NCBI GenBank assembly: GCA_026545225.1
Contig: CM048848.1
Span: 45,342,806-45,406,805, forward strand
Direction: 5' to 3'
DNA from: Cornus controversa
Taxonomy: Eukaryota; Streptophyta; Magnoliopsida; Cornales; Cornaceae
Length of the DNA: 64,000 nt
The position numbers and the translations under genes were made by a program. Shown in pieces: positions 1-64,000 of the stretch; position 1 is the stretch's first letter, and the number at the start of each line of letters is the position of its first letter. Below the pieces are notes generated by a model. The model searched no databases. It saw only the letters and a list, made by a program, of their open reading frames with translations, and was not told the DNA's origin.

Positions 1-690
1 TTTTTCCATTCCGCTTTATCTAGCAGATTTACTTTTTTCTGGTAACGGAACTTGATCAGTTTCTATTTCAAGTTAGATTAGGGGCTGTTTGAAGTGCTAA
101 CTACTTAACTACATTTCCTCTGTTTTTTGTGCGTGTGTGTTTTCCCAACTTGTTCTCTTTTAACAACTAAATTTTTTAATATCCAGTTACATTCTCAAAT
201 TGTATTCTATAAAAGAAAAAGAAAAATACATGACTATGTTGGTGTCCTAGTGGAAACAAACTTATAGTTAACTAGAATTGTGCTCAGTGAGATGTAAGTC
301 TAAGTAGAGTCAGATCCAAGTGCAGTATATATTTGGAAGTCTTTAAGATAAGAAATCAAATTGGAGTTCAATCTATTGTATTTTGATTTCTTTGAAAAAA
401 TAATTGAATCTATGTATTGTTTTATGATCCTATTATTTTCTTGAAAAAATGTCCATCTGGTGAATTCGATTTTTTTTGTTTATTAAACAATGCTGTTTGA
501 GTTTGATCAGTTTTATTTTTTTCCCATCTGCAATCTCTTCCTTGAGATATCTAGTTTATTAAATATACCAGTTTATCCATTTCTTGATTATGGTTCAACC
601 TTGGACACGACTTTCGTTAATACTGATGGTTAATTATGGTTTACTCTTAAGTGTTGCTTTCTATAAAAAATAACTGGTAACAACATGCAG
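1..690 (+). other. CNX2 intron upstream of the first visible exon
   Basis: No coding exon is recognisable here. The segment is T-rich and ends in a splice acceptor (CAG at 688-690) directly before the CNX2 coding sequence. The short first exon, which in this family encodes the start and an organelle-targeting leader, should lie before the window. Confidence 0.6.
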
Positions 691-3600
691 GTCAATTGTA
701 AAACAGGGTCATATTTTGGATCCGGACATAATTATCCTCAAGGTTTAATTAGTGGTCTTCTGGATGGATCCTTTTCCAAGATGTATGCAACTTCATGTGA
801 AAAGTTATCAGAAGATGCACCAAAAGATGATCCAGTTTCTGATATGTTGGTTGATTCATTTGGAAGGCTACACACTTACTTGAGAATCTCCTTGACAGAG
901 CGTTGTAATCTACGATGTCAGTATTGTATGCCAGCTGAGGGTGTGGAGCTAACTCCTAGTCCACAATTACTCTCACAGAATGAGATTGTTCATTTGGCGA
1001 ATCTATTCGTCAGCTCTGGGGTAAACAAAATTCGTTTGACTGGTGGAGAACCCACCATTAGGAAAGATATTGAAGAACTATGCTTACAGCTGTCTAACTT
1101 GAAAGGGCTGAAGACCCTGGCCATGACCACCAATGGAATAACTCTTGCAAGAAAGCTTCCGAAGTTAAAAGAATGTGGGCTTAGTTCCCTGAATATTAGC
1201 TTAGATACATTGGTCCCGGCAAAATTTGAATTTCTGACCAGGCGTAAAGGGCATGAAAGGGTAATCGAGTCAATTAATGCTGCTGTGGATCTCGGATACA
1301 ATCCTGTTAAAGTATGTTTTCTCTCGTCAACTTTTCCTTTATATGTTTCCGCTTCATAAAGTTTTGTTCTTTTTAGTTGCTCCTTTATAGATATATTATA
1401 TTCTTAACTCTTTTAGTTATGGGTTTCTGCTTAGTTTTTTCTTTATCAAGGTTTCCATGATTTGTGCCTGAAGTATATGTGCTGTATCCCATTCGCAGGT
1501 GAATTGTGTTGTCATGCGTGGATTCAATGATGATGAAATCTGTGATTTTGTGGAGTTGACACGTGACAAACCAATAAATATCCGGTTTATTGAGTTTATG
1601 CCTTTTGACGGAAATGTTTGGAATGTTAAGAAACTCGTACCCTATGCAGAAATGTTGGACAGAGTGGTAAGGTAGAACTCTGGCAGATGCTATTGGTTCC
1701 TGAATGCCCTTTCATACATATCCTAAATCATATTATTGCTTAACAGGTTCAACGGTTTCCAGGGCTAAAAAGACTTCAGGATCATCACTCAGATACAGCC
1801 AAGAATTTCAGGATAGAAGGGCATCATGGAGCAGTTTCTTTTATCACATCGATGACAGAGCATTTTTGTGCTGGTTGCAATAGGCTGCGACTTTTGGCTG
1901 ATGGGAGCTTTAAAGTTTGCTTATTTGGCCCTTCAGAGGTGAATTTTCTCCTCAAACTATTATACAGTTTGTACTTGCTTGCTATGTGGACTTTATTGTT
2001 AATTCATTTTTTATTTTTCTCAAATGTGAAACTTTATTTTCATGTAGTTATTTGCAGGTACCATCTTTATGTCATTCAACTAACTTATGCTGGTTATATC
2101 AGGCATGTCCTCGTTTGTTTTGTTTCAGCTTCACTTATATGCTGGCATACTATTTCCAAACATTTTTTGCCATAAAGCTAAGCTGTCCTTGTTCCTGTTG
2201 CAAACAAATGTCCTTTCTTTTTTGATAGCTTTGCCTGTTTAGATCGTACAATCAGTCAATCACATAATTTATTCATTTAATTGTTCTCACTGAATTTTAT
2301 GGCAGCATTGTTCTTCATCTTTTTTCCTCTTGGATGCTGTCAACATTAGGCATACCATCAATCTTCTCTATATCTTTCTTGTACTCTAATTTTTATATTA
2401 TGATCCGTCGAAACTAAAACAAGTTACTGAATTAAGTGGGAGGAGACAACCTGGAGACTGATAACATTCTTATTCTCAGTTTAATTAATATATCATTTCC
2501 TATATTTTGTCACATGCTGCAAATCCTCAAATTCCTTTGCTTATATAACATCCACTCATACTTTCTAGATAATTTTAATTTTCTTTGAAGAATAGCATGT
2601 ATCATGGGACAAAGTTATTAACTCCACATTGAGAAATTTCTGTTGTTTCAGTTCATACTGTTGACATAGGAAGAGTACAATAATGAAAGATGTATAATGG
2701 TTATTCTGAAGTTCTGAATTCAAAAATTAGCAAAAAGTTGGAAGTTCTGGCTATTGCGATGTTTTGGATTTAAAGTTTAGAAAATGGTTTAAAATTTCTC
2801 TGTTCCAGTCATGTTAGAGTCCTATTCATCACTTGATGTATACATGGATTTAAACAAAGTTTAGTATCTATATCCTTTAGCATTTTTCACCTTTTAGCTC
2901 AACACTCTTAAAAGGGTAAAGGTGAATTGAGACTTTATAATGGGTCCTGTTTCGGGATAGTAGTGCCTTGGAGCTCTTGCTTCTTCCACTAGCACGCTGG
3001 AATCAAATAACTGGAATTTCATTACATTTTTACATGCTACTAGGTGTTAATTTATGTGGAACTGTGCTACTTTTGTTATATGAGATTTACTAGAACTTGC
3101 AGCCTCTGTTAAATTCAAGCGTGAGTTGTTGAATAAAATGCCTTTCATCATGATTCTTATTAGAGTTCATTCTTTGCAGGTTAGCTTGAGGGATCCCCTT
3201 CGTTGTGGTGTTGATGATATTGAACTCAAGGAAATAATTGGGGCAGCGGTATGCATTGGAAATCCTTTCATGAATTTGTCCACATTTGTGTTTGCATCAT
3301 TTCAGTTTTATTTTAATCTTTTGGATGTTAGTGATGCTTTTTTAGAATTATCGGTTGCACTACGGTATAATGGAAGAGGTTGTGGTTTGGGTGACATTGG
3401 GCTATAACTTATATGTTCAAAGAATGGAACATATACCATCCCATATTGATGATCTTAAGCATACCTTCATCTTTTGTGCTTATCACCAACTTGTTGATTG
3501 CTTGTCATGTTTGCGGGGAGGGTGATTGGGATCCCTTTGAGCACCACTCTGAGATTTAGAATAAGCTATCATCTTTTCTCGTAAATATTTATACTTCTTG

Positions 3601-6600
3601 AATTTATCTCACGTGTTTGCCCCTTATGTATCCATTTGGGAGTTATTCACTTCCTTAGAAGCTTGATGCACCTCAATGGACTCACCCTGTTAGAAATTAG
3701 TTATGTATTGACAATTTTATACTCAAAACTCAGGTTGTAATGTGTATCAAAGTCCTGAGTGACTGAGTCCTGTGTTTATAACCACAAAAGAAGATGGAGA
3801 TGAAGCTCAACGAAGAACATGCCCCCAATCTCTAAAGGCTCAATCACATATCTCTAGGTTAAGGTAAGTTGAGACCATATAGACCAATTATGACCTAGAT
3901 TTGATATTTAGAGGGCTCAAAATTATGTTTTTAATCTTATTTGTCAAAATTAGGTTTTTTGATAAAATAATTTTGAAGAAAATAAATAACTAGGAAAAGA
4001 AAATTTCAAGAAAATAAATTTTCACAAAATAGTGAGCATCGATGAGATGGTCGATTGATTAAGATTTTTACAAAAAAATATTTTGAAATCCAAAATGCCT
4101 TGATCAATCGAAGCTTGTCCAATGGTGCTTGGTTGAACCCTGAGGAAACTCTCTCAAATCAAAATCCTAAAAGGATGTTATTTACTATACTACATGCCTA
4201 CATGGTTCTCCAATTGGGGTATCTTTCACAAGAACTTTCAATTCTTTACATATTATTGAGGTAATCTATATTTTTAGAGAGAGAGTTTTGAGAATCAGTC
4301 TAGGTTCTTTAAAGACTACCATACTCTGAAGGATAAGAAGTATGGACCGTATCAGATTCTGAAGAAAATCAATGATAATGCTTATATCATTAATCTTCTT
4401 GAATACATGACTATTTCTCCTACATTTAATGTTGCTGATTTGTTCGAGTATTTTCCACCGGATGAGGGGCGATCTTTCAGTAATAACTTGGGGATGAGTT
4501 CTTTTGAAGCAGGGGACACTGATCTAGAACTGGTTACCGAAGCTTACATGGCCTGTTTGGACCACCAAAAGGCCAAACGAGCATGTTGACACATTTTCTG
4601 GTGCAGTGCCAACGAAGCCGTTTTAACCCGAAAGACCCATACTTGATCGGAAACGGGCCAATGAACAATACTCATTGCTTTGCCATGATATAAGCCATTT
4701 TTCGGCCAAATTCCATTATCGAGGGCCTCAAAACTATGTTCTACTGTCCGCCTGTTAATTATTTCGGGATTTTTGTTCGTGGTCAAGACGGACTTGGATT
4801 GGGCTGAAATTTTATATTCAGTAGTTTTTAGTGATTAGGTTTCTTAGTTAATTTTTTCAGAATAATTAGAGAAAGTTGAATTTTTGGCTATTTTCTAGGT
4901 GATAGTTTCCTTTTATTTTAAGGTTTCCTTTGTTGTTAGGATTCTTTATGTTGTTAGGATTAGAATTTCTCTATTATAAATACATGTACTACAGCAAGCA
5001 GATCACACATTCAATTATCAATAATATTTGAGATTTTCTCTGTAAGTTGTATTTGTAATTACCCTAACTTTGTTGATTCAAAGTTGTTCTTGTTCGTCCG
5101 CAAAATTCATAGCTTCCGCTCCATCAATTCTTATCTCATCTTGAGGGGATCACCTTTAGTGAGATCAAGCTTGATGGATTTGGAAATGTTTTATAAGCAT
5201 TAATCTTAATACATGCCTGAGCATAGGAGAGTCTAGTCTTCAAAAGAGTGGTCTGGTCATGAAACAAAGGATTATTAACATAGTAAGGCATCCTTTGTCC
5301 AAAGTTCCATAGGAAAATTATAAATATTAAATCAAACTGGATTGGTAGAAAAGTTACATTCAGCTAAATGCACTCTTGGGAACCATTTTTTTATTACAAA
5401 ATGTTTTATCACCAAGTTGCTGATTGCCTATCGTGTTGGTGGGGAGGTGGGTTGGGATCCCTTGAGCCCCACTTTGAGATTTAGAATGCTATCTTTTCAT
5501 GCAAAAATTTATGCCTCTTGAATTATCTTTTGTGCTCGCCTCGTATGTCTCGATTTGGGTTCATTCACTTCCTTAAAAGCTTGATGCACCTCAATAGATT
5601 TACCCTTTTCCTTAGGGCGACAGGCAATAAACCTCAAAGGAAGAGAGAATAAAAATATTAGATAAGGATGCTACATTAGCATCCTCAAGTCTCTCTATTT
5701 TATGCTTTCCCTTCTTGTCACTTGGTTCCCTTTTCCTTTTTTTCATCACTTTCTCCCAAATCTTTAGGAGGCATATTTACCTTTACTCAATTATTTTTTG
5801 ACTGAGAAGTACACTTTGATGGGCAAGATTGGGAAGAGTGACCAAAAGTTATACAATCTAAACATGTTTTTGGCTTGCAAGGACCTTAACTCTCACCTCG
5901 AGGGGATTACCATGAGTGAGATCAAGCTTGAACGATTTTGGAATGTTTTATACGCATTAATCTTAATATACACCTGAGCATAGGAGAGTCTAGTCTTCAA
6001 ACAAGTGGGCTCTTCAAGAAACGAAGGATTGCCCACTATACTAGTGACAGAGTTAAGGCCATCATTTTTCCAAAGTTCGAAAGGAACATTATAAAAATCA
6101 ACTCAAAACGGGTTGGTACGAAAGTTAAATTTAGTTAAATGCACTCTTGGGAACCATTTTCTGGTCACAAAATGTTTATGACTAACTTGCTGATTGGTTG
6201 TCATGTCAGAGGGAAGGGGGTTGGGATCTCCTAGGGCCCTATCGTCTTTTCTCACAAAGATTTTAAACTTCTTGAATTTATGTTCTGTGATCGAACCACA
6301 TATCTCTGTTTGGAAGTCATTCACTTCCTTAGAGGCTTGATGCACCTCAATGGACTCGCCCTTTTCCTTAGGCTCAACAAGCAATAAACCTCAAAGGAAG
6401 AGATAAAGTCAAAAATATTAGATGAGGATGCTAGATTGGCATCCTCAGGCTTCTCCATTTTATGCTTTCCCTTTTCGTCACTTGGTTCTTTCCTTTTTTT
6501 TCCTTTTTCCTTTCTACCTCGCAAACCTTTGAAATGTTCTTAGGAGGCACATTTTCTTTCACTCAATTGTTGTTTGACCGAGAAGTACGGTTTGATGAAC

Positions 6601-9600
6601 AAGATTGGGAAGAGTGACAAAAAGCTTTACAATCTACACATTTTTGAAATTTGGCAAGGAACCTCAACTTTTATCTCGAGGGGATCACTATGAGTGAGAT
6701 CAAGCTTGAAGGATTTTGGAATGTTTTGTAAGCATTATTCCTAATACACGCCTGAGCACAGGAGAGTCTCATCTTTCAAACGAGTGGACTCGTCAAGAAA
6801 CAAAGGATTGCCCACTATACTTACAACATAGTTGAGGCGATCATTTGTTCAAAGTTCCAAAGGAAGCATTGTAAAAATTAAATCAAACCGGTGACGTAGT
6901 GGAAACGAAAGAAGAACTAATATAAATCCTTGAATCCACAATGAACTTTCAATAGAGGAAAAACTCAAACTTTAAAAATATTTATTCTAATCTCTTCCAC
7001 TCTTACAATCCTTGCCCTTAAATAGGCCAAATAAAAAATAAATAAAGAAACCATAAATCAAGCCTTAAAACATGGAAATGAAGAAACCACAAATAAAACA
7101 TGGAAATAAAGAAACCAAAAATCAAGCCTTAAAACATAGAAAGTTGACCCAAAGATGTTTGTCCCACATCAGTCCCCTCCACTCGGTCAAAACACATCCT
7201 TGAGTTAGGATATAGTGGCTCGTCTGGAGGATGATATTCAAACAGGCCAGCAACATTGAAAGTGGAGGAAATATTCATGTCGCTCGACAGCTCCACCACA
7301 TAGGCATTGTCGTTAATCTTCCGGGAGATACAAAACGGCCCATACTTTTTGTTTTTCAGCTTACAATAAGTGCCAACTAGGAACCTGTTCCTGCTTAAAT
7401 GAGCCATGACCAAGTCTCCAACCTCAAAAACTTTAACCCTCCGATGTTTGTTTGCAGCTTCCTTATACTTTGCATTAGCATGCTCCAAATTATGCATTAC
7501 TTCATCATGTATTTTCTGGACCCTCTCCTCTATGTTCTTGGCTCTAAGACTAAACCCGGGCAACTTTGGCAAAGGAACGAGATCCAAAGCATGCAGTGCG
7601 GATTTGCTGTACACAATCTCAAAAGGAGTTTTGCTAGTCGATCGGATCGGTTAACCATGCTGTTGTATGTAAACTCCATTTGAGGAAGAACTGCATCCCA
7701 TCCCACTGCTGGGGTCTATCTCCACACATGCAACGAATCAAATTACCCAAAATATGATTGGTGACTTTCGTTTGTCCATCGGTCTGGGGGTGTGCTGTGC
7801 TACTGTACTTCAAAGAGTTGTCAAACTTTCCCCACAAGGTTTTCCAAAAGTGGCTAATGAATTTCACATCACGGTCAGACACTGTTGACTTGGGTACCCC
7901 ATGCAAACGTACAATCTCCCTGAAGAAATGTTGGCAACATTAGACGTGTCATCAGTCTTCTTACAGGGATGAAGTGTGCCATTTTTGAGAACTTGTCAAC
8001 CACAACAAAAACAAAATCCAATCGGCGTTGAGTACGTGGCAGTCCCAACAAAAAATCCACGGACAGGTCCTCCCAAATATGCTTTGGCACTGGCACTGGT
8101 AGTGGTATGTAAAGACCTGTATTTTGTGCTTGTCCCTTAGCCATCATATGGTACACTTCATCACAAATCTTCTCACATCGCGCTTCAATTGCAGCTAAAA
8201 ATATCGTTCTTCTACCAAGGCAATGGTCTTCTCCTTACCTAAATGACCTCCCAAGCCTCCACTATGCAACTCTCCGATGATCTGCTCCCCGCTCCCGGAG
8301 AGATGTCCTCGGAATGCACAAATGGTTAGCTCGGAAGAGAGAATCGTCATAAACATGAAAATCTCCGGCCTCTAACTTCAATCGACACTTCTTTCAAATC
8401 TCCTGAAAGTCCTTGTCATCCTCATATTGTTCCTTTAAATAGTCAAATCCCACGATCTTAGCATGGAGAACAGTAAGCAAAGAAGCTCTCCTACTCAGGG
8501 TATCAACCATTTTATTCATCTGCTCCGATTTGTGACACAATGAAAAAGTAAACTTCTGCAGAAAAGTGATCCATCGAGCATGCATCCTGTTGATTGTGTT
8601 ATGGCTATTAACAAATTTTAAGGTTCGGTGATCCTTACCTAAATGACCTCCCAAGCCTCCACTATGCAACTCTCCGATGATCTGCTCCCCGCTCCCGGAG
8701 AGATGTCCTCGGAATGCACAAATGGTTAGCTCGGAAGAGAGAATCGTCATAAACATGAAAATCTCCGGCCTCTAACTTCAATCGACACTTCTTTCAAATC
8801 TCCTGAAAGTCCTTGTCATCCTCATATTGTTCCTTTAAATAGTCAAATCCCACGATCTTAGCATGGAGAACAGTAAGCAAAGAAGCTCTCCTACTCAGGG
8901 TATCAACCATTTTATTCATCTGCTCCGATTTGTGACACAATGAAAAAGTAAACTTCTGCAGAAAAGTGATCCATCGAGCATGCATCCTGTTGATTGTGTT
9001 ATGGCTATTAACAAATTTTAAGGTTCGGTGATCACTATAGAGTACAAACTCACGCTGGATAAGGTAATGTTCCCAATGCCGTAAGGCACGAAACACAGCA
9101 AAGAATTCCAGTTCATATGTAGTTCATTGCTTCCTCACCTCATTCATTTTCTCACTAAAATACTCTATTGGCCTTCCCTCTTGGGACAAAATAGCTCCAA
9201 TTCCCACAACTGAGGCGTTACATTCAACATCAAACAGTTTATCAAAATTTAGCAAGGCCAACACTGGTGCAGAACAAAGCTTTTCTTTTAACAAGGCAAA
9301 ACTAGCTTCTTGCTCCACTCCTCACTGAAACTACCCTTTTTTCATACAAGAAGTCACCGGAGCTGCTATTGTGCTGAAATTTTGAATGAACCTGTGATAG
9401 AACGTTGTAAGTCCATGGAAATTGTGCACTTTGGTCACGGTCTTAGGTTTGGGCCAATCTCGTATGGCTCGCACCATCTCTTCATCCACCTGAACTCCCT
9501 TCTCCGTCACAACAAAACCCAAAAACAACTATTGGTTCGTCATGAAACTGCATTTTTTCAGGTTTATATACAACTTGTGGACACGTAATGTTACCAAAAC

Positions 9601-12600
9601 CTCCTTCAAGTGCTCCATATGATCTGCCTTATTACAACTATAAACTAGAATACCATCTCCTCTTGCATGCTCTATTGTGTTCACTTGCCTTTGAAGACAC
9701 TCGTTGGACTTATGTCCTGTTTGGTTGCAGCGAAAACACTTAAGCATTCCTGGACGAGCGTATGGACCAGGTTCGGTCGGTTTTGTGGGGGCTAGGGAAC
9801 TGGGGGATCGCCCTGGGTTTTACTGGTGCTCACTCCTGCATCGCAAATGTTGGCTCGGGGCTGAAACTGGTTGGCTGATACAAACTTTCCTTTGTCTCCT
9901 GTTGGTCTTGTCTATGACACCTTAGTACTGGTTGGTGTTTGCTTTGTTGATTTTGTCATCTGCGCCTCCAATTTGGTAGCGATTTTAGTTGTCTCCGATA
10001 AGCTCCACATTGTGCGGAGACTAATTTGATCGCGAATCTCCGGTCGTAGTCCTTCAACGAATTTGGCGATCTGCTGACCCTCTGTCTCTGTCAAATTGTT
10101 CCTCGCGTTCAGCCTATAAAACTCCTCCGTATAATCATTGACTGATCACGTTCCCTGCTGACAATTCAGATATTGTTGGTACAATATCTGTTCATAATCC
10201 GGAGGCAGGAATCTGACTTGTAGAAGTCTCTTCATTTTCAGCCATGTCTTAACAGGCTGTTTTCCTTGGCGCCTCCTGTTACATTGCATCTGCTCCCACC
10301 AAGCTGATGCTCCTCCCTTTAGTTTGTAGGCCACCAACTTTACTTGTCTCCCTTCCAGAATGCTCATGATGTCGAAGAAATTTTCCACCGTACTGATCCA
10401 ATCAAGAAAATCCTCAATATGAAGATGTCCATTGAAATTTGGAATATCAATTTTCATCTTATATTCAGGAGTTTCCTGATCCCTATAGTGACGGTGACGT
10501 GGCCTACCATTTATGATCTCCTCCTCAAACTCGTATGAGTCTGAATCTACATGACCTCCACCCATGATTAGGCAACCATGAGCAACCTCACAGACTTGAC
10601 CCCTACCAGGGTTTTGATTCACATTGCCGCCAAGAGCAAGGGTGGCAAGTGTCCGCTGCACCTCTCGCATCATCCCTTCCAAACGTTGAACGGTCTGATG
10701 CATCTCGTTCACTCGTCGTTCTTGAACTTGCACCACTGCCCAAAGGGCCTGCACTCCACGATCTACGTCGTTGGAGTGGTTGCTTACGGTTTCGTTGTTT
10801 GCCATCAAGCCAGGCGAAATCAAATCTGATACCAACTGACGAAGCGAAAACGAAAGAAGAACCAATATAAATCCTTGAATCCACAAGGAACTCTCAATAG
10901 AGGGAAAACTCAAACTGTAAAAATATTAATTCTGATCTCCTCCACTCTTACAATCCTTGCCCTTAAATAGGCCAAATAAAAAATAAATAAATAAACCATA
11001 AATCAAGCCTTAAAAACATGGAAATAAAGAAACCATAAATCAAGCCTTAAAACATAGAAAGTTGACCCAAAGACGTTTGTCCCACATCAACCGGATTGGT
11101 AGAGAAGTTAGATTTAGCTAAATGCGCTCTTGGGACAAAATGTTTTATCACCAACTTGCTGATTGCATGTCACATCTGATTGGGTCTTTGGGTCGGTCGG
11201 GCTGTCAGGTCAGAATTTGAGTTGGAGAAGAGCCGATCATTGTTTGCACAGAACTGTTTTCAGGTTGTGTAGAAGAGTTAATGCCACGTGTGGTTCCCTA
11301 GCATCCTAAACGTTGGCTGAAGAGGCAAGGAGAAGAACTGCATCATCAAATTTGGGGTAAGATCCCTTACATCTGCCCCTACCAGAGTCACTTTCTGCCC
11401 GTATTTCTGTTGCAATTGCTGGCTTTTTTTGCCATGTGGATGATGCTGATTCTCCGGTACACCGCACATGCAACCAAAAATTCTCACGAAACATTTGATT
11501 TGGCATTCCTGCTAGGTCTACAGCAAAGGGACGCGCCTGTACCAGATCATGACTCTCATTTGCCTTTGCAGGATCACTGGAAACTGCCATTGACAGCTCG
11601 TCGAGCTTCACCAAATTTTGGGAACCTCCAATTTTGAGGCAGTTTCCCGTGTTTTTAACACTATATAGGTTGCCAATCACAGAAAGGGATGAACTATCCA
11701 GGATTTTAACTTCAGGACACTGGTGCTCACCTGAAGGCTAAAACCACCCAGACACCCACCATTGATGGCCATTGCATCTCCATCAGAGCTCGGATTTCAT
11801 CTGTCAGAGGCATAGTTTCTTCTCCATTCAGGTAGTTAACACCATAGTCAGAGTAATACCCATCATAACCTTCACCAGATCTATTAAAGCCACTGACATC
11901 TTCACTGAAATATTGGGCTTCAGCTGCAGCTGAAGCACTCTCTGTTGCTCGGATATATTCCTGCTTCTCCTTCAGTTCTTGTTATGTTGTGGCCCGAATT
12001 TTGTCTCGGAACGCAACCCGGTTTTGACTCAAAAATTTTATGACTTGTTTTTCGCTTGCGGGTTTTGGACCCTGATCAGGACTCTCTTGTAGCCCGTTGT
12101 ATAAGAGCATCTAGGGTTTGGAGTGGGATGAAGAGAGAAAACACTGTAACCAACAGAAAGAGGGTGAGAGAGCAAGAGCTAAGATTTGGAGTCGAAACTT
12201 GTAATCTCTTGATTATCGCATAGTGAAAGCTTTCGCCGGATCTTCGCCGAGACAAATCGCCAAACCACGTAAATTCTTATGTTCTGTGTGGTGCTTGTTT
12301 CATTTTCTGTCGTGTTTTGTGATTGCGCTTGGTTCGTGGTTGTTTGTCGTAACACTTGTCACATACTTGCATTTTCTTCCATAAGTCCTGCGTCAAGTCA
12401 TTCCAGAATTTCATCAATCTTGATTGTGTGAAGATCTCTTTCAGTATATCCTTCATCATTGCTGGTGCGCAACTTTCCAGGCAAAAGTCTGACTGGATAG
12501 GCAATGGGCATAATTTATGCCAGATATTCTTTTTCTTCTTTGATAGGGCCCAGAAAGTTGGTTGCTATTTGATACTAAAACATTTCTTGGTTCCTCTTTC

Positions 12601-13026
12601 TCAATACTTATTTATTTATTTATTTATAACTTAGACATATTGATTAAAGAAAATGTTTTCTCTAATCTCTCTAATGTACCATGCTCTCATAAACTTAAGC
12701 TTCCTATATCATTTTTATTTAACAAATTCTCAGAATAGCAATTTCACCTTTATTTAATTCTCATCTTTCACCAAGATCCTTAAATTTTCCTTAAATTTTC
12801 TTTCTTAATGCACTTAACTTGATGGAAATTTCTAGTGTTCCTCTTTCTCAGCTTTCTAAGCTTTGTATATGTTGTTCTTTTCATCTTTTGTACTTAACAG
12901 AAAAAAAAGGATTCAAATATTTTTATTGCTTCTTTGCTTCAGGTCAAGAGGAAGAAAGCTTCTCATGCTGGAATGTTTGAAATTGCAAAGACACCGAATA
13001 GACCTATGATACACATTGGTGGCTAG
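691..13026 (+). CDS. CNX2: CNX2, GTP 3',8-cyclase (molybdenum cofactor biosynthesis, MoaA/MOCS1A type), 5' end missing
   Basis: A radical-SAM enzyme that, with CNX3, converts GTP to cyclic pyranopterin monophosphate, the first step of molybdenum cofactor synthesis; in plants this is mitochondrial. Exons read by eye are 691-1311, 1499-1666, 1747-1938, 3180-3248 and 12943-13026. All are phase 0 with GT-AG borders and together give 377 residues plus stop, close to the usual family length of about 390 once a short exon 1 is added. Exon 691-1311 carries the radical-SAM cluster motif CNLRCQYC and the SAM-binding motif LTGGEP. Exon 1747-1938 carries the second Fe-S cluster site, CAGCNRLRL with a third Cys in KVCLF. 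The last exon ends NRPMIHIGG, with the conserved C-terminal GG needed for catalysis. No internal stop or frameshift is seen, so the gene looks functional despite a 9.7-kb fourth intron full of transposons. The ATG six bases before the first exon overlaps the splice acceptor and is unlikely to be the start. Confidence 0.95.
3478..3692 (-). repeat. Fragment of the DUF4283-derived repeat
   Basis: About 215 bp matches the middle of the unit seen at 5,400-5,600 and 6,160-6,360: the landmarks CACCAACTTG, GGGATCCCTT and GATGCACCTCAATGGA occur in the same order. It is cut off at about 3,692 by unrelated sequence, and the repeat resumes at about 5,127, so it is probably the left end of the same array, interrupted by an insertion. 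Confidence 0.7.
3693..5126 (+). mobile_element. Truncated Ty3/gypsy element, 3' end with LTR-like sequence
   Basis: It interrupts the DUF4283-type repeat. The part up to about 4,290 is not recognised and could be other LTR-like DNA. From 4,290 to 4,589 an integrase C-terminus is encoded on the + strand. From about 4,590 to 5,126 the sequence resembles a 3' LTR: it has a TATA-like box (CTATTATAAATACATG near 4,971) and a T-rich U5-like tail. No matching 5' LTR or target-site duplication was found, so the borders are approximate. Confidence 0.55.
4290..4589 (+). pseudogene. Ty3/gypsy integrase C-terminal fragment
   Basis: The + strand encodes [18 protein letters not shown] and, a little further on, [10 protein letters not shown] and FEYFPPDE. 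These are the conserved end of gypsy polyproteins, where the integrase C-terminal fold precedes the 3' LTR. The same motif set occurs on the minus strand at about 7,220-7,350 in the neighbouring element, but divergent enough to be a separate insertion. The reading frame ends at 4,589. No reverse transcriptase, RNase H or integrase core is present, so this is a decayed 3' remnant. Confidence 0.75.
5127..6886 (-). repeat. Tandem repeat (about 0.76-0.78 kb unit) from a DUF4283/zinc-knuckle gag-like gene
   Basis: The landmark GAGGGGAT recurs at 5,143, 5,900 and 6,678, giving units of about 757 and 778 bp; the third unit is split by the gypsy element at 6,892 and continues at 11,095. Read on the minus strand, each unit encodes a decayed protein with CX2CX4HX4C zinc knuckles (for example [14 protein letters not shown] at about 5,823-5,875 and CVDC...HSSQSC at about 6,601-6,650), preceded by a segment like the end of plant DUF4283 domains. 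Such domains occur in gag-like proteins of plant LINEs and related genes. Stops and frameshifts are frequent, so no function is expected. The family call is by motif only. Confidence 0.65.
6892..7171 (-). repeat. 3' LTR of the minus-strand gypsy element
   Basis: It spans 280 bp, starting TGACGTAG and ending CCCACATCA on the + strand. It pairs with 10,837-11,089 and is longer by about 27 bp because of an internal duplication around AAGAAACCACAAAT. The adjoining polypurine tract on the minus strand is GAGTGGAGGGGAC. Confidence 0.9.
7172..9699 (-). pseudogene. Gypsy pol remnant (RT C-terminus, RNase H, integrase)
   Basis: On the minus strand the order is: end of reverse transcriptase (GDGILVYS, the position of the usual YVDD box, and [11 protein letters not shown] at about 9,528), the RNase H domain (around [26 protein letters not shown] and YSDHRTLKF), integrase core (VDFLLGLP, a DRD motif in [16 protein letters not shown]) and the integrase C-terminus ([18 protein letters not shown]). 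Protease and the RT fingers and palm are missing. Frameshifts separate most blocks. The stretch 8,233-9,032 is a 400-bp tandem duplication. It is dead as a polyprotein but securely assigned to Ty3/gypsy by domain order. Confidence 0.88.
8233..9032 (-). repeat. 400-bp tandem duplication inside gypsy pol
   Basis: 8,233-8,632 and 8,633-9,032 appear identical over most of their length by eye. The junction reads GGTTCGGTGATCCTTACCT, whereas the outer end continues GGTTCGGTGATCACTATAG. The duplicated part covers the RNase H to integrase linker. Near-identity suggests a duplication after insertion, or an assembly duplicate. Confidence 0.9.
9700..10805 (-). pseudogene. Gypsy gag (capsid and nucleocapsid), broken
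   Basis: It starts MANNETVSN at 10,805. A heptad-like, coiled-coil-prone segment comes first, then a retrotransposon gag domain (around [30 protein letters not shown]), an in-frame stop at 10,146-10,148 where an Arg codon is expected, the continuing capsid segment with FYRLNARNN, and a CCHC zinc knuckle ([14 protein letters not shown]) near 9,745-9,704. A further stop or frameshift lies between 9,912 and 9,750. Gag packages the element's RNA; this copy is not translatable as one protein. An internal deletion joins it directly to reverse-transcriptase sequence. Confidence 0.85.
10823..10834 (-). promoter_or_regulatory. Primer-binding site (initiator-Met tRNA)
   Basis: The minus strand reads TGGTATCAGA two bases inside the 5' LTR, complementary to the 3' end of plant initiator methionine tRNA. 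This fixes the element's orientation. Confidence 0.85.
10837..11089 (-). repeat. 5' LTR of the minus-strand gypsy element
   Basis: It spans 253 bp, starting TGACGAAG and ending CCCACATCA on the + strand, and is highly similar to 6,892-7,171. It contains AT-rich promoter-like sequence and is followed, on the minus strand, by a primer-binding site. Confidence 0.9.
11090..11190 (-). repeat. Remainder of the DUF4283-derived repeat after the gypsy insertion
   Basis: After the duplicated ACCGG the sequence resumes exactly where the third repeat unit stopped at 6,891 (GATTGGTAGAGAAGTTAGAT, then CTCTTGGGAC and CACCAACTTGCTGATTG). It becomes unrecognisable at about 11,190. Confidence 0.75.
11306..12504 (-). 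pseudogene. Unidentified antisense gene relic in CNX2 intron 4
   Basis: Three protein-like blocks lie on the minus strand. The first (12,504-12,365) includes [19 protein letters not shown] and ends at a good splice donor (CAA then GTATGTG). The second (about 11,978-11,740) is acidic and includes [15 protein letters not shown] and [13 protein letters not shown]. The third (11,680-11,306) includes [14 protein letters not shown] and [15 protein letters not shown]. Codon use and composition look coding rather than random, but I do not recognise the family and cannot join the blocks confidently. An LTR splits the first from the second. This could be a captured host-gene fragment or the upstream part of the DUF4283-type element. 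Confidence 0.35.
11980..12354 (+). mobile_element. Probable solo Copia-type LTR
   Basis: A 375-bp segment starts TGTTATG and ends CGTAACA, the inverted termini typical of Copia LTRs. Its 3' part resembles Copia U5 (GCATAGTGAAAGC, CCACGTAAATTCTTATGTTC). No internal retrotransposon sequence adjoins. A perfect CTTGT lies on both sides (11,978-11,982 and 12,355-12,359) but overlaps the proposed start, so the exact target-site duplication is uncertain. Confidence 0.55.
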
Positions 13027-14585
13027 GGATTGGTATATACCCTTTTCCAGACTTCTGTTTGTTTTTTGTTTAATATCTAGCAGTGAAGAAACTTGTATCC
13101 ATTTGTTTATGTCATGCTTCAAAATACAAGCCTTCATGCACATTGATTGGTTGAGTTGTGCTTCTCCTGGTCAGTTCATTATAAAATCTTGTATTATGAC
13201 TACTGAGTTGGTATTGAATGCACGCTTGCAATCATATCTGGAATCTTAACCAAAATAATTAAAAACAAAAAAAAAAGAAATTATATTTTGAAGGGGAAAT
13301 CGACTTGATGGATTCCCACGAGAATATGATTTCAGTTCTTTAGTTCCAGGGCTGATTTGTAACATCTCAAACAAACCAACTGGCACTGAAGACATTATAT
13401 TGTTCGACTTAATTAAGTTTTCCTTCCCCTATAATAGCAATAAAGTTCTTGTGTACTGAGAAATATATTTAGAGTCCCCAATAATGAAATTATTGCATGT
13501 ACTGCGGTGAGTTATACTCACATGATACCAACTTCCTCAGGCACTATCGGTCTTTAACTTAATTGTCATGCCACTCATCTTGTGTTGCCTTCCAGATCAT
13601 TGCCTCTAAGGGATTCTCCAAAACTTCCTTTCTATTATTTGGTGTTGGCATTTAGTACTCATGCAGTTTAGTGTGACTAGACTTAATATTTGAGTGGGTG
13701 TGTGCTTGAACAAGAACTGATTAAATTCATGGATGAGAATGATGCATTTTAGCGAGGACCCAAAAATGGTCTTTACATCATGCTTTGACCATTTTCATAC
13801 AGAAAGCTTAAGTAGATTTAGGCAACACTTTTTCAGTTTTTTGTTTAAACTTTTTGTTTTTTTATTTTTTTGCTTATATAAGCCAAAGAAAGAAGAAAAA
13901 TAAAGATGTAAAAGTGGTTTCAACCAAAAAAACCATTTCAAGCAGAAAGAAAAAAGAATTGCTTCTTCAAGTCATTTTTTTTACTTTTTGTAAAGCAAAA
14001 ACATGTTCTTTTTCAGTCATCTCGTATAAAGCAAAAACATGTATATTCACATATGTGTCTATATACATGTACATATTACACAAACACGCTATATATATGA
14101 TTATAGCGGTAATGAGACAAGACTGAAAAAAGAAAATGGTTTTGCTTTATATGAGGACGGACCTTGGTGCAACAGTAAGATTCTTCTATCGTGATCTGGA
14201 GGGCATGCTATGAAACAAAGAAAAAGTTAATTTTTTTTCCCAGACCCTCTTGTGTTTTTCAAGAGGAAAAGAAAAACACCAGTGTTTGCCATTGCATTTG
14301 AAGTTCTAAGATCATTTGAAATTTTGTATGGTTTGTTGGTTCTTGATTCTTAAGGAATTGTGAGAAACTTCTATATGCTTGTGTATAAACATGCATGTTT
14401 TCAGGTTCTTTTTCTATAGTTACTGTGTGTGTGTGTAGTATTGGCAATACTTCTTGTTTCAGGTACTTCATATTTATTGTGAAGTTTTGTAGCATATATG
14501 TTGTTATTATGTACCAAATTTGTAGTAGTCCAAATTCCAAATAAATTATACGAGTGTTGATATGCAGTAATATATATATAAATTA
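13027..14585. other. CNX2 3' UTR and intergenic DNA
   Basis: After the CNX2 stop the sequence becomes T-rich, with AATAAA-like signals (for example near 13,437). No coding region is recognised. Around 14,158-14,215 a stretch reading CTTGGTGCAACAGTAAG then ATCGTGATCTGGAGG resembles the tRNA-derived head of plant Au-type SINEs, truncated. The rest shows nothing identifiable. Confidence 0.5.
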
Positions 14586-14721
14586 GTGATCTCTTGTTCA
14601 CCGGTGAGCAAGAAATTTATTCACACCAAACACATTAATAGTTAGATGTGATTGATATAAAAAAGGCAATTAGTGTGTTCGGTGTGGATCAATTTCTTGC
14701 TCACCGATAAGCAAAAGATCA
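14586..14721. mobile_element. MITE-like palindrome, 136 bp
   Basis: Two arms of about 50 bp are inverted copies: GATCTCTTGTTCACCGG / GAGCAAGAAATTTATTCACA on the left and the reverse complement of TCACCGATAAGCAAAAGATC on the right. TTA lies on both sides, compatible with a PIF/Harbinger-type insertion. No coding capacity. Confidence 0.65.
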
Positions 14722-15027
14722 TTACTCTATGTGTGTGCGTGTATATATATATATATAGAGAGAGGAATATTACACACATATAATCATACTGAATTTATAA
14801 TAAATTACAAATTGTATAAAAACATGGAATACAACTCTTCATAACAGCACCCATTGAAAGCCTCACATACAACAGCCACAATCTTTGTAGCAAATCAAGT
14901 ATCATCCAAAAGATTACCTAAAATTCTAATGCGCACACATAAAATTAAGAATAATCACTCATTTACTACTGCTTAAAAATAATCACTAAAAATAAATGAA
15001 TAAATACAAGACGACCCTATAGAAGAC

Positions 15028-15309
15028 TTAAGATGTGTGTTCATGGGCAGTTGAATCTTGTCTTGTTGGTGATTTCATGCTCTTGGAAGAAGGAGACAGC
15101 TCGCCGCCGGCGGGCATATCGGCGAGAGTGGCAAGCATCCGGCGGATACTAACGGAGCGAGCTGTTTTGAAGCTGTGAGATCTGCTCTGGGTCTTGGAGA
15201 AGATGTTGGATGACTTTGAAAGGATGATATAAATCAGAGCTTGAACCACAGCAAATAAGCCCACCTTCAACAACATGTCCCCTAAAAAGCTTTCAATCGC
15301 CATGATCAT
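15028..15309 (-). CDS. Small single-pass membrane protein, unknown function (copy 1)
   Basis: A 93-residue intronless ORF. It starts MIMAIESFLGD; a second Met two codons on (MAIE) may be the true start. One hydrophobic segment spans about residues 11-32 (MLLKVGLFAVVQALIYIIL), followed by a basic Ser-rich region (SQSRSHSFKTARSVSIRRML) and a Ser-, Thr- and Pro-rich tail. It therefore looks like an N-terminally anchored protein with a soluble, phosphorylatable tail; that is inference. A near-identical paralogue lies at 39,209-39,493. Conservation of the reading frame between the copies, with substitutions mostly conservative, argues that it is a real gene. A TATA-like box lies about 115 bp upstream. 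An 18.7-kb element is inserted about 380 bp upstream, so distal promoter sequence is displaced. I do not recognise a named family. Confidence 0.8.
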   Translation of the reverse strand: MIMAIESFLGDMLLKVGLFAVVQALIYIILSKSSNIFSKTQSRSHSFKTARSVSIRRMLATLADMPAGGELSPSSKSMKSPTRQDSTAHEHTS

Positions 15310-15423
15310 ATATATGTATGTATATATGTGATTGTAGAGAGAGAGAGAGAGTTATGAGAGAGAAACTTGAGAATGAATGGAAATATTGTGGAATAATTAA
15401 GAAGAAGACGTGCAAAGACGTAG

Positions 15424-15431
15424 TATTTATA
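15424..15431 (-). promoter_or_regulatory. TATA box of small membrane protein gene, copy 1
   Basis: The minus strand reads TATAAATA within CCCACATTATAAATAC. The same CCACATTATAAAT context precedes copy 2 (near 39,630), at a similar distance from the start codon. Confidence 0.6.
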
Positions 15432-15682
15432 ATGTGGGATTTTTGACCAACTAAGCCGACCACTTTGACTTGCCGCCTCCAACAGAAAAATAATTACTTT
15501 TGCTTTGATACATAGAATCTACGTGTTGCTGGATCAGTTTTTTGACACGTGCAAGATGAAGAATAGAAAAGTGAGTTTTGGTCTTTCTTGACTTTTGACT
15601 TTTGATAAGATGAAGAATAGAAAAGAAGACAGCCTTAGAACACTCACGTGCTAAATATCTACCAGCACTCAACTTCTATAAT

Positions 15683-15691
15683 GTCTACTCA
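15683..15691. repeat. Left 9-bp target-site duplication of the giant TIR element
   Basis: GTCTACTCA here matches GTCTAGTCA at 34,427-34,435 with one mismatch. Nine-base duplications are characteristic of Mutator-like elements. Confidence 0.7.
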
Positions 15692-16900
15692 GGAAGAGGA
15701 TCCTCTGCCGTAAACGGGTACTGCTGTACCCATGCAGTACCCGGAGACGGCGTCGTTTAGTTTAAATCAACATGTAACCACTTTTGTTTTTCTCTGCTCC
15801 GTTTTTCCTTCCGTTACATAGCTTTTCAATATTTTATTATTATATATATATACAACATCTGCCATCTGTTATCTTCATACCATCTATCTATATATATATA
15901 TATATATATATAGATATATATATGTTTTACACTTTTTTTCTTTCTCACTTAAAAGTGTATAACTTTTACTATAAATAATATTTTTTGATAAAATTAATTT
16001 TGCTAAATAGAATATTTCGAGAGCTTCAATTTGAGTACAACTTAGGCTATGTTTTAACTTAAAACAAAAAAGTTATAATTTTTCTAATTAATGAATACAC
16101 ACATAAAACAATTGTTCACAACTTTAAATTCATTTTACAAACAATTAAAATGTTTCTCCAATTAATTTTTTTTAAAAATGTTCATAAAAAAAAATTTGTG
16201 CTTAAATGTTTCTAAAAAAATGAAAAAAAAAACATAAAAAATTATGTATTTTTAGTGAGTGAAAATTATTGCAAGTGTGTGGAAATAATAATTTAAATAT
16301 GTAGAAGTGTAATTTTAAGTGTGTGTAAGTGGAGTAGATATTGGGTGAGCCGTGTATACCATGTCATTTGTATACCAAGTCAATTAAAATGCAACATTCA
16401 ATGAAATGTTCAATGAATGGGTCTCACTTACATATAACAACTACTCTTAACCAACTTGAATGCTGCATTTTAATTGGCTTGGTATACAAATGACATGGTA
16501 TACCCGGTTTACCCAATATCTATTCGTGTAAGTGAAACTTAAAAATGTGAACATCAATTGTTATTATTTATTTGTGTAAATCATTACAATCAAAATAGCA
16601 TATTAATCTCAAATTGATTTAACTTTCACATTGATAATACGGATGTCCACGCACTTAAAATATATATTTTCACACCAATAAACTAAGTATCCACGAGTTT
16701 ACGATTATTTTTCACACACTTAAAACCAATCATTTTCTATGCTTTTTCTCTCCAAATTTTTCAAAAACACATCCAATAAATGTTTTCACACAAATAAAAC
16801 ATAACATTTTATTTTCACATTTATTAAAACTCATGTCCACGAACTTAAAGTTCATTTCCACACATATAAAATATTTTTCCACACATTTAAAGTACTTTTC
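15692..16900 (+). repeat. Left terminal inverted repeat, outer part
   Basis: The outer 400 bp aligns by eye with the reverse complement of 34,000-34,426, with roughly three quarters of positions matching and an (AT)n tract at the same place in both arms. From about 16,650 the sequence grades into diverged versions of the tandem repeat (TTTTCACACACTTAAAACC). A MITE interrupts this arm only. Confidence 0.75.
16337..16520. mobile_element. MITE-like palindrome nested in the left arm, 184 bp
   Basis: The arms of about 65 bp are inverted copies (GATATTGGGT outermost, then GTATACCATGTCATTTGTAT inside). TA flanks both sides, as for Tc1/mariner-type (Stowaway-like) MITEs. The right arm of the host element lacks it, so it arrived after the inverted arms formed. 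Confidence 0.7.
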
Positions 16901-19900
16901 CACACACATAAAACAAATACTTTTTTATATTTTTTCTTTCCAATTTTTTTAAGGAACTCTTAGACATATTTGAAGAATGTATTTGCACAAAAAATCATAC
17001 AAATTTATATCCACATAGGCTAATTTTTTCTCACTTTCCACACTTTTAAAGTATTTTTTCTCATATTTAAAATATTTTTTCACACATCTAAAACAAATAC
17101 TTTTTTATGTTTTTTATTTCTAATTCTTTTAGGAACTCTTGGCAAATATAAATTATGTTTTTGAACAAAAAATTCATAAAAAAATTATATTCACATTTTT
17201 GAATTTCATTTTTTTTCACTTTCCACACTTTTAAAATAACTTCCACACACTTAAAACAAATAATTTTTTTGATTTTTTTATTTCCAATTTTTTTAGGAAC
17301 TCTTAAGCAGATTTGAAAAATGTATTTGCACAAAAAAATCATAAAAATTTATGTTCACATTTTTTAGGCTAATTTTTTTCTTCTCATTTTTCACATTTTT
17401 TAAGTATTTTCCACACATTTAAAGTACTTTTCCACACACCTAAAACAAATATTTTTTTATAATTTTTATTTTCAATTTTTTTAAGAACTCTAAGGCATAT
17501 ATGAAATATATTTTTGCACAAAAAATTTCATAAAAAATTTTATTCACATTTTTTAATCTCATTTTTTTCTCACTTTCCACACTTCTAAAGTAGTTTCCAA
17601 ACACTCAAAACATATACGTTTTTTATTTTTTTCTTTCCAATTTTTTTAGGAACTCTTAGGCATATTTGAAGGATGTATTTGCACAAAAAAATCATAAAAA
17701 TTTATATTCACATTTTTTAGGCAAATTTTTTTCTCACTTTCCACACTTTTAAAGTATTTTTCACACATTTAAAGTACTTTTTCACACATTTAAAGTACTT
17801 ATCCACACACCTAAAACAAATACATTTTTATATTTTTTCTTTCCAAATTTTTTAGAAACACTTAGGCATATATAAAAGATGTCTTTGCAAAAAAAAATTC
17901 TTAAAAATTTATATTCACATTTCTTAATCTCAATTTTTTTCACTTTCTACACTTTTTAAGTAATTTCCACACACTTAAAACAAAAAAAAAAATTATTTTT
18001 TTATTTCCTATTTTTTTTAGGAACTCTTAGACATATTTAAAGGATGTATTTGCACAAAAAAATCATAAAAATTTAAATTCACTTTTTTTAGACTAATTTT
18101 TTTCTTACTTTCCACACTTTTAAAATACTTTCCACACAATTAAAGTACTTTTCCACACACCTAAAACCAACATTTTCTTATGTTTTTTCTTCCCAACTTT
18201 TTTAGGAACTCTTACCCATATATGAAAGATGTTTTTGCACAAAAAATTTATAAAAATTTATATTCACATTTTTTAGTCTCATTTTTTTTGCACTATAAAC
18301 ACTTTTAAAGTACTTTCCACACACTTAAAACAAATAATTTTTCTTTTTTTTTTACTTTTGAATTTTTTTAGGAAGTCTTAAGCATATTTGAAGGATGTAT
18401 TTGCACAAAAAAATCATAAAAATTTAAATTCACATTTTTTAGACTCATTTTTTTCTCACTTTCCACACTTTTAAAGTAGTTTCCACACATTTAAAGTATT
18501 TTTCCATAAATTAAAAGTACTTTTCCACACACCTAAAACCAACATTTTCTTATGTTTTTTCTTCCTAATTTTTTTAGGAACTCTTAGCCATATATGAAAG
18601 ATATTTTTGCACAAAAAATTTATAAAAATTTATATTCACATTTTTTAGTCTCATTTTTTTGCACTTTAAACACTTTTAAAGTACTTTCCACACACTTAAA
18701 ACAAATAATTTTTCTTTTTTTTTACTTTTCAATTTTTTTAGGAACTCTTAAGCATATTTGAAAGATGTATTTGCACAAAAAAATCATAAAAATTTAAATT
18801 CACATTTTTTAGACTCATTTTTTCTCACTTTTCACACTTTTAAAGTAGTTTCCACACATTTAAAGTAGTTTTCCACAAATTTAAAGTACTTTTCCACACA
18901 CTTAAAACCAACATTTTCTTATGTTTTTTCTTCCCAATTTTTTTAGGAACTCTTACCCATATATGAAAGATGTTTTTGCACAAAAAATTCATCAAATTTA
19001 TATTCACATTTTTTAATCTCATTTTTTTCACTTTCCACACTTTTAAAGTACTTTGCACACTCTTAAAACAAATAATTTTTCTTTTTTTTTTCTTTTGAAT
19101 TTTTTTAGGAACTCTTAAGCATATTTGAAAGATGTATTTGTACAAAAAAATCATAAAAATTTAAATTCACATTTTTTAGACTCATTTTTTTCTCACTTTC
19201 CACACTTTTAAAATACTTTCCACACAATTAAAGTACTTTTCCACACATTTAAAGTACTTTTTCACACACCTAAAACCAACATTTTCTTATATTTTTTCTT
19301 CCCAATTTTTTTAGGAACTCTTAGCCATATATGAAAGATATTTTTGCACAAAAAATTTATAAAAATTTATATTCACATTTTTTAGTCTCATTTTTTGGCA
19401 CTATAAACACTTTTAAAGTACTTTCCACACACTTAAAACAAATAAATTTTTTTTTTTTTTTTACTTTTGAATTTTTTTAGGAAGTCTTAAGCATATTTGA
19501 AGGATGTATTTGCACAAAAAAATCATAAAAATTTAAATTCACATTTTTTAGACTCATTTTTTTCTCACTTTCCACACTTTTAAAGTAGTTTCCACACATT
19601 TAAAGTATTTTTCCATAAATTAAAAGTACTTTTCCACACACCTAAAACCAACATTTTCTTATGTTTTTTCTTTCCAATTTTTTTAGGAACTCTTAGCCAT
19701 ATATGAAAGATATTTTTGCACAAAAAATTTATAAAAATTTATATTCACATTTTTTAGTCTCATTTTTTTGCACTTTAAACACTTTTAAAGTACTTTCCAC
19801 ACACTTAAAACAAATAATTTTTCTTTTTTTTTACTTTTGAATTTTTTTAGGAACTCTTAAGCATATTTGAAAGATGTATTTGCACAAAAAAATCATAAAA

Positions 19901-22900
19901 ATTTAAATTCACATTTTTTTGACTCATTTTTTCTCACTTTTCATACTTTTAAAGTAGTTTCCACACATTTAAAGTACTTTTCCACAAATTTAAAGTACTT
20001 TTCCACACACCTAAAACCAACATTTTCTTATGTTTTTTCTTCCCAATTTTTTTAGGAACTCTTACCCATATATGAAAGATGTTTTTGCACAAAAAATTCA
20101 TCAAATTTATATTCACATTTTTTAATCTCATTTTTTTCACTTTCCACACTTTTAAAGTACTTTGCACACTCTTAAAACAAATAATTTTTCTTTTTTTTTT
20201 CTTTTGAATTTTTTTAGGAACTCTTAAGCATATTTGAAAGATGTATTTGTACAAAAAAATCATAAAAATTTAAATTCACATTTTTTAGACTCATTTTTTT
20301 CTCACTTTCCACACTTTTAAAATACTTTCCACACAATTAAAGTACTTTTCCACACATTTAAAGTACTTTTTCACACACCTAAAACCAACATTTTCTTATA
20401 TTTTTTCTTCCCAATTTTTTTAGGAACTCTTAGCCATATATGAAAGATATTTTTGCACAAAAAATTTATAAAAATTTATATTCACATTTTTTAGTCTCAT
20501 TTTTTGGCACTATAAACACTTTTAAAGTACTTTCCACACACTTAAAACAAATAAATTTTTTTTTTTTTTTTACTTTTGAATTTTTTTAGGAAGTCTTAAG
20601 CATATTTGAAGGATGTATTTGCACAAAAAAATCATAAAAATTTAAATTCACATTTTTTAGACTCATTTTTTTCTCACTTTACACACTTTTAAAGTAGTTT
20701 CCACACATTTAAAGTATTTTTCCATAAATTTAAAGTACTTTTCCACACACCTAAAACCAACATTTTCTTATGTTTTTTCTTTCCAATTTTTTTAGGAACT
20801 CTTAGCCATATATGAAAGATGTTTTTGCACAAAAAATTTATAAAAATTTATATTCACATTTTTTAGTCTCATTTTTTTGCAATTTAAACACTTTTAAAGT
20901 ACTTTCCACACACTTAAAACAAATAATTTTTCTTTTTTTTTACTTTTCAATTTTTTTAGGAACTCTTAAGCATATTTGAAAGATGTATTTGCACAAAAAA
21001 ATCATAAAAATTTAAATTCACATTTTTTAGACTCATTTTTTCTCACTTTCCACACTTTTAAAGTAGTTTCCACACATTTAAAGTAGTTTTCCACAAATTT
21101 AAAGTACTTTTCCACACACCTAAAACCAACATTTTCTTATGTTTTTTCTTCCCAATTTTTTTAGGAACTCTTACCCATATATGAAAGATGTTTTTGCACA
21201 AAAAATTCATCAAAATTTATATTCACACTCTTAAAGTACTTTGCACACTCTTAAAACAAATAATTTTTCTTTTTTTTTTCTTTTGAATTTTTTTAGGAAC
21301 TCTTAAGCATATTTGAAAGATGTATTTGTACAAAAAAATCATAAAAATTTAAATTCACATTTTTTAGACTCATTTTTTTCTCACTTTCCACACTTTTAAA
21401 ATACTTTACACACAATTAAAGTACTTTTCCACACATTTAAAGTACTTTTTCACACACCTAAACCAACATTTTCTTATATTTTTTCTTCCCAATTTTTTTA
21501 GGAACTCTTAGCCATATATGAAAGATATTTTTGCACAAAAAATTTATAAAAATTTATATTCACATTTTTTAGTCTCATTTTTTGGCACTATAAACACTTT
21601 TAAAGTACTTTCCACACACTTAAAACAAATAAATTTTTTTTTTTTTTTTACTTTTGAATTTTTTTAGGAAGTCTTAAGCATATTTGAAGGATGTATTTGC
21701 ACAAAAAAATCATAAAAATTTAAATTCACATTTTTTAGACTCATTTTTTTCTCACTTTACACACTTTTAAAGTAGTTTCCACACATTTAAAATATTTTTC
21801 CATAAATTTAAAGTACTTTTCCACACACCTAAAACCAACATTTTCTTATGTTTTTTCTTTCCAATTTTTTTAGGAACTCTTAGCCATATATGAAAGATGT
21901 TTTTGCACAAAAAATTTATAAAAATTTAGATTCACATTTTTTAGTCTCATTTTTTTGCAATTTAAACACTTTTAAAGTACTTTCCACACACTTAAAACAA
22001 ATAATTTTTCTTTTTTTTTACTTTTCAATTTTTTTAGGAACTCTTAAGCATATTTGAAAGATGTATTTGCACAAAAAAATCATAAAAATTTAAATTCACA
22101 TTTTTTAGACTCATTTTTTCTCACTTTCCACACTTTTAAAGTAGTTTCCACACATTTAAAGTAGTTTTCCACAAATTTAAAGTACTTTTCCACACACCTA
22201 AAACCAACATTTTCTTATGTTTTTTCTTCCCAATTTTTTTAGGAACTCTTACCCATATATGAAAGATGTTTTTGCACAAAAAATTCATCAAAATTTATAT
22301 TCACACTCTTAAAGTACTTTGCACACTCTTAAAACAAATAATTTTTCTTTTTTTTTTCTTTTGAATTTTTTTAGGAACTCTTAAGCATATTTGAAAGATG
22401 TATTTGTACAAAAAAATCATAAAAATTTAAATTCACATTTTTTAGACTCATTTTTTTCTCACTTTCCACACTTTTAAAATACTTTCCACCCAATTAAAGT
22501 ACTTTTCCACACATTTAAAGTACTTTTTCACACACCTAAAACCAACATTTTCTTATATTTTTTCTTCCCAATTTTTTAGGAACTCTTAGCCATATATGAA
22601 AGATGTTTTTGCACAAAAAATTTATAAAAATTTATATTCACATTTTTTAGTCTCATTTTTTGGCACTATAAACACTTTTAAAGTACTTTCCACACACTTA
22701 AAACAAATAATTTTTCTTTTTTTTTTACTTTTGAATTTTTTTAGGAAGTCTTAAGCATATTTGAAGGATGTATTTGCACAAAAAAATCATAAAAATTTAA
22801 ATTCACATTTTTTAGACTCATTTTTTTCTCACTTTCCACACTTTTAAAGTAGTTTCCACACATTTAAAGTATTTTTCCACAAATTTAAAGTACTTTTCCA

Positions 22901-25110
22901 CACACCTAAAACCAACATTTTCTTATGTTTTTTCTTCCTAATTTTTTTAGGAACTCTTAGCCATATATGAAAGATGTTTTTGCACAAAAAATTATAAAAA
23001 TTTATATTCACATTTTTTATTCTCATTTTTTGGCACTATAAACACTTTTAAAGTACTTTCCAGACACTTAAAACAAATAATTTTTCTTTTTTTTTACTTT
23101 TCAATTTTTTTAGGAAGTCTTAAGCATATTTGAAGGATGTATTTGCACAAAAAAATCATAAAAATTTAAATTCACATTTTTTAGACTCATTTTTTCTCAC
23201 TTTCCACACTTTTAAAGTAGTTTCCACACATTTAAAGTATTTTTCCACAAATTTAAAGTACTTTTCCACACACCTAAAACCAACATTTTCTTATGTTTTT
23301 TCTTCCCAATTTTTTTAGGAACTCTTAGCCATATATGAAAGATGTTTTTGCACAAAAAATTATAAAAATTTATATTCACATTTTTTAATCTCATTTTTTT
23401 GCACTTTAAACACTTTTAAAGTACTTTCCACAAACTTAAAACAAATAATTTTTCTTTTTTTTTACTTTTCAATTTTTTTAGGAAGTCTTAAGCATATTTG
23501 AAGGATGTATTTGTACGTAAAAATCATAAAAATTTAAATTCACATTTTTTAGACTCAATTTTTTCTCACTTTCTACACTTTTAAAGTAATTTCCACACAT
23601 TTAAAGTACTTTTCCACAAATTTAAAGTACTTTTCCACACACCTAAAACAAACGTTTTCTGATGTTTTTTCTTCCCAATTTTTTTAGGAACTCTTACCCA
23701 TATATGAAAGATGTTTTTGCACAAAAAATTCATCAAAATTTATATTCACATTTTTTAATCTCATTTTTTTCACTTTCCACACTTTTAAAGTACTTTCCAC
23801 ACACTTAAAACAAATAATTTTTCTTTCTTTTTTCTTTTGAATTTTTTTAGGAACTCTTAAGCATATTTAAAGGATGTATTTGCATAAAAAAATCAAAAAA
23901 ATTTAAATTCACATTTTTTAGCCTAATTTTTTCTCATTTTTCACACTTTTAAAGTAATTTCTACACATTTAAAGTACTTTTCCACAAATTTAAAGTACTT
24001 TTCCACACACCTAAAACAAACATTTTCTGATGTTTTTTCTTCCCAATTTTTTTAGGAACTCTTACCCATATATGAAAGATGTTTTTGCAGAAAATATTCA
24101 TAAAAATTTATATTCACATTTTCTAATCTCATTTTTTTTCACTTTCCACACAATTAAAGTACTTTTCCACACATTTAAAGTACTTTCCACACACCTAAAA
24201 CCAACATTTTCTTATGTTTTTTCTTCCCAATTTTTTTAGGAACTCTTACCCATATATGAAAGATGTTTTTGCACAAAAAATTTATAAAAATTTATTTTCA
24301 AATTTTTTAGTCTCATTTTTTTGCATTTTAAACACTTTTAAAGTACTTTCCACACACTTAAAACAAATAATTTTTCTTTCTTTTTTCTTTTGAATTTTTT
24401 TAGGTACTCTTAAGCATATTTGAAAGATGTATTTGCACAAAAAAATCAAAAAAATTTAAATTCACATTTTTTAGCCTCATTTTTTTCTCACTTTCCACAC
24501 TTTTAAAGTAATTTCCAATATTTTTTTATATTTTTTCCTTCCAATATTTTTAGGAACTCTTAGCCATATATTAAAGAAGTTTTTGCACAAAAAATTTATA
24601 AAAAATTATATTCACATTTTTTAATCTCATTTTTTTTACTTTCTACACTTTTAAAATACTTTCCACACACTTAAAACAAATAATTTTTTTTTTTTTAATT
24701 TTTTTAGGACCTCTTCAGCATATTTGAAGGATGTATTTGCACAAAAAAATTATAAAAATTCAAATTCAAATTTTTTAGGGTCATTTTTTTCTCACTTTCC
24801 ACACTTTTAAAGTATTTTTCAGACATTTAAAGTATCTTTCCACACACCTAAAACAAATACTTTTTTATGTGTTTTCTTCCAAATTTTTTTAGGAACTTTT
24901 GGCCATATATGAAATATGTTTTTGCACAAACAATTTATAAAAAATTATATTCACATTTTTTAATCTCATTTTTTTTCATTTTCCACACTTTTAAAGTACT
25001 TTCCACACAGTTAAAACAAATAATTTTTTTATTTCTTTCTTTCATATTTTTTTTGGAACTCTTAGACATATTTGAAGGTTGTATTTGCACAAAAAATCAT
25101 TAAAAGAAAG
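16900..25110 (+). repeat. AT-rich tandem repeat array, left arm (about 8.2 kb)
   Basis: The basic unit is about 185 bp and recurs as two alternating types. Both contain TTTTTTTAGGAACTCTTA. One continues GCCATATATGAAAGATG and the other AGCATATTTGAARGATG; then follow TTTGCACAAAAAA, ATTCACATTTTTTA, and one to three copies of a TTTAAAGTACTTTTCCACACA motif. The pair makes a dimer of about 370 bp. Short ORFs in the array are products of the repeat and not genes. Divergence rises towards both ends, as expected if homogenisation is strongest in the middle. Confidence 0.9.
18782..23154 (+). repeat. Higher-order repeat: four copies of a 1.08-1.11 kb unit
   Basis: The landmark ATCATAAAAATTTAAATTC following the same variant context occurs at 18,782, 19,892, 21,001, 22,079 and 23,155, giving spacings of 1,110, 1,109, 1,078 and 1,076 bp. 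Each unit consists of three dimers of about 370 bp. Copies 1 and 2 are almost identical by eye; in copies 3 and 4 about 30 bp is missing at the segment reading ATTCACACTCTTAAAG. Confidence 0.85.
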
Positions 25111-25120
25111 GAGGACGGAT

Positions 25121-25194
25121 TTTCCTTTTCATCATAGTAAATTTAAAGCTCAACTTAAAATCCAATGTATAATGAATTGGTCTGTCTACAGAAT
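25121..25194 (+). repeat. 74-bp repeat at the array/centre junction
   Basis: TTTCCTTTTCATCATAGTAA through GTCTACAGAA matches 26,642-26,715 with two or three mismatches. One copy abuts the end of the tandem array, suggesting it was copied during assembly or repair of the element. Confidence 0.8.
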
Positions 25195-26641
25195 GCAATC
25201 AAGAATTTGGTAGAGTATTGTTTGAAATTTGGTATACTACAAATCATGTTGTTCTCATAAACCAACCTGCACACTTTCATATTCATAACCACATCACAAT
25301 CTATGTACTAGTTTATTAAACCACACAAAAAAATATCATAAACACCAAAAGCTTCATTTATAACATTCAAGTCAGATTTACATCCAAATTCGTCAAATAT
25401 TAATACAATAAATGTACACTTTTTATGATTAGCCTACAAAACAAAAGCCACCACGCAATGTCCAATGTGACAACCACACCCCAACCTTAAACCGATACAC
25501 AACAAGCCAAGTGATGAACACATGAAACACAAAAACTGCCAATGAAACCTAGTTCACCAATTCATCAACATCATCTTTGAAATTATACTTCATTCAGGCC
25601 TTATAATTTCCCGTCCGTTTAGAAGTTTAGAAGAGAGGCTGAGATTAGGATTTACACCAAGCTACTTTGATAAACACCAAAATCCCAGGTACTGACAAGT
25701 TCAAGAAGAGTGTACAGAGCAGCTCATTGGAAAGCAATTGTTTGTATCGTCTTCCCCAGTCCCCTGCTCCAAGTTGAAAAAATAGAAGATAAGTTAGGTA
25801 TCAACATAATTAGCACACCATGAAATAGAGCAAGTATGTGAAATAATTTTACTTTATCAATAATCTTCTTAAATGCACTCTTTATCAAGAATCCTGAAAA
25901 CAATAAAAAATAAATAAAAAAAACCTAATGACTCTAATAAAGTTGGACATCAAAGAAAATCCAGTTGCGGTTTATAAGCCAATTTAATTGATGAGCTACA
26001 GGACCTACCACCGGGCAATACTTTTATATTGCAAATTACAGAGGAGATACATCAGAAAAATTCTCAAATTAAAGATTCTTTTTATTAAGAATGTGAAGAA
26101 CTCTCGAGTAAGGGATAGTATTGATCATTCTAATTTCCTAGCCAATATTTTTAGTATTGCCATCTCTAGAAGACGAGAATTTAAGAATAAATCCAGCAGG
26201 TTATTCAAATAAATGGATTACTCTTAAGTGTGCAGTTAGGCAAAAAGCAAAAAAATGGAGTACTCAAGTGTGCAGTTAGGCAAAAAGTGTATGTGCCAAG
26301 TATGTAAACCAAACACTGATTAATCCTTCACCTAAAAGCAGCATCAATTGACAGAAGATGCAGCCTATGTAAAATAAAGTGAGGCTTTTATTCTGTTTTG
26401 GTTGGTTGAATGAAAATTTACTTAGGAAAAAAAAAAGTGAGGCTTCATAAAGCTGAAACCAAATAGTTAGCATAGGGCTTTGTGACTTCAGCTCTTATTC
26501 TGAATGAAAAATCCATCTTAAGAAATTTTACTTGATTGTACTCTGAGACAAGAAAACAATAACATGACTTGTGCAATGAGTTGCAAGGGAATATATCCCT
26601 TAGATGAATTGGCTATCAAACTTCACAATTTATTGAAATAA

Positions 26642-26715
26642 TTTCCTTTTCATCATAGTAAATTTAAAGCTCAACTTAAAATACAATGTATAATGAATTG
26701 GCCTGTCTACAGAAA
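26642..26715 (+). repeat. Second copy of the 74-bp repeat
   Basis: Direct repeat of 25,121-25,194, lying 1.5 kb inside the centre of the giant element. Confidence 0.8.
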
Positions 26716-27599
26716 TAATCTAATACGTTGATCATGCTCATCATAATGGAGAACATAAGAAAACTGAAAACACAAAAAGTCACAATGCAGGAAGTGGATA
26801 GAAAAAAAGGCTCAATGTGCTGCTCTAGAATCAAGATACACTAGACTATCAAGGATTATTGGCAATCGATGAGTAAAATTGTTTCTAAGAGGGACAAAAA
26901 ATCTTCCTATAAAAACTTGTAGAAATGGCTAAAATTTAAAAAAGCATGAGAGAGAGAGAGTCTGCAGGAAAGGATGACCATAGAGCAGATTCGCTTAAAT
27001 ACTAGAAAAGGAGGTACAACTTAAACATGAAGAGACCATTTCCAGTGGTCTAGTATGATATACAAGATCAGATAATTCAGATAGGGTTTGTTTTATACAA
27101 AATGCTTACCTTCCCAAAAAAATGGTGTATCAAATAGTTCAATGAATGTCAAAAGATCGAGTTTTAAAGTTCACCTCTGACTTAGATCCATCAGTGGTCA
27201 AACATGCAATAAACAATTTTAAATACAGGACTTGAATAAAATTGTAAAGACAAAAATAGTAAGAGAGTAGTAGTGCATATAATATAATATAATAAGATTA
27301 TTGTCATGTTCATGCCATTTTATTTTATTTTATTTAAGGATTTGCAGTCTCAATATATCCATGTAACGTCATCTACTGCTCATGTCTGCGTTATTAGTAT
27401 TACACATATTCAATTGCAGGAATATTTTAGGAGTATCAGTAGACCTTCTGCAAATGAAACAAGCAAGGATAAGGGAAAATAAAGTCCATCCACAAGCATG
27501 GAACAATCAATATCCTCTTCAAATTAATTAGAAAAAGAATCCAAATTTTCAAATATGTTTTATATAAACATTTTCTCCTAAAGGAGTAGAAAACTTTAC

Positions 27600-27753
27600 C
27601 TTGTCAAGATCAGTGTGTGTAAAAGCAACATGATCATTGCATGCTATGCAATTCCGTAGAGCAAATAGTCTCTTTTCGATGCACTGAACAACTTCTTGAC
27701 CTAGCAGACTATTCCTCAAGTGCTGAAGTTCTTCAGTATGAATAAACAAAATT
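27600..27753 (-). pseudogene. Exon-like block of an unidentified gene
   Basis: The minus strand has an acceptor (CACATTCAG) at 27,754, 51 open codons, and a donor (AAG then GTAAAG) at 27,600. The predicted peptide includes HTEELQHLRNSLLGQEVV and RNCIACNDHVAFTHTDL, which reads as genuine helical protein sequence. I do not recognise it. It may belong to the same captured gene as the SWI2-like exon at 29.3-29.7 kb or to a different one; whether it is transcribed is unknown. Confidence 0.4.
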
Positions 27754-29332
27754 CTGAATGTGAGGCCCCTATGTTTAAAAACATGCCGTCAAATGTGAAT
27801 CAAACAAAATTAATATGTGAAAAAGTTCTAGTAATTTTAGTTCGATGTATAGGACAAGAGTAACAAATCAAATTATACTATGTTAAGTGTAACATCTTTC
27901 TGAGGAACATAACAACTTCTATGGATATTAAACATAAAGTGGTAAATGTTGTGAAACCACAACACAAATTGATAATAAGCTTCACAAATCATCATCTAGA
28001 AGTAATAAACAAAAACTAAGAGACTGGTTTCAGCTTGTTCAACTCGGTAAGGTTCTCATTTGCATTAAGGAAATAAATGAAGCAGCACCCTTTTCCAAGA
28101 TTTCTACTTACAACAGATAAACACAAATTGTAACACTTATGCACAAGGGTCAAATATTCCAATTGCCCTTCAAAAAATAAAAGAATGCAAGAATCTTTCT
28201 GGTGTTGCAAGGGAGGAAGACACTTCTAGAGCTGGAAGAACAAAAAGAGTGATTTTAATTACTCCGAAAACTACCTTTCCTAAAGGAACTGTGGAAATTA
28301 GATTTTCATTCTAACACACTCACACAGGCACGGAGAGTCGCTTTTACATGTCGCCAACCTTCAATGCAAGTGTTTTATCATTTAATCAGACACCCTTGCT
28401 CTGCTAATTGGCTGTTATTTCTCATTACGACCTTCACCCAAACAAATTATATACAGGTATGACAATATACTCATTTAATTATTCAAAATTATCCTCCCTT
28501 TGATAATATACTCTTTTAATCCTTCTATCACCATTACTATACATTTAAAAGGTAATGAAAGCAATATCAACTTGATATGCATTGTTGTACATTAATTCGT
28601 GGCTACGCTTGGTCAGTGATAATACAACCTGTAACATGACCTATTTACTGTATATTAACATATGGGAGGAAAATAACTAGTCTTGGCTATTTTTACCTGT
28701 AAAAGCAAAATAAGGAAAATATGATAAAATGAGAAGCTAGACAGTAAATAAGACTAATCAATGCAAATATATTGATGTTCATTCAGTGACGGATAATATC
28801 AACAACTCGCATGTGCACATTCATCATGAACATCCCCCCCCCCCCATTTGCCCCACCGAGATGGGTCATTAGACTAGAAATCAATTATGTCCCTATTCTG
28901 AGATGGAATCAGGCTTAACCACAAGGGTTGAATCAAAGTAGATTATAGTTGTGAGAATGGGAAGCATAAGCAAGAAACAACAAGGACACACTGATTCTGA
29001 TCATTGATTTTTATCAAACTATCTATCACTCAATCATTTATAGTGCCAAATAATAGTATCAAACAAAGTAAAATATATATATATATTCAATACAAGAGAA
29101 GCACATCACATCATAATACACCTAATTAAAAAATGTAATATGATATTATATAAACAATTTGGACAAAATTATCAGTCGTGGAAATGTTTTATAAGGAACA
29201 AATTATAATCCAATAACATAAAAGTCGAAGAAAAAAATACAAAGAATCACAATTCAATCTCACAAAATGTAATTACATAATAACCAATTGGGCATAAGAA
29301 TCAATGGTACAAAATGGGTTGGAAGAAATCAC

Positions 29333-29682
29333 CTGACACACTGGTATTTCACCAGGAAATGACAGAACCAATGGCTGAAAGGGCCCAGTATGATCAAATT
29401 GGAAAGAATCCAATTTGGACCTCGCAAATCCATTGTGTCTGTCATCTTCGTCGTCTTCATCACCACATTCACCGTCAAGCTGGGTCTATTTTGGCTGACT
29501 TTGTGATTGGTGTTGAGGGAAAGATAATGGGTCTTGGAGGCGAAGAAGCTGTTGAGAGAGAAAAGATTGAGGCGATTTTCTGAGGTTTGTTGGGAGGTCA
29601 AATTGATGGGAAATTGAAGGTTGTGAATAAGATGAGATGGGCATGGAGGATGATGATGATAGGTTTGTACAAGGCTTGAGAG
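29333..29682 (-). pseudogene. Truncated exon 1 of a SWI2/CHR9-type (ERCC6L2-like) SNF2 remodeller gene
   Basis: Read on the minus strand, the frame opens mid-protein at SLKPCTNLSSSSS, continues through SFLSQQLLRLQDPLSFPQ, hits an in-frame TAG at 29,486-29,488, then gives an acidic run (GDEDDEDD) and FDHTGPFQPLVLSFPGEIP, ending at a donor (GTGTGTCAG then GTGATT). From memory of the family, this is the N-terminal leader of plant SWI2/CHR9 (Switch 2) proteins, just before the SNF2 helicase domain. The start codon and first few residues are missing, cut where arm-type sequence begins at about 29,683. No helicase motif is found downstream, so only exon 1 and perhaps intron 1 were captured. It cannot encode a remodeller. 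Confidence 0.65.
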
Positions 29683-29730
29683 ATATATTTTATTGTCATT
29701 TTATTTAAATAAAACCCAAATAACTTAAAA

Positions 29731-32700
29731 ACTGAACAACTGTGAATATAAAAAATGTGAAAATAAATTTTTATAATTTATTTGTGGAAAGACATTCTTT
29801 AAATATGGCAAAAAATGTTCCTAAAAAAATGGAAAACATAAAAAACTATTTGTTTTAAGTATGTGAAAAAGCATTACAAATGTGTGGAAAGTGTTTTAAA
29901 TGTGTGAAAAGTGCTTTAAGTATGTGAAAAGTGAGAAAAGATGAAACTAAAAAATGTGAATATAATATTTTTTTTGATTTACTTGTGCAAAAACATCCTT
30001 CAAATATGGCTAAAATTTTGCACAAAAAAATTTGAAAGATATAACACAAAAAAATATTTGTTTTAAATGTGTGGAGATTACTTTAATTGTGTGGAAATGC
30101 TTTAAATGTGAGGAAAAGTGCTTTAACTGTGTGGAAAGTGAGAAATAATGTTTTCAGTGTGTGAAAAATACTTTAAAAGTGTGGAAAATGAAAAAAAAAT
30201 GGGATTAAAAAATGTAAATATAATTTTTATAAATTTTTTGTGCAAAAACATCTTTCATATATGGCTAAGAGTTCGTAAAAAAATTGGAAAGAAAAACCAT
30301 AAAAATATTTGTTTTAGGCGTATCAAAAAGTACTTTAAATGTGTGAAAATTACTTTAAAAGTGTGGAAAGTGAGAAAAAAATGAGAACTTAAATTTTTAT
30401 GATTTTTTTTGTACAAATACATCCTTCAAATATGCTTAAGAGTTCCTCAAAAAATTCAAAATAAAAAAAAAAGAAAAATTATTTGTTTTAAGTGTGTGGA
30501 AAGTACTTTAAAAGTGTGAAAAGTTAAAAAAAATGAGATTAAAAAATGTGAATATCAATTTTTATATTTTTTTTGTGCAAAAACATCTTTCATATATGGC
30601 TAAGAGTTCCTAAAAAAATTGGAAACAAAAAACATAATAAAATGTTTGTTTTAGGTGTGTGGAAAAGTACTTTAAATTTGTGGAAAAGTACTTTAAATGT
30701 GTGGAAATTACTTTAAAAGTGTGGAAAGTGAGAAAAAAATGAGGCTAAAAAATGTGAATTTAAATTTTTATGATTTTTTTGTGCAAATATATCTTTCAAA
30801 TATGCTTAAGAGTTCCTAAAAAAATTCAAAAGAAAAAAAAAGAAAAATTATTTGTTTTAAGTGTGTGGAAAGTACTTTAAAAGTGTTTAAAGTGCAAAAA
30901 AATGAGACTAAAAAATGTGAATATAAATTTTTATAAATTTTTTGTGCAAAAACATCTTTCATATATGGGTAAGAGTTCCTAAAAAAATTGGGAAGAAAAA
31001 ACATAGGAAAATGTTTGTTTTACGTGTGTGGAAAAGCCCTTTAAATTTGTGGAAAAGTACTTTAAAAGTGTGGAAAGTGAGAAAAAAATGAGTCTAAAAA
31101 ATGTGAATTTAAATTTTTATGATTTTTTTGTACAAATACATCCTTCAAGTATGCTTAAGAGTTCCTAAAAAAATTCAAAAGAAAAAAAAAAGAAAAATTA
31201 TTTGTTTTAAGTGTGTGGAAAGTACTTTAAAAGTGTTTAAAGTGCAAAAAAATGAGACTAAAAAATGTGAATATAAATTTTTATAAATTTTTTGTGCAAA
31301 AACATCTTTCATATATGGGTAAGAGTTCCTAAAAAAATTGGAAAGAAAAAACATAAGAAAACGTTTGTTTTAGGTGTGTGGAAAAGCCCTTTAAATTTGT
31401 GGAAAAGTACTTTAAATGTGTGGAAATTACTTTAAAAGTGTGGAAAGTGAGAAAAAAATGAGTCTAAAAAATGTGAATTTAAATTTTTATGATTTTTTTG
31501 TACAAATACATCCTTCAAATATGCCTAAGAGTTCCTAAAAAAATTCAAAAGAAAAAAAAAAGAAAAATTATTTGTTTTAAGTGTGTGGAAAGTACTTTAA
31601 AAGTGTTTAAAGTGCAAAAAAATGAGACTAAAAAATGTGAATATAAATTTTTATAAATTTTTTGTGCAAAAACATCTTTCATATATGGGTAAGAGTTCCT
31701 AAAAAAATTGGAAAGAAAAAACATAAGAAAACGTTTGTTTTAGGTGTGTGGAAAAGCCCTTTAAATTTGCGGAAAAGTACTTTAAATTTGTGGAAATTAC
31801 TTTAAAAGTGTGGAAAGTGAGAAAAAAATGAGTCTAAAAAATGTGAATTTAAATTTTTATGATTTTTTTGTACAAATACATCCTTCAAATATCCTTAAGA
31901 GTTCCTAAAAAATTCAAAAGAAAAAAAAAAGAAAAATTATTTGATTTAAGTGTGTGGAAAGTACTTTAAAAGTGTGGAAAGTTAAAAAAAAATGAGATTA
32001 AAAAATGTGAATATCAATATTTATATTTTTTTTGTGCAAAAACATCTTTCATATATGGGTAAGAGTTCCTAAAAAAATTGGGAAGAAAAAACATAAGAAA
32101 ATGTTTGTTTTAGGTGTGTGGAAAAGGACTTTAAATTTGTGGAAAAATACTTTAAATGTGTGGAAATTACTTTAAAAGTGTGGATAGTGAGAAAAAAATG
32201 AGTCTAAGAAATGTGAATTTAAATTTTTATGATTTTTTTGTACAAATACATCCTTCAAATATGCTTAAGAGTTCCTAAAAAAATTCAAAAGAAAAAAAAA
32301 AGAAAAATTATTTGTTTTAAGTGTGTGGAAAGTACTTTAAAAGTGTGGAAAGTTAAAAAAAAATGAGATTAAAAAATGTGAGTATCAATTTTTATTTTAT
32401 TTTTGTGCAAAAACATCTTTCATATATGGGTAAGAGTTCCTAAAAAAATTGGGAAGAAAAAACATAAGAAAATGTTTGTTTAGGTGTGTGGAAAAGTAAT
32501 TTAAATTTGTGGAAAAATATTTTAAATGTGTGGAAATTACTTTAAAAGTGTGAAAAATGAGAAAAAAATGAGGCTAAAAAATGTGAATTTAAATTTTTAT
32601 GATTTTTTTGTGCAAATACATCTTTCAAATATGCTTAAGAGTTCCTAAAAAAATTCAAAAGAAAAAAAAAATTTATTTGTTTTAAGTGTGTGGAAAGTAC

Positions 32701-33900
32701 TTTAGAAATGTTTAAAGTCCAAAAAAATGAGACTAAAAAATGTGAATATAAATTTTTATAAATTTTTTGTGCAAAAACATCTTTCATATATGGGTAAGAG
32801 TTTCCAAAAAAATTGGGAAGAAAAAACATAAGAAAATGTTTGTTTTAGGTGTGTGGAAAAGTACTTTAAATTTGTGGAAAAGTACTTTAAATGTGTGAAA
32901 ATTACTTTAAAAGTGTGAAAAGTGAGAAAAAAATGAGTCTAAAAAATGTGAATTTAAATTTTTATGATATTTTTGTGCAAATACATCCTTCAAATATGCT
33001 TAAGAGTTCCTAAAAAAATTCAAAAGAAAAAAATAAAGAAAAATTATTTGTTTTAAGTGTGTGGAAAGTACTTTAAAAGTGTTTAAAGTGCAAAAAATGA
33101 GACTAAAAAATGTGAATATAAATTTTTATAAATTTTTTGTGCAAAAACATCTTTCATATATAGGTAAGAGTTCCTAAAAAAATTGGGAAGTAAAAACATA
33201 AGAAAATGTTGGTTTTAGGTGTGTGGAAAAGTACTTTAAATGTGTGAAAAAGTACTTTAATTGTGTGGAAAGTACTTTAGAAGTGTGGAAAGTGAGAAAA
33301 AAATGAGTCTAAAAATTGTGAATATAATTTTTTATGATTTTTTTTTGTGCAAATACATCTTTCAAATATGTCTAAGAGGTCCTAAAAAAATAGTAAATAA
33401 AACACATAAAAAAATATTTGTTTTAGGTGTGTGGAAAAGTATTTTAAATGTGTGAAAAGTGAGAAAAAATGAGATTAAAAAATATGAGTATAATTTTTTT
33501 CTTTTTTGTGCAAATACATAGTTCAAATAAGGCTAAGAGTTCCTAAAAAAAATTGGAAAAAGAAATATTAAAAAAGATTTGTTTTAAGTATGTGGAAAAA
33601 TATTTTAAAAGTGTGGAAAGTACTTTAAATGTGTGAAAAGTGAGAAAAAATTAGATTAAAAAATGTGAATATAAGTTTTTATGATTTATTTGTGAAAAAA
33701 TATTCAAGCATGTCTAAAAGTTGATAAAAAATTTGTAAATAAAAAATAAAAAAATATTTATTTTAAGTGTGATAAAATACTTTAAATGTACTGAAAGTGA
33801 GTAAAAATGAGATAAAAAAATGCAAACGTAAATTTTTATGATTTATTTGTGAAATTTTTTTTTTAATTTTTTAAGCACAATTTTCTTTTTATGTCTACAA
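29731..33900 (-). repeat. AT-rich tandem repeat array, right arm (about 4.2 kb, inverted)
   Basis: These are the same two unit types as at 16,900-25,110, but reverse complemented (TCTTTCATATATGGGTAAGA, CCTTCAAATATGCTTAAGAG, TGTGTGGAAAGTACTTTAAA). Dimers of about 350-370 bp are clear around 30,650-33,200, for instance GTGTGTGGAAAAGCCCTTTA at about 31,022, 31,374 and 31,744. It is half the length of the left arm and lacks that arm's 1.1-kb higher-order unit. Confidence 0.9.
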
Positions 33901-34173
33901 ACATTTAAACACAATTTTTTTTAATAAATCTTTAAAAAAAATATTAAAATGTATTTATTTTATATGTGAGAAAGAATTTAAAGTGTGAAAAATTATTCAA
34001 ATGTGTAGTCATGAATTGAAAAAATTATAACTTTTTTATCTTAAGTTAAAATATAGTCTAAGTTATACTCAAATTGAAGCTCTCGAAATATTCTATTAAA
34101 CAAAATTAGTTTCATCAAAAAATATTATTTGTTGTAAAAGTTATTGAATTTGAAGTGAAAAGATAAAAAGTGT

Positions 34174-34228
<55 letters not shown>

Positions 34229-34426
34229 CGAATGTAATAAGAGAAGAAAGAAAGTTTGTATGTATTTTTATAATAAAATATTGAAAAGTAATATAACGGA
34301 AGTTACTGAAGCGGAACGGAGCAAATTCAAAATCAAAACAAAGTGACTGAATTATTAATAAAACGACGTCGTTTTCCTCTACTGCACGGGTACGGCATGA
34401 CCCGTTACAGCAGAGGATTCCAGTCC
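33901..34426 (-). repeat. Right terminal inverted repeat, outer part
   Basis: Reverse complement of the left tip, including GAAGCTCTCGAAATATTCTA, a long (AT)n run at about 34,176-34,222, the CGACGTCGTTTT block and the terminal CAGAGGATTCCAGTCC. Confidence 0.75.
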
Positions 34427-34435
34427 GTCTAGTCA
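34427..34435. repeat. Right 9-bp target-site duplication of the giant TIR element
   Basis: GTCTAGTCA pairs with GTCTACTCA at 15,683-15,691. The following sequence (CACCTAGTTTGATCCGTAAT) continues the flank shared with the paralogous region at about 41,011-41,100. Confidence 0.7.
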
Positions 34436-34606
34436 ATCTTCACCTAGTTTGATCCGTAATCAGTGATGTAATCAAAAACCATATAAAGTTTTCCACAATC
34501 AAATATCAGTAAATGAGAAAGTTATCACGATGGTATTCTCATCTGAGTTTATCTATTCATATACTCCGTGTATATATATAGTATATATATATATATATAT
34601 ATATAT

Positions 34607-35293
34607 AGGAAGGCATATTCGCAGTCTTCTTCCCTCCTATTGCATTTTATTTATTTATTTATTTTTAAATAAATGACAAAAAAATTTATAAATTCATTAA
34701 TGTATCATTTTTATTTTATAATATCATAACTACCATTTATTTTATAAACTTTAACTCTTTTTACTTTCTTTAGTACTTTTTTTTGTGTTTTTGGAGTAAT
34801 GTCAAAAAATATAATTTATTCTGTAGAGATAAATTTTTTTAGGTCCTTTTTTTGTGTACTATATTTTTTTTCCTCAAATGAGATTATTTATTTTACTTAT
34901 GATAACTTTTTTTTGGGTCATGTCAAAATAAATAATTAAGAAATATTTTTTTGGGTTTTTTTTTTCGGTTCTTGTCAAAAGAAATCTTTTTATTTAACAT
35001 AGATAACTTTTTTTTTTAATCCGGTAAAAATAGATAATTTATTTAGCATAAATAACTCTTTTTTTTTCATGTCAAAAGATAACATATTTAGAAGAGATAA
35101 CATTTTTTTTAAGATTCTCTCAAAAGAGACCTAAAATACTAAAGATGAAAAATAAAGAGGGGATATCTTAGAGGGTAATTGTGTAACTTGATAAAAATAA
35201 TAATCATTCACTTATAAAATTAGAATTATAGTGTCATTTCATTTGAGATAGGAGTACAAATATATAAAAGAGGAGTGCAAATATCGTCTCCCT
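34607..35293. mobile_element. MITE-like insertion flanked by (AT)n
   Basis: The ends are imperfect inverted copies: AGGAAGGCATATTCGCAGTC on the left versus AGGGAGACGATATTTGCACT read inward from the right. Microsatellite (TA)n lies on both sides. The paralogous region at about 41,100 lacks it, passing directly from ATCTGAGTTTAT to AAGGAATGATGG. The inside is AT-rich and non-coding. Confidence 0.55.
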
Positions 35294-35302
35294 ATATATA
35301 TA

Positions 35303-35336
<34 letters not shown>

Positions 35337-35454
35337 TTTAAGGAATGACGATTGTGGTCTTTGGCTTTTGATTAGAGCATTTCCTAGTGTACCATCCGGG
35401 TGCATACAATTTCTTCCTCTACATGCTTCAGATAATTTTTCAATTTTTTTTTAA

Positions 35455-36470
35455 GGGACTGTTTGGAAAATATTTGGATTCCAAATTTCTATTGCCATTT
35501 TTAAAATTTTAAAATCTATGTTAAAAAATAAGTTTGGTAACCGATTTTCATTTTTGAAATTTTAAAATTCAATGTTAAAATTTTGGAAGACATAAAGGCA
35601 TATTTTGAAAGCAAAAATTTGTGACTTCCAAATTTCGATTCTAGTTTAAGAGCACTGTAGCAGAGCTATAGTGCAACTTAAAACTTACTAACTATATAAT
35701 CGTTTATTACAGGCCTAATCACTTCGCCGCATCAGCACTTGGTTATCTTCGCTAGGGCTCCGAGCGACATTGCTCCATCTTCCTCACCTCTCTTCATCTT
35801 TCTGAATCACAGCCTGGTTATCTCTCTCTATATCTCTATCTCTCTGTTATTCTTTATTTATTTTGCTCTGAATTGTGAACCCAAATCCTTTAGATGTTGA
35901 TTATCACATCAAGGCTAGCTGGTTATGGCCTTTTTTTCTATATATATAGTACTGTAATTGGCTGAATCACGAATTTAAGATTTCTGAGTAGCTAAAGTTA
36001 TGGATGTAATTGTCCTGAACTTGCTTTTTTATTACTTTCCAACTGGCTTATCTTTCTGTAGTTTAGTTTTCTTTTATACTTATTATACGCATCCAGTGCT
36101 TTCCCTATTATTATTGAGCTTCATGTGGGCCTGAGGCAGACATTATTATGCCCAATCTTATAATGCATCTATATTGCTTCTTTTAAAATCAGTAGAAGAA
36201 GTAGTAAAATTCGATATCGGGTTTTACTGTGCTGATTTTTCTGGGATTGAGTCTAATGACATTTTGATTTTGAGTTAGAAAACTATTTCTTTAACTTTAT
36301 TTAGATTAATAGGTTACAAATTACGTTTGCTCTTACAATTTGTCATTTCGAGTTCTAATTAGAAAATATGTTTTTGACATTTAGTGTAGATTAATTCTTT
36401 TCTAAGATTTATTTTATGTATAGATTCTAGGTTATCAAGATATTACCCTCGTTGTATGATCATGTTGACA
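35455..36470. mobile_element. About 1-kb insertion carrying a gene 5'-end-like segment
   Basis: Compared with the paralogous sequence near 41,290-41,310, about 1,016 bp is extra here: the flanks CAATTTTTTTTTAA and GATTAAAAAGTTATGATG are adjacent there. It starts GGGACTGTTTGG, a common start of plant non-autonomous DNA elements, but no matching inverted end was found. Inside, at 35,740-35,840, is a GC-richer stretch followed by a CT-rich tract, like a 5' UTR and first-intron start. Confidence 0.45.
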
Positions 36471-39040
36471 ATTTGTTAGATTAAAAAGTTATGATGGCAT
36501 GTACTTTCGATCAAATAATAACGAATACAATTTTCACAGTGAAAGAATGCTCTTATAATATAGTTACTTGAGAGTAACTAACTAACTGTTTGCATCTAAA
36601 TTGAGCATTTGGTTGTATGGTAGTGAAAGAAAGTCTTTGAGTGATCACTAGGGCCGAAACTTGAGTAAGTAATGCAAGGCTGCATAGATAAATGCCTACT
36701 AATCTTTAACATTTTCTCTTCTATCCTCACTAAAAAATTTATTTATTTATATTACATTTTTGAGAGTTTCTCAAAATTCTATAATATCTCTACTAATTTT
36801 TAATATTTTCTTTCTCTAAATCTATCACTCTTTATATATTACATTGATTGTACATATGATTTTTGAAAATATAGATGAAGAATTTCATCTCTCTCTATTC
36901 TTCTTATTTCTCTATTAGAGAGAGAATAATTCAATTTGCATGCTTTCAAATGTGAGATTGCTATTGTTTCACACATAAAAATTGATCAGAGAATTCAATT
37001 TGGGACCACTCCAATCAAAATTTTGCAGTCTAAGTTGAATTTAAATCTAACTTATTATTGAAAAGCTAAAAATTAATTATCGCATATTCTTTTGAATTAG
37101 CAGTGCACTCATCACTCATCAAATTGTCCTATATTTGTGAAGGAGCACTATCATTTTAGGCGAAATGCAATGAAAATTTATCATGGTTTAAACCCAAATA
37201 TTTGTGTGTTTTTATATACATATATGTACATGGAAGAAATTAGGGTTTGTAATTTGTTTATGTCTCTCTAATTTTTTTTAATTATTTCTGTGATCTACTA
37301 AATTTTTATTGATATGTGGAGTTTCTTAGATATGGGTTGATCATAATTTTTCCAAGATCGTCTTCAATTATCATCTTAGTCTAACAAAAAATATACATAC
37401 TTAACAAAAAAATAATTTCAAATGGAAGTATGAATATTTTAAAATGAAATATATATTAAGTTAAAAAAAAAATCTATTATGTAATTTAATTTTTTTTTAT
37501 CTTATTATTGTTCATTATTGCCCCCTCTCAAATTATTTTCTGGCTCTGGTTCCAAGTTGTCACATCAGAAATGACACACTGATCTACATTCAACGTTACA
37601 ATTTAAACGTTTCATCAGTGTCAGCTTTTCCCCTAGCCCTCACGAGAGCAATTGTCAGCTATCGACAAATGTCATCTTGGCCTGCCTACGTGGAGGATCA
37701 ATGATCGACCTTTATTATAAATAAAACTCATTTATGTCTGAGCAAAGGTCATGCACTAATACACCTGCATTACATACTTTATATCCACTAGGTTCCAAGC
37801 CTTTCACACTTAATATATTTTCAAGCTTGCTTCAACAATGTAGCTTTAGGCTTACTTTATTACACTTACATGCTTTTATTAGTGCAATCTTGCAGTTCGA
37901 GTCTTTTTTAATTTTCTTGTATTTACAAGCATTCATTAGTTTAATCTTGTGATAGTGTAACCTTGTGACACTTATTGTTCCTTTCAATCCAAACTTGTAA
38001 TTCATAAGAGGAGGCTCAGACCGTATTACGGTAGAGTATAATTAAGACTTACATTTTTGTATCCTGCAAGGAATTGTAACTGATCTTTGTAGACACTCAT
38101 TTTAACCTTACCCAATTAAATGAGGAATTTGGTAATCTTCAGCTAGAAAGGGATGAAACTATAGTTTCATAGCCTAACATGTTTAGAAAATTTCGATTCT
38201 CAAATCAAAAAATGGGCGTTGTCACAAGGTGTCAAAATCATAGGGTAAAAAAAAGTGGGGGGTCCACGATTCAAACCCACAGTATTGATTGTGTATGTAG
38301 AGTGCACCCCGTATTGACTAGTAGACCTAAAATGTTGAGTTGGTTGAGGGGATAGAATCTAAATATTCTGTTAGCTTATCTTCAATTACTTTATTTAATG
38401 TCGAAGTTATTTTCATTCTAGCTAAATTAATGAATTGCATGGTTAACAATATTATTGAATATAACTATACTAACAGCTAAGATATAGTACTTATTGTCAA
38501 TTAGCTAGAACTTTACTTACTCTAGCCCCTTATTTTTTTTCCACATTTCAAGTGCTTAAGTTTTGGTCCGGTGGTATCATTGAGACGGACTTTATGTGGA
38601 GCTCTTACTAGTTATCTAGATATCAATTTCCTTTATTACTGTTTTAAAGAGAACCCATTTGTGGTGAGGATTGTTTGTAGTTGGAATATCTGTGATTTGA
38701 TTTATTTTAGTTCTGAATATCAAATGATTATGTTATGTCGATACGGAACTGTGATTGTTATCTCTTTTGTTATACAGAAAAATCATGACAATAGTTTATA
38801 TTTGGATATTTTCTTTGTTACGATTGAGTTGTGAAAGTAATTGAAATAGTTGTGATGTTAAGTCACGTACAAGTTGAGTGAAACGTCAAGAGTATTCTGA
38901 TCTCAACTTGGGGTGTGGAGAAAGTAAGACTTGATCGTATAAATACTCAACAACTATAAGTCTTCGTGTAACATGACTTGTTCTCGCAACAAAAATAGAA
39001 GAATAATCCAATATATTTTAAATACCCGAAATATACAACA
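36471..39040. other. Intergenic DNA, no gene recognised
   Basis: 36,471-36,530 still aligns with 41,311-41,355 and marks the far end of the tandem duplication. Beyond it the sequence is AT-rich. 37,560-38,200 has an LTR-like composition but no pairs or termini were identified. No ORF here looks coding. Confidence 0.4.
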
Positions 39041-39208
39041 CAAATCATATATATGATCTACCACCAAAAAAACAAAAGATTACCTAACATTCAAAAGCAT
39101 ACTCACAAAAGAATCATCACTCATTTGCTGCTTAAAAATATAAACACTAAAAATAAATAAATAAATAAATATATATATACAGAAAAGGACCCAATTAATA
39201 GAGAAGAC

Positions 39209-39493
39209 TCAAGAGGTGTGATCATGGACAGTTGAATCTTGTCTTAATGTTGGTGATTTCATGCTCTTGGAAGAAGGAGACAGCTCGCCACCGGCGGGCA
39301 TGTCGGCGAGAGCGGCGAGCATCCGGCGGATACTAACAGAGCGAGCTGTTTTGAAGCTGTGAGATCTGCTCTGGGTCTTGGAGAAGATGTTGGATGACTT
39401 TGAAAGGATGATATAAACCAGAGCTTGAACCACAACAAATAAGCCCACCTTCAACAACATGTCCCCTAAAAAGCCTTCAATCGCCATGATCAT
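39209..39493 (-). CDS. Small single-pass membrane protein, unknown function (copy 2)
   Basis: The 94-residue paralogue of the gene at 15,028-15,309, same strand. It starts MIMAIEGFLGD and has one transmembrane segment (MLLKVGLFVVVQALVYIIL), the same basic Ser-rich stretch and a tail longer by one residue (TLRQDST). The frame remains open upstream to 39,628, but those 45 extra residues include low-complexity sequence and are not shared with copy 1, so the start matching copy 1 is preferred. About ten amino-acid differences separate the copies. This copy keeps its ancestral upstream region, although roughly 1.1 kb of extra sequence (39,765-40,865) lies within it. Confidence 0.8.
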   Translation of the reverse strand: MIMAIEGFLGDMLLKVGLFVVVQALVYIILSKSSNIFSKTQSRSHSFKTARSVSIRRMLAALADMPAGGELSPSSKSMKSPTLRQDSTVHDHTS

Positions 39494-39764
39494 ATATATG
39501 GATGCTAAGACTGCTATGTATATGTATATGGGATTGTAGAGAGAGAAAGAGGGAGAGTTATGAGAGAGAAAATTGGAGAATGAATGAAAATTGTGGAATG
39601 GAAAAGAAGAGCCCATGCAAAGACACATTTATAATGTGGCATTTGTGACTGTTAAAAGCCCACCCCTTTGACTTTTCAACTCTCCAATCAAGAAAAGAAT
39701 TCTATATAGAACCTACATGTTGCTAGAAAAGTTGACTTTGGGTCATTCTTGACATTTTAGACTT

Positions 39765-40865
39765 CGTGGAAAGTTCACAAATTTATATTTCTGACATCTG
39801 AAGATGCAAAGAAAAGATGATGTACGAAACTCATAATTTTGCAATTTCCAGAAGCCTACCCATTCAAATCATCCCCATCTGATTGGCTGCCAAACAAGTT
39901 GAAATGTCTACAAATTTAATTGCAACTTGTACAAGTGGATGTAACAAGGGAATTTTATTTATTTATTTATTTATTTATTTTGGTCGTTGGACTTGTATGT
40001 TTGAATTCGAAAACACCTTCTCCGCACGGAGGAGGTAAGAATGTGTTCTATCGTGATTTATGGGTTCAAATTCGAAAACAGCTTCTCTATGAAAAATATA
40101 AGATTCTATACATATGATCCTACAATGACACAAGCCTCATAAACTGGAATAACCTTTATTTATATTGGCTAGTTCAATGAATTTAAACTCGAGCTTTTTT
40201 TTTTTGAACTCAAATTAGATGCAATTTAATAAGATCCAACTCAGCATCAACTTATTAATAATTTTTTTTGGGTAAATAAAAGTACTAGTATTTGATCGAT
40301 CGATAATAATAATACAGACTAGGTTTGAGTTAGTCTTCTACACCTCTTTTTAAGTCAAACCGAGTTGAGATCTTAAAATTTCAAGTAAAGCTCAATCCAT
40401 ATAATAGCAAAAGGAATTATTTTAGATCAATTCACACAAATGCAGGTTGTCCGTTCAAGTTGCACTTACCGTATTTCTCTCTAACATATTCTAATAATAT
40501 GTGCTTGTTCAATTTCTCAACTCACATCGCTTAATTAATCAAAAATCATTTTTCTTTTTTTTCAAAGGGCTACGTTTGGTGTTTGGTTAGATGAAAATAC
40601 CAAGAAAACAAGGATTCCATTTGATTAGATGTTAATGACAAGAAAAGAAAGAAAATAAAAAAATTTCAAATACGGGATAAAAATTTTATTTTTTATTTTC
40701 TTTTACTTTCACTTTTTAATATTAATTTTTATGTAATCAAATTGAAGCAAAAGATTATGTTTAATGAGTCTTATCTTGTTGACGTGGAGATAATGCTTGC
40801 ACGCAATGGTTGGCATTAGTTTAATGTGTGTCACTTTCCCACGTGGTTACACGTAACAATCACGT
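39765..40865. other. Sequence absent from the paralogous copy, with a SINE-like remnant
   Basis: Copy 1 passes from CTTTCTTGACTTTTGAC to GAAGACAGCCTTAGAAC within about 60 bp; here about 1.1 kb intervenes. At about 40,055-40,130 the order GGGTTCAAATTCGAAAACAG then CTTCTCTATGAAAAATATAAG resembles the box B to tail region of plant Au-type SINEs, strongly decayed. An (ATTT)n tract lies at 39,955-39,980. Confidence 0.4.
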
Positions 40866-41881
40866 TTTAAAGAAGACTGCCTTAGAACATTCACTTTCTA
40901 AAATTCTTACAATCAACTTCTCCAAATATATAATAATAATAATAGTAATAATAATAAAATAAATAAAGTCCTTTAATTATCTACCTTTCCAAAGCGTTGA
41001 AGTTGGTAAAGTCTTGACCTTGACCTAGTTTCATTCGTAACGAGTGATTTAATCAAAAGTTCTCCTCAATGATTGTATTCTCATCTGAGTTTATTTAATC
41101 ATTTTTATTTATTTTTTATTTTTTTTATAAGGAATGATGGTGGTGGTCTTATTTTACCCATAAAATAAATAATAATAATAAAATAAATGATGGAAGTCTC
41201 TGACTTTTTAATTAAAGCATTTTATAGTCGACCACGAGACGCATATATATATATACCTTATATAGGCACCGGACAGTTTTCAATTTTTTTTTTAAATTAT
41301 TAGATTAAAAAATTATGATGCTTGTATTTTTGGATCAAATAATTATGAATACAAACCCTCAAACCCTTGAAAGTGTTTAATGTTTCTCCTTTGCTTAAGG
41401 TTGTGTGTTTCCATATCTCTATTCTGATATGGTTTCGAAAGGTTGATTAGGTGGAAACTTACGGCCAAAAGTGGAAGAAAAATAAATTAGCATGAATATA
41501 TATATTTTTAAAAAAATATATAAGAAATTACTATTTCATATTTTAGAATTTTTAAAATCATTGTAACTTTATAAAACTTTATCAAAAAATGAAAACTTTC
41601 TATGTTTTTTGCAAAAAGAAAAAAACAAACAAATGAGAAATTAGGTGATTATCGAAAAAAATATGATACTTGCACCGAAATGGTGCACCTGAGTTGTGTA
41701 ACCGAAAACTTTAGCCACCTTTAGTTTCATGAAACTAGGACCCATGTGGGGTCCACTCCAATGAAATCAAAGGCTGAAAAGTGAAAGAAGAAAAATTGAA
41801 CTTTTTCAAGAAAATGCCAAAAAAATGTTATTTTGTTAGTTTGAATAGCATCAAAGTAAATATGATTACACTTGCTAAAAT

Positions 41882-42155
41882 TGTTGGAAGTATTTATTTA
41901 TTCATTAAAGTTATTTGAGTCGATTGATGTCCTAGTCAATAGAACTTTGTTGTTAGTGGTGTGTGGTTATTTAACGTGTCCTAGTCTGTAGGAGAGTTTG
42001 ATATACACGATGTGTAATGCCTAGAATTGTGTCATTAGTTGTTGGTGTATTGCCTATATAAAGACTATTTGATTATTAAATAATATATCTCAGTACTTTC
42101 TCTTTTACTTGTCTTTATTGTTTCAGCTTTATATATAATATTACACTTTACAATA
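41882..42155 (+). repeat. 5' LTR of the Copia element
   Basis: It contains a TATA-like CTATATAAAGAC at about 42,053 and a T-rich U5. It pairs with 46,514-46,787. Confidence 0.93.
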
Positions 42156-42156
42156 G

Positions 42157-42171
42157 TGGTATCAGAGCCAG
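42157..42171 (+). promoter_or_regulatory. Primer-binding site (initiator-Met tRNA)
   Basis: TGGTATCAGAGCCAG lies one base after the 5' LTR and is complementary to the 3' end of initiator methionine tRNA. Confidence 0.92.
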
Positions 42172-42289
42172 TTTGAGAGAGTAAGTGAGAGTTAAACAGT
42201 CAAAGAGAGAGTGAGTAACGTGAGTCCATCTGGCAGTAGCTTATTTTCTTATTACCCATCTGTTTTCTTGCAAGAGTAGCCGTGAGCAG

Positions 42290-43250
42290 ATGGCTTCTGA
42301 CAACTTTGTGCAGCCAGCCATTCCAAGATTTGATGGTCACTATGACCATTGGAGCATGTTGATGGAAAATTTTTTGAAGTCTAAAGAATACTAGAATATA
42401 GTTGATTCTGGTGTAGCAGTACCAACAGCTGGTGTGGCGATTACAAAGGCACAAAAAACAGAGTTGGAAGGATTGAGGTTAAAGGATTTGAAGGCAAAGA
42501 ATTATTTGTTCCAGGCCATTGATCGATCTATCTTGGAAACTATTCTCAGTAAAGAAACTTCTAAGCAAATTTGGGATTCTATGAAAAAGAAATTCCAAGG
42601 CTCAACAAGAGCAAAAAGGCAACAGCTCCAAGCAATTCGTACAGAGTTCGAAATACTCCATATGAAATTGGGAGAGTTCATTTCTGAGTTCCTCTCAAGA
42701 ATTATGGCAATTATCAACAAGATGCAGGTCCATGGCGAGAAGATTGAGGATGTAACAGTAATCAAGAAAATCCTTCGATCGATGACACCAAAGTTCAATT
42801 ATGTGGTGTGTTCGATTGAAGAGTCAAAAGACCTTGATCAGCTTTCAATTAATGAACTTCAAGGTTCATTATTGGTTCATGAGCAAAAGTTGATCCAGCA
42901 GGAAAAAGAGGAGCAAGCTTTGAAGGCTTCAACTGACAACAATACTAATCAATCAGCCGACCGAGGTAGAGGAAGAGGAGGTCGAGGCAACAGAGATGGT
43001 GGTAGTGGAAAAGGAGGACGAGGCAATAGAGATGGAGGCAGACCATACAATGACCGTGGAAACCAGCAATACATTCAACACCAAGATAATCACTTTCAAG
43101 GAAGAGGAAAAGGAAGAGGAGGAGGCCACCACTCAACTACTTACAGACCCATGTCAGCAGCTAATATTGAGTGCTTCAGATGTCATATATACGACCATTA
43201 TTGATCAGAATGTTGTACAAATATATCAAAAGGACGTAGTGAAAAATCTC
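42290..43250 (+). pseudogene. Copia gag, broken
   Basis: It starts MASDNFVQPAIPRFDG at 42,290. An in-frame TAG at 42,392-42,394 replaces the Trp usually found in this gag context (SKEY then a stop). The capsid-like UBN2/gag domain follows (SKQIWDSMKKKFQG, RTEFEILHMKLGE, ILRSMTPKFN), then an Arg- and Gly-rich linker and a CCHC knuckle that starts CFRCHIYDHY and is cut by TGA at 43,202-43,204, with the last Cys just beyond. Gag would form the particle and bind the RNA. The two stops are single-base changes, consistent with decay after insertion. Confidence 0.9.
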
Positions 43251-46200
43251 ACTACGTAGAAAAGGAAGAAGAAATCTCTTTATTGATGGCATGTTATGCT
43301 AAGGAAGAAGCCAATCATAATCTGTGCTATTTAGACACAGGTTGTAGCAATCACATGTGTGGTGACAAATCTGCATTCTCGGAGTTGGATGAGTCCTTTC
43401 GTGATAGTGTGAAGTTTGGAGACAATTTTAAAGTCTCTGTAATGGAGAGAGGAAAGGTAACAATCCAAACCAAGGGAAATACCCTTTAGAATATTGCTGA
43501 TGTACTATTTGTTCCAGATTTGAAAATGAAGTTACTTAGTGTTGGCCAGCTGCAAGAAAAAGGGTATAAAGTCTCTATCAAAGGGGGAGTCTGTAAAATA
43601 TTAGATGAAAAACTGGGTTTAATTGCTCAGGTCAATATGACTTCAAATCGAATGTTTTCGCTGTATCTCAATAACACTTCTCATACGTGCTTTTCTGCAA
43701 GACTAAGTGAAGAGGCATGGCTGTGGCATTTTCGCTATGGGCATCTGAATTTTGGCGGGTTAAAAACTTTGCAACAAAAGAATATGGTCGAGGGACTACC
43801 ACAATTTGTCACACCTCCTCAAATTTGTGAAGAGTGTGTTGTTAGCAAACAACCTCGCAGTCAATTTCCAAAAGGAAAATCTCAGAGAGCTAAGAATGTG
43901 CTGGAACTGGTGCATTCTGACTTGTGTGGTCCGATCACTCCAATGCCAAATGGAGGTAAACGATATTTTATATCATTCATTGATGATTTTAGTCGTAAAA
44001 TTTGGGTTTATTTTTTGCATGAAAAATCTGAAGCTCTCACAGCTTTCAAAAGTTTCAAAGCATTAGTTGAGAAGGAAGCAGGTGCTCCAATAAAAGTATT
44101 ACACACCGATCGTGGTGGAGGGTATCACTCAGAATAATTTTATGATTTCTGTGATAAGCAATGAATAAGAAGGCAGCTGACTGTAGCCTACACACCACAA
44201 CAAAATGGTGTTTGCGAGAAGAAAAATTGCACAGTTCTGAATATGGTGAGAAGTCTTTTGACAAGGTGTAGTGTCCCAAGAAGTTTTTGGCCTGAAGTAG
44301 TCAATTGAAGCTCACATATATTGAATAGAAGTCCTACTCTTATTGTTCAAGATATGGCACCAGAAGAAGCTTGGAGCAGACATAGACCGGTTGTGGATCA
44401 TTTCAGAATTTTTGGGTGTATTGCTTATGCCCACAGCCCAGATATGAAGAGGAGAAAGCTTGATGATAAAGGAGAAAAATGTATTTTTCTTGGTGTTAGT
44501 GATCATTCGAAAGCTTATAAATTATATAATCTTGTCACCAAAAAAATTGTAATTAGTCGTGATGTCATTTTTGATGAGAAAAATTCTTGGCCATGGAGTT
44601 ACAGTATTGTTGGACAGCAAATTCCAGCAGATTTCGATGGTGAAAATGAAGGAGAAAGGCAGCAATCCTTATAACCACAAATTCCAGCAGCTTTTGTACC
44701 AGAGAATCCATCCAATAGAGCTTCTACGGCTGCTGAAACTTCACTAACAACTGCAGAATCTGATGAACTTATTAATGCAGCAGCAAGTTCACATCCTCAA
44801 CGTGTTAGAAAGAAGCCTGCTTGGATGCAAGACTATGAGGTGACTGGTATTAAAATGTCTGAAAACTCTCTTACATATTATGCTCTATTTTCAGACTATG
44901 ATCCCACAACATTTGAAGTTGCTGTGAAAGAATCAAAATGGCGCAAGGCCATGGATGATGAATTGTAACCATAGAAAGGAATCACATTTGGGAGTTGACG
45001 GATCTTCCGAAAGGGCAGAAAACCATTGGTGTCAAATGGGTTTACAAGACGAAATTGAAGGAGAATGGTGAAGTTGATAAATACAAGGCGCGTCTCGTAG
45101 CTAAAGGGTACAAGCAAGAGTTTGGTGTGAATTACAAAGAGGTTTTTGCTCCTGTTGCGAGGCATGATACGATTAGAATGGTGATTGCATTGGTAGCCCA
45201 AAACTCATGGCTTATTTTCCAGTTGGATATTAAATCAGCATTCTTACATGGTGATTTGGAAGAACAAGTATTTATCTATCAACCTTCTGGTTATATTAAG
45301 ACTGGAAGTAAACATAAAGTGTATAAACTAAAAAAAGGCTCTATATGGACTAAAACAAGCTCCACGGGCTTGGTATAGTTGTATTGATGCCTATTTTCTA
45401 AAGAAAGGTTTTAAGAAGTGTCCATATGAACATACACTTTATATTAAAATTGGAGATGGAGGAAAGATGATTATTGTGTGCTTATATGTAGATGATCTTA
45501 TCTTTACTAGAAATGATACTACTATGTTTGATGATTTAAAGAAATCTATGATGATAGAGTTTAATATGTCTGATCTTGGAATGATGCATTATTTTCTTGG
45601 TATTGAAGTGAAGCAAACAACTAATGGTATTTTTATCTCTCAAAGAAAATATGTGCAAGAAATTTTAGACAGGTTTGGAATGAAGAATTGTAATCCTGTG
45701 AATACACCAACAGAGTGTGGATTGAAGCTAAGCAAGGATCATGGAGGAAAAAAGGTTGTAAGTACTGTTTACAAGCAAATTGTGGGGAGTTTAATGTATT
45801 TGACAGCAACAAGGCCAGATATAATGTACTATGTGAGTCTTATAAGTAGATACATGGAGAAACCAAAGGAGATGCATCTTCTCACTGCCAAGAGGATATT
45901 ACGCTATTTGTGAGGAACTATGGAGTTCGGTTTACTCTACATGAAAGGGAAGGCAGCAGACTTGGTAGGCTTTACTGACAGTGATTTTGTAGGGGACCAA
46001 GATGACAGAAGAAGCACATCGGGCTATGTTTTTATGCTGGGGTCAAGAGCTATTTCGTGGTCTTCTAAGAAACAGCCAATAGTTACGCTATCAACTACTG
46101 AAGCTAAATTTGTTGCAGAAACATCGTGTGCATGTCAAGCTATTTGGTTGAGAAAAATTCTTAAAGAGCTGCATTTCAAGCAAGAGGGAGCAACTGCAAT

Positions 46201-46441
46201 TTATTGTGACAACAGTTCCGCGATAAAGCTCTCCAAAAATCCTGTTATGCACGGGCGAAGCAAGCACATAAATGTAAAGTATCATTACTTGAGGGATCTC
46301 ACAAATGATGAAGTCATTCAACTAAATTATTGCAGAAGTGAAGATCAGATTGCTGATATTTTAACCAAGCCCCTCAAATCCCCTGCATTCCAGAGCTTCA
46401 GGAGGCAGCTTAGTGTGTGTACTTCAGCTGATTCAATTTGA
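43251..46441 (+). pseudogene. Copia pol (protease, integrase, reverse transcriptase, RNase H), broken
   Basis: Domains in order: aspartic protease (YLDTGCSNHM near 43,330); GAG-pre-integrase and HHCC zinc finger (LWHFRYGHLNFGGL, CEECVVSKQ); integrase core with the three acidic positions in HSDLCGP, HTDRGGGY and QQNGVCEKK; reverse transcriptase (GVKWVYKTKL, AFLHGDLEE, YVDDL at 45,485-45,499); and RNase H ([34 protein letters not shown]). In-frame stops occur near 43,487, 44,136, 44,672 and 45,912, further breaks between 44,137 and 44,320 and near 44,966, and a frameshift at about 45,335-45,375. All domains are recognisable and collinear with intact Copia elements. Confidence 0.92.
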
Positions 46442-46502
46442 GGGAAAGTTCTTCGAAATTTGGCACTTATTAAACTGAATGTTATTTGTGGAACATCAGT
46501 TT

Positions 46503-46513
46503 AAGGAAGGGAT
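46503..46513 (+). promoter_or_regulatory. Polypurine tract
   Basis: AAGGAAGGGAT directly precedes the 3' LTR, where second-strand synthesis is primed in LTR elements. Confidence 0.75.
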
Positions 46514-46787
46514 TGTTGGAAGTATTTATTTATTTATTTAAGTTATTTGAGTCAATTGTTGTTCTAGTCAATAGGACTTTGTTGTTTGTGGTGTGTGGTT
46601 GTTTAACGTGTCCTAGTCTATAGGAGAGTTTGATATACACGATGTGTAATGCCTAGAATTGTGCCATTAGTTGTTGATGTATTGCCTATATAAAGGCTAT
46701 TTGATTATTAAATAATATATCTCAGTACTTTCTCTTTTACTTGTCTTTATTGTTTCAGCTTTATATATAATATTACACTTTGCAACA
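46514..46787 (+). repeat. 3' LTR of the Copia element
   Basis: 274 bp, TGTTGGAAG to TTTGCAACA, matching the 5' LTR at about 95% of positions by eye. Confidence 0.93.
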
Positions 46788-46792
46788 AAAAT

Positions 46793-48790
46793 TACCCTTA
46801 TTTTGTAAAGTTGTGTAGACTAATAAGTAGGAAAACTCTCTCCAATTATTTGATGGTTATAAATATCATAGATATTTTTTTGAAGCCTTAAACTTGTAAA
46901 AATATCGTAGTAGCTGTTGCTTACCTCTATTAACCTTCAAAGTGAGTCTAAGGAATGTGTCTTTTCACGAAATCAACTTTTGTCCTGAATTCAACTTACC
47001 AGCTTCATGGGTTCACTAATGTTTGTGAAAAAAATATAATGATGAAAACATTGGTATAATAGAAACTTAGAATATAATTGCACCAATTTTGCGAGAAACG
47101 AAATTTCAATGTTTATTTGCTGGAATTGCTTCAGAAAAAATTAACTACTATATGTGTGAGAAACTTGTAGTTTCCTAAAAAAATTCCCTCTCCTACTGCT
47201 TGCTACTTCTCGCTAACCAAACCGACAAAAATTTTAATTTTTTTCCATTCCTTTTCCCTTCTGCTAGTTCCCGCTTACCAAATGCAACCCAAAACTTTTC
47301 TTTTCTTGATATCCAAACTCTTAAAAAGTTTCCCTTTCATTCGCAACCGATTTTTAAACCCTCCTCAAGGTTGGGCCGCTTCTTGGGTCTCATTAAAATA
47401 TTTATTTACTTCTTTCTTTTTGGTCTTCATGTCTTTGTGTGTGTCTATCACATCTTGGATTTTGGTCTTAGTAATTTCATTTGATCCTGGGCTTTTGGCC
47501 CATTTTTTGTTGTACTTTTTTTCAATAGTTTTTCTCTTTCCTTAATAAATTTTATTTGCCAAAAAAAAAACACATTCTTACAACAAAAATCAATGATACA
47601 AATCTCAAGTTCATGAGGATAAAATTAATGAAACAACTATTTGGTTTATGAAGTTGCATATTAATAATAGCATAGAATAATTTCACCCACTCTCTCTCAT
47701 CATTTGTAGTTGTCCTAATAAACTTTGACTAATGACATGACATTTTCTCTTTAGTGCCTAGGCTAGTTAATTTGTAATTCCATATATCATTATCATCAAA
47801 TATATACTAAATATAAAATTTAATAATTACATCGACTCCAAAAGATTATTTTCCTTATATCTCTTTTTTAATTTTGATTCATCCTCTATGATTTCTATAG
47901 AAATCAATTACATATGAGAACATAAGAATCATGCTTAATAATGTGTCCTAATGGAAGTCACAATGTGTATCACTAGAACGCTTAAGAGAGTAATATTTTG
48001 ATCTAGGCCTTGCTTAGCTTGAAATTTTACCATTGTGTGTGCAATTTAATAATCATGTAACTTGTTTCTTCGAAGACATGACGATCTGAAGATAAAATTA
48101 TGACAACATTAATCAACAAATTAGCAACTAAGTTGAAGAGAGAATGATTTGAATATGATTCTTATCCACAGCCATAAGAGCTCACTAAAGTTTATGAGCA
48201 CAAGAATGAAGATGAAAAAGTATTTTTCCATCTCATTTATAATACATGTTTTAAGACTATTGAACTCGCTAACTTGCTTATTACCGACCTTATTGCAACA
48301 TAAAAATGTCAATCCATGTCTAGAAAATATTCATCAAAAATGATTCTTAGTAACATGTTTCATACCTACAAAATTCTTAATTACATGGTTATTCTTATTC
48401 ACATAGTGCAATATATCAACATTTAGTTCTTTGTTAATATGTTACAAGAGTCATTAATGAAAACTAAAAATATTTCATCTCCAATATCAACCACAAATAT
48501 AACAACCGTTATTTTTTTTACCTCTAAAGACGGTAAGATAATGTACTTTCTTTTCTTTCATAGTAAAAAGTGGGTGTAATATAAATTAGAACCCCATTGT
48601 TTGGGAGAGGGGATTTTCTATTATTAAAAAAAAAACTAAAAATGGAGACTTTTTGGTTTTTTAATATCATGAGCGGAAAGAAATGATAAAATTAGAATAA
48701 ACACAATTTACTTTCCTAAAAAAATAAAAAAAAATAGGCGATTACCAACTTAAACTGGAAGTTGTTTGTTGAGGGTATTGTGGTAACTTA
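46793..48790. other. Intergenic DNA with a possible LINE-type 3' end
   Basis: No gene recognised. At about 47,390-47,573 the sequence ends TAATAAATTTTATTTGCC followed by A10, with upstream TGGGCTTTTGGCCC, resembling the 3' tail of a plant L1-type element or other reverse-transcribed insert. This is by style only. The remainder is AT-rich. Confidence 0.3.
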
Positions 48791-48838
48791 CGCCACATAA
48801 AAGATTAGGGCTTCCTTGAGGGCATATGTTTTTTCCTC

Positions 48839-48846
48839 TATATAAA
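48839..48846 (+). promoter_or_regulatory. TATA box of the snoRNA host gene, copy 1
   Basis: CTATATAAAACCC lies about 60 bp before a short exon-like segment that ends at a splice donor (CTCAATG then GTAATG, GT at 48,906). The upstream GATTAGGGCTT resembles a telo-box, common in promoters of ribosomal-protein and snoRNA genes. Confidence 0.55.
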
Positions 48847-49137
48847 ACCCATCCACACCCAATTAACCCTGCTAGTGAAGAAACTCAAGAGCCCAGTTCT
48901 CAATGGTAATGTATCTATGCACATCTCATTTTAGGTTTATATATCTGATCTTTTGTAGCTATTGCTCATGGACTCTGTGATGTGTTCTCCTTTTTAGCTT
49001 TGTGAGGTATATTTTACTGTATTTTGGTTTTAGTTCTATAGATTTGATTTATTTTCTTCAATAGTATAATTGTTTGCTGTATTATGGTTTTAGTTCTATA
49101 GATTTGATTTATTTTCTTCAATAGTATAATTGTTACA

Positions 49138-49226
49138 GAGGCAATGATGACAGAAACTTATACCATCAAACTATGAAAGCTATAAAGCTTGTTGATGTTC
49201 CCGAAAATCATTACTCTCTGAGCCTT
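49138..49226 (+). ncRNA. C/D-box snoRNA
   Basis: C box ATGATGA (49,144-49,150) and D box CTGA (49,218-49,221) are bracketed by a short terminal stem, AGGC with GCCT. An internal TGATGTT fits a C' box. The length of about 89 nt is typical. C/D snoRNAs guide 2'-O-methylation of rRNA or snRNA; the target here was not determined. Copy 2 of the locus lacks this RNA. Confidence 0.7.
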
Positions 49227-49399
49227 TGGCTTTTTTTTTTTGTTAAATTCATTTAATAAAACGGTTTCTTGTGTAGTGTTAGTATTTGTTGTACATGTTC
49301 ATATATATATATATATATATATATATGTTTGTGTGTCTGTTGTTCTATTGCTAGTGTAGGAAATTTTGTAGTAGATGCATATAATACAATGGCTTTTAA

Positions 49400-49539
49400 G
49401 GCAACAAATTAGAGTCTCTGATGCACTTACTTGATAGTGTTTTTAGCGCTGTACGTTGCCAATAACAAAATGAAATGGAGATTCTGGCATCTGCCTCTTG
49501 ATTTCCATCAGGCTTGTGCATTCAGATGTTTCAACATTT
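49400..49539 (+). ncRNA. H/ACA-box snoRNA, copy 1
   Basis: Two hairpins: the first closes by GGCAAC with GTTGCC, the second by CATCTG with CAGATG. Between them is a hinge containing ATAACA (H box, ANANNA), and ACA stands three nucleotides before the predicted 3' end. The length of 140 nt is typical. H/ACA RNAs guide pseudouridylation; the target is not known. A second copy lies at 51,945-52,084. Confidence 0.75.
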
Positions 49540-49700
49540 TATTTTTATTCTCTTTTTTTATACTTGTTTTAGTTATGATTAAATTTTGTTATTTTCTTTT
49601 TTTAAACTTGTTTTAGTTGTGATTAAATTTTTGTTATTCTCTATTTAAAATGGATGATGAAAAATTGGAAAGAAAAATAAAATAGGAGGAATGGAAAAGA

Positions 49701-50886
49701 TGTACCTAGAATGAGCACTCATTTAGTTGTGGTTCAATAGGAATGAAATAGGTAGGGGAAGGTTAAGGAGGTTTGCTATTTAGGGAGTAGTTATTGGCTA
49801 CCCTGGGGATTCTGTGTGTGTGGGAGCCCCATGAGTAGAAATTCTTTGTTTCACATTATTTACTATGATAATAGTAAATAAAATTATACTATTTGTGGGA
49901 TTCCACCATACACGGAATTTCCAAGGTAAATAATAATTTTCCCTTGTTAGGTTCGATGTTGTGATGTCTAGACACTTCTGTTGTGAGGTTTGCTTGCGAT
50001 TAGCTGTGTTTGGCATGAAATACACCCTTGCTTTTAAATAGACCTTGCTTTTGGAAATTTCATACTTAGTGCCATTGTAAAAATCTTTTAATTGTTTTTT
50101 ATTGTTATTTTTTTGTGCCAAATTTACACTGTCATTGACTACAAATTTTTTAGAAGTGAGTGTATATTTAAATTCATGACAACACATAGGCAATCACAAC
50201 CTTTATTTAATTAATGACAACACCTGATTAGCTTTCTATCCATCACAATCTATCCACAATCGCACTAGCAAACCTCTGGAGTAAAATTGGGATCTTTGCA
50301 CAACTGAGATCATTTCACAAAAATAACTATTCTTAGTTATTGCCTAATTGTAGATACCAAGGGCAGTAACTGAGAGGTGGAGAGGTGAGTGTTCGAATTC
50401 CCATAAGAAAACAAATAAAATATTTAAGTAGATGAAAAGTTAGATTATATTTTGAGTTAACTTTGGTTAATAATTACAAGTTAGGTTGCCTTGACCAAAA
50501 TTCTATTTAGGTTGGAATTTCCAAAATTCTGTTGAGGTTGGAATTTCAAACCTAATCCTTACTTGTGTTTAAATAATGCGGTCCAAGTTCATGAATAAGA
50601 GAGGTTTGGTCTGTGTTCTTTCTCACATGTCAAACTCCTAAATTTCAATGGTGGACTCTTATTACCCTCACAATATGGTTTTGGTATAAAGAATACATTA
50701 TACTAAGTACAAATTTTAAGTAATTTCTTTTTAATGAAGAAAAAAATAATAGTATTCAAGTATTTGAAAAGTTAGGTTGGATTTTTAGTTAACTTTGGTT
50801 AATAATTGTATATATCAATCAGTACAACTAAATTACACATATTACTAGAACATAACTATTATTGTAAAAGAGCTAGATTATCACCT
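49701..50886. other. Intergenic DNA, no gene recognised
   Basis: AT-rich, no coding region supported. A box-B-like GTGTTCGAATTCCCATAAG at about 50,390 hints at a SINE relic but no other SINE part is clear. Confidence 0.35.
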
Positions 50887-51111
50887 ACTTGAATTAATCA
50901 CTTGTTATGCTAATTGCTTTCTTTCAATTCTCCTCCCTCTTCAATTCTTCTCTCCTCTTTGCCCTTGTTTGAAGACAAGGAATGTCTATCATTAGTGTTT
51001 CATAATATTGTGTTTAACCTAGGGCAAGGAAGAGAGGTGAATTGAAGAGAAAGAGGGAGGATTAAAGTGAGACAATTAATTTAGCAAGTTGGTAATTAAT
51101 CATTTTCAAGT
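50887..51111. mobile_element. MITE-like imperfect palindrome, about 225 bp
   Basis: The left arm (ACTTGAATTAATCACTTG, then CTCCTCCCTCTTCAATTC) pairs with the right arm read inward (CTTGAAAATGATTAATTACC, then CCTCCCTCTTTCTCTTCAAT). No coding capacity. It lies between the two snoRNA loci. Confidence 0.5.
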
Positions 51112-51289
51112 ATGTGTGGTCTAGAAAAATATTTGTCTCCTACTCATATCTGGTAAGTGATAAGTAGAAAGTTTAGCGGTTTAGGACTTGAATGGAAAAT
51201 AATTTTAAAAGTAGGATTTCTTGGTCTTGTGAAAAAATTATAGAACTTATTTTTCTTTTACAAGGAAAAGTAGGACTTATTGGTAATTT

Positions 51290-52225
51290 TTTTTAAAAGG
51301 ATTAGGGCTTCTTAGAGGGCATCTTTTTTTTCATTTTTATAATATCCATCTACCGCCAGTCAATCCTGGTGGTAAGTAAACTCGAGAGACCAGTCTGCAA
51401 AGGTAATGCCTCTATGCACATCCCATTTCTGCATATTCTTTTTAGAATACAACATTTTAGTTGTATATATTTGATCTGCTGTAGCTATTGCTCATGGCCT
51501 CTTATATGTGAAAAAAAGACCATATTTTTTCAGATCTCATTAAGCCTCTTTGATGTGTTCTCTTCTTTAGCTTTGTGAGACATACTTTTGTTGTATTGTG
51601 GTTTTAATTCTATAGATTTTATTTTCATTTTCTTCCATAGTGTAATTATTTTCTGAGTATTTTTTTTTTAAATTCTTTTTGTTGAAGGATTTATATATTT
51701 ATGTTATACACTCTCTAACAGCTTAAGTTTTTAGAGTAGATGGTTGTTAACATGGTATCAGAAGCAATAATTAAAATTGAAACACGTGTTATTTATATAT
51801 TTAAGTTACATCTAAGCTTTTAGAGTAGATGGTTGTTAACACTCTCTTGTGAAGTTTTTGTATTTGTTATATATATGCACATTTGTCATTATATTGTTAC
51901 AATGTAGGGAATTTTATAGTAAATGGATATTTGATGGCTTTTAAGGCAACAAATTAGAGTCTCTGATGCACTTACTTGATAGTGTTTTTAGCGCTGTACG
52001 TTGCCAAAAACAAAATGAAACGGAGATTTTGGCATTTGCCTCTTGATTCCCACCAGGCATGTGCATTCAGATGTTTCAACATTTTATTTTCACACTCTCT
52101 CTTGGTCTCTCTTTTTTTTTTTAAAGTCAAACATCAATACTTGTTTTAGTTGTTATCAACTCTTTTTTATGCTTTGTTTAGTATGGATGATGGAAATTTG
52201 AAAGAAAGGTAAAGTGAGAGGAATG
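51290..52225 (+). other. snoRNA host gene, copy 2
   Basis: Duplicate of 48,790-49,700, about 2.55 kb downstream in the same orientation. The donor GTAATG follows 51,402, but the preceding ATG has become AAAG and the TATA region is degenerate. The C/D-box RNA is gone; the H/ACA RNA is retained. Confidence 0.55.
51945..52084 (+). ncRNA. H/ACA-box snoRNA, copy 2
   Basis: Same architecture as 49,400-49,539: GGCAAC/GTTGCC stem, hinge with AAAACA, second stem CATTTG/CAGATG and ACA at 52,079-52,081. A C-to-T change in the second stem leaves a G-U pair, so the fold is kept. About nine differences from copy 1 by eye. Confidence 0.72.
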
Positions 52226-52586
52226 AAAAACGTGTTTTACTCATTTGATTTTGGGATCCATCATTGTACAGAACTTATGTTGTTGAACGAAATTGGGATC
52301 CATCATTGTACAGAACCTATGTTGTACATCAGTCAATGACCCGGATTGTTTCACATAAAAAAAATTTTAAGTCTCAATTTTAGTCTAATGAGTCCTGCTA
52401 TCCTGCTATTCATGCGAAGTTGTGGTGGAGCTGCCGACGAGACAATGAGTCCTTGTGTGCCAGGTTCTAGGTTCTTGTGTCTTGTCGTCACCTCCCCACT
52501 CGTCAAGAAAGACATTTTCCTAACCTAATGTTATTACTTAATAATATTTCAGTAGATATAAAGGTGGGTTAGATTTCATGATCTAC

Positions 52587-53785
52587 TCCTCCACATTGGG
52601 GTATCCATCTGCTAATGCTCGCCGCTTGAATGGCGGGCACCCTCCCGATTGGAGGAGCCCGAATCCTCGCAGAATAAAACAAGGATTGCGCTGGGCAACT
52701 AATGTTGCCTAACGGCTGTTACTGATTTGTGCATTTGCACATGCAGTTTTTTTTCGTAGAATCTCTCTCTACACCACACTTCTCTCTCAATAGTAGAGGG
52801 ACTTTCTCTCTCTCTTGGCTCTCTTGTTTCTCTCCCCCAACTAAACCAAGGTATGCTTTTCTTCTTACATTTCTTCTCATAATACCATACTTTGTGCAAA
52901 AGTTTAACTCTCTTTGTTACATATTGTTTCCATTGTATTTTTTAACATGAAATAAAACGATTAAAGCTTCATTTCCATCTTTATGTGTTGACATAACATA
53001 AAACGATTATACTTGTATATGTAGTCTATTTTTAAAAAAAATTGTTTGATGCATATTAGAAGTTCGTGATTTAAATGTGCTAGGATTTTCTTTAACCAAT
53101 TAGATATAAATGTGATGAATTATTCATCTTTTACAACGAAAATGTAAAGATACTTGTCAATGGTAGAGCCACATTGAGTCCAGTGTGGGCTACTGTTTCC
53201 ACTAGACTTTTCAGTTATTATTATTTTCTATGCAAAATTCTTTATAATTATAATTGCAACCCCTCATGATAGCCTAAAAATTTAATAAATTTCTTAAGAG
53301 CAAATTCCAAAATTCAAAAAGTCCCTTCCTTTTCTAACTCACTAGAGTGTCTAACAAGTTTTTCACAATTCTTAAAAGACTCCTTGTCTTTTCTACACTG
53401 TCCCATAAAATTTTTAAGTTTGAAAATTTAGAAAACACCCCGGCTTTGCTATTTAATTAATTCTAGTTATATTGTGGGATAGCAAACCACCATGCTTGCT
53501 CGTGGGATCGATGGGAAAATGCAATTGTGGAAATAGATAAAGAATGGCAATTTATTTATTTTTATTTGAGAGAGAACTGTTGATAGAGATGGGAGACTAG
53601 TGTGAGATTCTTCGGAAAAAGCTGATCTGCATGTATGCATGCAGATCAACAAGTGGTCTTTGGCAACATTAGTTTTGTGCTGGGCGCTTATTATTTTGTG
53701 GGAATCTGCGCTCCTACGCGTGTGTTGCTATCCATCGCTTGATTGAGTAGCGGACACCAGTGAATGGGTTCACCGATGTAGAGGA
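52587..53785. mobile_element. TIR element of about 1.2 kb with diverged 120-bp ends
   Basis: The left end (TCCTCCACATTGGGG, then CGCCGCTTGAA, then CTGGGCAACTAATGTTGCC) and the reverse complement of the right end (TCCTCTACATCGGTG, then CAATCAAGCGATGG, then ACAAAACTAATGTTGCC) align over about 120 bp with gaps. The centre includes a CT-rich tract followed by a splice-donor-like AAGGTATGC near 52,849. No target duplication or transposase was found. Confidence 0.5.
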
Positions 53786-54814
53786 ATTGGTTTCTAGAAT
53801 TCAAATTAACTTTGGTTAATCATTGCCATTTAGGTTGCAATTGCTCAACACCTTAACCAAAGTTCAATTTAGGTTGGAAAACCGTTACCTGTGTTTAAAT
53901 TATGTTGTCCATATTTGTAAAGAAAAGGGGTTTGGTTTGGTTTTGCTTCACAAGTGCACCTCTAATTTTCGTAATCACAATATATTTTTGCTATTGTGTA
54001 ACAGTCCACTCCATAAGTACAAATTGTAAGTAATATTGAAGCTAGGCGTCTTGTATGTAGAAATTGTTATGGTTATCTTTGTAAATATGTTGTTTTGTAA
54101 AGAAAGAGTTAATTTAAGTTTTCCCAGATTAGAAAAAAAGAAAATTGAAAGCAATTGTTCAACCAGTGACCTTAATGAATTCTTCTGATTCCAGTATTTG
54201 TATTGGCTTAATAAATTATTTTAGTGGCTCACTTTTAGCACCCAACTAATTGTTTGTATTGAAGTAGAATTTCATTTTTAATTTGAATGTGTCATATTGG
54301 TGATAATTATTATTATTTTTAATATAGTATTGTCTCAATAGAGAAATCAGATTTTACCATCTAGCAAACAAGCAACATTGCCACCTTCCTCCACCACCAC
54401 CACCACTTCCACAAGAGTTTCCATTCTTCTTCGGAGTTGGGTTAATACTTGAATTTGGCCTTTACAAAAGGTTGGATATGATACTTTCCACTTTCCAGCC
54501 ATCCAAAAATGTCCTTTGATGTCCCCTAGTTTATTGAAGTGAAGGGAGGTCATTGCTCGGCTATTTTAATTATTTTTCATATATACTAAGCCTCTAGTAT
54601 TATGAAAAACATTTTATCTTTCAATTAATAAGATTTTTGAATTTTTTTGAATTTGCTTGCTTATTCCTTTGGATGATTTTTGCCTTTGCTGATATATTTT
54701 TGTAAGTTGTGGAAGAATTTGCATCAAGTTGTTTTAAGTATAACAAACTATTGAATTGCTTAGGCAACTTCCTCCTATCTACTATATTCTGACTTACCAA
54801 TGAAACCACCAATG
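53786..54814. other. Intergenic DNA, no gene recognised
   Basis: 53,800-53,990 resembles 50,450-50,640 (TTAACTTTGGTTAATAAT-type phrases, AGGTTGGAA, GTGTTTAAAT), indicating a diverged dispersed repeat. Nothing coding is supported. Confidence 0.4.
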
Positions 54815-54822
54815 AACCCGGT

Positions 54823-55405
54823 TAGGGATGGCAATTTGCCCCGCCCCGTTGGGTACCCGCCCCGCTCCGCCCCGTTTAAAACCCGTTTACGGAACCGTTT
54901 AAGGAAACGGGGTGGAGATGGGGTTAGAGAAAATAACCCGCGTTTAAACGGGGCGGGGACGGGAGTAAGACCCTACCCCGATGGGTACCCGCCCCGTTTA
55001 AGTATATATATATTTATACTTTTATATATATAATATATAGAGAAAATATTAATAATGTATAAAGAAAATATTAATATTATATATATCATACAACTATACA
55101 AGTTTATTATATATGACTCAATATTATCCATTGTGTTGCAAGTTCCTAAATGTATGTTTTTGGTGTATATGTATCAAAATATCATATTTATTACTATAAA
55201 AAATTTTGCATTAAAAAAAAAATGTATAAACGGGGCGGGGTGAGGTAAGTTAAACGGTTATGGGAATGGGGAAGTCAAAACCCGCCCCGCCCCGCCCTGC
55301 CCCGTTTATATACGGTTGCGGGGCGAGGACGGGGTGGGGAAAGTTAAACGGTTTCGGTTATGGGAAAGGCAAAACCCGCCCCGCCCCGCCCCGTTGCCAT
55401 CCCTA
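54823..55405. mobile_element. Non-autonomous hAT element, 583 bp
   Basis: It begins TAGGGATGGCAA and ends with its exact inverse, TTGCCATCCCTA. It is flanked by the perfect 8-bp duplication AACCCGGT (54,815-54,822 and 55,406-55,413), the hAT hallmark. The arms are very GC-rich, with repeated CCCCGCC and GGGGCGGGG blocks, while the core at about 55,000-55,225 is AT-rich. There is no transposase. Confidence 0.92.
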
Positions 55406-55419
55406 AACCCGGTGCGATC

Positions 55420-55935
55420 CTAATTTCACTCAAGATTACCTATTTACTATGATTAAGAGTAGAAAAGTAATCTATAGGTTGGTTTGGGAGAGATTGGGAG
55501 GGGATGCTATTTTTGGTCAGACTGCGTATCTTCCCTGCTCCTATCGAATTAGGTGACGTAAGCCCTTGGTCGCCGAACAGTTCGTAGTTCGTCGCTCTGT
55601 CGGGTGTGTACGAGTGTATGACTTTCTCGCTCAGTGACTTTACCGCTCGTATTGGGTCTTAATGGTTAGTCCTAGGCCCGGTTGCTCTCTTTTCTTTACT
55701 TACGATGATTTGAAAGACTAAAAGAACTGCTATTATCAGTTGGTTAGGCTGACTTGTGGTTAACGGACCACTCGATGTTAGCAGCCATGTATCATCGCTG
55801 GATAGTTTTGACACGTCCAGACTCCTTGGCTGCCCCGTGGTCCGTGAGGTCGGGCCCTAATATATGCCGGGGCTAAGCTACCAAATACCTAAGATCTACC
55901 ACATCAGGCTACCTGCCTATAGGGGGTGAATTTTT
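55420..55935. other. GC-richer segment of unknown origin
   Basis: Visibly richer in G and C than its surroundings from about 55,540, with no homopolymer or microsatellite. It ends abruptly at GGGGGTGAATTTTTAATTAC. No ORF or tRNA is recognised. The composition would suit an organelle-DNA insertion, but I cannot match it to any organelle gene. Confidence 0.35.
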
Positions 55936-56189
55936 AATTACAGATTGTTTTCTATATTTTGTAGTATTTGAGTTATTAACTTGTTATAGGGTAGTGTTTT
56001 GTTGCGTTAAGCATGATATTTTTGTATTAAAACATTTATTGCAATTGTCATGTTGCTTTTGGTACGCGAAAATGGAATGGAATGGATCTGAGAACGGAAT
56101 GTAATGGAATGATGAGGTAGGAATGAAATAAATTTTAAATCAAATTGTCTAAAATCTCTCTTAGTGAAAATAAAATAGACTAACAAAGG

Positions 56190-56380
56190 TGTGGTGTTGA
56201 TGTGGTGTTGGTGGCAGTGTTGTGTTGGGGGTAATGGTGGAGGTGGTGGTGTGGTGTGGCGTAGCATGGCAATGTGGAGGTGGTGTGGTGGCGGTGGAGG
56301 AAGGTAGAGATGGTGGAGGTAGTGGTAGCGGTGGTAGTGGAATAGAATAGAATGGAATGTTGGTAGTGTCAGTGGTGGAA
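56190..56380 (+). repeat. GGT-rich low-complexity tract
   Basis: Irregular runs of GTGGTG, GGAGGTGG and GGTAGTGG, followed by GGAATGGAATG-type sequence. The ORF seen through it on the other strand is a composition artefact. Confidence 0.8.
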
Positions 56381-56447
56381 GTAAACTTGAGATATATATG
56401 ATCTAACGGCAACAAATAGAATTTTTCTAATGAATGCACAAGAAATA

Positions 56448-56493
<46 letters not shown>

Positions 56494-56711
56494 TTTTACA
56501 GCATTATGCGTCAAGTACAAAAACTACAATTCAGTCATTTCCCGTCCTTCACTTTTTGATGCATTTAATGAAGTGTATTTCATTTTGCAACACTCTCCCT
56601 TGAGGTTCATGATACTAGACTACAATAAGAATATGCCTTGTTAAAACTTTGCTAAGAAAGATCTAGTGGGACAAAAAACTAGTAAAATAAAAAGTGTAAT
56701 ACTCTTGTCTA

Positions 56712-56830
56712 TTTGAAAATTGTATTGCATGTGTTAGAACTGTCTTATTAAAATTTGAAAATTGTATTGCATGTGTTAGAATTGTCTTATTAGAATCTGA
56801 AAATTGTCTTTCATGTCTTTTAATGTTGTA
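56712..56830 (+). repeat. 43-bp tandem repeat, about 2.5 copies
   Basis: GAAAATTGTATTGCATGTGT and the following TTAGAAYTGTCTTATTARAA recur at 56,712 and 56,754, with a partial third copy from 56,797. Confidence 0.8.
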
Positions 56831-56989
56831 CACGAAGGTTTCGTAGTAAAGTTTTAACGATATATATTCTTAGTGTAATGTAGTGTAGGTATGGTGGACC
56901 CTAAGGGGAGTGTTGTAAATGAGATTCACTCATTAAATGCATTTCAAAACTATGTCAATTCATTGTGTATTGTGATGGAATTGTTTGTA

Positions 56990-57107
56990 ATTGGTGTGCT
57001 AAGTGGTGAAACTCTAATTAGAAGGGTGAAACATACGGAAAAGTGAGTAATGACTAGATAAACATAATTGGTGTGTTAAGTGGTGAAACTCTAATTGGAA
57101 GGGTGAT
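56990..57107 (+). repeat. 77-bp direct repeat
   Basis: ATTGGTGTGYTAAGTGGTGA and ACTCTAATTRGAAGGGTGA occur at 56,990-57,031 and 57,067-57,107. Confidence 0.8.
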
Positions 57108-57119
57108 AAAAATACAGAA

Positions 57120-60100
57120 TTTTCATGCCCAATGACTAGAATGCCCCTCAACCATTTATCTCTCTAAAGCATCTCTTGCCTTTCTTTTGCACGCGCTCTT
57201 TCTCTCCACTTTTTCTCTCTTTATAATTAGTTTTATGTTGCAAGTTTTTTTTCCCTTGGTGAATCAGTGATTAAAAAGAAAGGGAATTAGTGAGATAGTG
57301 TAATTTATGAGAAAATGGAGAAATCAATGAAAATAGGAATTGCTATCCAAAGGTACAATGTAGTGTATATATATATATATGTATGTATGTATTGATTGAA
57401 TGTTTTTATGAGATTTGTGTGTATATTAATTTGATGTGGGTTTTGGTGATTGGAATATTAGAAAAAATTTTGTTGTTAGGTTTATTAATTTATTAGTGGA
57501 TCTTCCCAAAAAAATAGCTTGCTGGCACTTTGTCACGCTTGTACAAGGTTAAATTTCTGTTAGTAGGATGCCATGAGCGGCGATGTGAAAGAATTAGATT
57601 AGGTTTAGGGTATATATATAGGGCTCATGGATTTATCTGTTTATGGGCCTTAGTTGAGCTAATGCTAAACTTAATATTCTTTTACTTTAAATATGGACCT
57701 CATATGTAAACTAAATGGGTTGTTACTCATGTATAAATTAATGTATAGGTTCTTATTAATACGTATATATTAATATGTAAATGTATAATTACATATGTTC
57801 ACAAACATGTTCATGAACTTTGTTTACGAGCTTGTTCATGAACAAACGCAGAGCATTCTATTTAAGCTCGGTTTGTTTATTAAGCAGAGTTCAAGTTGTT
57901 TGTCGAAAGTTTGGTTCATTTATAGCCCGATACATACTTCAATTTGGCTATGGATATATATACACACAATGTTGTTTAAGACTTTCAGACCACCTAATCA
58001 CACATGCTCCTGATATTAATAGAAATTTATTCCAGGAGTATATACATCGACGTTTAAGACCTTCAATGTTGCAAGGAGTCATACTATAGATATTTATATA
58101 TTGAGGTTTAAGGCTTTGACTTTCAATTTGGATATACATATACACACACACACAAATCATAGATATTCGCATGACGTTAACGGCGGATCTGTTTGCATGT
58201 TAATTAGTTTTATAGAATCACGTTTGGTTAAATATCGCGCATGTAATGTATCCATGGTTTCAGATGGTGAATATGACTTTAAGGGTAAATGAACTCAACT
58301 TTCTTGTGATTTGCTTTAATTACACGAATGTGTTATGTTTGTAAAACAGTTACACTTATCTCTCTCTTTTCTTTCTTGTGATTTGCTATAATTACACGAA
58401 GGTTTTATGTTTGTATATAAGTTACACTAACTTCTCTTTTGTTCAAATATTGATTAAAATGTCCTCCAATTCATTGAAATGGTAAGGAACAATAATTTTC
58501 AAATAATGGGGGTATAATGGTTATTTTAACGTGTTAAATGGAAGTGTGTTAAAACTATTTTACATAGGCCAAACTAGAAGGTCAATGTATTTTATCCTAT
58601 CTTTAAAGAGAGCACTCCCTTGTGGAACATATCTGATCCTATATATGATAAGACCATAGACATAGTAGTGGAGACTTGAGTATAGTTGTCCTTGGACATT
58701 TTGCACATTTTTGTTTTATTTATTTGTTCTTTTTAATCCTATTATAAGGGCATTTTAGACATTTTAGCCTTCAAATTGACTATTTGTTTTTATTTGCACA
58801 ATTTGAAAGATGTAGGGGTTAATTGAACATAACCGGGGTATTTGTACATTCGGTATATAAAATGCACTTTCACTTTTAATGTTTTAAAGATGTGGTCAGA
58901 ACCTGAACCTAAATATGTTTAAAAATGTGTCTTAAACATTCTTTTAGTGATTAGTTAAGATAGATAATATTTTCACTATGTTAAACATGAATGTTGCCAA
59001 AAATTTTATTTTTGGTTAAAAATTGGTAAATTTGAAAGGGCCATAAAAATAAAATTTTAAAAATCAAAATAAACTTTAAAAGTGTTGGGAAAGTGTGAAA
59101 AATTATTTGATTTTGAAAATAGTAATTTTTTAATTTCAAATAAAAGGTACTTTCGGATGGTTAAAAAACCTTTTTGGGATGATGAAAACATGTTTTCCAA
59201 AATGTTTTAAGTTTAAAAAGTTCAGGTAATTTAATTAAGACAATATGTTTTGAAAAAGTTTCGGTGTTCTGAAAACCATTTTGAAAAACGTGATTTTTTT
59301 TGGTTTTGATCATAATTTTGGTGGAACAACGGAAGTGTCCAGTTAAAAGTGCATGATCCTATTGACTAACTATCCTAACACATATCAGAAATATTTTTAA
59401 CAAAATTTTGGTAGAATTTTCCTTATTTTATGAAATATTTTTTTAATATGTTAAATTGATTAATCATAATTTTTTTCAACAAAGTCATTATTCACAAATG
59501 AATGCATACACAAAAATATTTTTAAGCGTAAAAATTATAGGGGTTCTAGGGTTGAAAAATTGGCTGGCTGTAGGTGGCGCTTATCCCTCTTAACTTTTTT
59601 TTATAGTGTCATAGACTACAACATCTTAGCTTACGTCGACAAGAGTGACGAGCAATGGAGCTTGCGGACAAACATGGGCTAAAAAGATTCAAAAAGAAAA
59701 GTAGAAGATAGAAAATATGCATTCAAAAGAATAAAAGAAAAAATCATAATAAAAAACATATGCATCTATAGAAGGGAGTGTGAAGAAAAGAAAAGGATTT
59801 AGAAGTCCTACATTGGGACTTAAAGAAAATTAAACACTAGCCTTTCTTTGCTCAGATCTATTTGAACGTTCAAGTATTGGATGTTCCTTCTTTAGAAGGG
59901 CGATTTTTTTCTTCTTCCTTGGTCTTCAATGGAAGATTGCAGTTGAGGTTTTACGATTTAATAAGTTTGTTGAAATGAGATTTATACGTGTCTTTCTTTT
60001 CTTTTTTTTGGGAGGAGGAGGGGGTATTTATAGAGGTCTAGGACCAATGGTGACTAGAAGACTAAAAATCAAACTTCGCTTAAATTCCTTAATACTTATT

Positions 60101-61140
60101 GCGGTCGAATGGCTCGGAGAGTCCTTTTTTGGTCTAACAATGAAAGTAACTCGAATAGAGTAGAATTTTGAAGGACCTTGCATAAAATGACTTGAATTTC
60201 ATGTTGGAATCATCAATTTTATGATTTGATGATGACAATATGAAGATTTGAGAGTTTGTGAATCTGTACTCACGATTAGACAACTTTGGTGGCCTGATTT
60301 TGTTCCATTGGTGAAAGTAGTCTGATCGGGAGGGGAGCTTGAAGGCTTTTATGTAAAATAAATTGAATTTCACCATGGAAGAATCAATCTGAGTGTTTGA
60401 TGATAGGAAGTTGGAGATTCGAAAACTCAGGAATGGGTAATGTAAGTCCAAAAATTCTAATTTCGCAATCTCTCAAAATTGGCTCAATTAGGTGGGCCGA
60501 TTCAAACTCTAATGGTATAATTGGATGAATTATTATCCAAATTAATATTTTGAACCACTTAATTGGTTTTGATATGGATTATTACCCTCCAATGTTAGTT
60601 GGAATCAAAATTAGAGTACTAAAAATTATAATCTAAGTCCAATTTGGACTTAATTGTATGATCCAAAGGTAGAAAAAAATTAAAATGTTGGGAGGTAATG
60701 AAACTCTACCTTTGGGGTGGATTTGGAGTTTCCGTAACTACTTATGCCAACCAGAATCGAATTTTGGGAACTGAAAAACCTAATCGAGTCTTAATCTTGA
60801 GACAATTTCACAATCAACTATTGTAATGGACTTAAAATCACTAGTAATAATAGAGTTCCACCTTTGGGAGTGGATGTGGAGTGTTTGGAACTCTTTGATT
60901 GCATCCAAAGGATAGCCCTAATCTATTTTGACCATATATATTAGGTACTTCCTTGACAAAAGAAGCAGCATTCAACACACACATCACAATATTAACCAAA
61001 AATATAGAACACTAAAGTTGATAATTAATTACATTACATATAACAATCCAAAATCTTTACCTCACCAAGCCTTCCTTAGCAATTAGCTACACACAAACAC
61101 AATCCCACCCTTAAAAGAATACTGTAATTACATGGATACT
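57120..61140. other. Intergenic DNA with decayed repeats, no gene recognised
   Basis: At 57,790-57,930 phrases such as GTTCATGAACTTTG, GAGCTTGTTCATGAACAAAC and AAGCTCGGTTTGTTTATTAA resemble a widespread plant DNA-element motif (guess). 58,300-58,440 contains a diverged repeat of CTTGTGATTTGCTTTAATTA. 60,134-60,451 contains two diverged copies of about 150 bp (ATTTGATGATGACAATATGAAG against TTTGATGATAGGAAGTTGGAG). No splice-bounded coding exon was found. Confidence 0.4.
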
Positions 61141-61165
61141 ATATATATATATATATATATATAGA

Positions 61166-61555
61166 TCATCTGCTTAGAAGAGGAAACCAACTTTCTTGGA
61201 AGTAAGACTGGTGAGAGATCATAAAAAGGAGAAGCACAAGAAACACTCCAACACCCCAAGGAGTACCACCAGCCCTATGCAGTGAGTCTTTCTCCGGCAA
61301 CGGAACGAAAAACGGAGAACTTTGGTGCTGATCAAAGTTTGGGAACAAGTACACAACTAGAAGAATTAGCAGAACTGAGGCTATGAGTACTAGTTTGAGC
61401 TGATAAAAAAGGCTCTCGAACATTGACTCATAGTTCATGTACCATGATAAGCTAATGAACATGAACAATATAAGAAGAAAGAAGCACAAGTGTATAGGCA
61501 AAGGAGGCTGAGAGTGAGAAGAAGATGAATAGTAATCTTTAGACATCTTTAGCAA
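61166..61555 (-). CDS. Small multi-pass membrane protein, unknown function
   Basis: A 129-residue intronless ORF; the start may be the Met at residue 4 (MSKDYYSSSSH). A Ser-rich N-terminus is followed by hydrophobic segments at about residues 20-40 (IHLCFFLLILFMFISLSWYM), 53-70 (KLVLIASVLLILLVVYLF) and 100-113 (VGVFLVLLLFMISHQ). A conserved-looking loop lies between the last two (PLPEKDSLHRAGGTPWGVG). The pattern of three membrane helices with a Gly-Thr-Pro-Trp motif before the last resembles uncharacterised small plant membrane proteins, but I cannot name the family. TATA at 61,651-61,659 and a clean 5' leader support a real gene. No neighbouring gene suggests a role. Confidence 0.75.
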   Translation of the reverse strand: MLKMSKDYYSSSSHSQPPLPIHLCFFLLILFMFISLSWYMNYESMFESLFYQLKLVLIASVLLILLVVYLFPNFDQHQSSPFFVPLPEKDSLHRAGGTPWGVGVFLVLLLFMISHQSYFQESWFPLLSR

Positions 61556-61650
61556 GCTTAACTTTTAAAGGGGTTATATGTATATGTATATGTATACTTT
61601 GTTGAATGGACTCCACTTGGTTTGAGAAGCAAATTGTGTGGTGAACATGG

Positions 61651-61659
61651 TTTATATAG
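61651..61659 (-). promoter_or_regulatory. TATA box of the multi-pass membrane protein gene
   Basis: The minus strand reads CACTATATAAACC about 100 bp upstream of the start codon, at the usual spacing for a plant gene with a 60-70 nt leader. Confidence 0.65.
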
Positions 61660-61989
61660 TGAATGCTTTGGGTTGTTTATTCTTCCAACTATGTTTGAAG
61701 AGGATTAATAACTCCACACGCTTTAAACTAGCGTGATTACACACTCCAAAGTACGTGAGTATCTAGATGAAGCATCTGAAGAATAGTAATTTCAATTTGT
61801 ATGAGGCGCGTGAGTTTGGTGATTTTTGTGAAAAAAATGAATTGAAAGAAGAGACTTTAAAACTTTAGCATCGTTACAGAATTGTTCTGTCTGATAGATC
61901 TAAAATAAGTCGGTGAGATCCATGTTATAAAAAGTTGACAAATAAGGACCTGCCTGCCACTGACCACAACACTGCTGCATTGAGGTGAT

Positions 61990-62120
61990 ATATATATATA
62001 TATAAGTGCTACTCTAACGAAAGGAAGCCACCAAAAAAACCAGCCCATATATTTATATATATATATATATATATAAGTGCTACTCTAACAAAAGGAAGCC
62101 ACCAAAAAAACCAGCCCATA

Positions 62121-62160
<40 letters not shown>

Positions 62161-62206
62161 TGCTACTCTAACAAAAGGAAGCCACCAAAAAAACCAGCCC
62201 ATATAT
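61990..62206 (+). repeat. Three-copy minisatellite with (TA)n spacers
   Basis: A unit of about 48 bp, AAGTGCTACTCTAAC then AAAGGAAGCCACCAAAAAAA then CCAGCCCATATAT, starts at about 62,004, 62,075 and 62,158. The units are nearly identical and separated by (TA)n of increasing length. Confidence 0.9.
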
Positions 62207-62507
62207 TCGGTCTCACTCAAGAGAGATTAATAAGTAGTTCCGGGGTTAATACAGTAACGCGTTACATGCGTACATGTGTTTTTCTTTATCCCAACACTTA
62301 TCGTGGTAATGTGTTACTATTGATAGGAACAAATAAGCCTGAAATTATCTAATAATTTTTTCTCAATTGATGAGTCTAAGATCTAGTTGGACACTTTTTA
62401 ACTAGTGTTTTCGGTGACATCTTTAATCTGAATCATTTTTCATATATATATATATATATATATTAATCTGTGTTTTTATGAGTAATGCTACTGTTCTGTT
62501 CTCATTA
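62207..62507. other. Intergenic DNA
   Basis: No gene is recognised here. An (AT)n run lies at about 62,440-62,462. Confidence 0.4.
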
Positions 62508-62803
62508 ATGCTTTGTTTCGTAGAAGAAAAGAACAGGGAAGAAAGGAAAAGAGAAGGAATAAAACAAGACTTCATTGTTTGGTAGGAGGGAGAGCTGGAG
62601 CCTGGAGGGAAGGAAAGGATCATCTCTAGTGACCCATCATTTTTCTTTCATCCAAAAGTATGAGAAAGAGAAGAGAGAAAAATACAGAGGTTAGTTAAAA
62701 CATTTTGATAAGAAATTTTTACTCTCATTTAATGTTTTAATTTATATATTTAAAGGTATATTAGTAAAGTATCAATGTATTTTCCTTCCTTCTAACCAAA
62801 CAA
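62508..62803. mobile_element. MITE-like element with TTTGTTTGG-type ends
   Basis: The left end ATGCTTTGTTTCGTAG and the inverse of the right end ATTGTTTGGTTAGAAGGAAG are similar, both leading into GGAAGAAAGGAAA-type purine-rich sequence. No target duplication could be fixed. Confidence 0.45.
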
Positions 62804-62827
62804 TAGGAATGTCCCGAGAAGCTGAGC

Positions 62828-62945
62828 TTTGGCACAACAGTAATGTTGTTTCGTTGTGACTGCTCACAAGTTTCAAATAATAAAAGAGTCTCTCTGTATG
62901 CAAAGGTAAAATTACTTATATACATAATCATTTTCAAATCCCGCA
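62828..62945 (+). mobile_element. Au-type SINE remnant
   Basis: The order of box-A-like TTTGGCACAACAGTAATGTT, GTTGTGACTG, box-B-like CAAGTTTCAAATAA, then AGTCTCTCTGTATGCAAAGG follows the layout of tRNA-derived Au SINEs as I remember it. Box B is decayed. Confidence 0.55.
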
Positions 62946-63077
62946 ATGACAAAAATCTCATTTTTTACATAAAAATGTCTCCTCCATTCATCTCTCTCAT
63001 CCTTCTTACTAAACAGGGCATAAGATACTTAGATCAAATGACAATAAAGATGCTAGTGGTATGAAAGTACTCTTTTT

Positions 63078-63109
<32 letters not shown>

Positions 63110-63358
63110 TCTGGTGAAGAGAGTCTATTGTGATGCTTTGAGCTTAAATTAATACCCATTACCTATGCATCGATCGGTACAAGAGCATTCTGCATTTTAA
63201 TATGATATATCACGGTTTACGTCTATATATGCGCCAATAAAAACCTAAACCCTAATCAGATTCGACCTTTTTACTATTTTAGTCAAATTGCCTACCAAGA
63301 AAATGACTTCTTTATCTCCAGGATTGGTTCCTTTTAGGCTGTACCCCCACTAATTAGG

Positions 63359-63361
<3 letters not shown>
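62946..63361. other. Intergenic DNA
   Basis: No gene is recognised. There is an (AT)n run at 63,078-63,110 and a telo-box-like AAACCTAAACCCTAATC near 63,241 that could belong to a promoter of a gene outside the window. Confidence 0.35.

Positions 63362-63422
<61 letters not shown>
63362..63422 (+). repeat. (CT)n-(AT)n compound microsatellite
   Basis: About 23 CT units run directly into about 7 AT units. Confidence 0.95.
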
Positions 63423-64000
63423 TTATAGACACAAACACATCAGGATTCTCTCATTTGCAATTTTAGGTCCCATGTCATCCTATAACATTTAAATTGCAAA
63501 CCCAACAACTTTAAATAGATAATGCAAATTTAAATCAATGTGGCAACAATTGCGTAAAAGTATTGAATTTTTTATTTAATAGTATTGTAACATGACATAA
63601 TATGTTATAGGCGTGTTACATTTTTAATATAATGTGTTACATTGTTATTGCACGACTGTTGCATTTGTGATATACTATGTTGAATATGTGTAGTGTGGTG
63701 CACTATTAATTTAAAGGTAGATGGGATGAGCGACTGTACTGGATCCAAATCCACACACTCAAATTTATCACCGAAAAAATTACTATTAACTCTTTTTTTT
63801 TTTTAAAAGACAAATAAGTCCTATCATCAATTTTCAATTGAACTAATATCTTAGATTTTGAATTTTTTCCCCTATAAGTTCTAGACAACTAAATCTTTCA
63901 TTTTTGACCCTTATTAAATATAAATAAAATTTGGCAATTGCAATTTTGTTAAAAAATTAATAAATAATCATTTTTAATGTCCTTTTAAGTTCTAATCAAT
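63423..64000. other. Intergenic DNA, no gene recognised
   Basis: AT-rich; nothing coding or repetitive is supported. Confidence 0.4.

Follow-up and report, generated by a model that had tools for sequence, protein, structure and literature searches.

Foldback transposons with long terminal inverted repeats (TIRs) built of repeats, and with large coding members, were reportedly described in Arabidopsis by Windsor and Waddell in 2000 under the name FARE, and these elements are said to be well under 42 kb in size. Mutator/foldback elements with repeat-built TIRs are already known (PMC3169594, PMC4079207). Tm1, a Mutator/Foldback family of root-knot nematodes with 8-10 bp duplications at 45 of 53 elements, resembles the family from Cornus controversa described here in its variable-length composite TIRs with internal repeats, its 9-bp duplications, and the presence of non-autonomous groups beside members that code for a putative transposase. 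In the available sections of that account, however, Tm1 comprises ~1-kb elements with a ~14-bp motif, whereas the family studied here has 369-bp units, elements of 6-71 kb, and a plant host (PMC3169594). Tetris of Drosophila virilis is likewise a foldback element with internal TIR units (~220 bp) and a link to satellite DNA; it makes 8-10 bp target site duplications (TSDs) and was proposed to belong to the Mutator superfamily, but no complete copy coding for a transposase was known (PMC4079207), while coding siblings exist here. Pack-MULEs share with our locus a host gene fragment between the ends of a Mutator-like element (MULE). According to a review, none in the original set exceeded 7 kb (PMC6431247), whereas the copy analysed here spans 18.7 kb, has satellite arms, and shares its captured piece with transposase-bearing copies. 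Finally, plant MULEs of the Jittery/FAR1 type resemble the large siblings of our copy in having an N-terminal FAR1 and a C-terminal SWIM domain around the MULE domain. In a broad survey, the listed TIRs of this subgroup measure 39-292 bp and its TSD is given as "not indicated/8 bp", MULE TIRs in general range from 14 to 500 bp, and one table row gives 640 bp (PMC6446971); in contrast, the family here has 9-bp TSDs and, in our copy, arms of 4.7 and 9.4 kb.

The window, a stretch of 64,000 nucleotides from the 771.7-Mb host genome (contig C4:45342806-45406805), contains an 18,735-bp block (15692-34426) with TIRs outermost, arms made of inverted tandem arrays, and a centre of 4.6 kb (Table 1). 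Its left end reads GGAAGAGGATCCTCTGCCG... and its right end, on the minus strand, GGACTGGAATCCTCTGCTG... The TIRs expected of a MULE are present and ~535 bp long; they match at 81% over 434 aligned columns, which is most of their length, and show 435 identities, 77 mismatches, and 57 gap positions when aligned end to end. Both arms are filled with tandem copies of one ~369-bp compound unit, composed of a ~164-bp and a ~205-bp sub-unit, and the copies in one arm are inverted relative to those in the other; inverted matches between the arms reach 3.8 kb at 89%. Long inverted arms of tandem sub-repeats in variable number, by which foldback elements are recognized, are thus found here. The sequence-only reading had seen the inverted outer ends, the 9-bp flanks with one mismatch, and the one tandem repeat in both arms, and all three are confirmed. 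Its 4.6-kb centre also stands, except for the right border: the 51 bp at 29681-29731 occur at the array/interior borders of siblings too and were therefore assigned to the arm, which leaves a left arm of 9,410 bp, a centre of 4,579 bp, and a right arm of 4,746 bp. GC content is 33% in the centre versus 23% in the arrays. A sigma-70 promoter scan of the left TIR was disregarded as meaningless for plant DNA. Outside the block, a ~480-bp direct repeat (15018-15471 and 39199-39674, 87%) flanks the element, its copies lying 24 kb apart. Direct repeats of 274 bp (41880-42153 and 46512-46785, 95% alike) flank copia-like frames at 42434-44137, as judged by eye, and together these are probably an LTR retrotransposon. 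Two 400-bp tandem copies at 8232-9033 are 100% identical, and a frame at 685-1359 resembles, by eye, a MoaA/CNX2-type molybdenum cofactor gene of plants.

Table 1. Features of the copy in the window (window positions) and paired sibling copies elsewhere in the genome (contig:positions)
Feature	Position	Strand	Size	Remarks
Left TSD copy, GTCTACTCA	15683..15691	+		8/9 match with right copy
Left terminal inverted repeat (L type)	15692..16226	+	~535 bp	TIR alignment, family end matches
Left-arm tandem array, ~369-bp compound unit	16850..25101	+		GC 23%, dense TTTCCACAC motif
Centre, residue of large-sibling interior	25102..29680	.		C1 joined positions 24951-29552, 97.9%
Captured eIF6 gene fragment	27180..28470	-		Donor-like locus C2:1812728-1814501, 89-93% DNA, three pieces
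eIF-6 exon fragment	27597..27743	-		Pfam PF01912 positions 71-117; sibling C1 has same exon
Second protein-coding exon, remnant	29276..29683	-		Common to family members; one in-frame stop in window copy
Right arm, inner edge	29681..29731	+		Recurs at sibling array/interior borders
Right-arm tandem array, ~369-bp unit inverted	29732..33860	-		Repeat and inverted alignment
Right terminal inverted repeat (R_in type)	33881..34426	-		TIR alignment, family end matches
Right TSD copy, GTCTAGTCA	34427..34435	+		8/9 match with left copy
Window copy	15692..34426		18.7 kb	
Sibling	C1:126730150-126774810		44.7 kb	
Sibling	C5:22135977-22178001		42.0 kb	
Sibling	C3:38219087-38262340		43.3 kb	
Sibling	C6:5783597-5854621		71.0 kb	
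Sibling	C6:30313588-30333203		19.6 kb	
Sibling	C3:37443518-37466774		23.3 kb	
Sibling	C3:60118057-60128562		10.5 kb	
Sibling	C4:61195891-61211138		15.2 kb	
Sibling	C4:75380066-75390163		10.1 kb	
Sibling	C5:56609193-56620882		11.7 kb	
Sibling	C8:26903711-26916319		12.6 kb	
Sibling	C10:17655943-17667615		11.7 kb	
Sibling	C10:31231570-31243381		11.8 kb	
Sibling	C2:34241132-34249553		8.4 kb	Arms only
Sibling	C2:58750167-58756566		6.4 kb	

The ends of the block recur throughout the genome. At least 44 matches were found for its left 200 bp (40 of 118 candidates scored), at least 47 for its right 200 bp (40 of 125 scored), and at least 42 for a second right-end type, R_out, queried with the end of the C1 copy (40 of 120 scored). 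The first 46 bp of the window's L end are identical in 10 of the 13 other L ends compared; the remaining three show 2, 2, and 19 ungapped differences. Pairing of ends yielded 16 copies with both flanks read, the window copy included (Table 1). A further sibling on C9 extends over at least 42.7 kb from an L end to an R_in end, a minimum size because its outer right end was not found. TSDs agree at 9/9 positions in 12 of the 16 copies, among them the 44.7-kb (C1) and 42.0-kb (C5) ones, and at 8/9 in two (window and C4:75.38). The 71-kb C6 copy has 6/9, and C3:38.2 has 1/9 as framed and was counted so (a one-base shift, by eye, gives 8/9); C3:60.1 was counted as 9/9 after such a shift. Thus, the 9-bp duplication expected of MULEs is present at 8 or 9 of 9 positions in 14 of the 16 copies. 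Among 240 mismatched flank pairings used as a control, the best score was 7, none reached 8, and nine scored 6 or 7; the C6 copy with its 6/9 is thus no evidence on its own. Because the ends recur at many sites with duplications and no control pairing reached 8, the ends and flanks of the window copy are not due to chance. The genome search proposed along with the sequence-only reading, for copies with the same outer ends and 9-bp flanks, has thus returned many. The TSD count left out two paired loci with truncated ends (C2:84501265-84505306 and C9:25473746-25477936), at which a duplication is absent by eye, as well as a broken cluster at C2:88.8 Mb, unpaired end matches, and single-end copies, among them those at C9:11.4 Mb, C6:66.8 Mb, and C3:65.7 Mb. 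Three R_out ends on C4 (66686451, 66716887, and 66717125) have one common outer flank, ATGCTAACAAAGATGT, and are therefore probably local duplicates of one insertion.

Empty sites were sought by comparing the joined flanks of four copies (window, C1, C5, and C2:34.24) with the genome. For the 42.0-kb C5 copy, an uninterrupted paralogous site exists at C5:22003207-22003508 (94%), and for the 8.4-kb C2:34.24 copy two sites span nearly the whole joined flank (93 and 87%), in addition to shorter ones. The empty sites that were read, those for C5 and the better one for C2, contain one target copy each, exactly for C2 and one base off for C5. The joined flanks of the window and C1 insertions matched only their own flanks in this genome query, which revealed no empty site for either. 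These results bear on the possibility that the satellite arrays grew locally on either side of a gene fragment and merely mimic an element. Array lengths do differ between copies, and the left array of the window contains an exact internal duplication with a spacing of 1,109 bp. However, the same arms, ends, and interior occur at numerous unlinked places that have separate duplications of 9 bp, two of the insertions have empty sites, and we regard local growth as so improbable that it hardly competes. As arms and centre are common to larger siblings, the block did not grow at the window site. The sequence-only reading had inferred that it "moved or grew as one element". Movement as one Mutator-like unit agrees with siblings that share its ends and have 9-bp duplications of their own, with the empty sites of the 42.0- and 8.4-kb copies, and with a MULE transposase in the largest siblings; growth in place does not hold.

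A genome search with the repeat unit gave at least 338 matches (20 of 1274 candidates scored), and those listed all lie at places where ends, centre, or transposase link them to the family; the one exception is a cluster at C2:37.46 Mb. The motif TTTCCACAC occurs 111 times in the window element, both strands counted, and 175 times in the arms of C1, and is absent from the remaining 45.3 kb of the window. A second, palindromic motif, AAAGTACTTT, has 67 sites in the window element and none in the window outside it. Array length varies between copies, and in the 71-kb C6 sibling the transposase domain lies ~30 kb from the left end versus ~10 kb in C1, a difference for which arm expansion or a nested insertion are alternative explanations. 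The left array of the window matches itself at 98.6%, six of six other left arms at 95.1-97.0%, the right arm of C2:34.24 at 95.0%, and its own right arm at 94.9%. Its right array is nearest to the R arms of C2 (96.6%), C4:61.2 (95.9%), and C1 (95.0%), and matches its own left arm at 94.0%; the left array of C1 matches the right array of the window at 95.7% versus 95.1% for the left one. The arms thus appear to travel with the element, with an arm-specific similarity that is partly marginal and, for C1, weak or reversed.

A search for the Pfam MULE domain (PF10551; 150 of 886 candidates scored) found matches inside five siblings (C1, C3, C5, C6, and C9), others close to two copies of the window centre on C8, and none in the window copy among the matches listed. 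By eye, the ORF lists of the small siblings L010, L013, and L014 also contain no transposase-like frame. The transposase gene of C1 is an open frame of 722 amino acids, and those of C5 and C9 are likewise open over 722 codons; the frame in C3 is interrupted by a stop after 673 codons, and the C6 protein is listed in the PF10551 search at 463 amino acids. In the two copies scanned, C5 and C9, the protein combines FAR1, MULE, and SWIM domains, with FAR1 N-terminal and SWIM C-terminal as in the FAR1/Jittery type. The large siblings C1, C5, and C9 may be autonomous. Alternatively, the FAR1-MULE gene might be captured host cargo, an FRS-type gene, in a family moved by another transposase. Plants have FAR1-related host genes, and many other MULE-domain loci exist in this genome (150 of 886 candidates scored). 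Against this, the copies in C1, C3, C5, and C9 are 99.0-99.8% identical, the open ones differ by few amino-acid changes, and the other gene pieces captured in the same interior are fragments; we consider the cargo explanation unlikely. In rough estimates based on few changes, dN and dS are 0.0017 and 0.0233 for C1 versus C9 (13 bases differ), 0.0029 and 0.0233 for C5 versus C9, and 0.0012 and 0.0046 for C1 versus C5. Since the transposase diverges by 0.6% (C1-C9) and 0.9% (C1-C3), versus 2.8 and 3.1%, respectively, in a nearby 1,151-bp stretch of the centre, the protein is more conserved than DNA in its neighbourhood.

L and R terminal repeats differ from each other in this family, and in its large siblings the arms enclose the transposase gene and host-gene DNA. 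The interior of C1 measures ~27 kb between the inner arm edges and includes an antisense 395-aa frame with PF20167; for nine further frames, Pfam returned nothing beyond weak matches to PMD and HMG-box, which fall below its curated cut-offs. As the window copy retains only 4.6 kb of this interior, it represents an internal-deletion derivative. At both edges of its centre the window copy jumps to arm sequence while that of C1 runs on, and C5 matches C1 across both jump points (7,587 bp, 99.6%). By eye, AAAA is apparently common to both sequences at the left junction, and nothing is shared at the right one. Other parts of the interior are retained in C4:61.2 (C1 joined positions 8907-10020), C3:37.4 (32098-36382), C5:56.6 (35437-36382), and C3:60.1 (32439-36429), the last three pieces overlapping one another. 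The window copy and these four small copies look as expected if one large element had lost different parts of its interior, and C1 may resemble that ancestor. The donor-like locus of the captured fragment, on C2 (1812728-1817117), is an eIF6 gene with further exons, and another eIF6 gene lies at C1:119.1 Mb; the element copies listed contain a single eIF6 exon, which covers Pfam positions of about 71-117. A host gene fragment with an identifiable donor thus lies between MULE ends, as in Pack-MULEs. Capture by a transposase-less element itself is not what we found, because the fragment is common to transposase-bearing siblings and the window copy most likely inherited it. The C1 version of the second centre exon has no Pfam family match, and the idea that this exon is cereblon/LON-like was dropped.

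Several siblings are double units in which an R_in end stands beside an L-like end within one outer end pair. The back-to-back ends lie 0-1 bp apart, tip to tip (L010 7768/7770, L011 1043/1045, L012 7910/7912, and L037 6958/6959), and the right end of the window copy is of the same inner type. In both C10 copies and in C8:26.9, a perfect 9-bp duplication surrounds the joined pair, which indicates that both units moved together. Such pairs lend some credit to a composite macro-transposon, in which two smaller elements came to lie beside a host segment and their outer ends then moved the whole. However, a second full-length terminal repeat is absent from the inner side of both arms in the window copy, siblings with other centres have the same inner arm edge, and in C1 the interior runs on towards the transposase gene; a composite origin is thus quite improbable. 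Instead, the window copy very probably is non-autonomous and arose by internal deletion from a giant Mutator-like transposon of the foldback type, and the family is best read as giant, foldback-type, Mutator-like, and recently mobile. Shared ends, TSDs, two empty sites, conserved coding siblings, and deletion derivatives support this explanation. Counterpoints are that the TSD of the window copy, at 8/9, is not perfect, and that the window and C1 insertions lack an empty site in the joined-flank search.

For movement, the 722-aa transposase would bind the ends, and possibly also the repeated arm motif, excise the element by cut-and-paste, and reinsert it with a 9-bp stagger. Interrupted repair may then remove parts of the interior and give rise to derivatives such as the window copy, which might still be movable in trans, and unequal exchange between array units could alter arm length. 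A review of giant DNA transposons of other kinds covers Helitrons (up to 39 kb), Polintons, and Teratorn; large size in itself thus has precedents, but none is known among Mutator-like elements. The sequence-only reading had called MULEs of this size with arms mainly of tandem repeats unusual. The MULEs found in the open-access literature are far smaller than the coding copies. No plant MULE of comparable size was recognized in that literature, which is weak evidence of absence as most subscription papers lie outside its scope. The coding copies are several times larger than the MULEs found in print, and the new features are this size, satellite arms several kb long, and, in C1 and C5, coding siblings of more than 42 kb whose duplications are perfect.

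In VANDAL elements, the element-coded VANC protein binds tandem repeats in noncoding regions, and the arrays of C. controversa can be likened to this by analogy only (PMC10398659). Tentatively, and with less than even confidence, one may go further and picture an actively mobile plant Mutator family with autonomous copies of 42-45 kb (one of 71 kb) and functional arms, whose more than 100 motif copies would bind the transposase or an accessory protein, so that ends tens of kb apart could pair or silencing could be escaped. Because open coding copies of more than 42 kb exist, with perfect TSDs and an empty site for the 42-kb copy, it has become testable whether MULEs move as units of such length and whether satellite-built arms help them to do so. 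The family also shows one way in which a transposon spreads its own satellite arrays and gene fragments through a genome.
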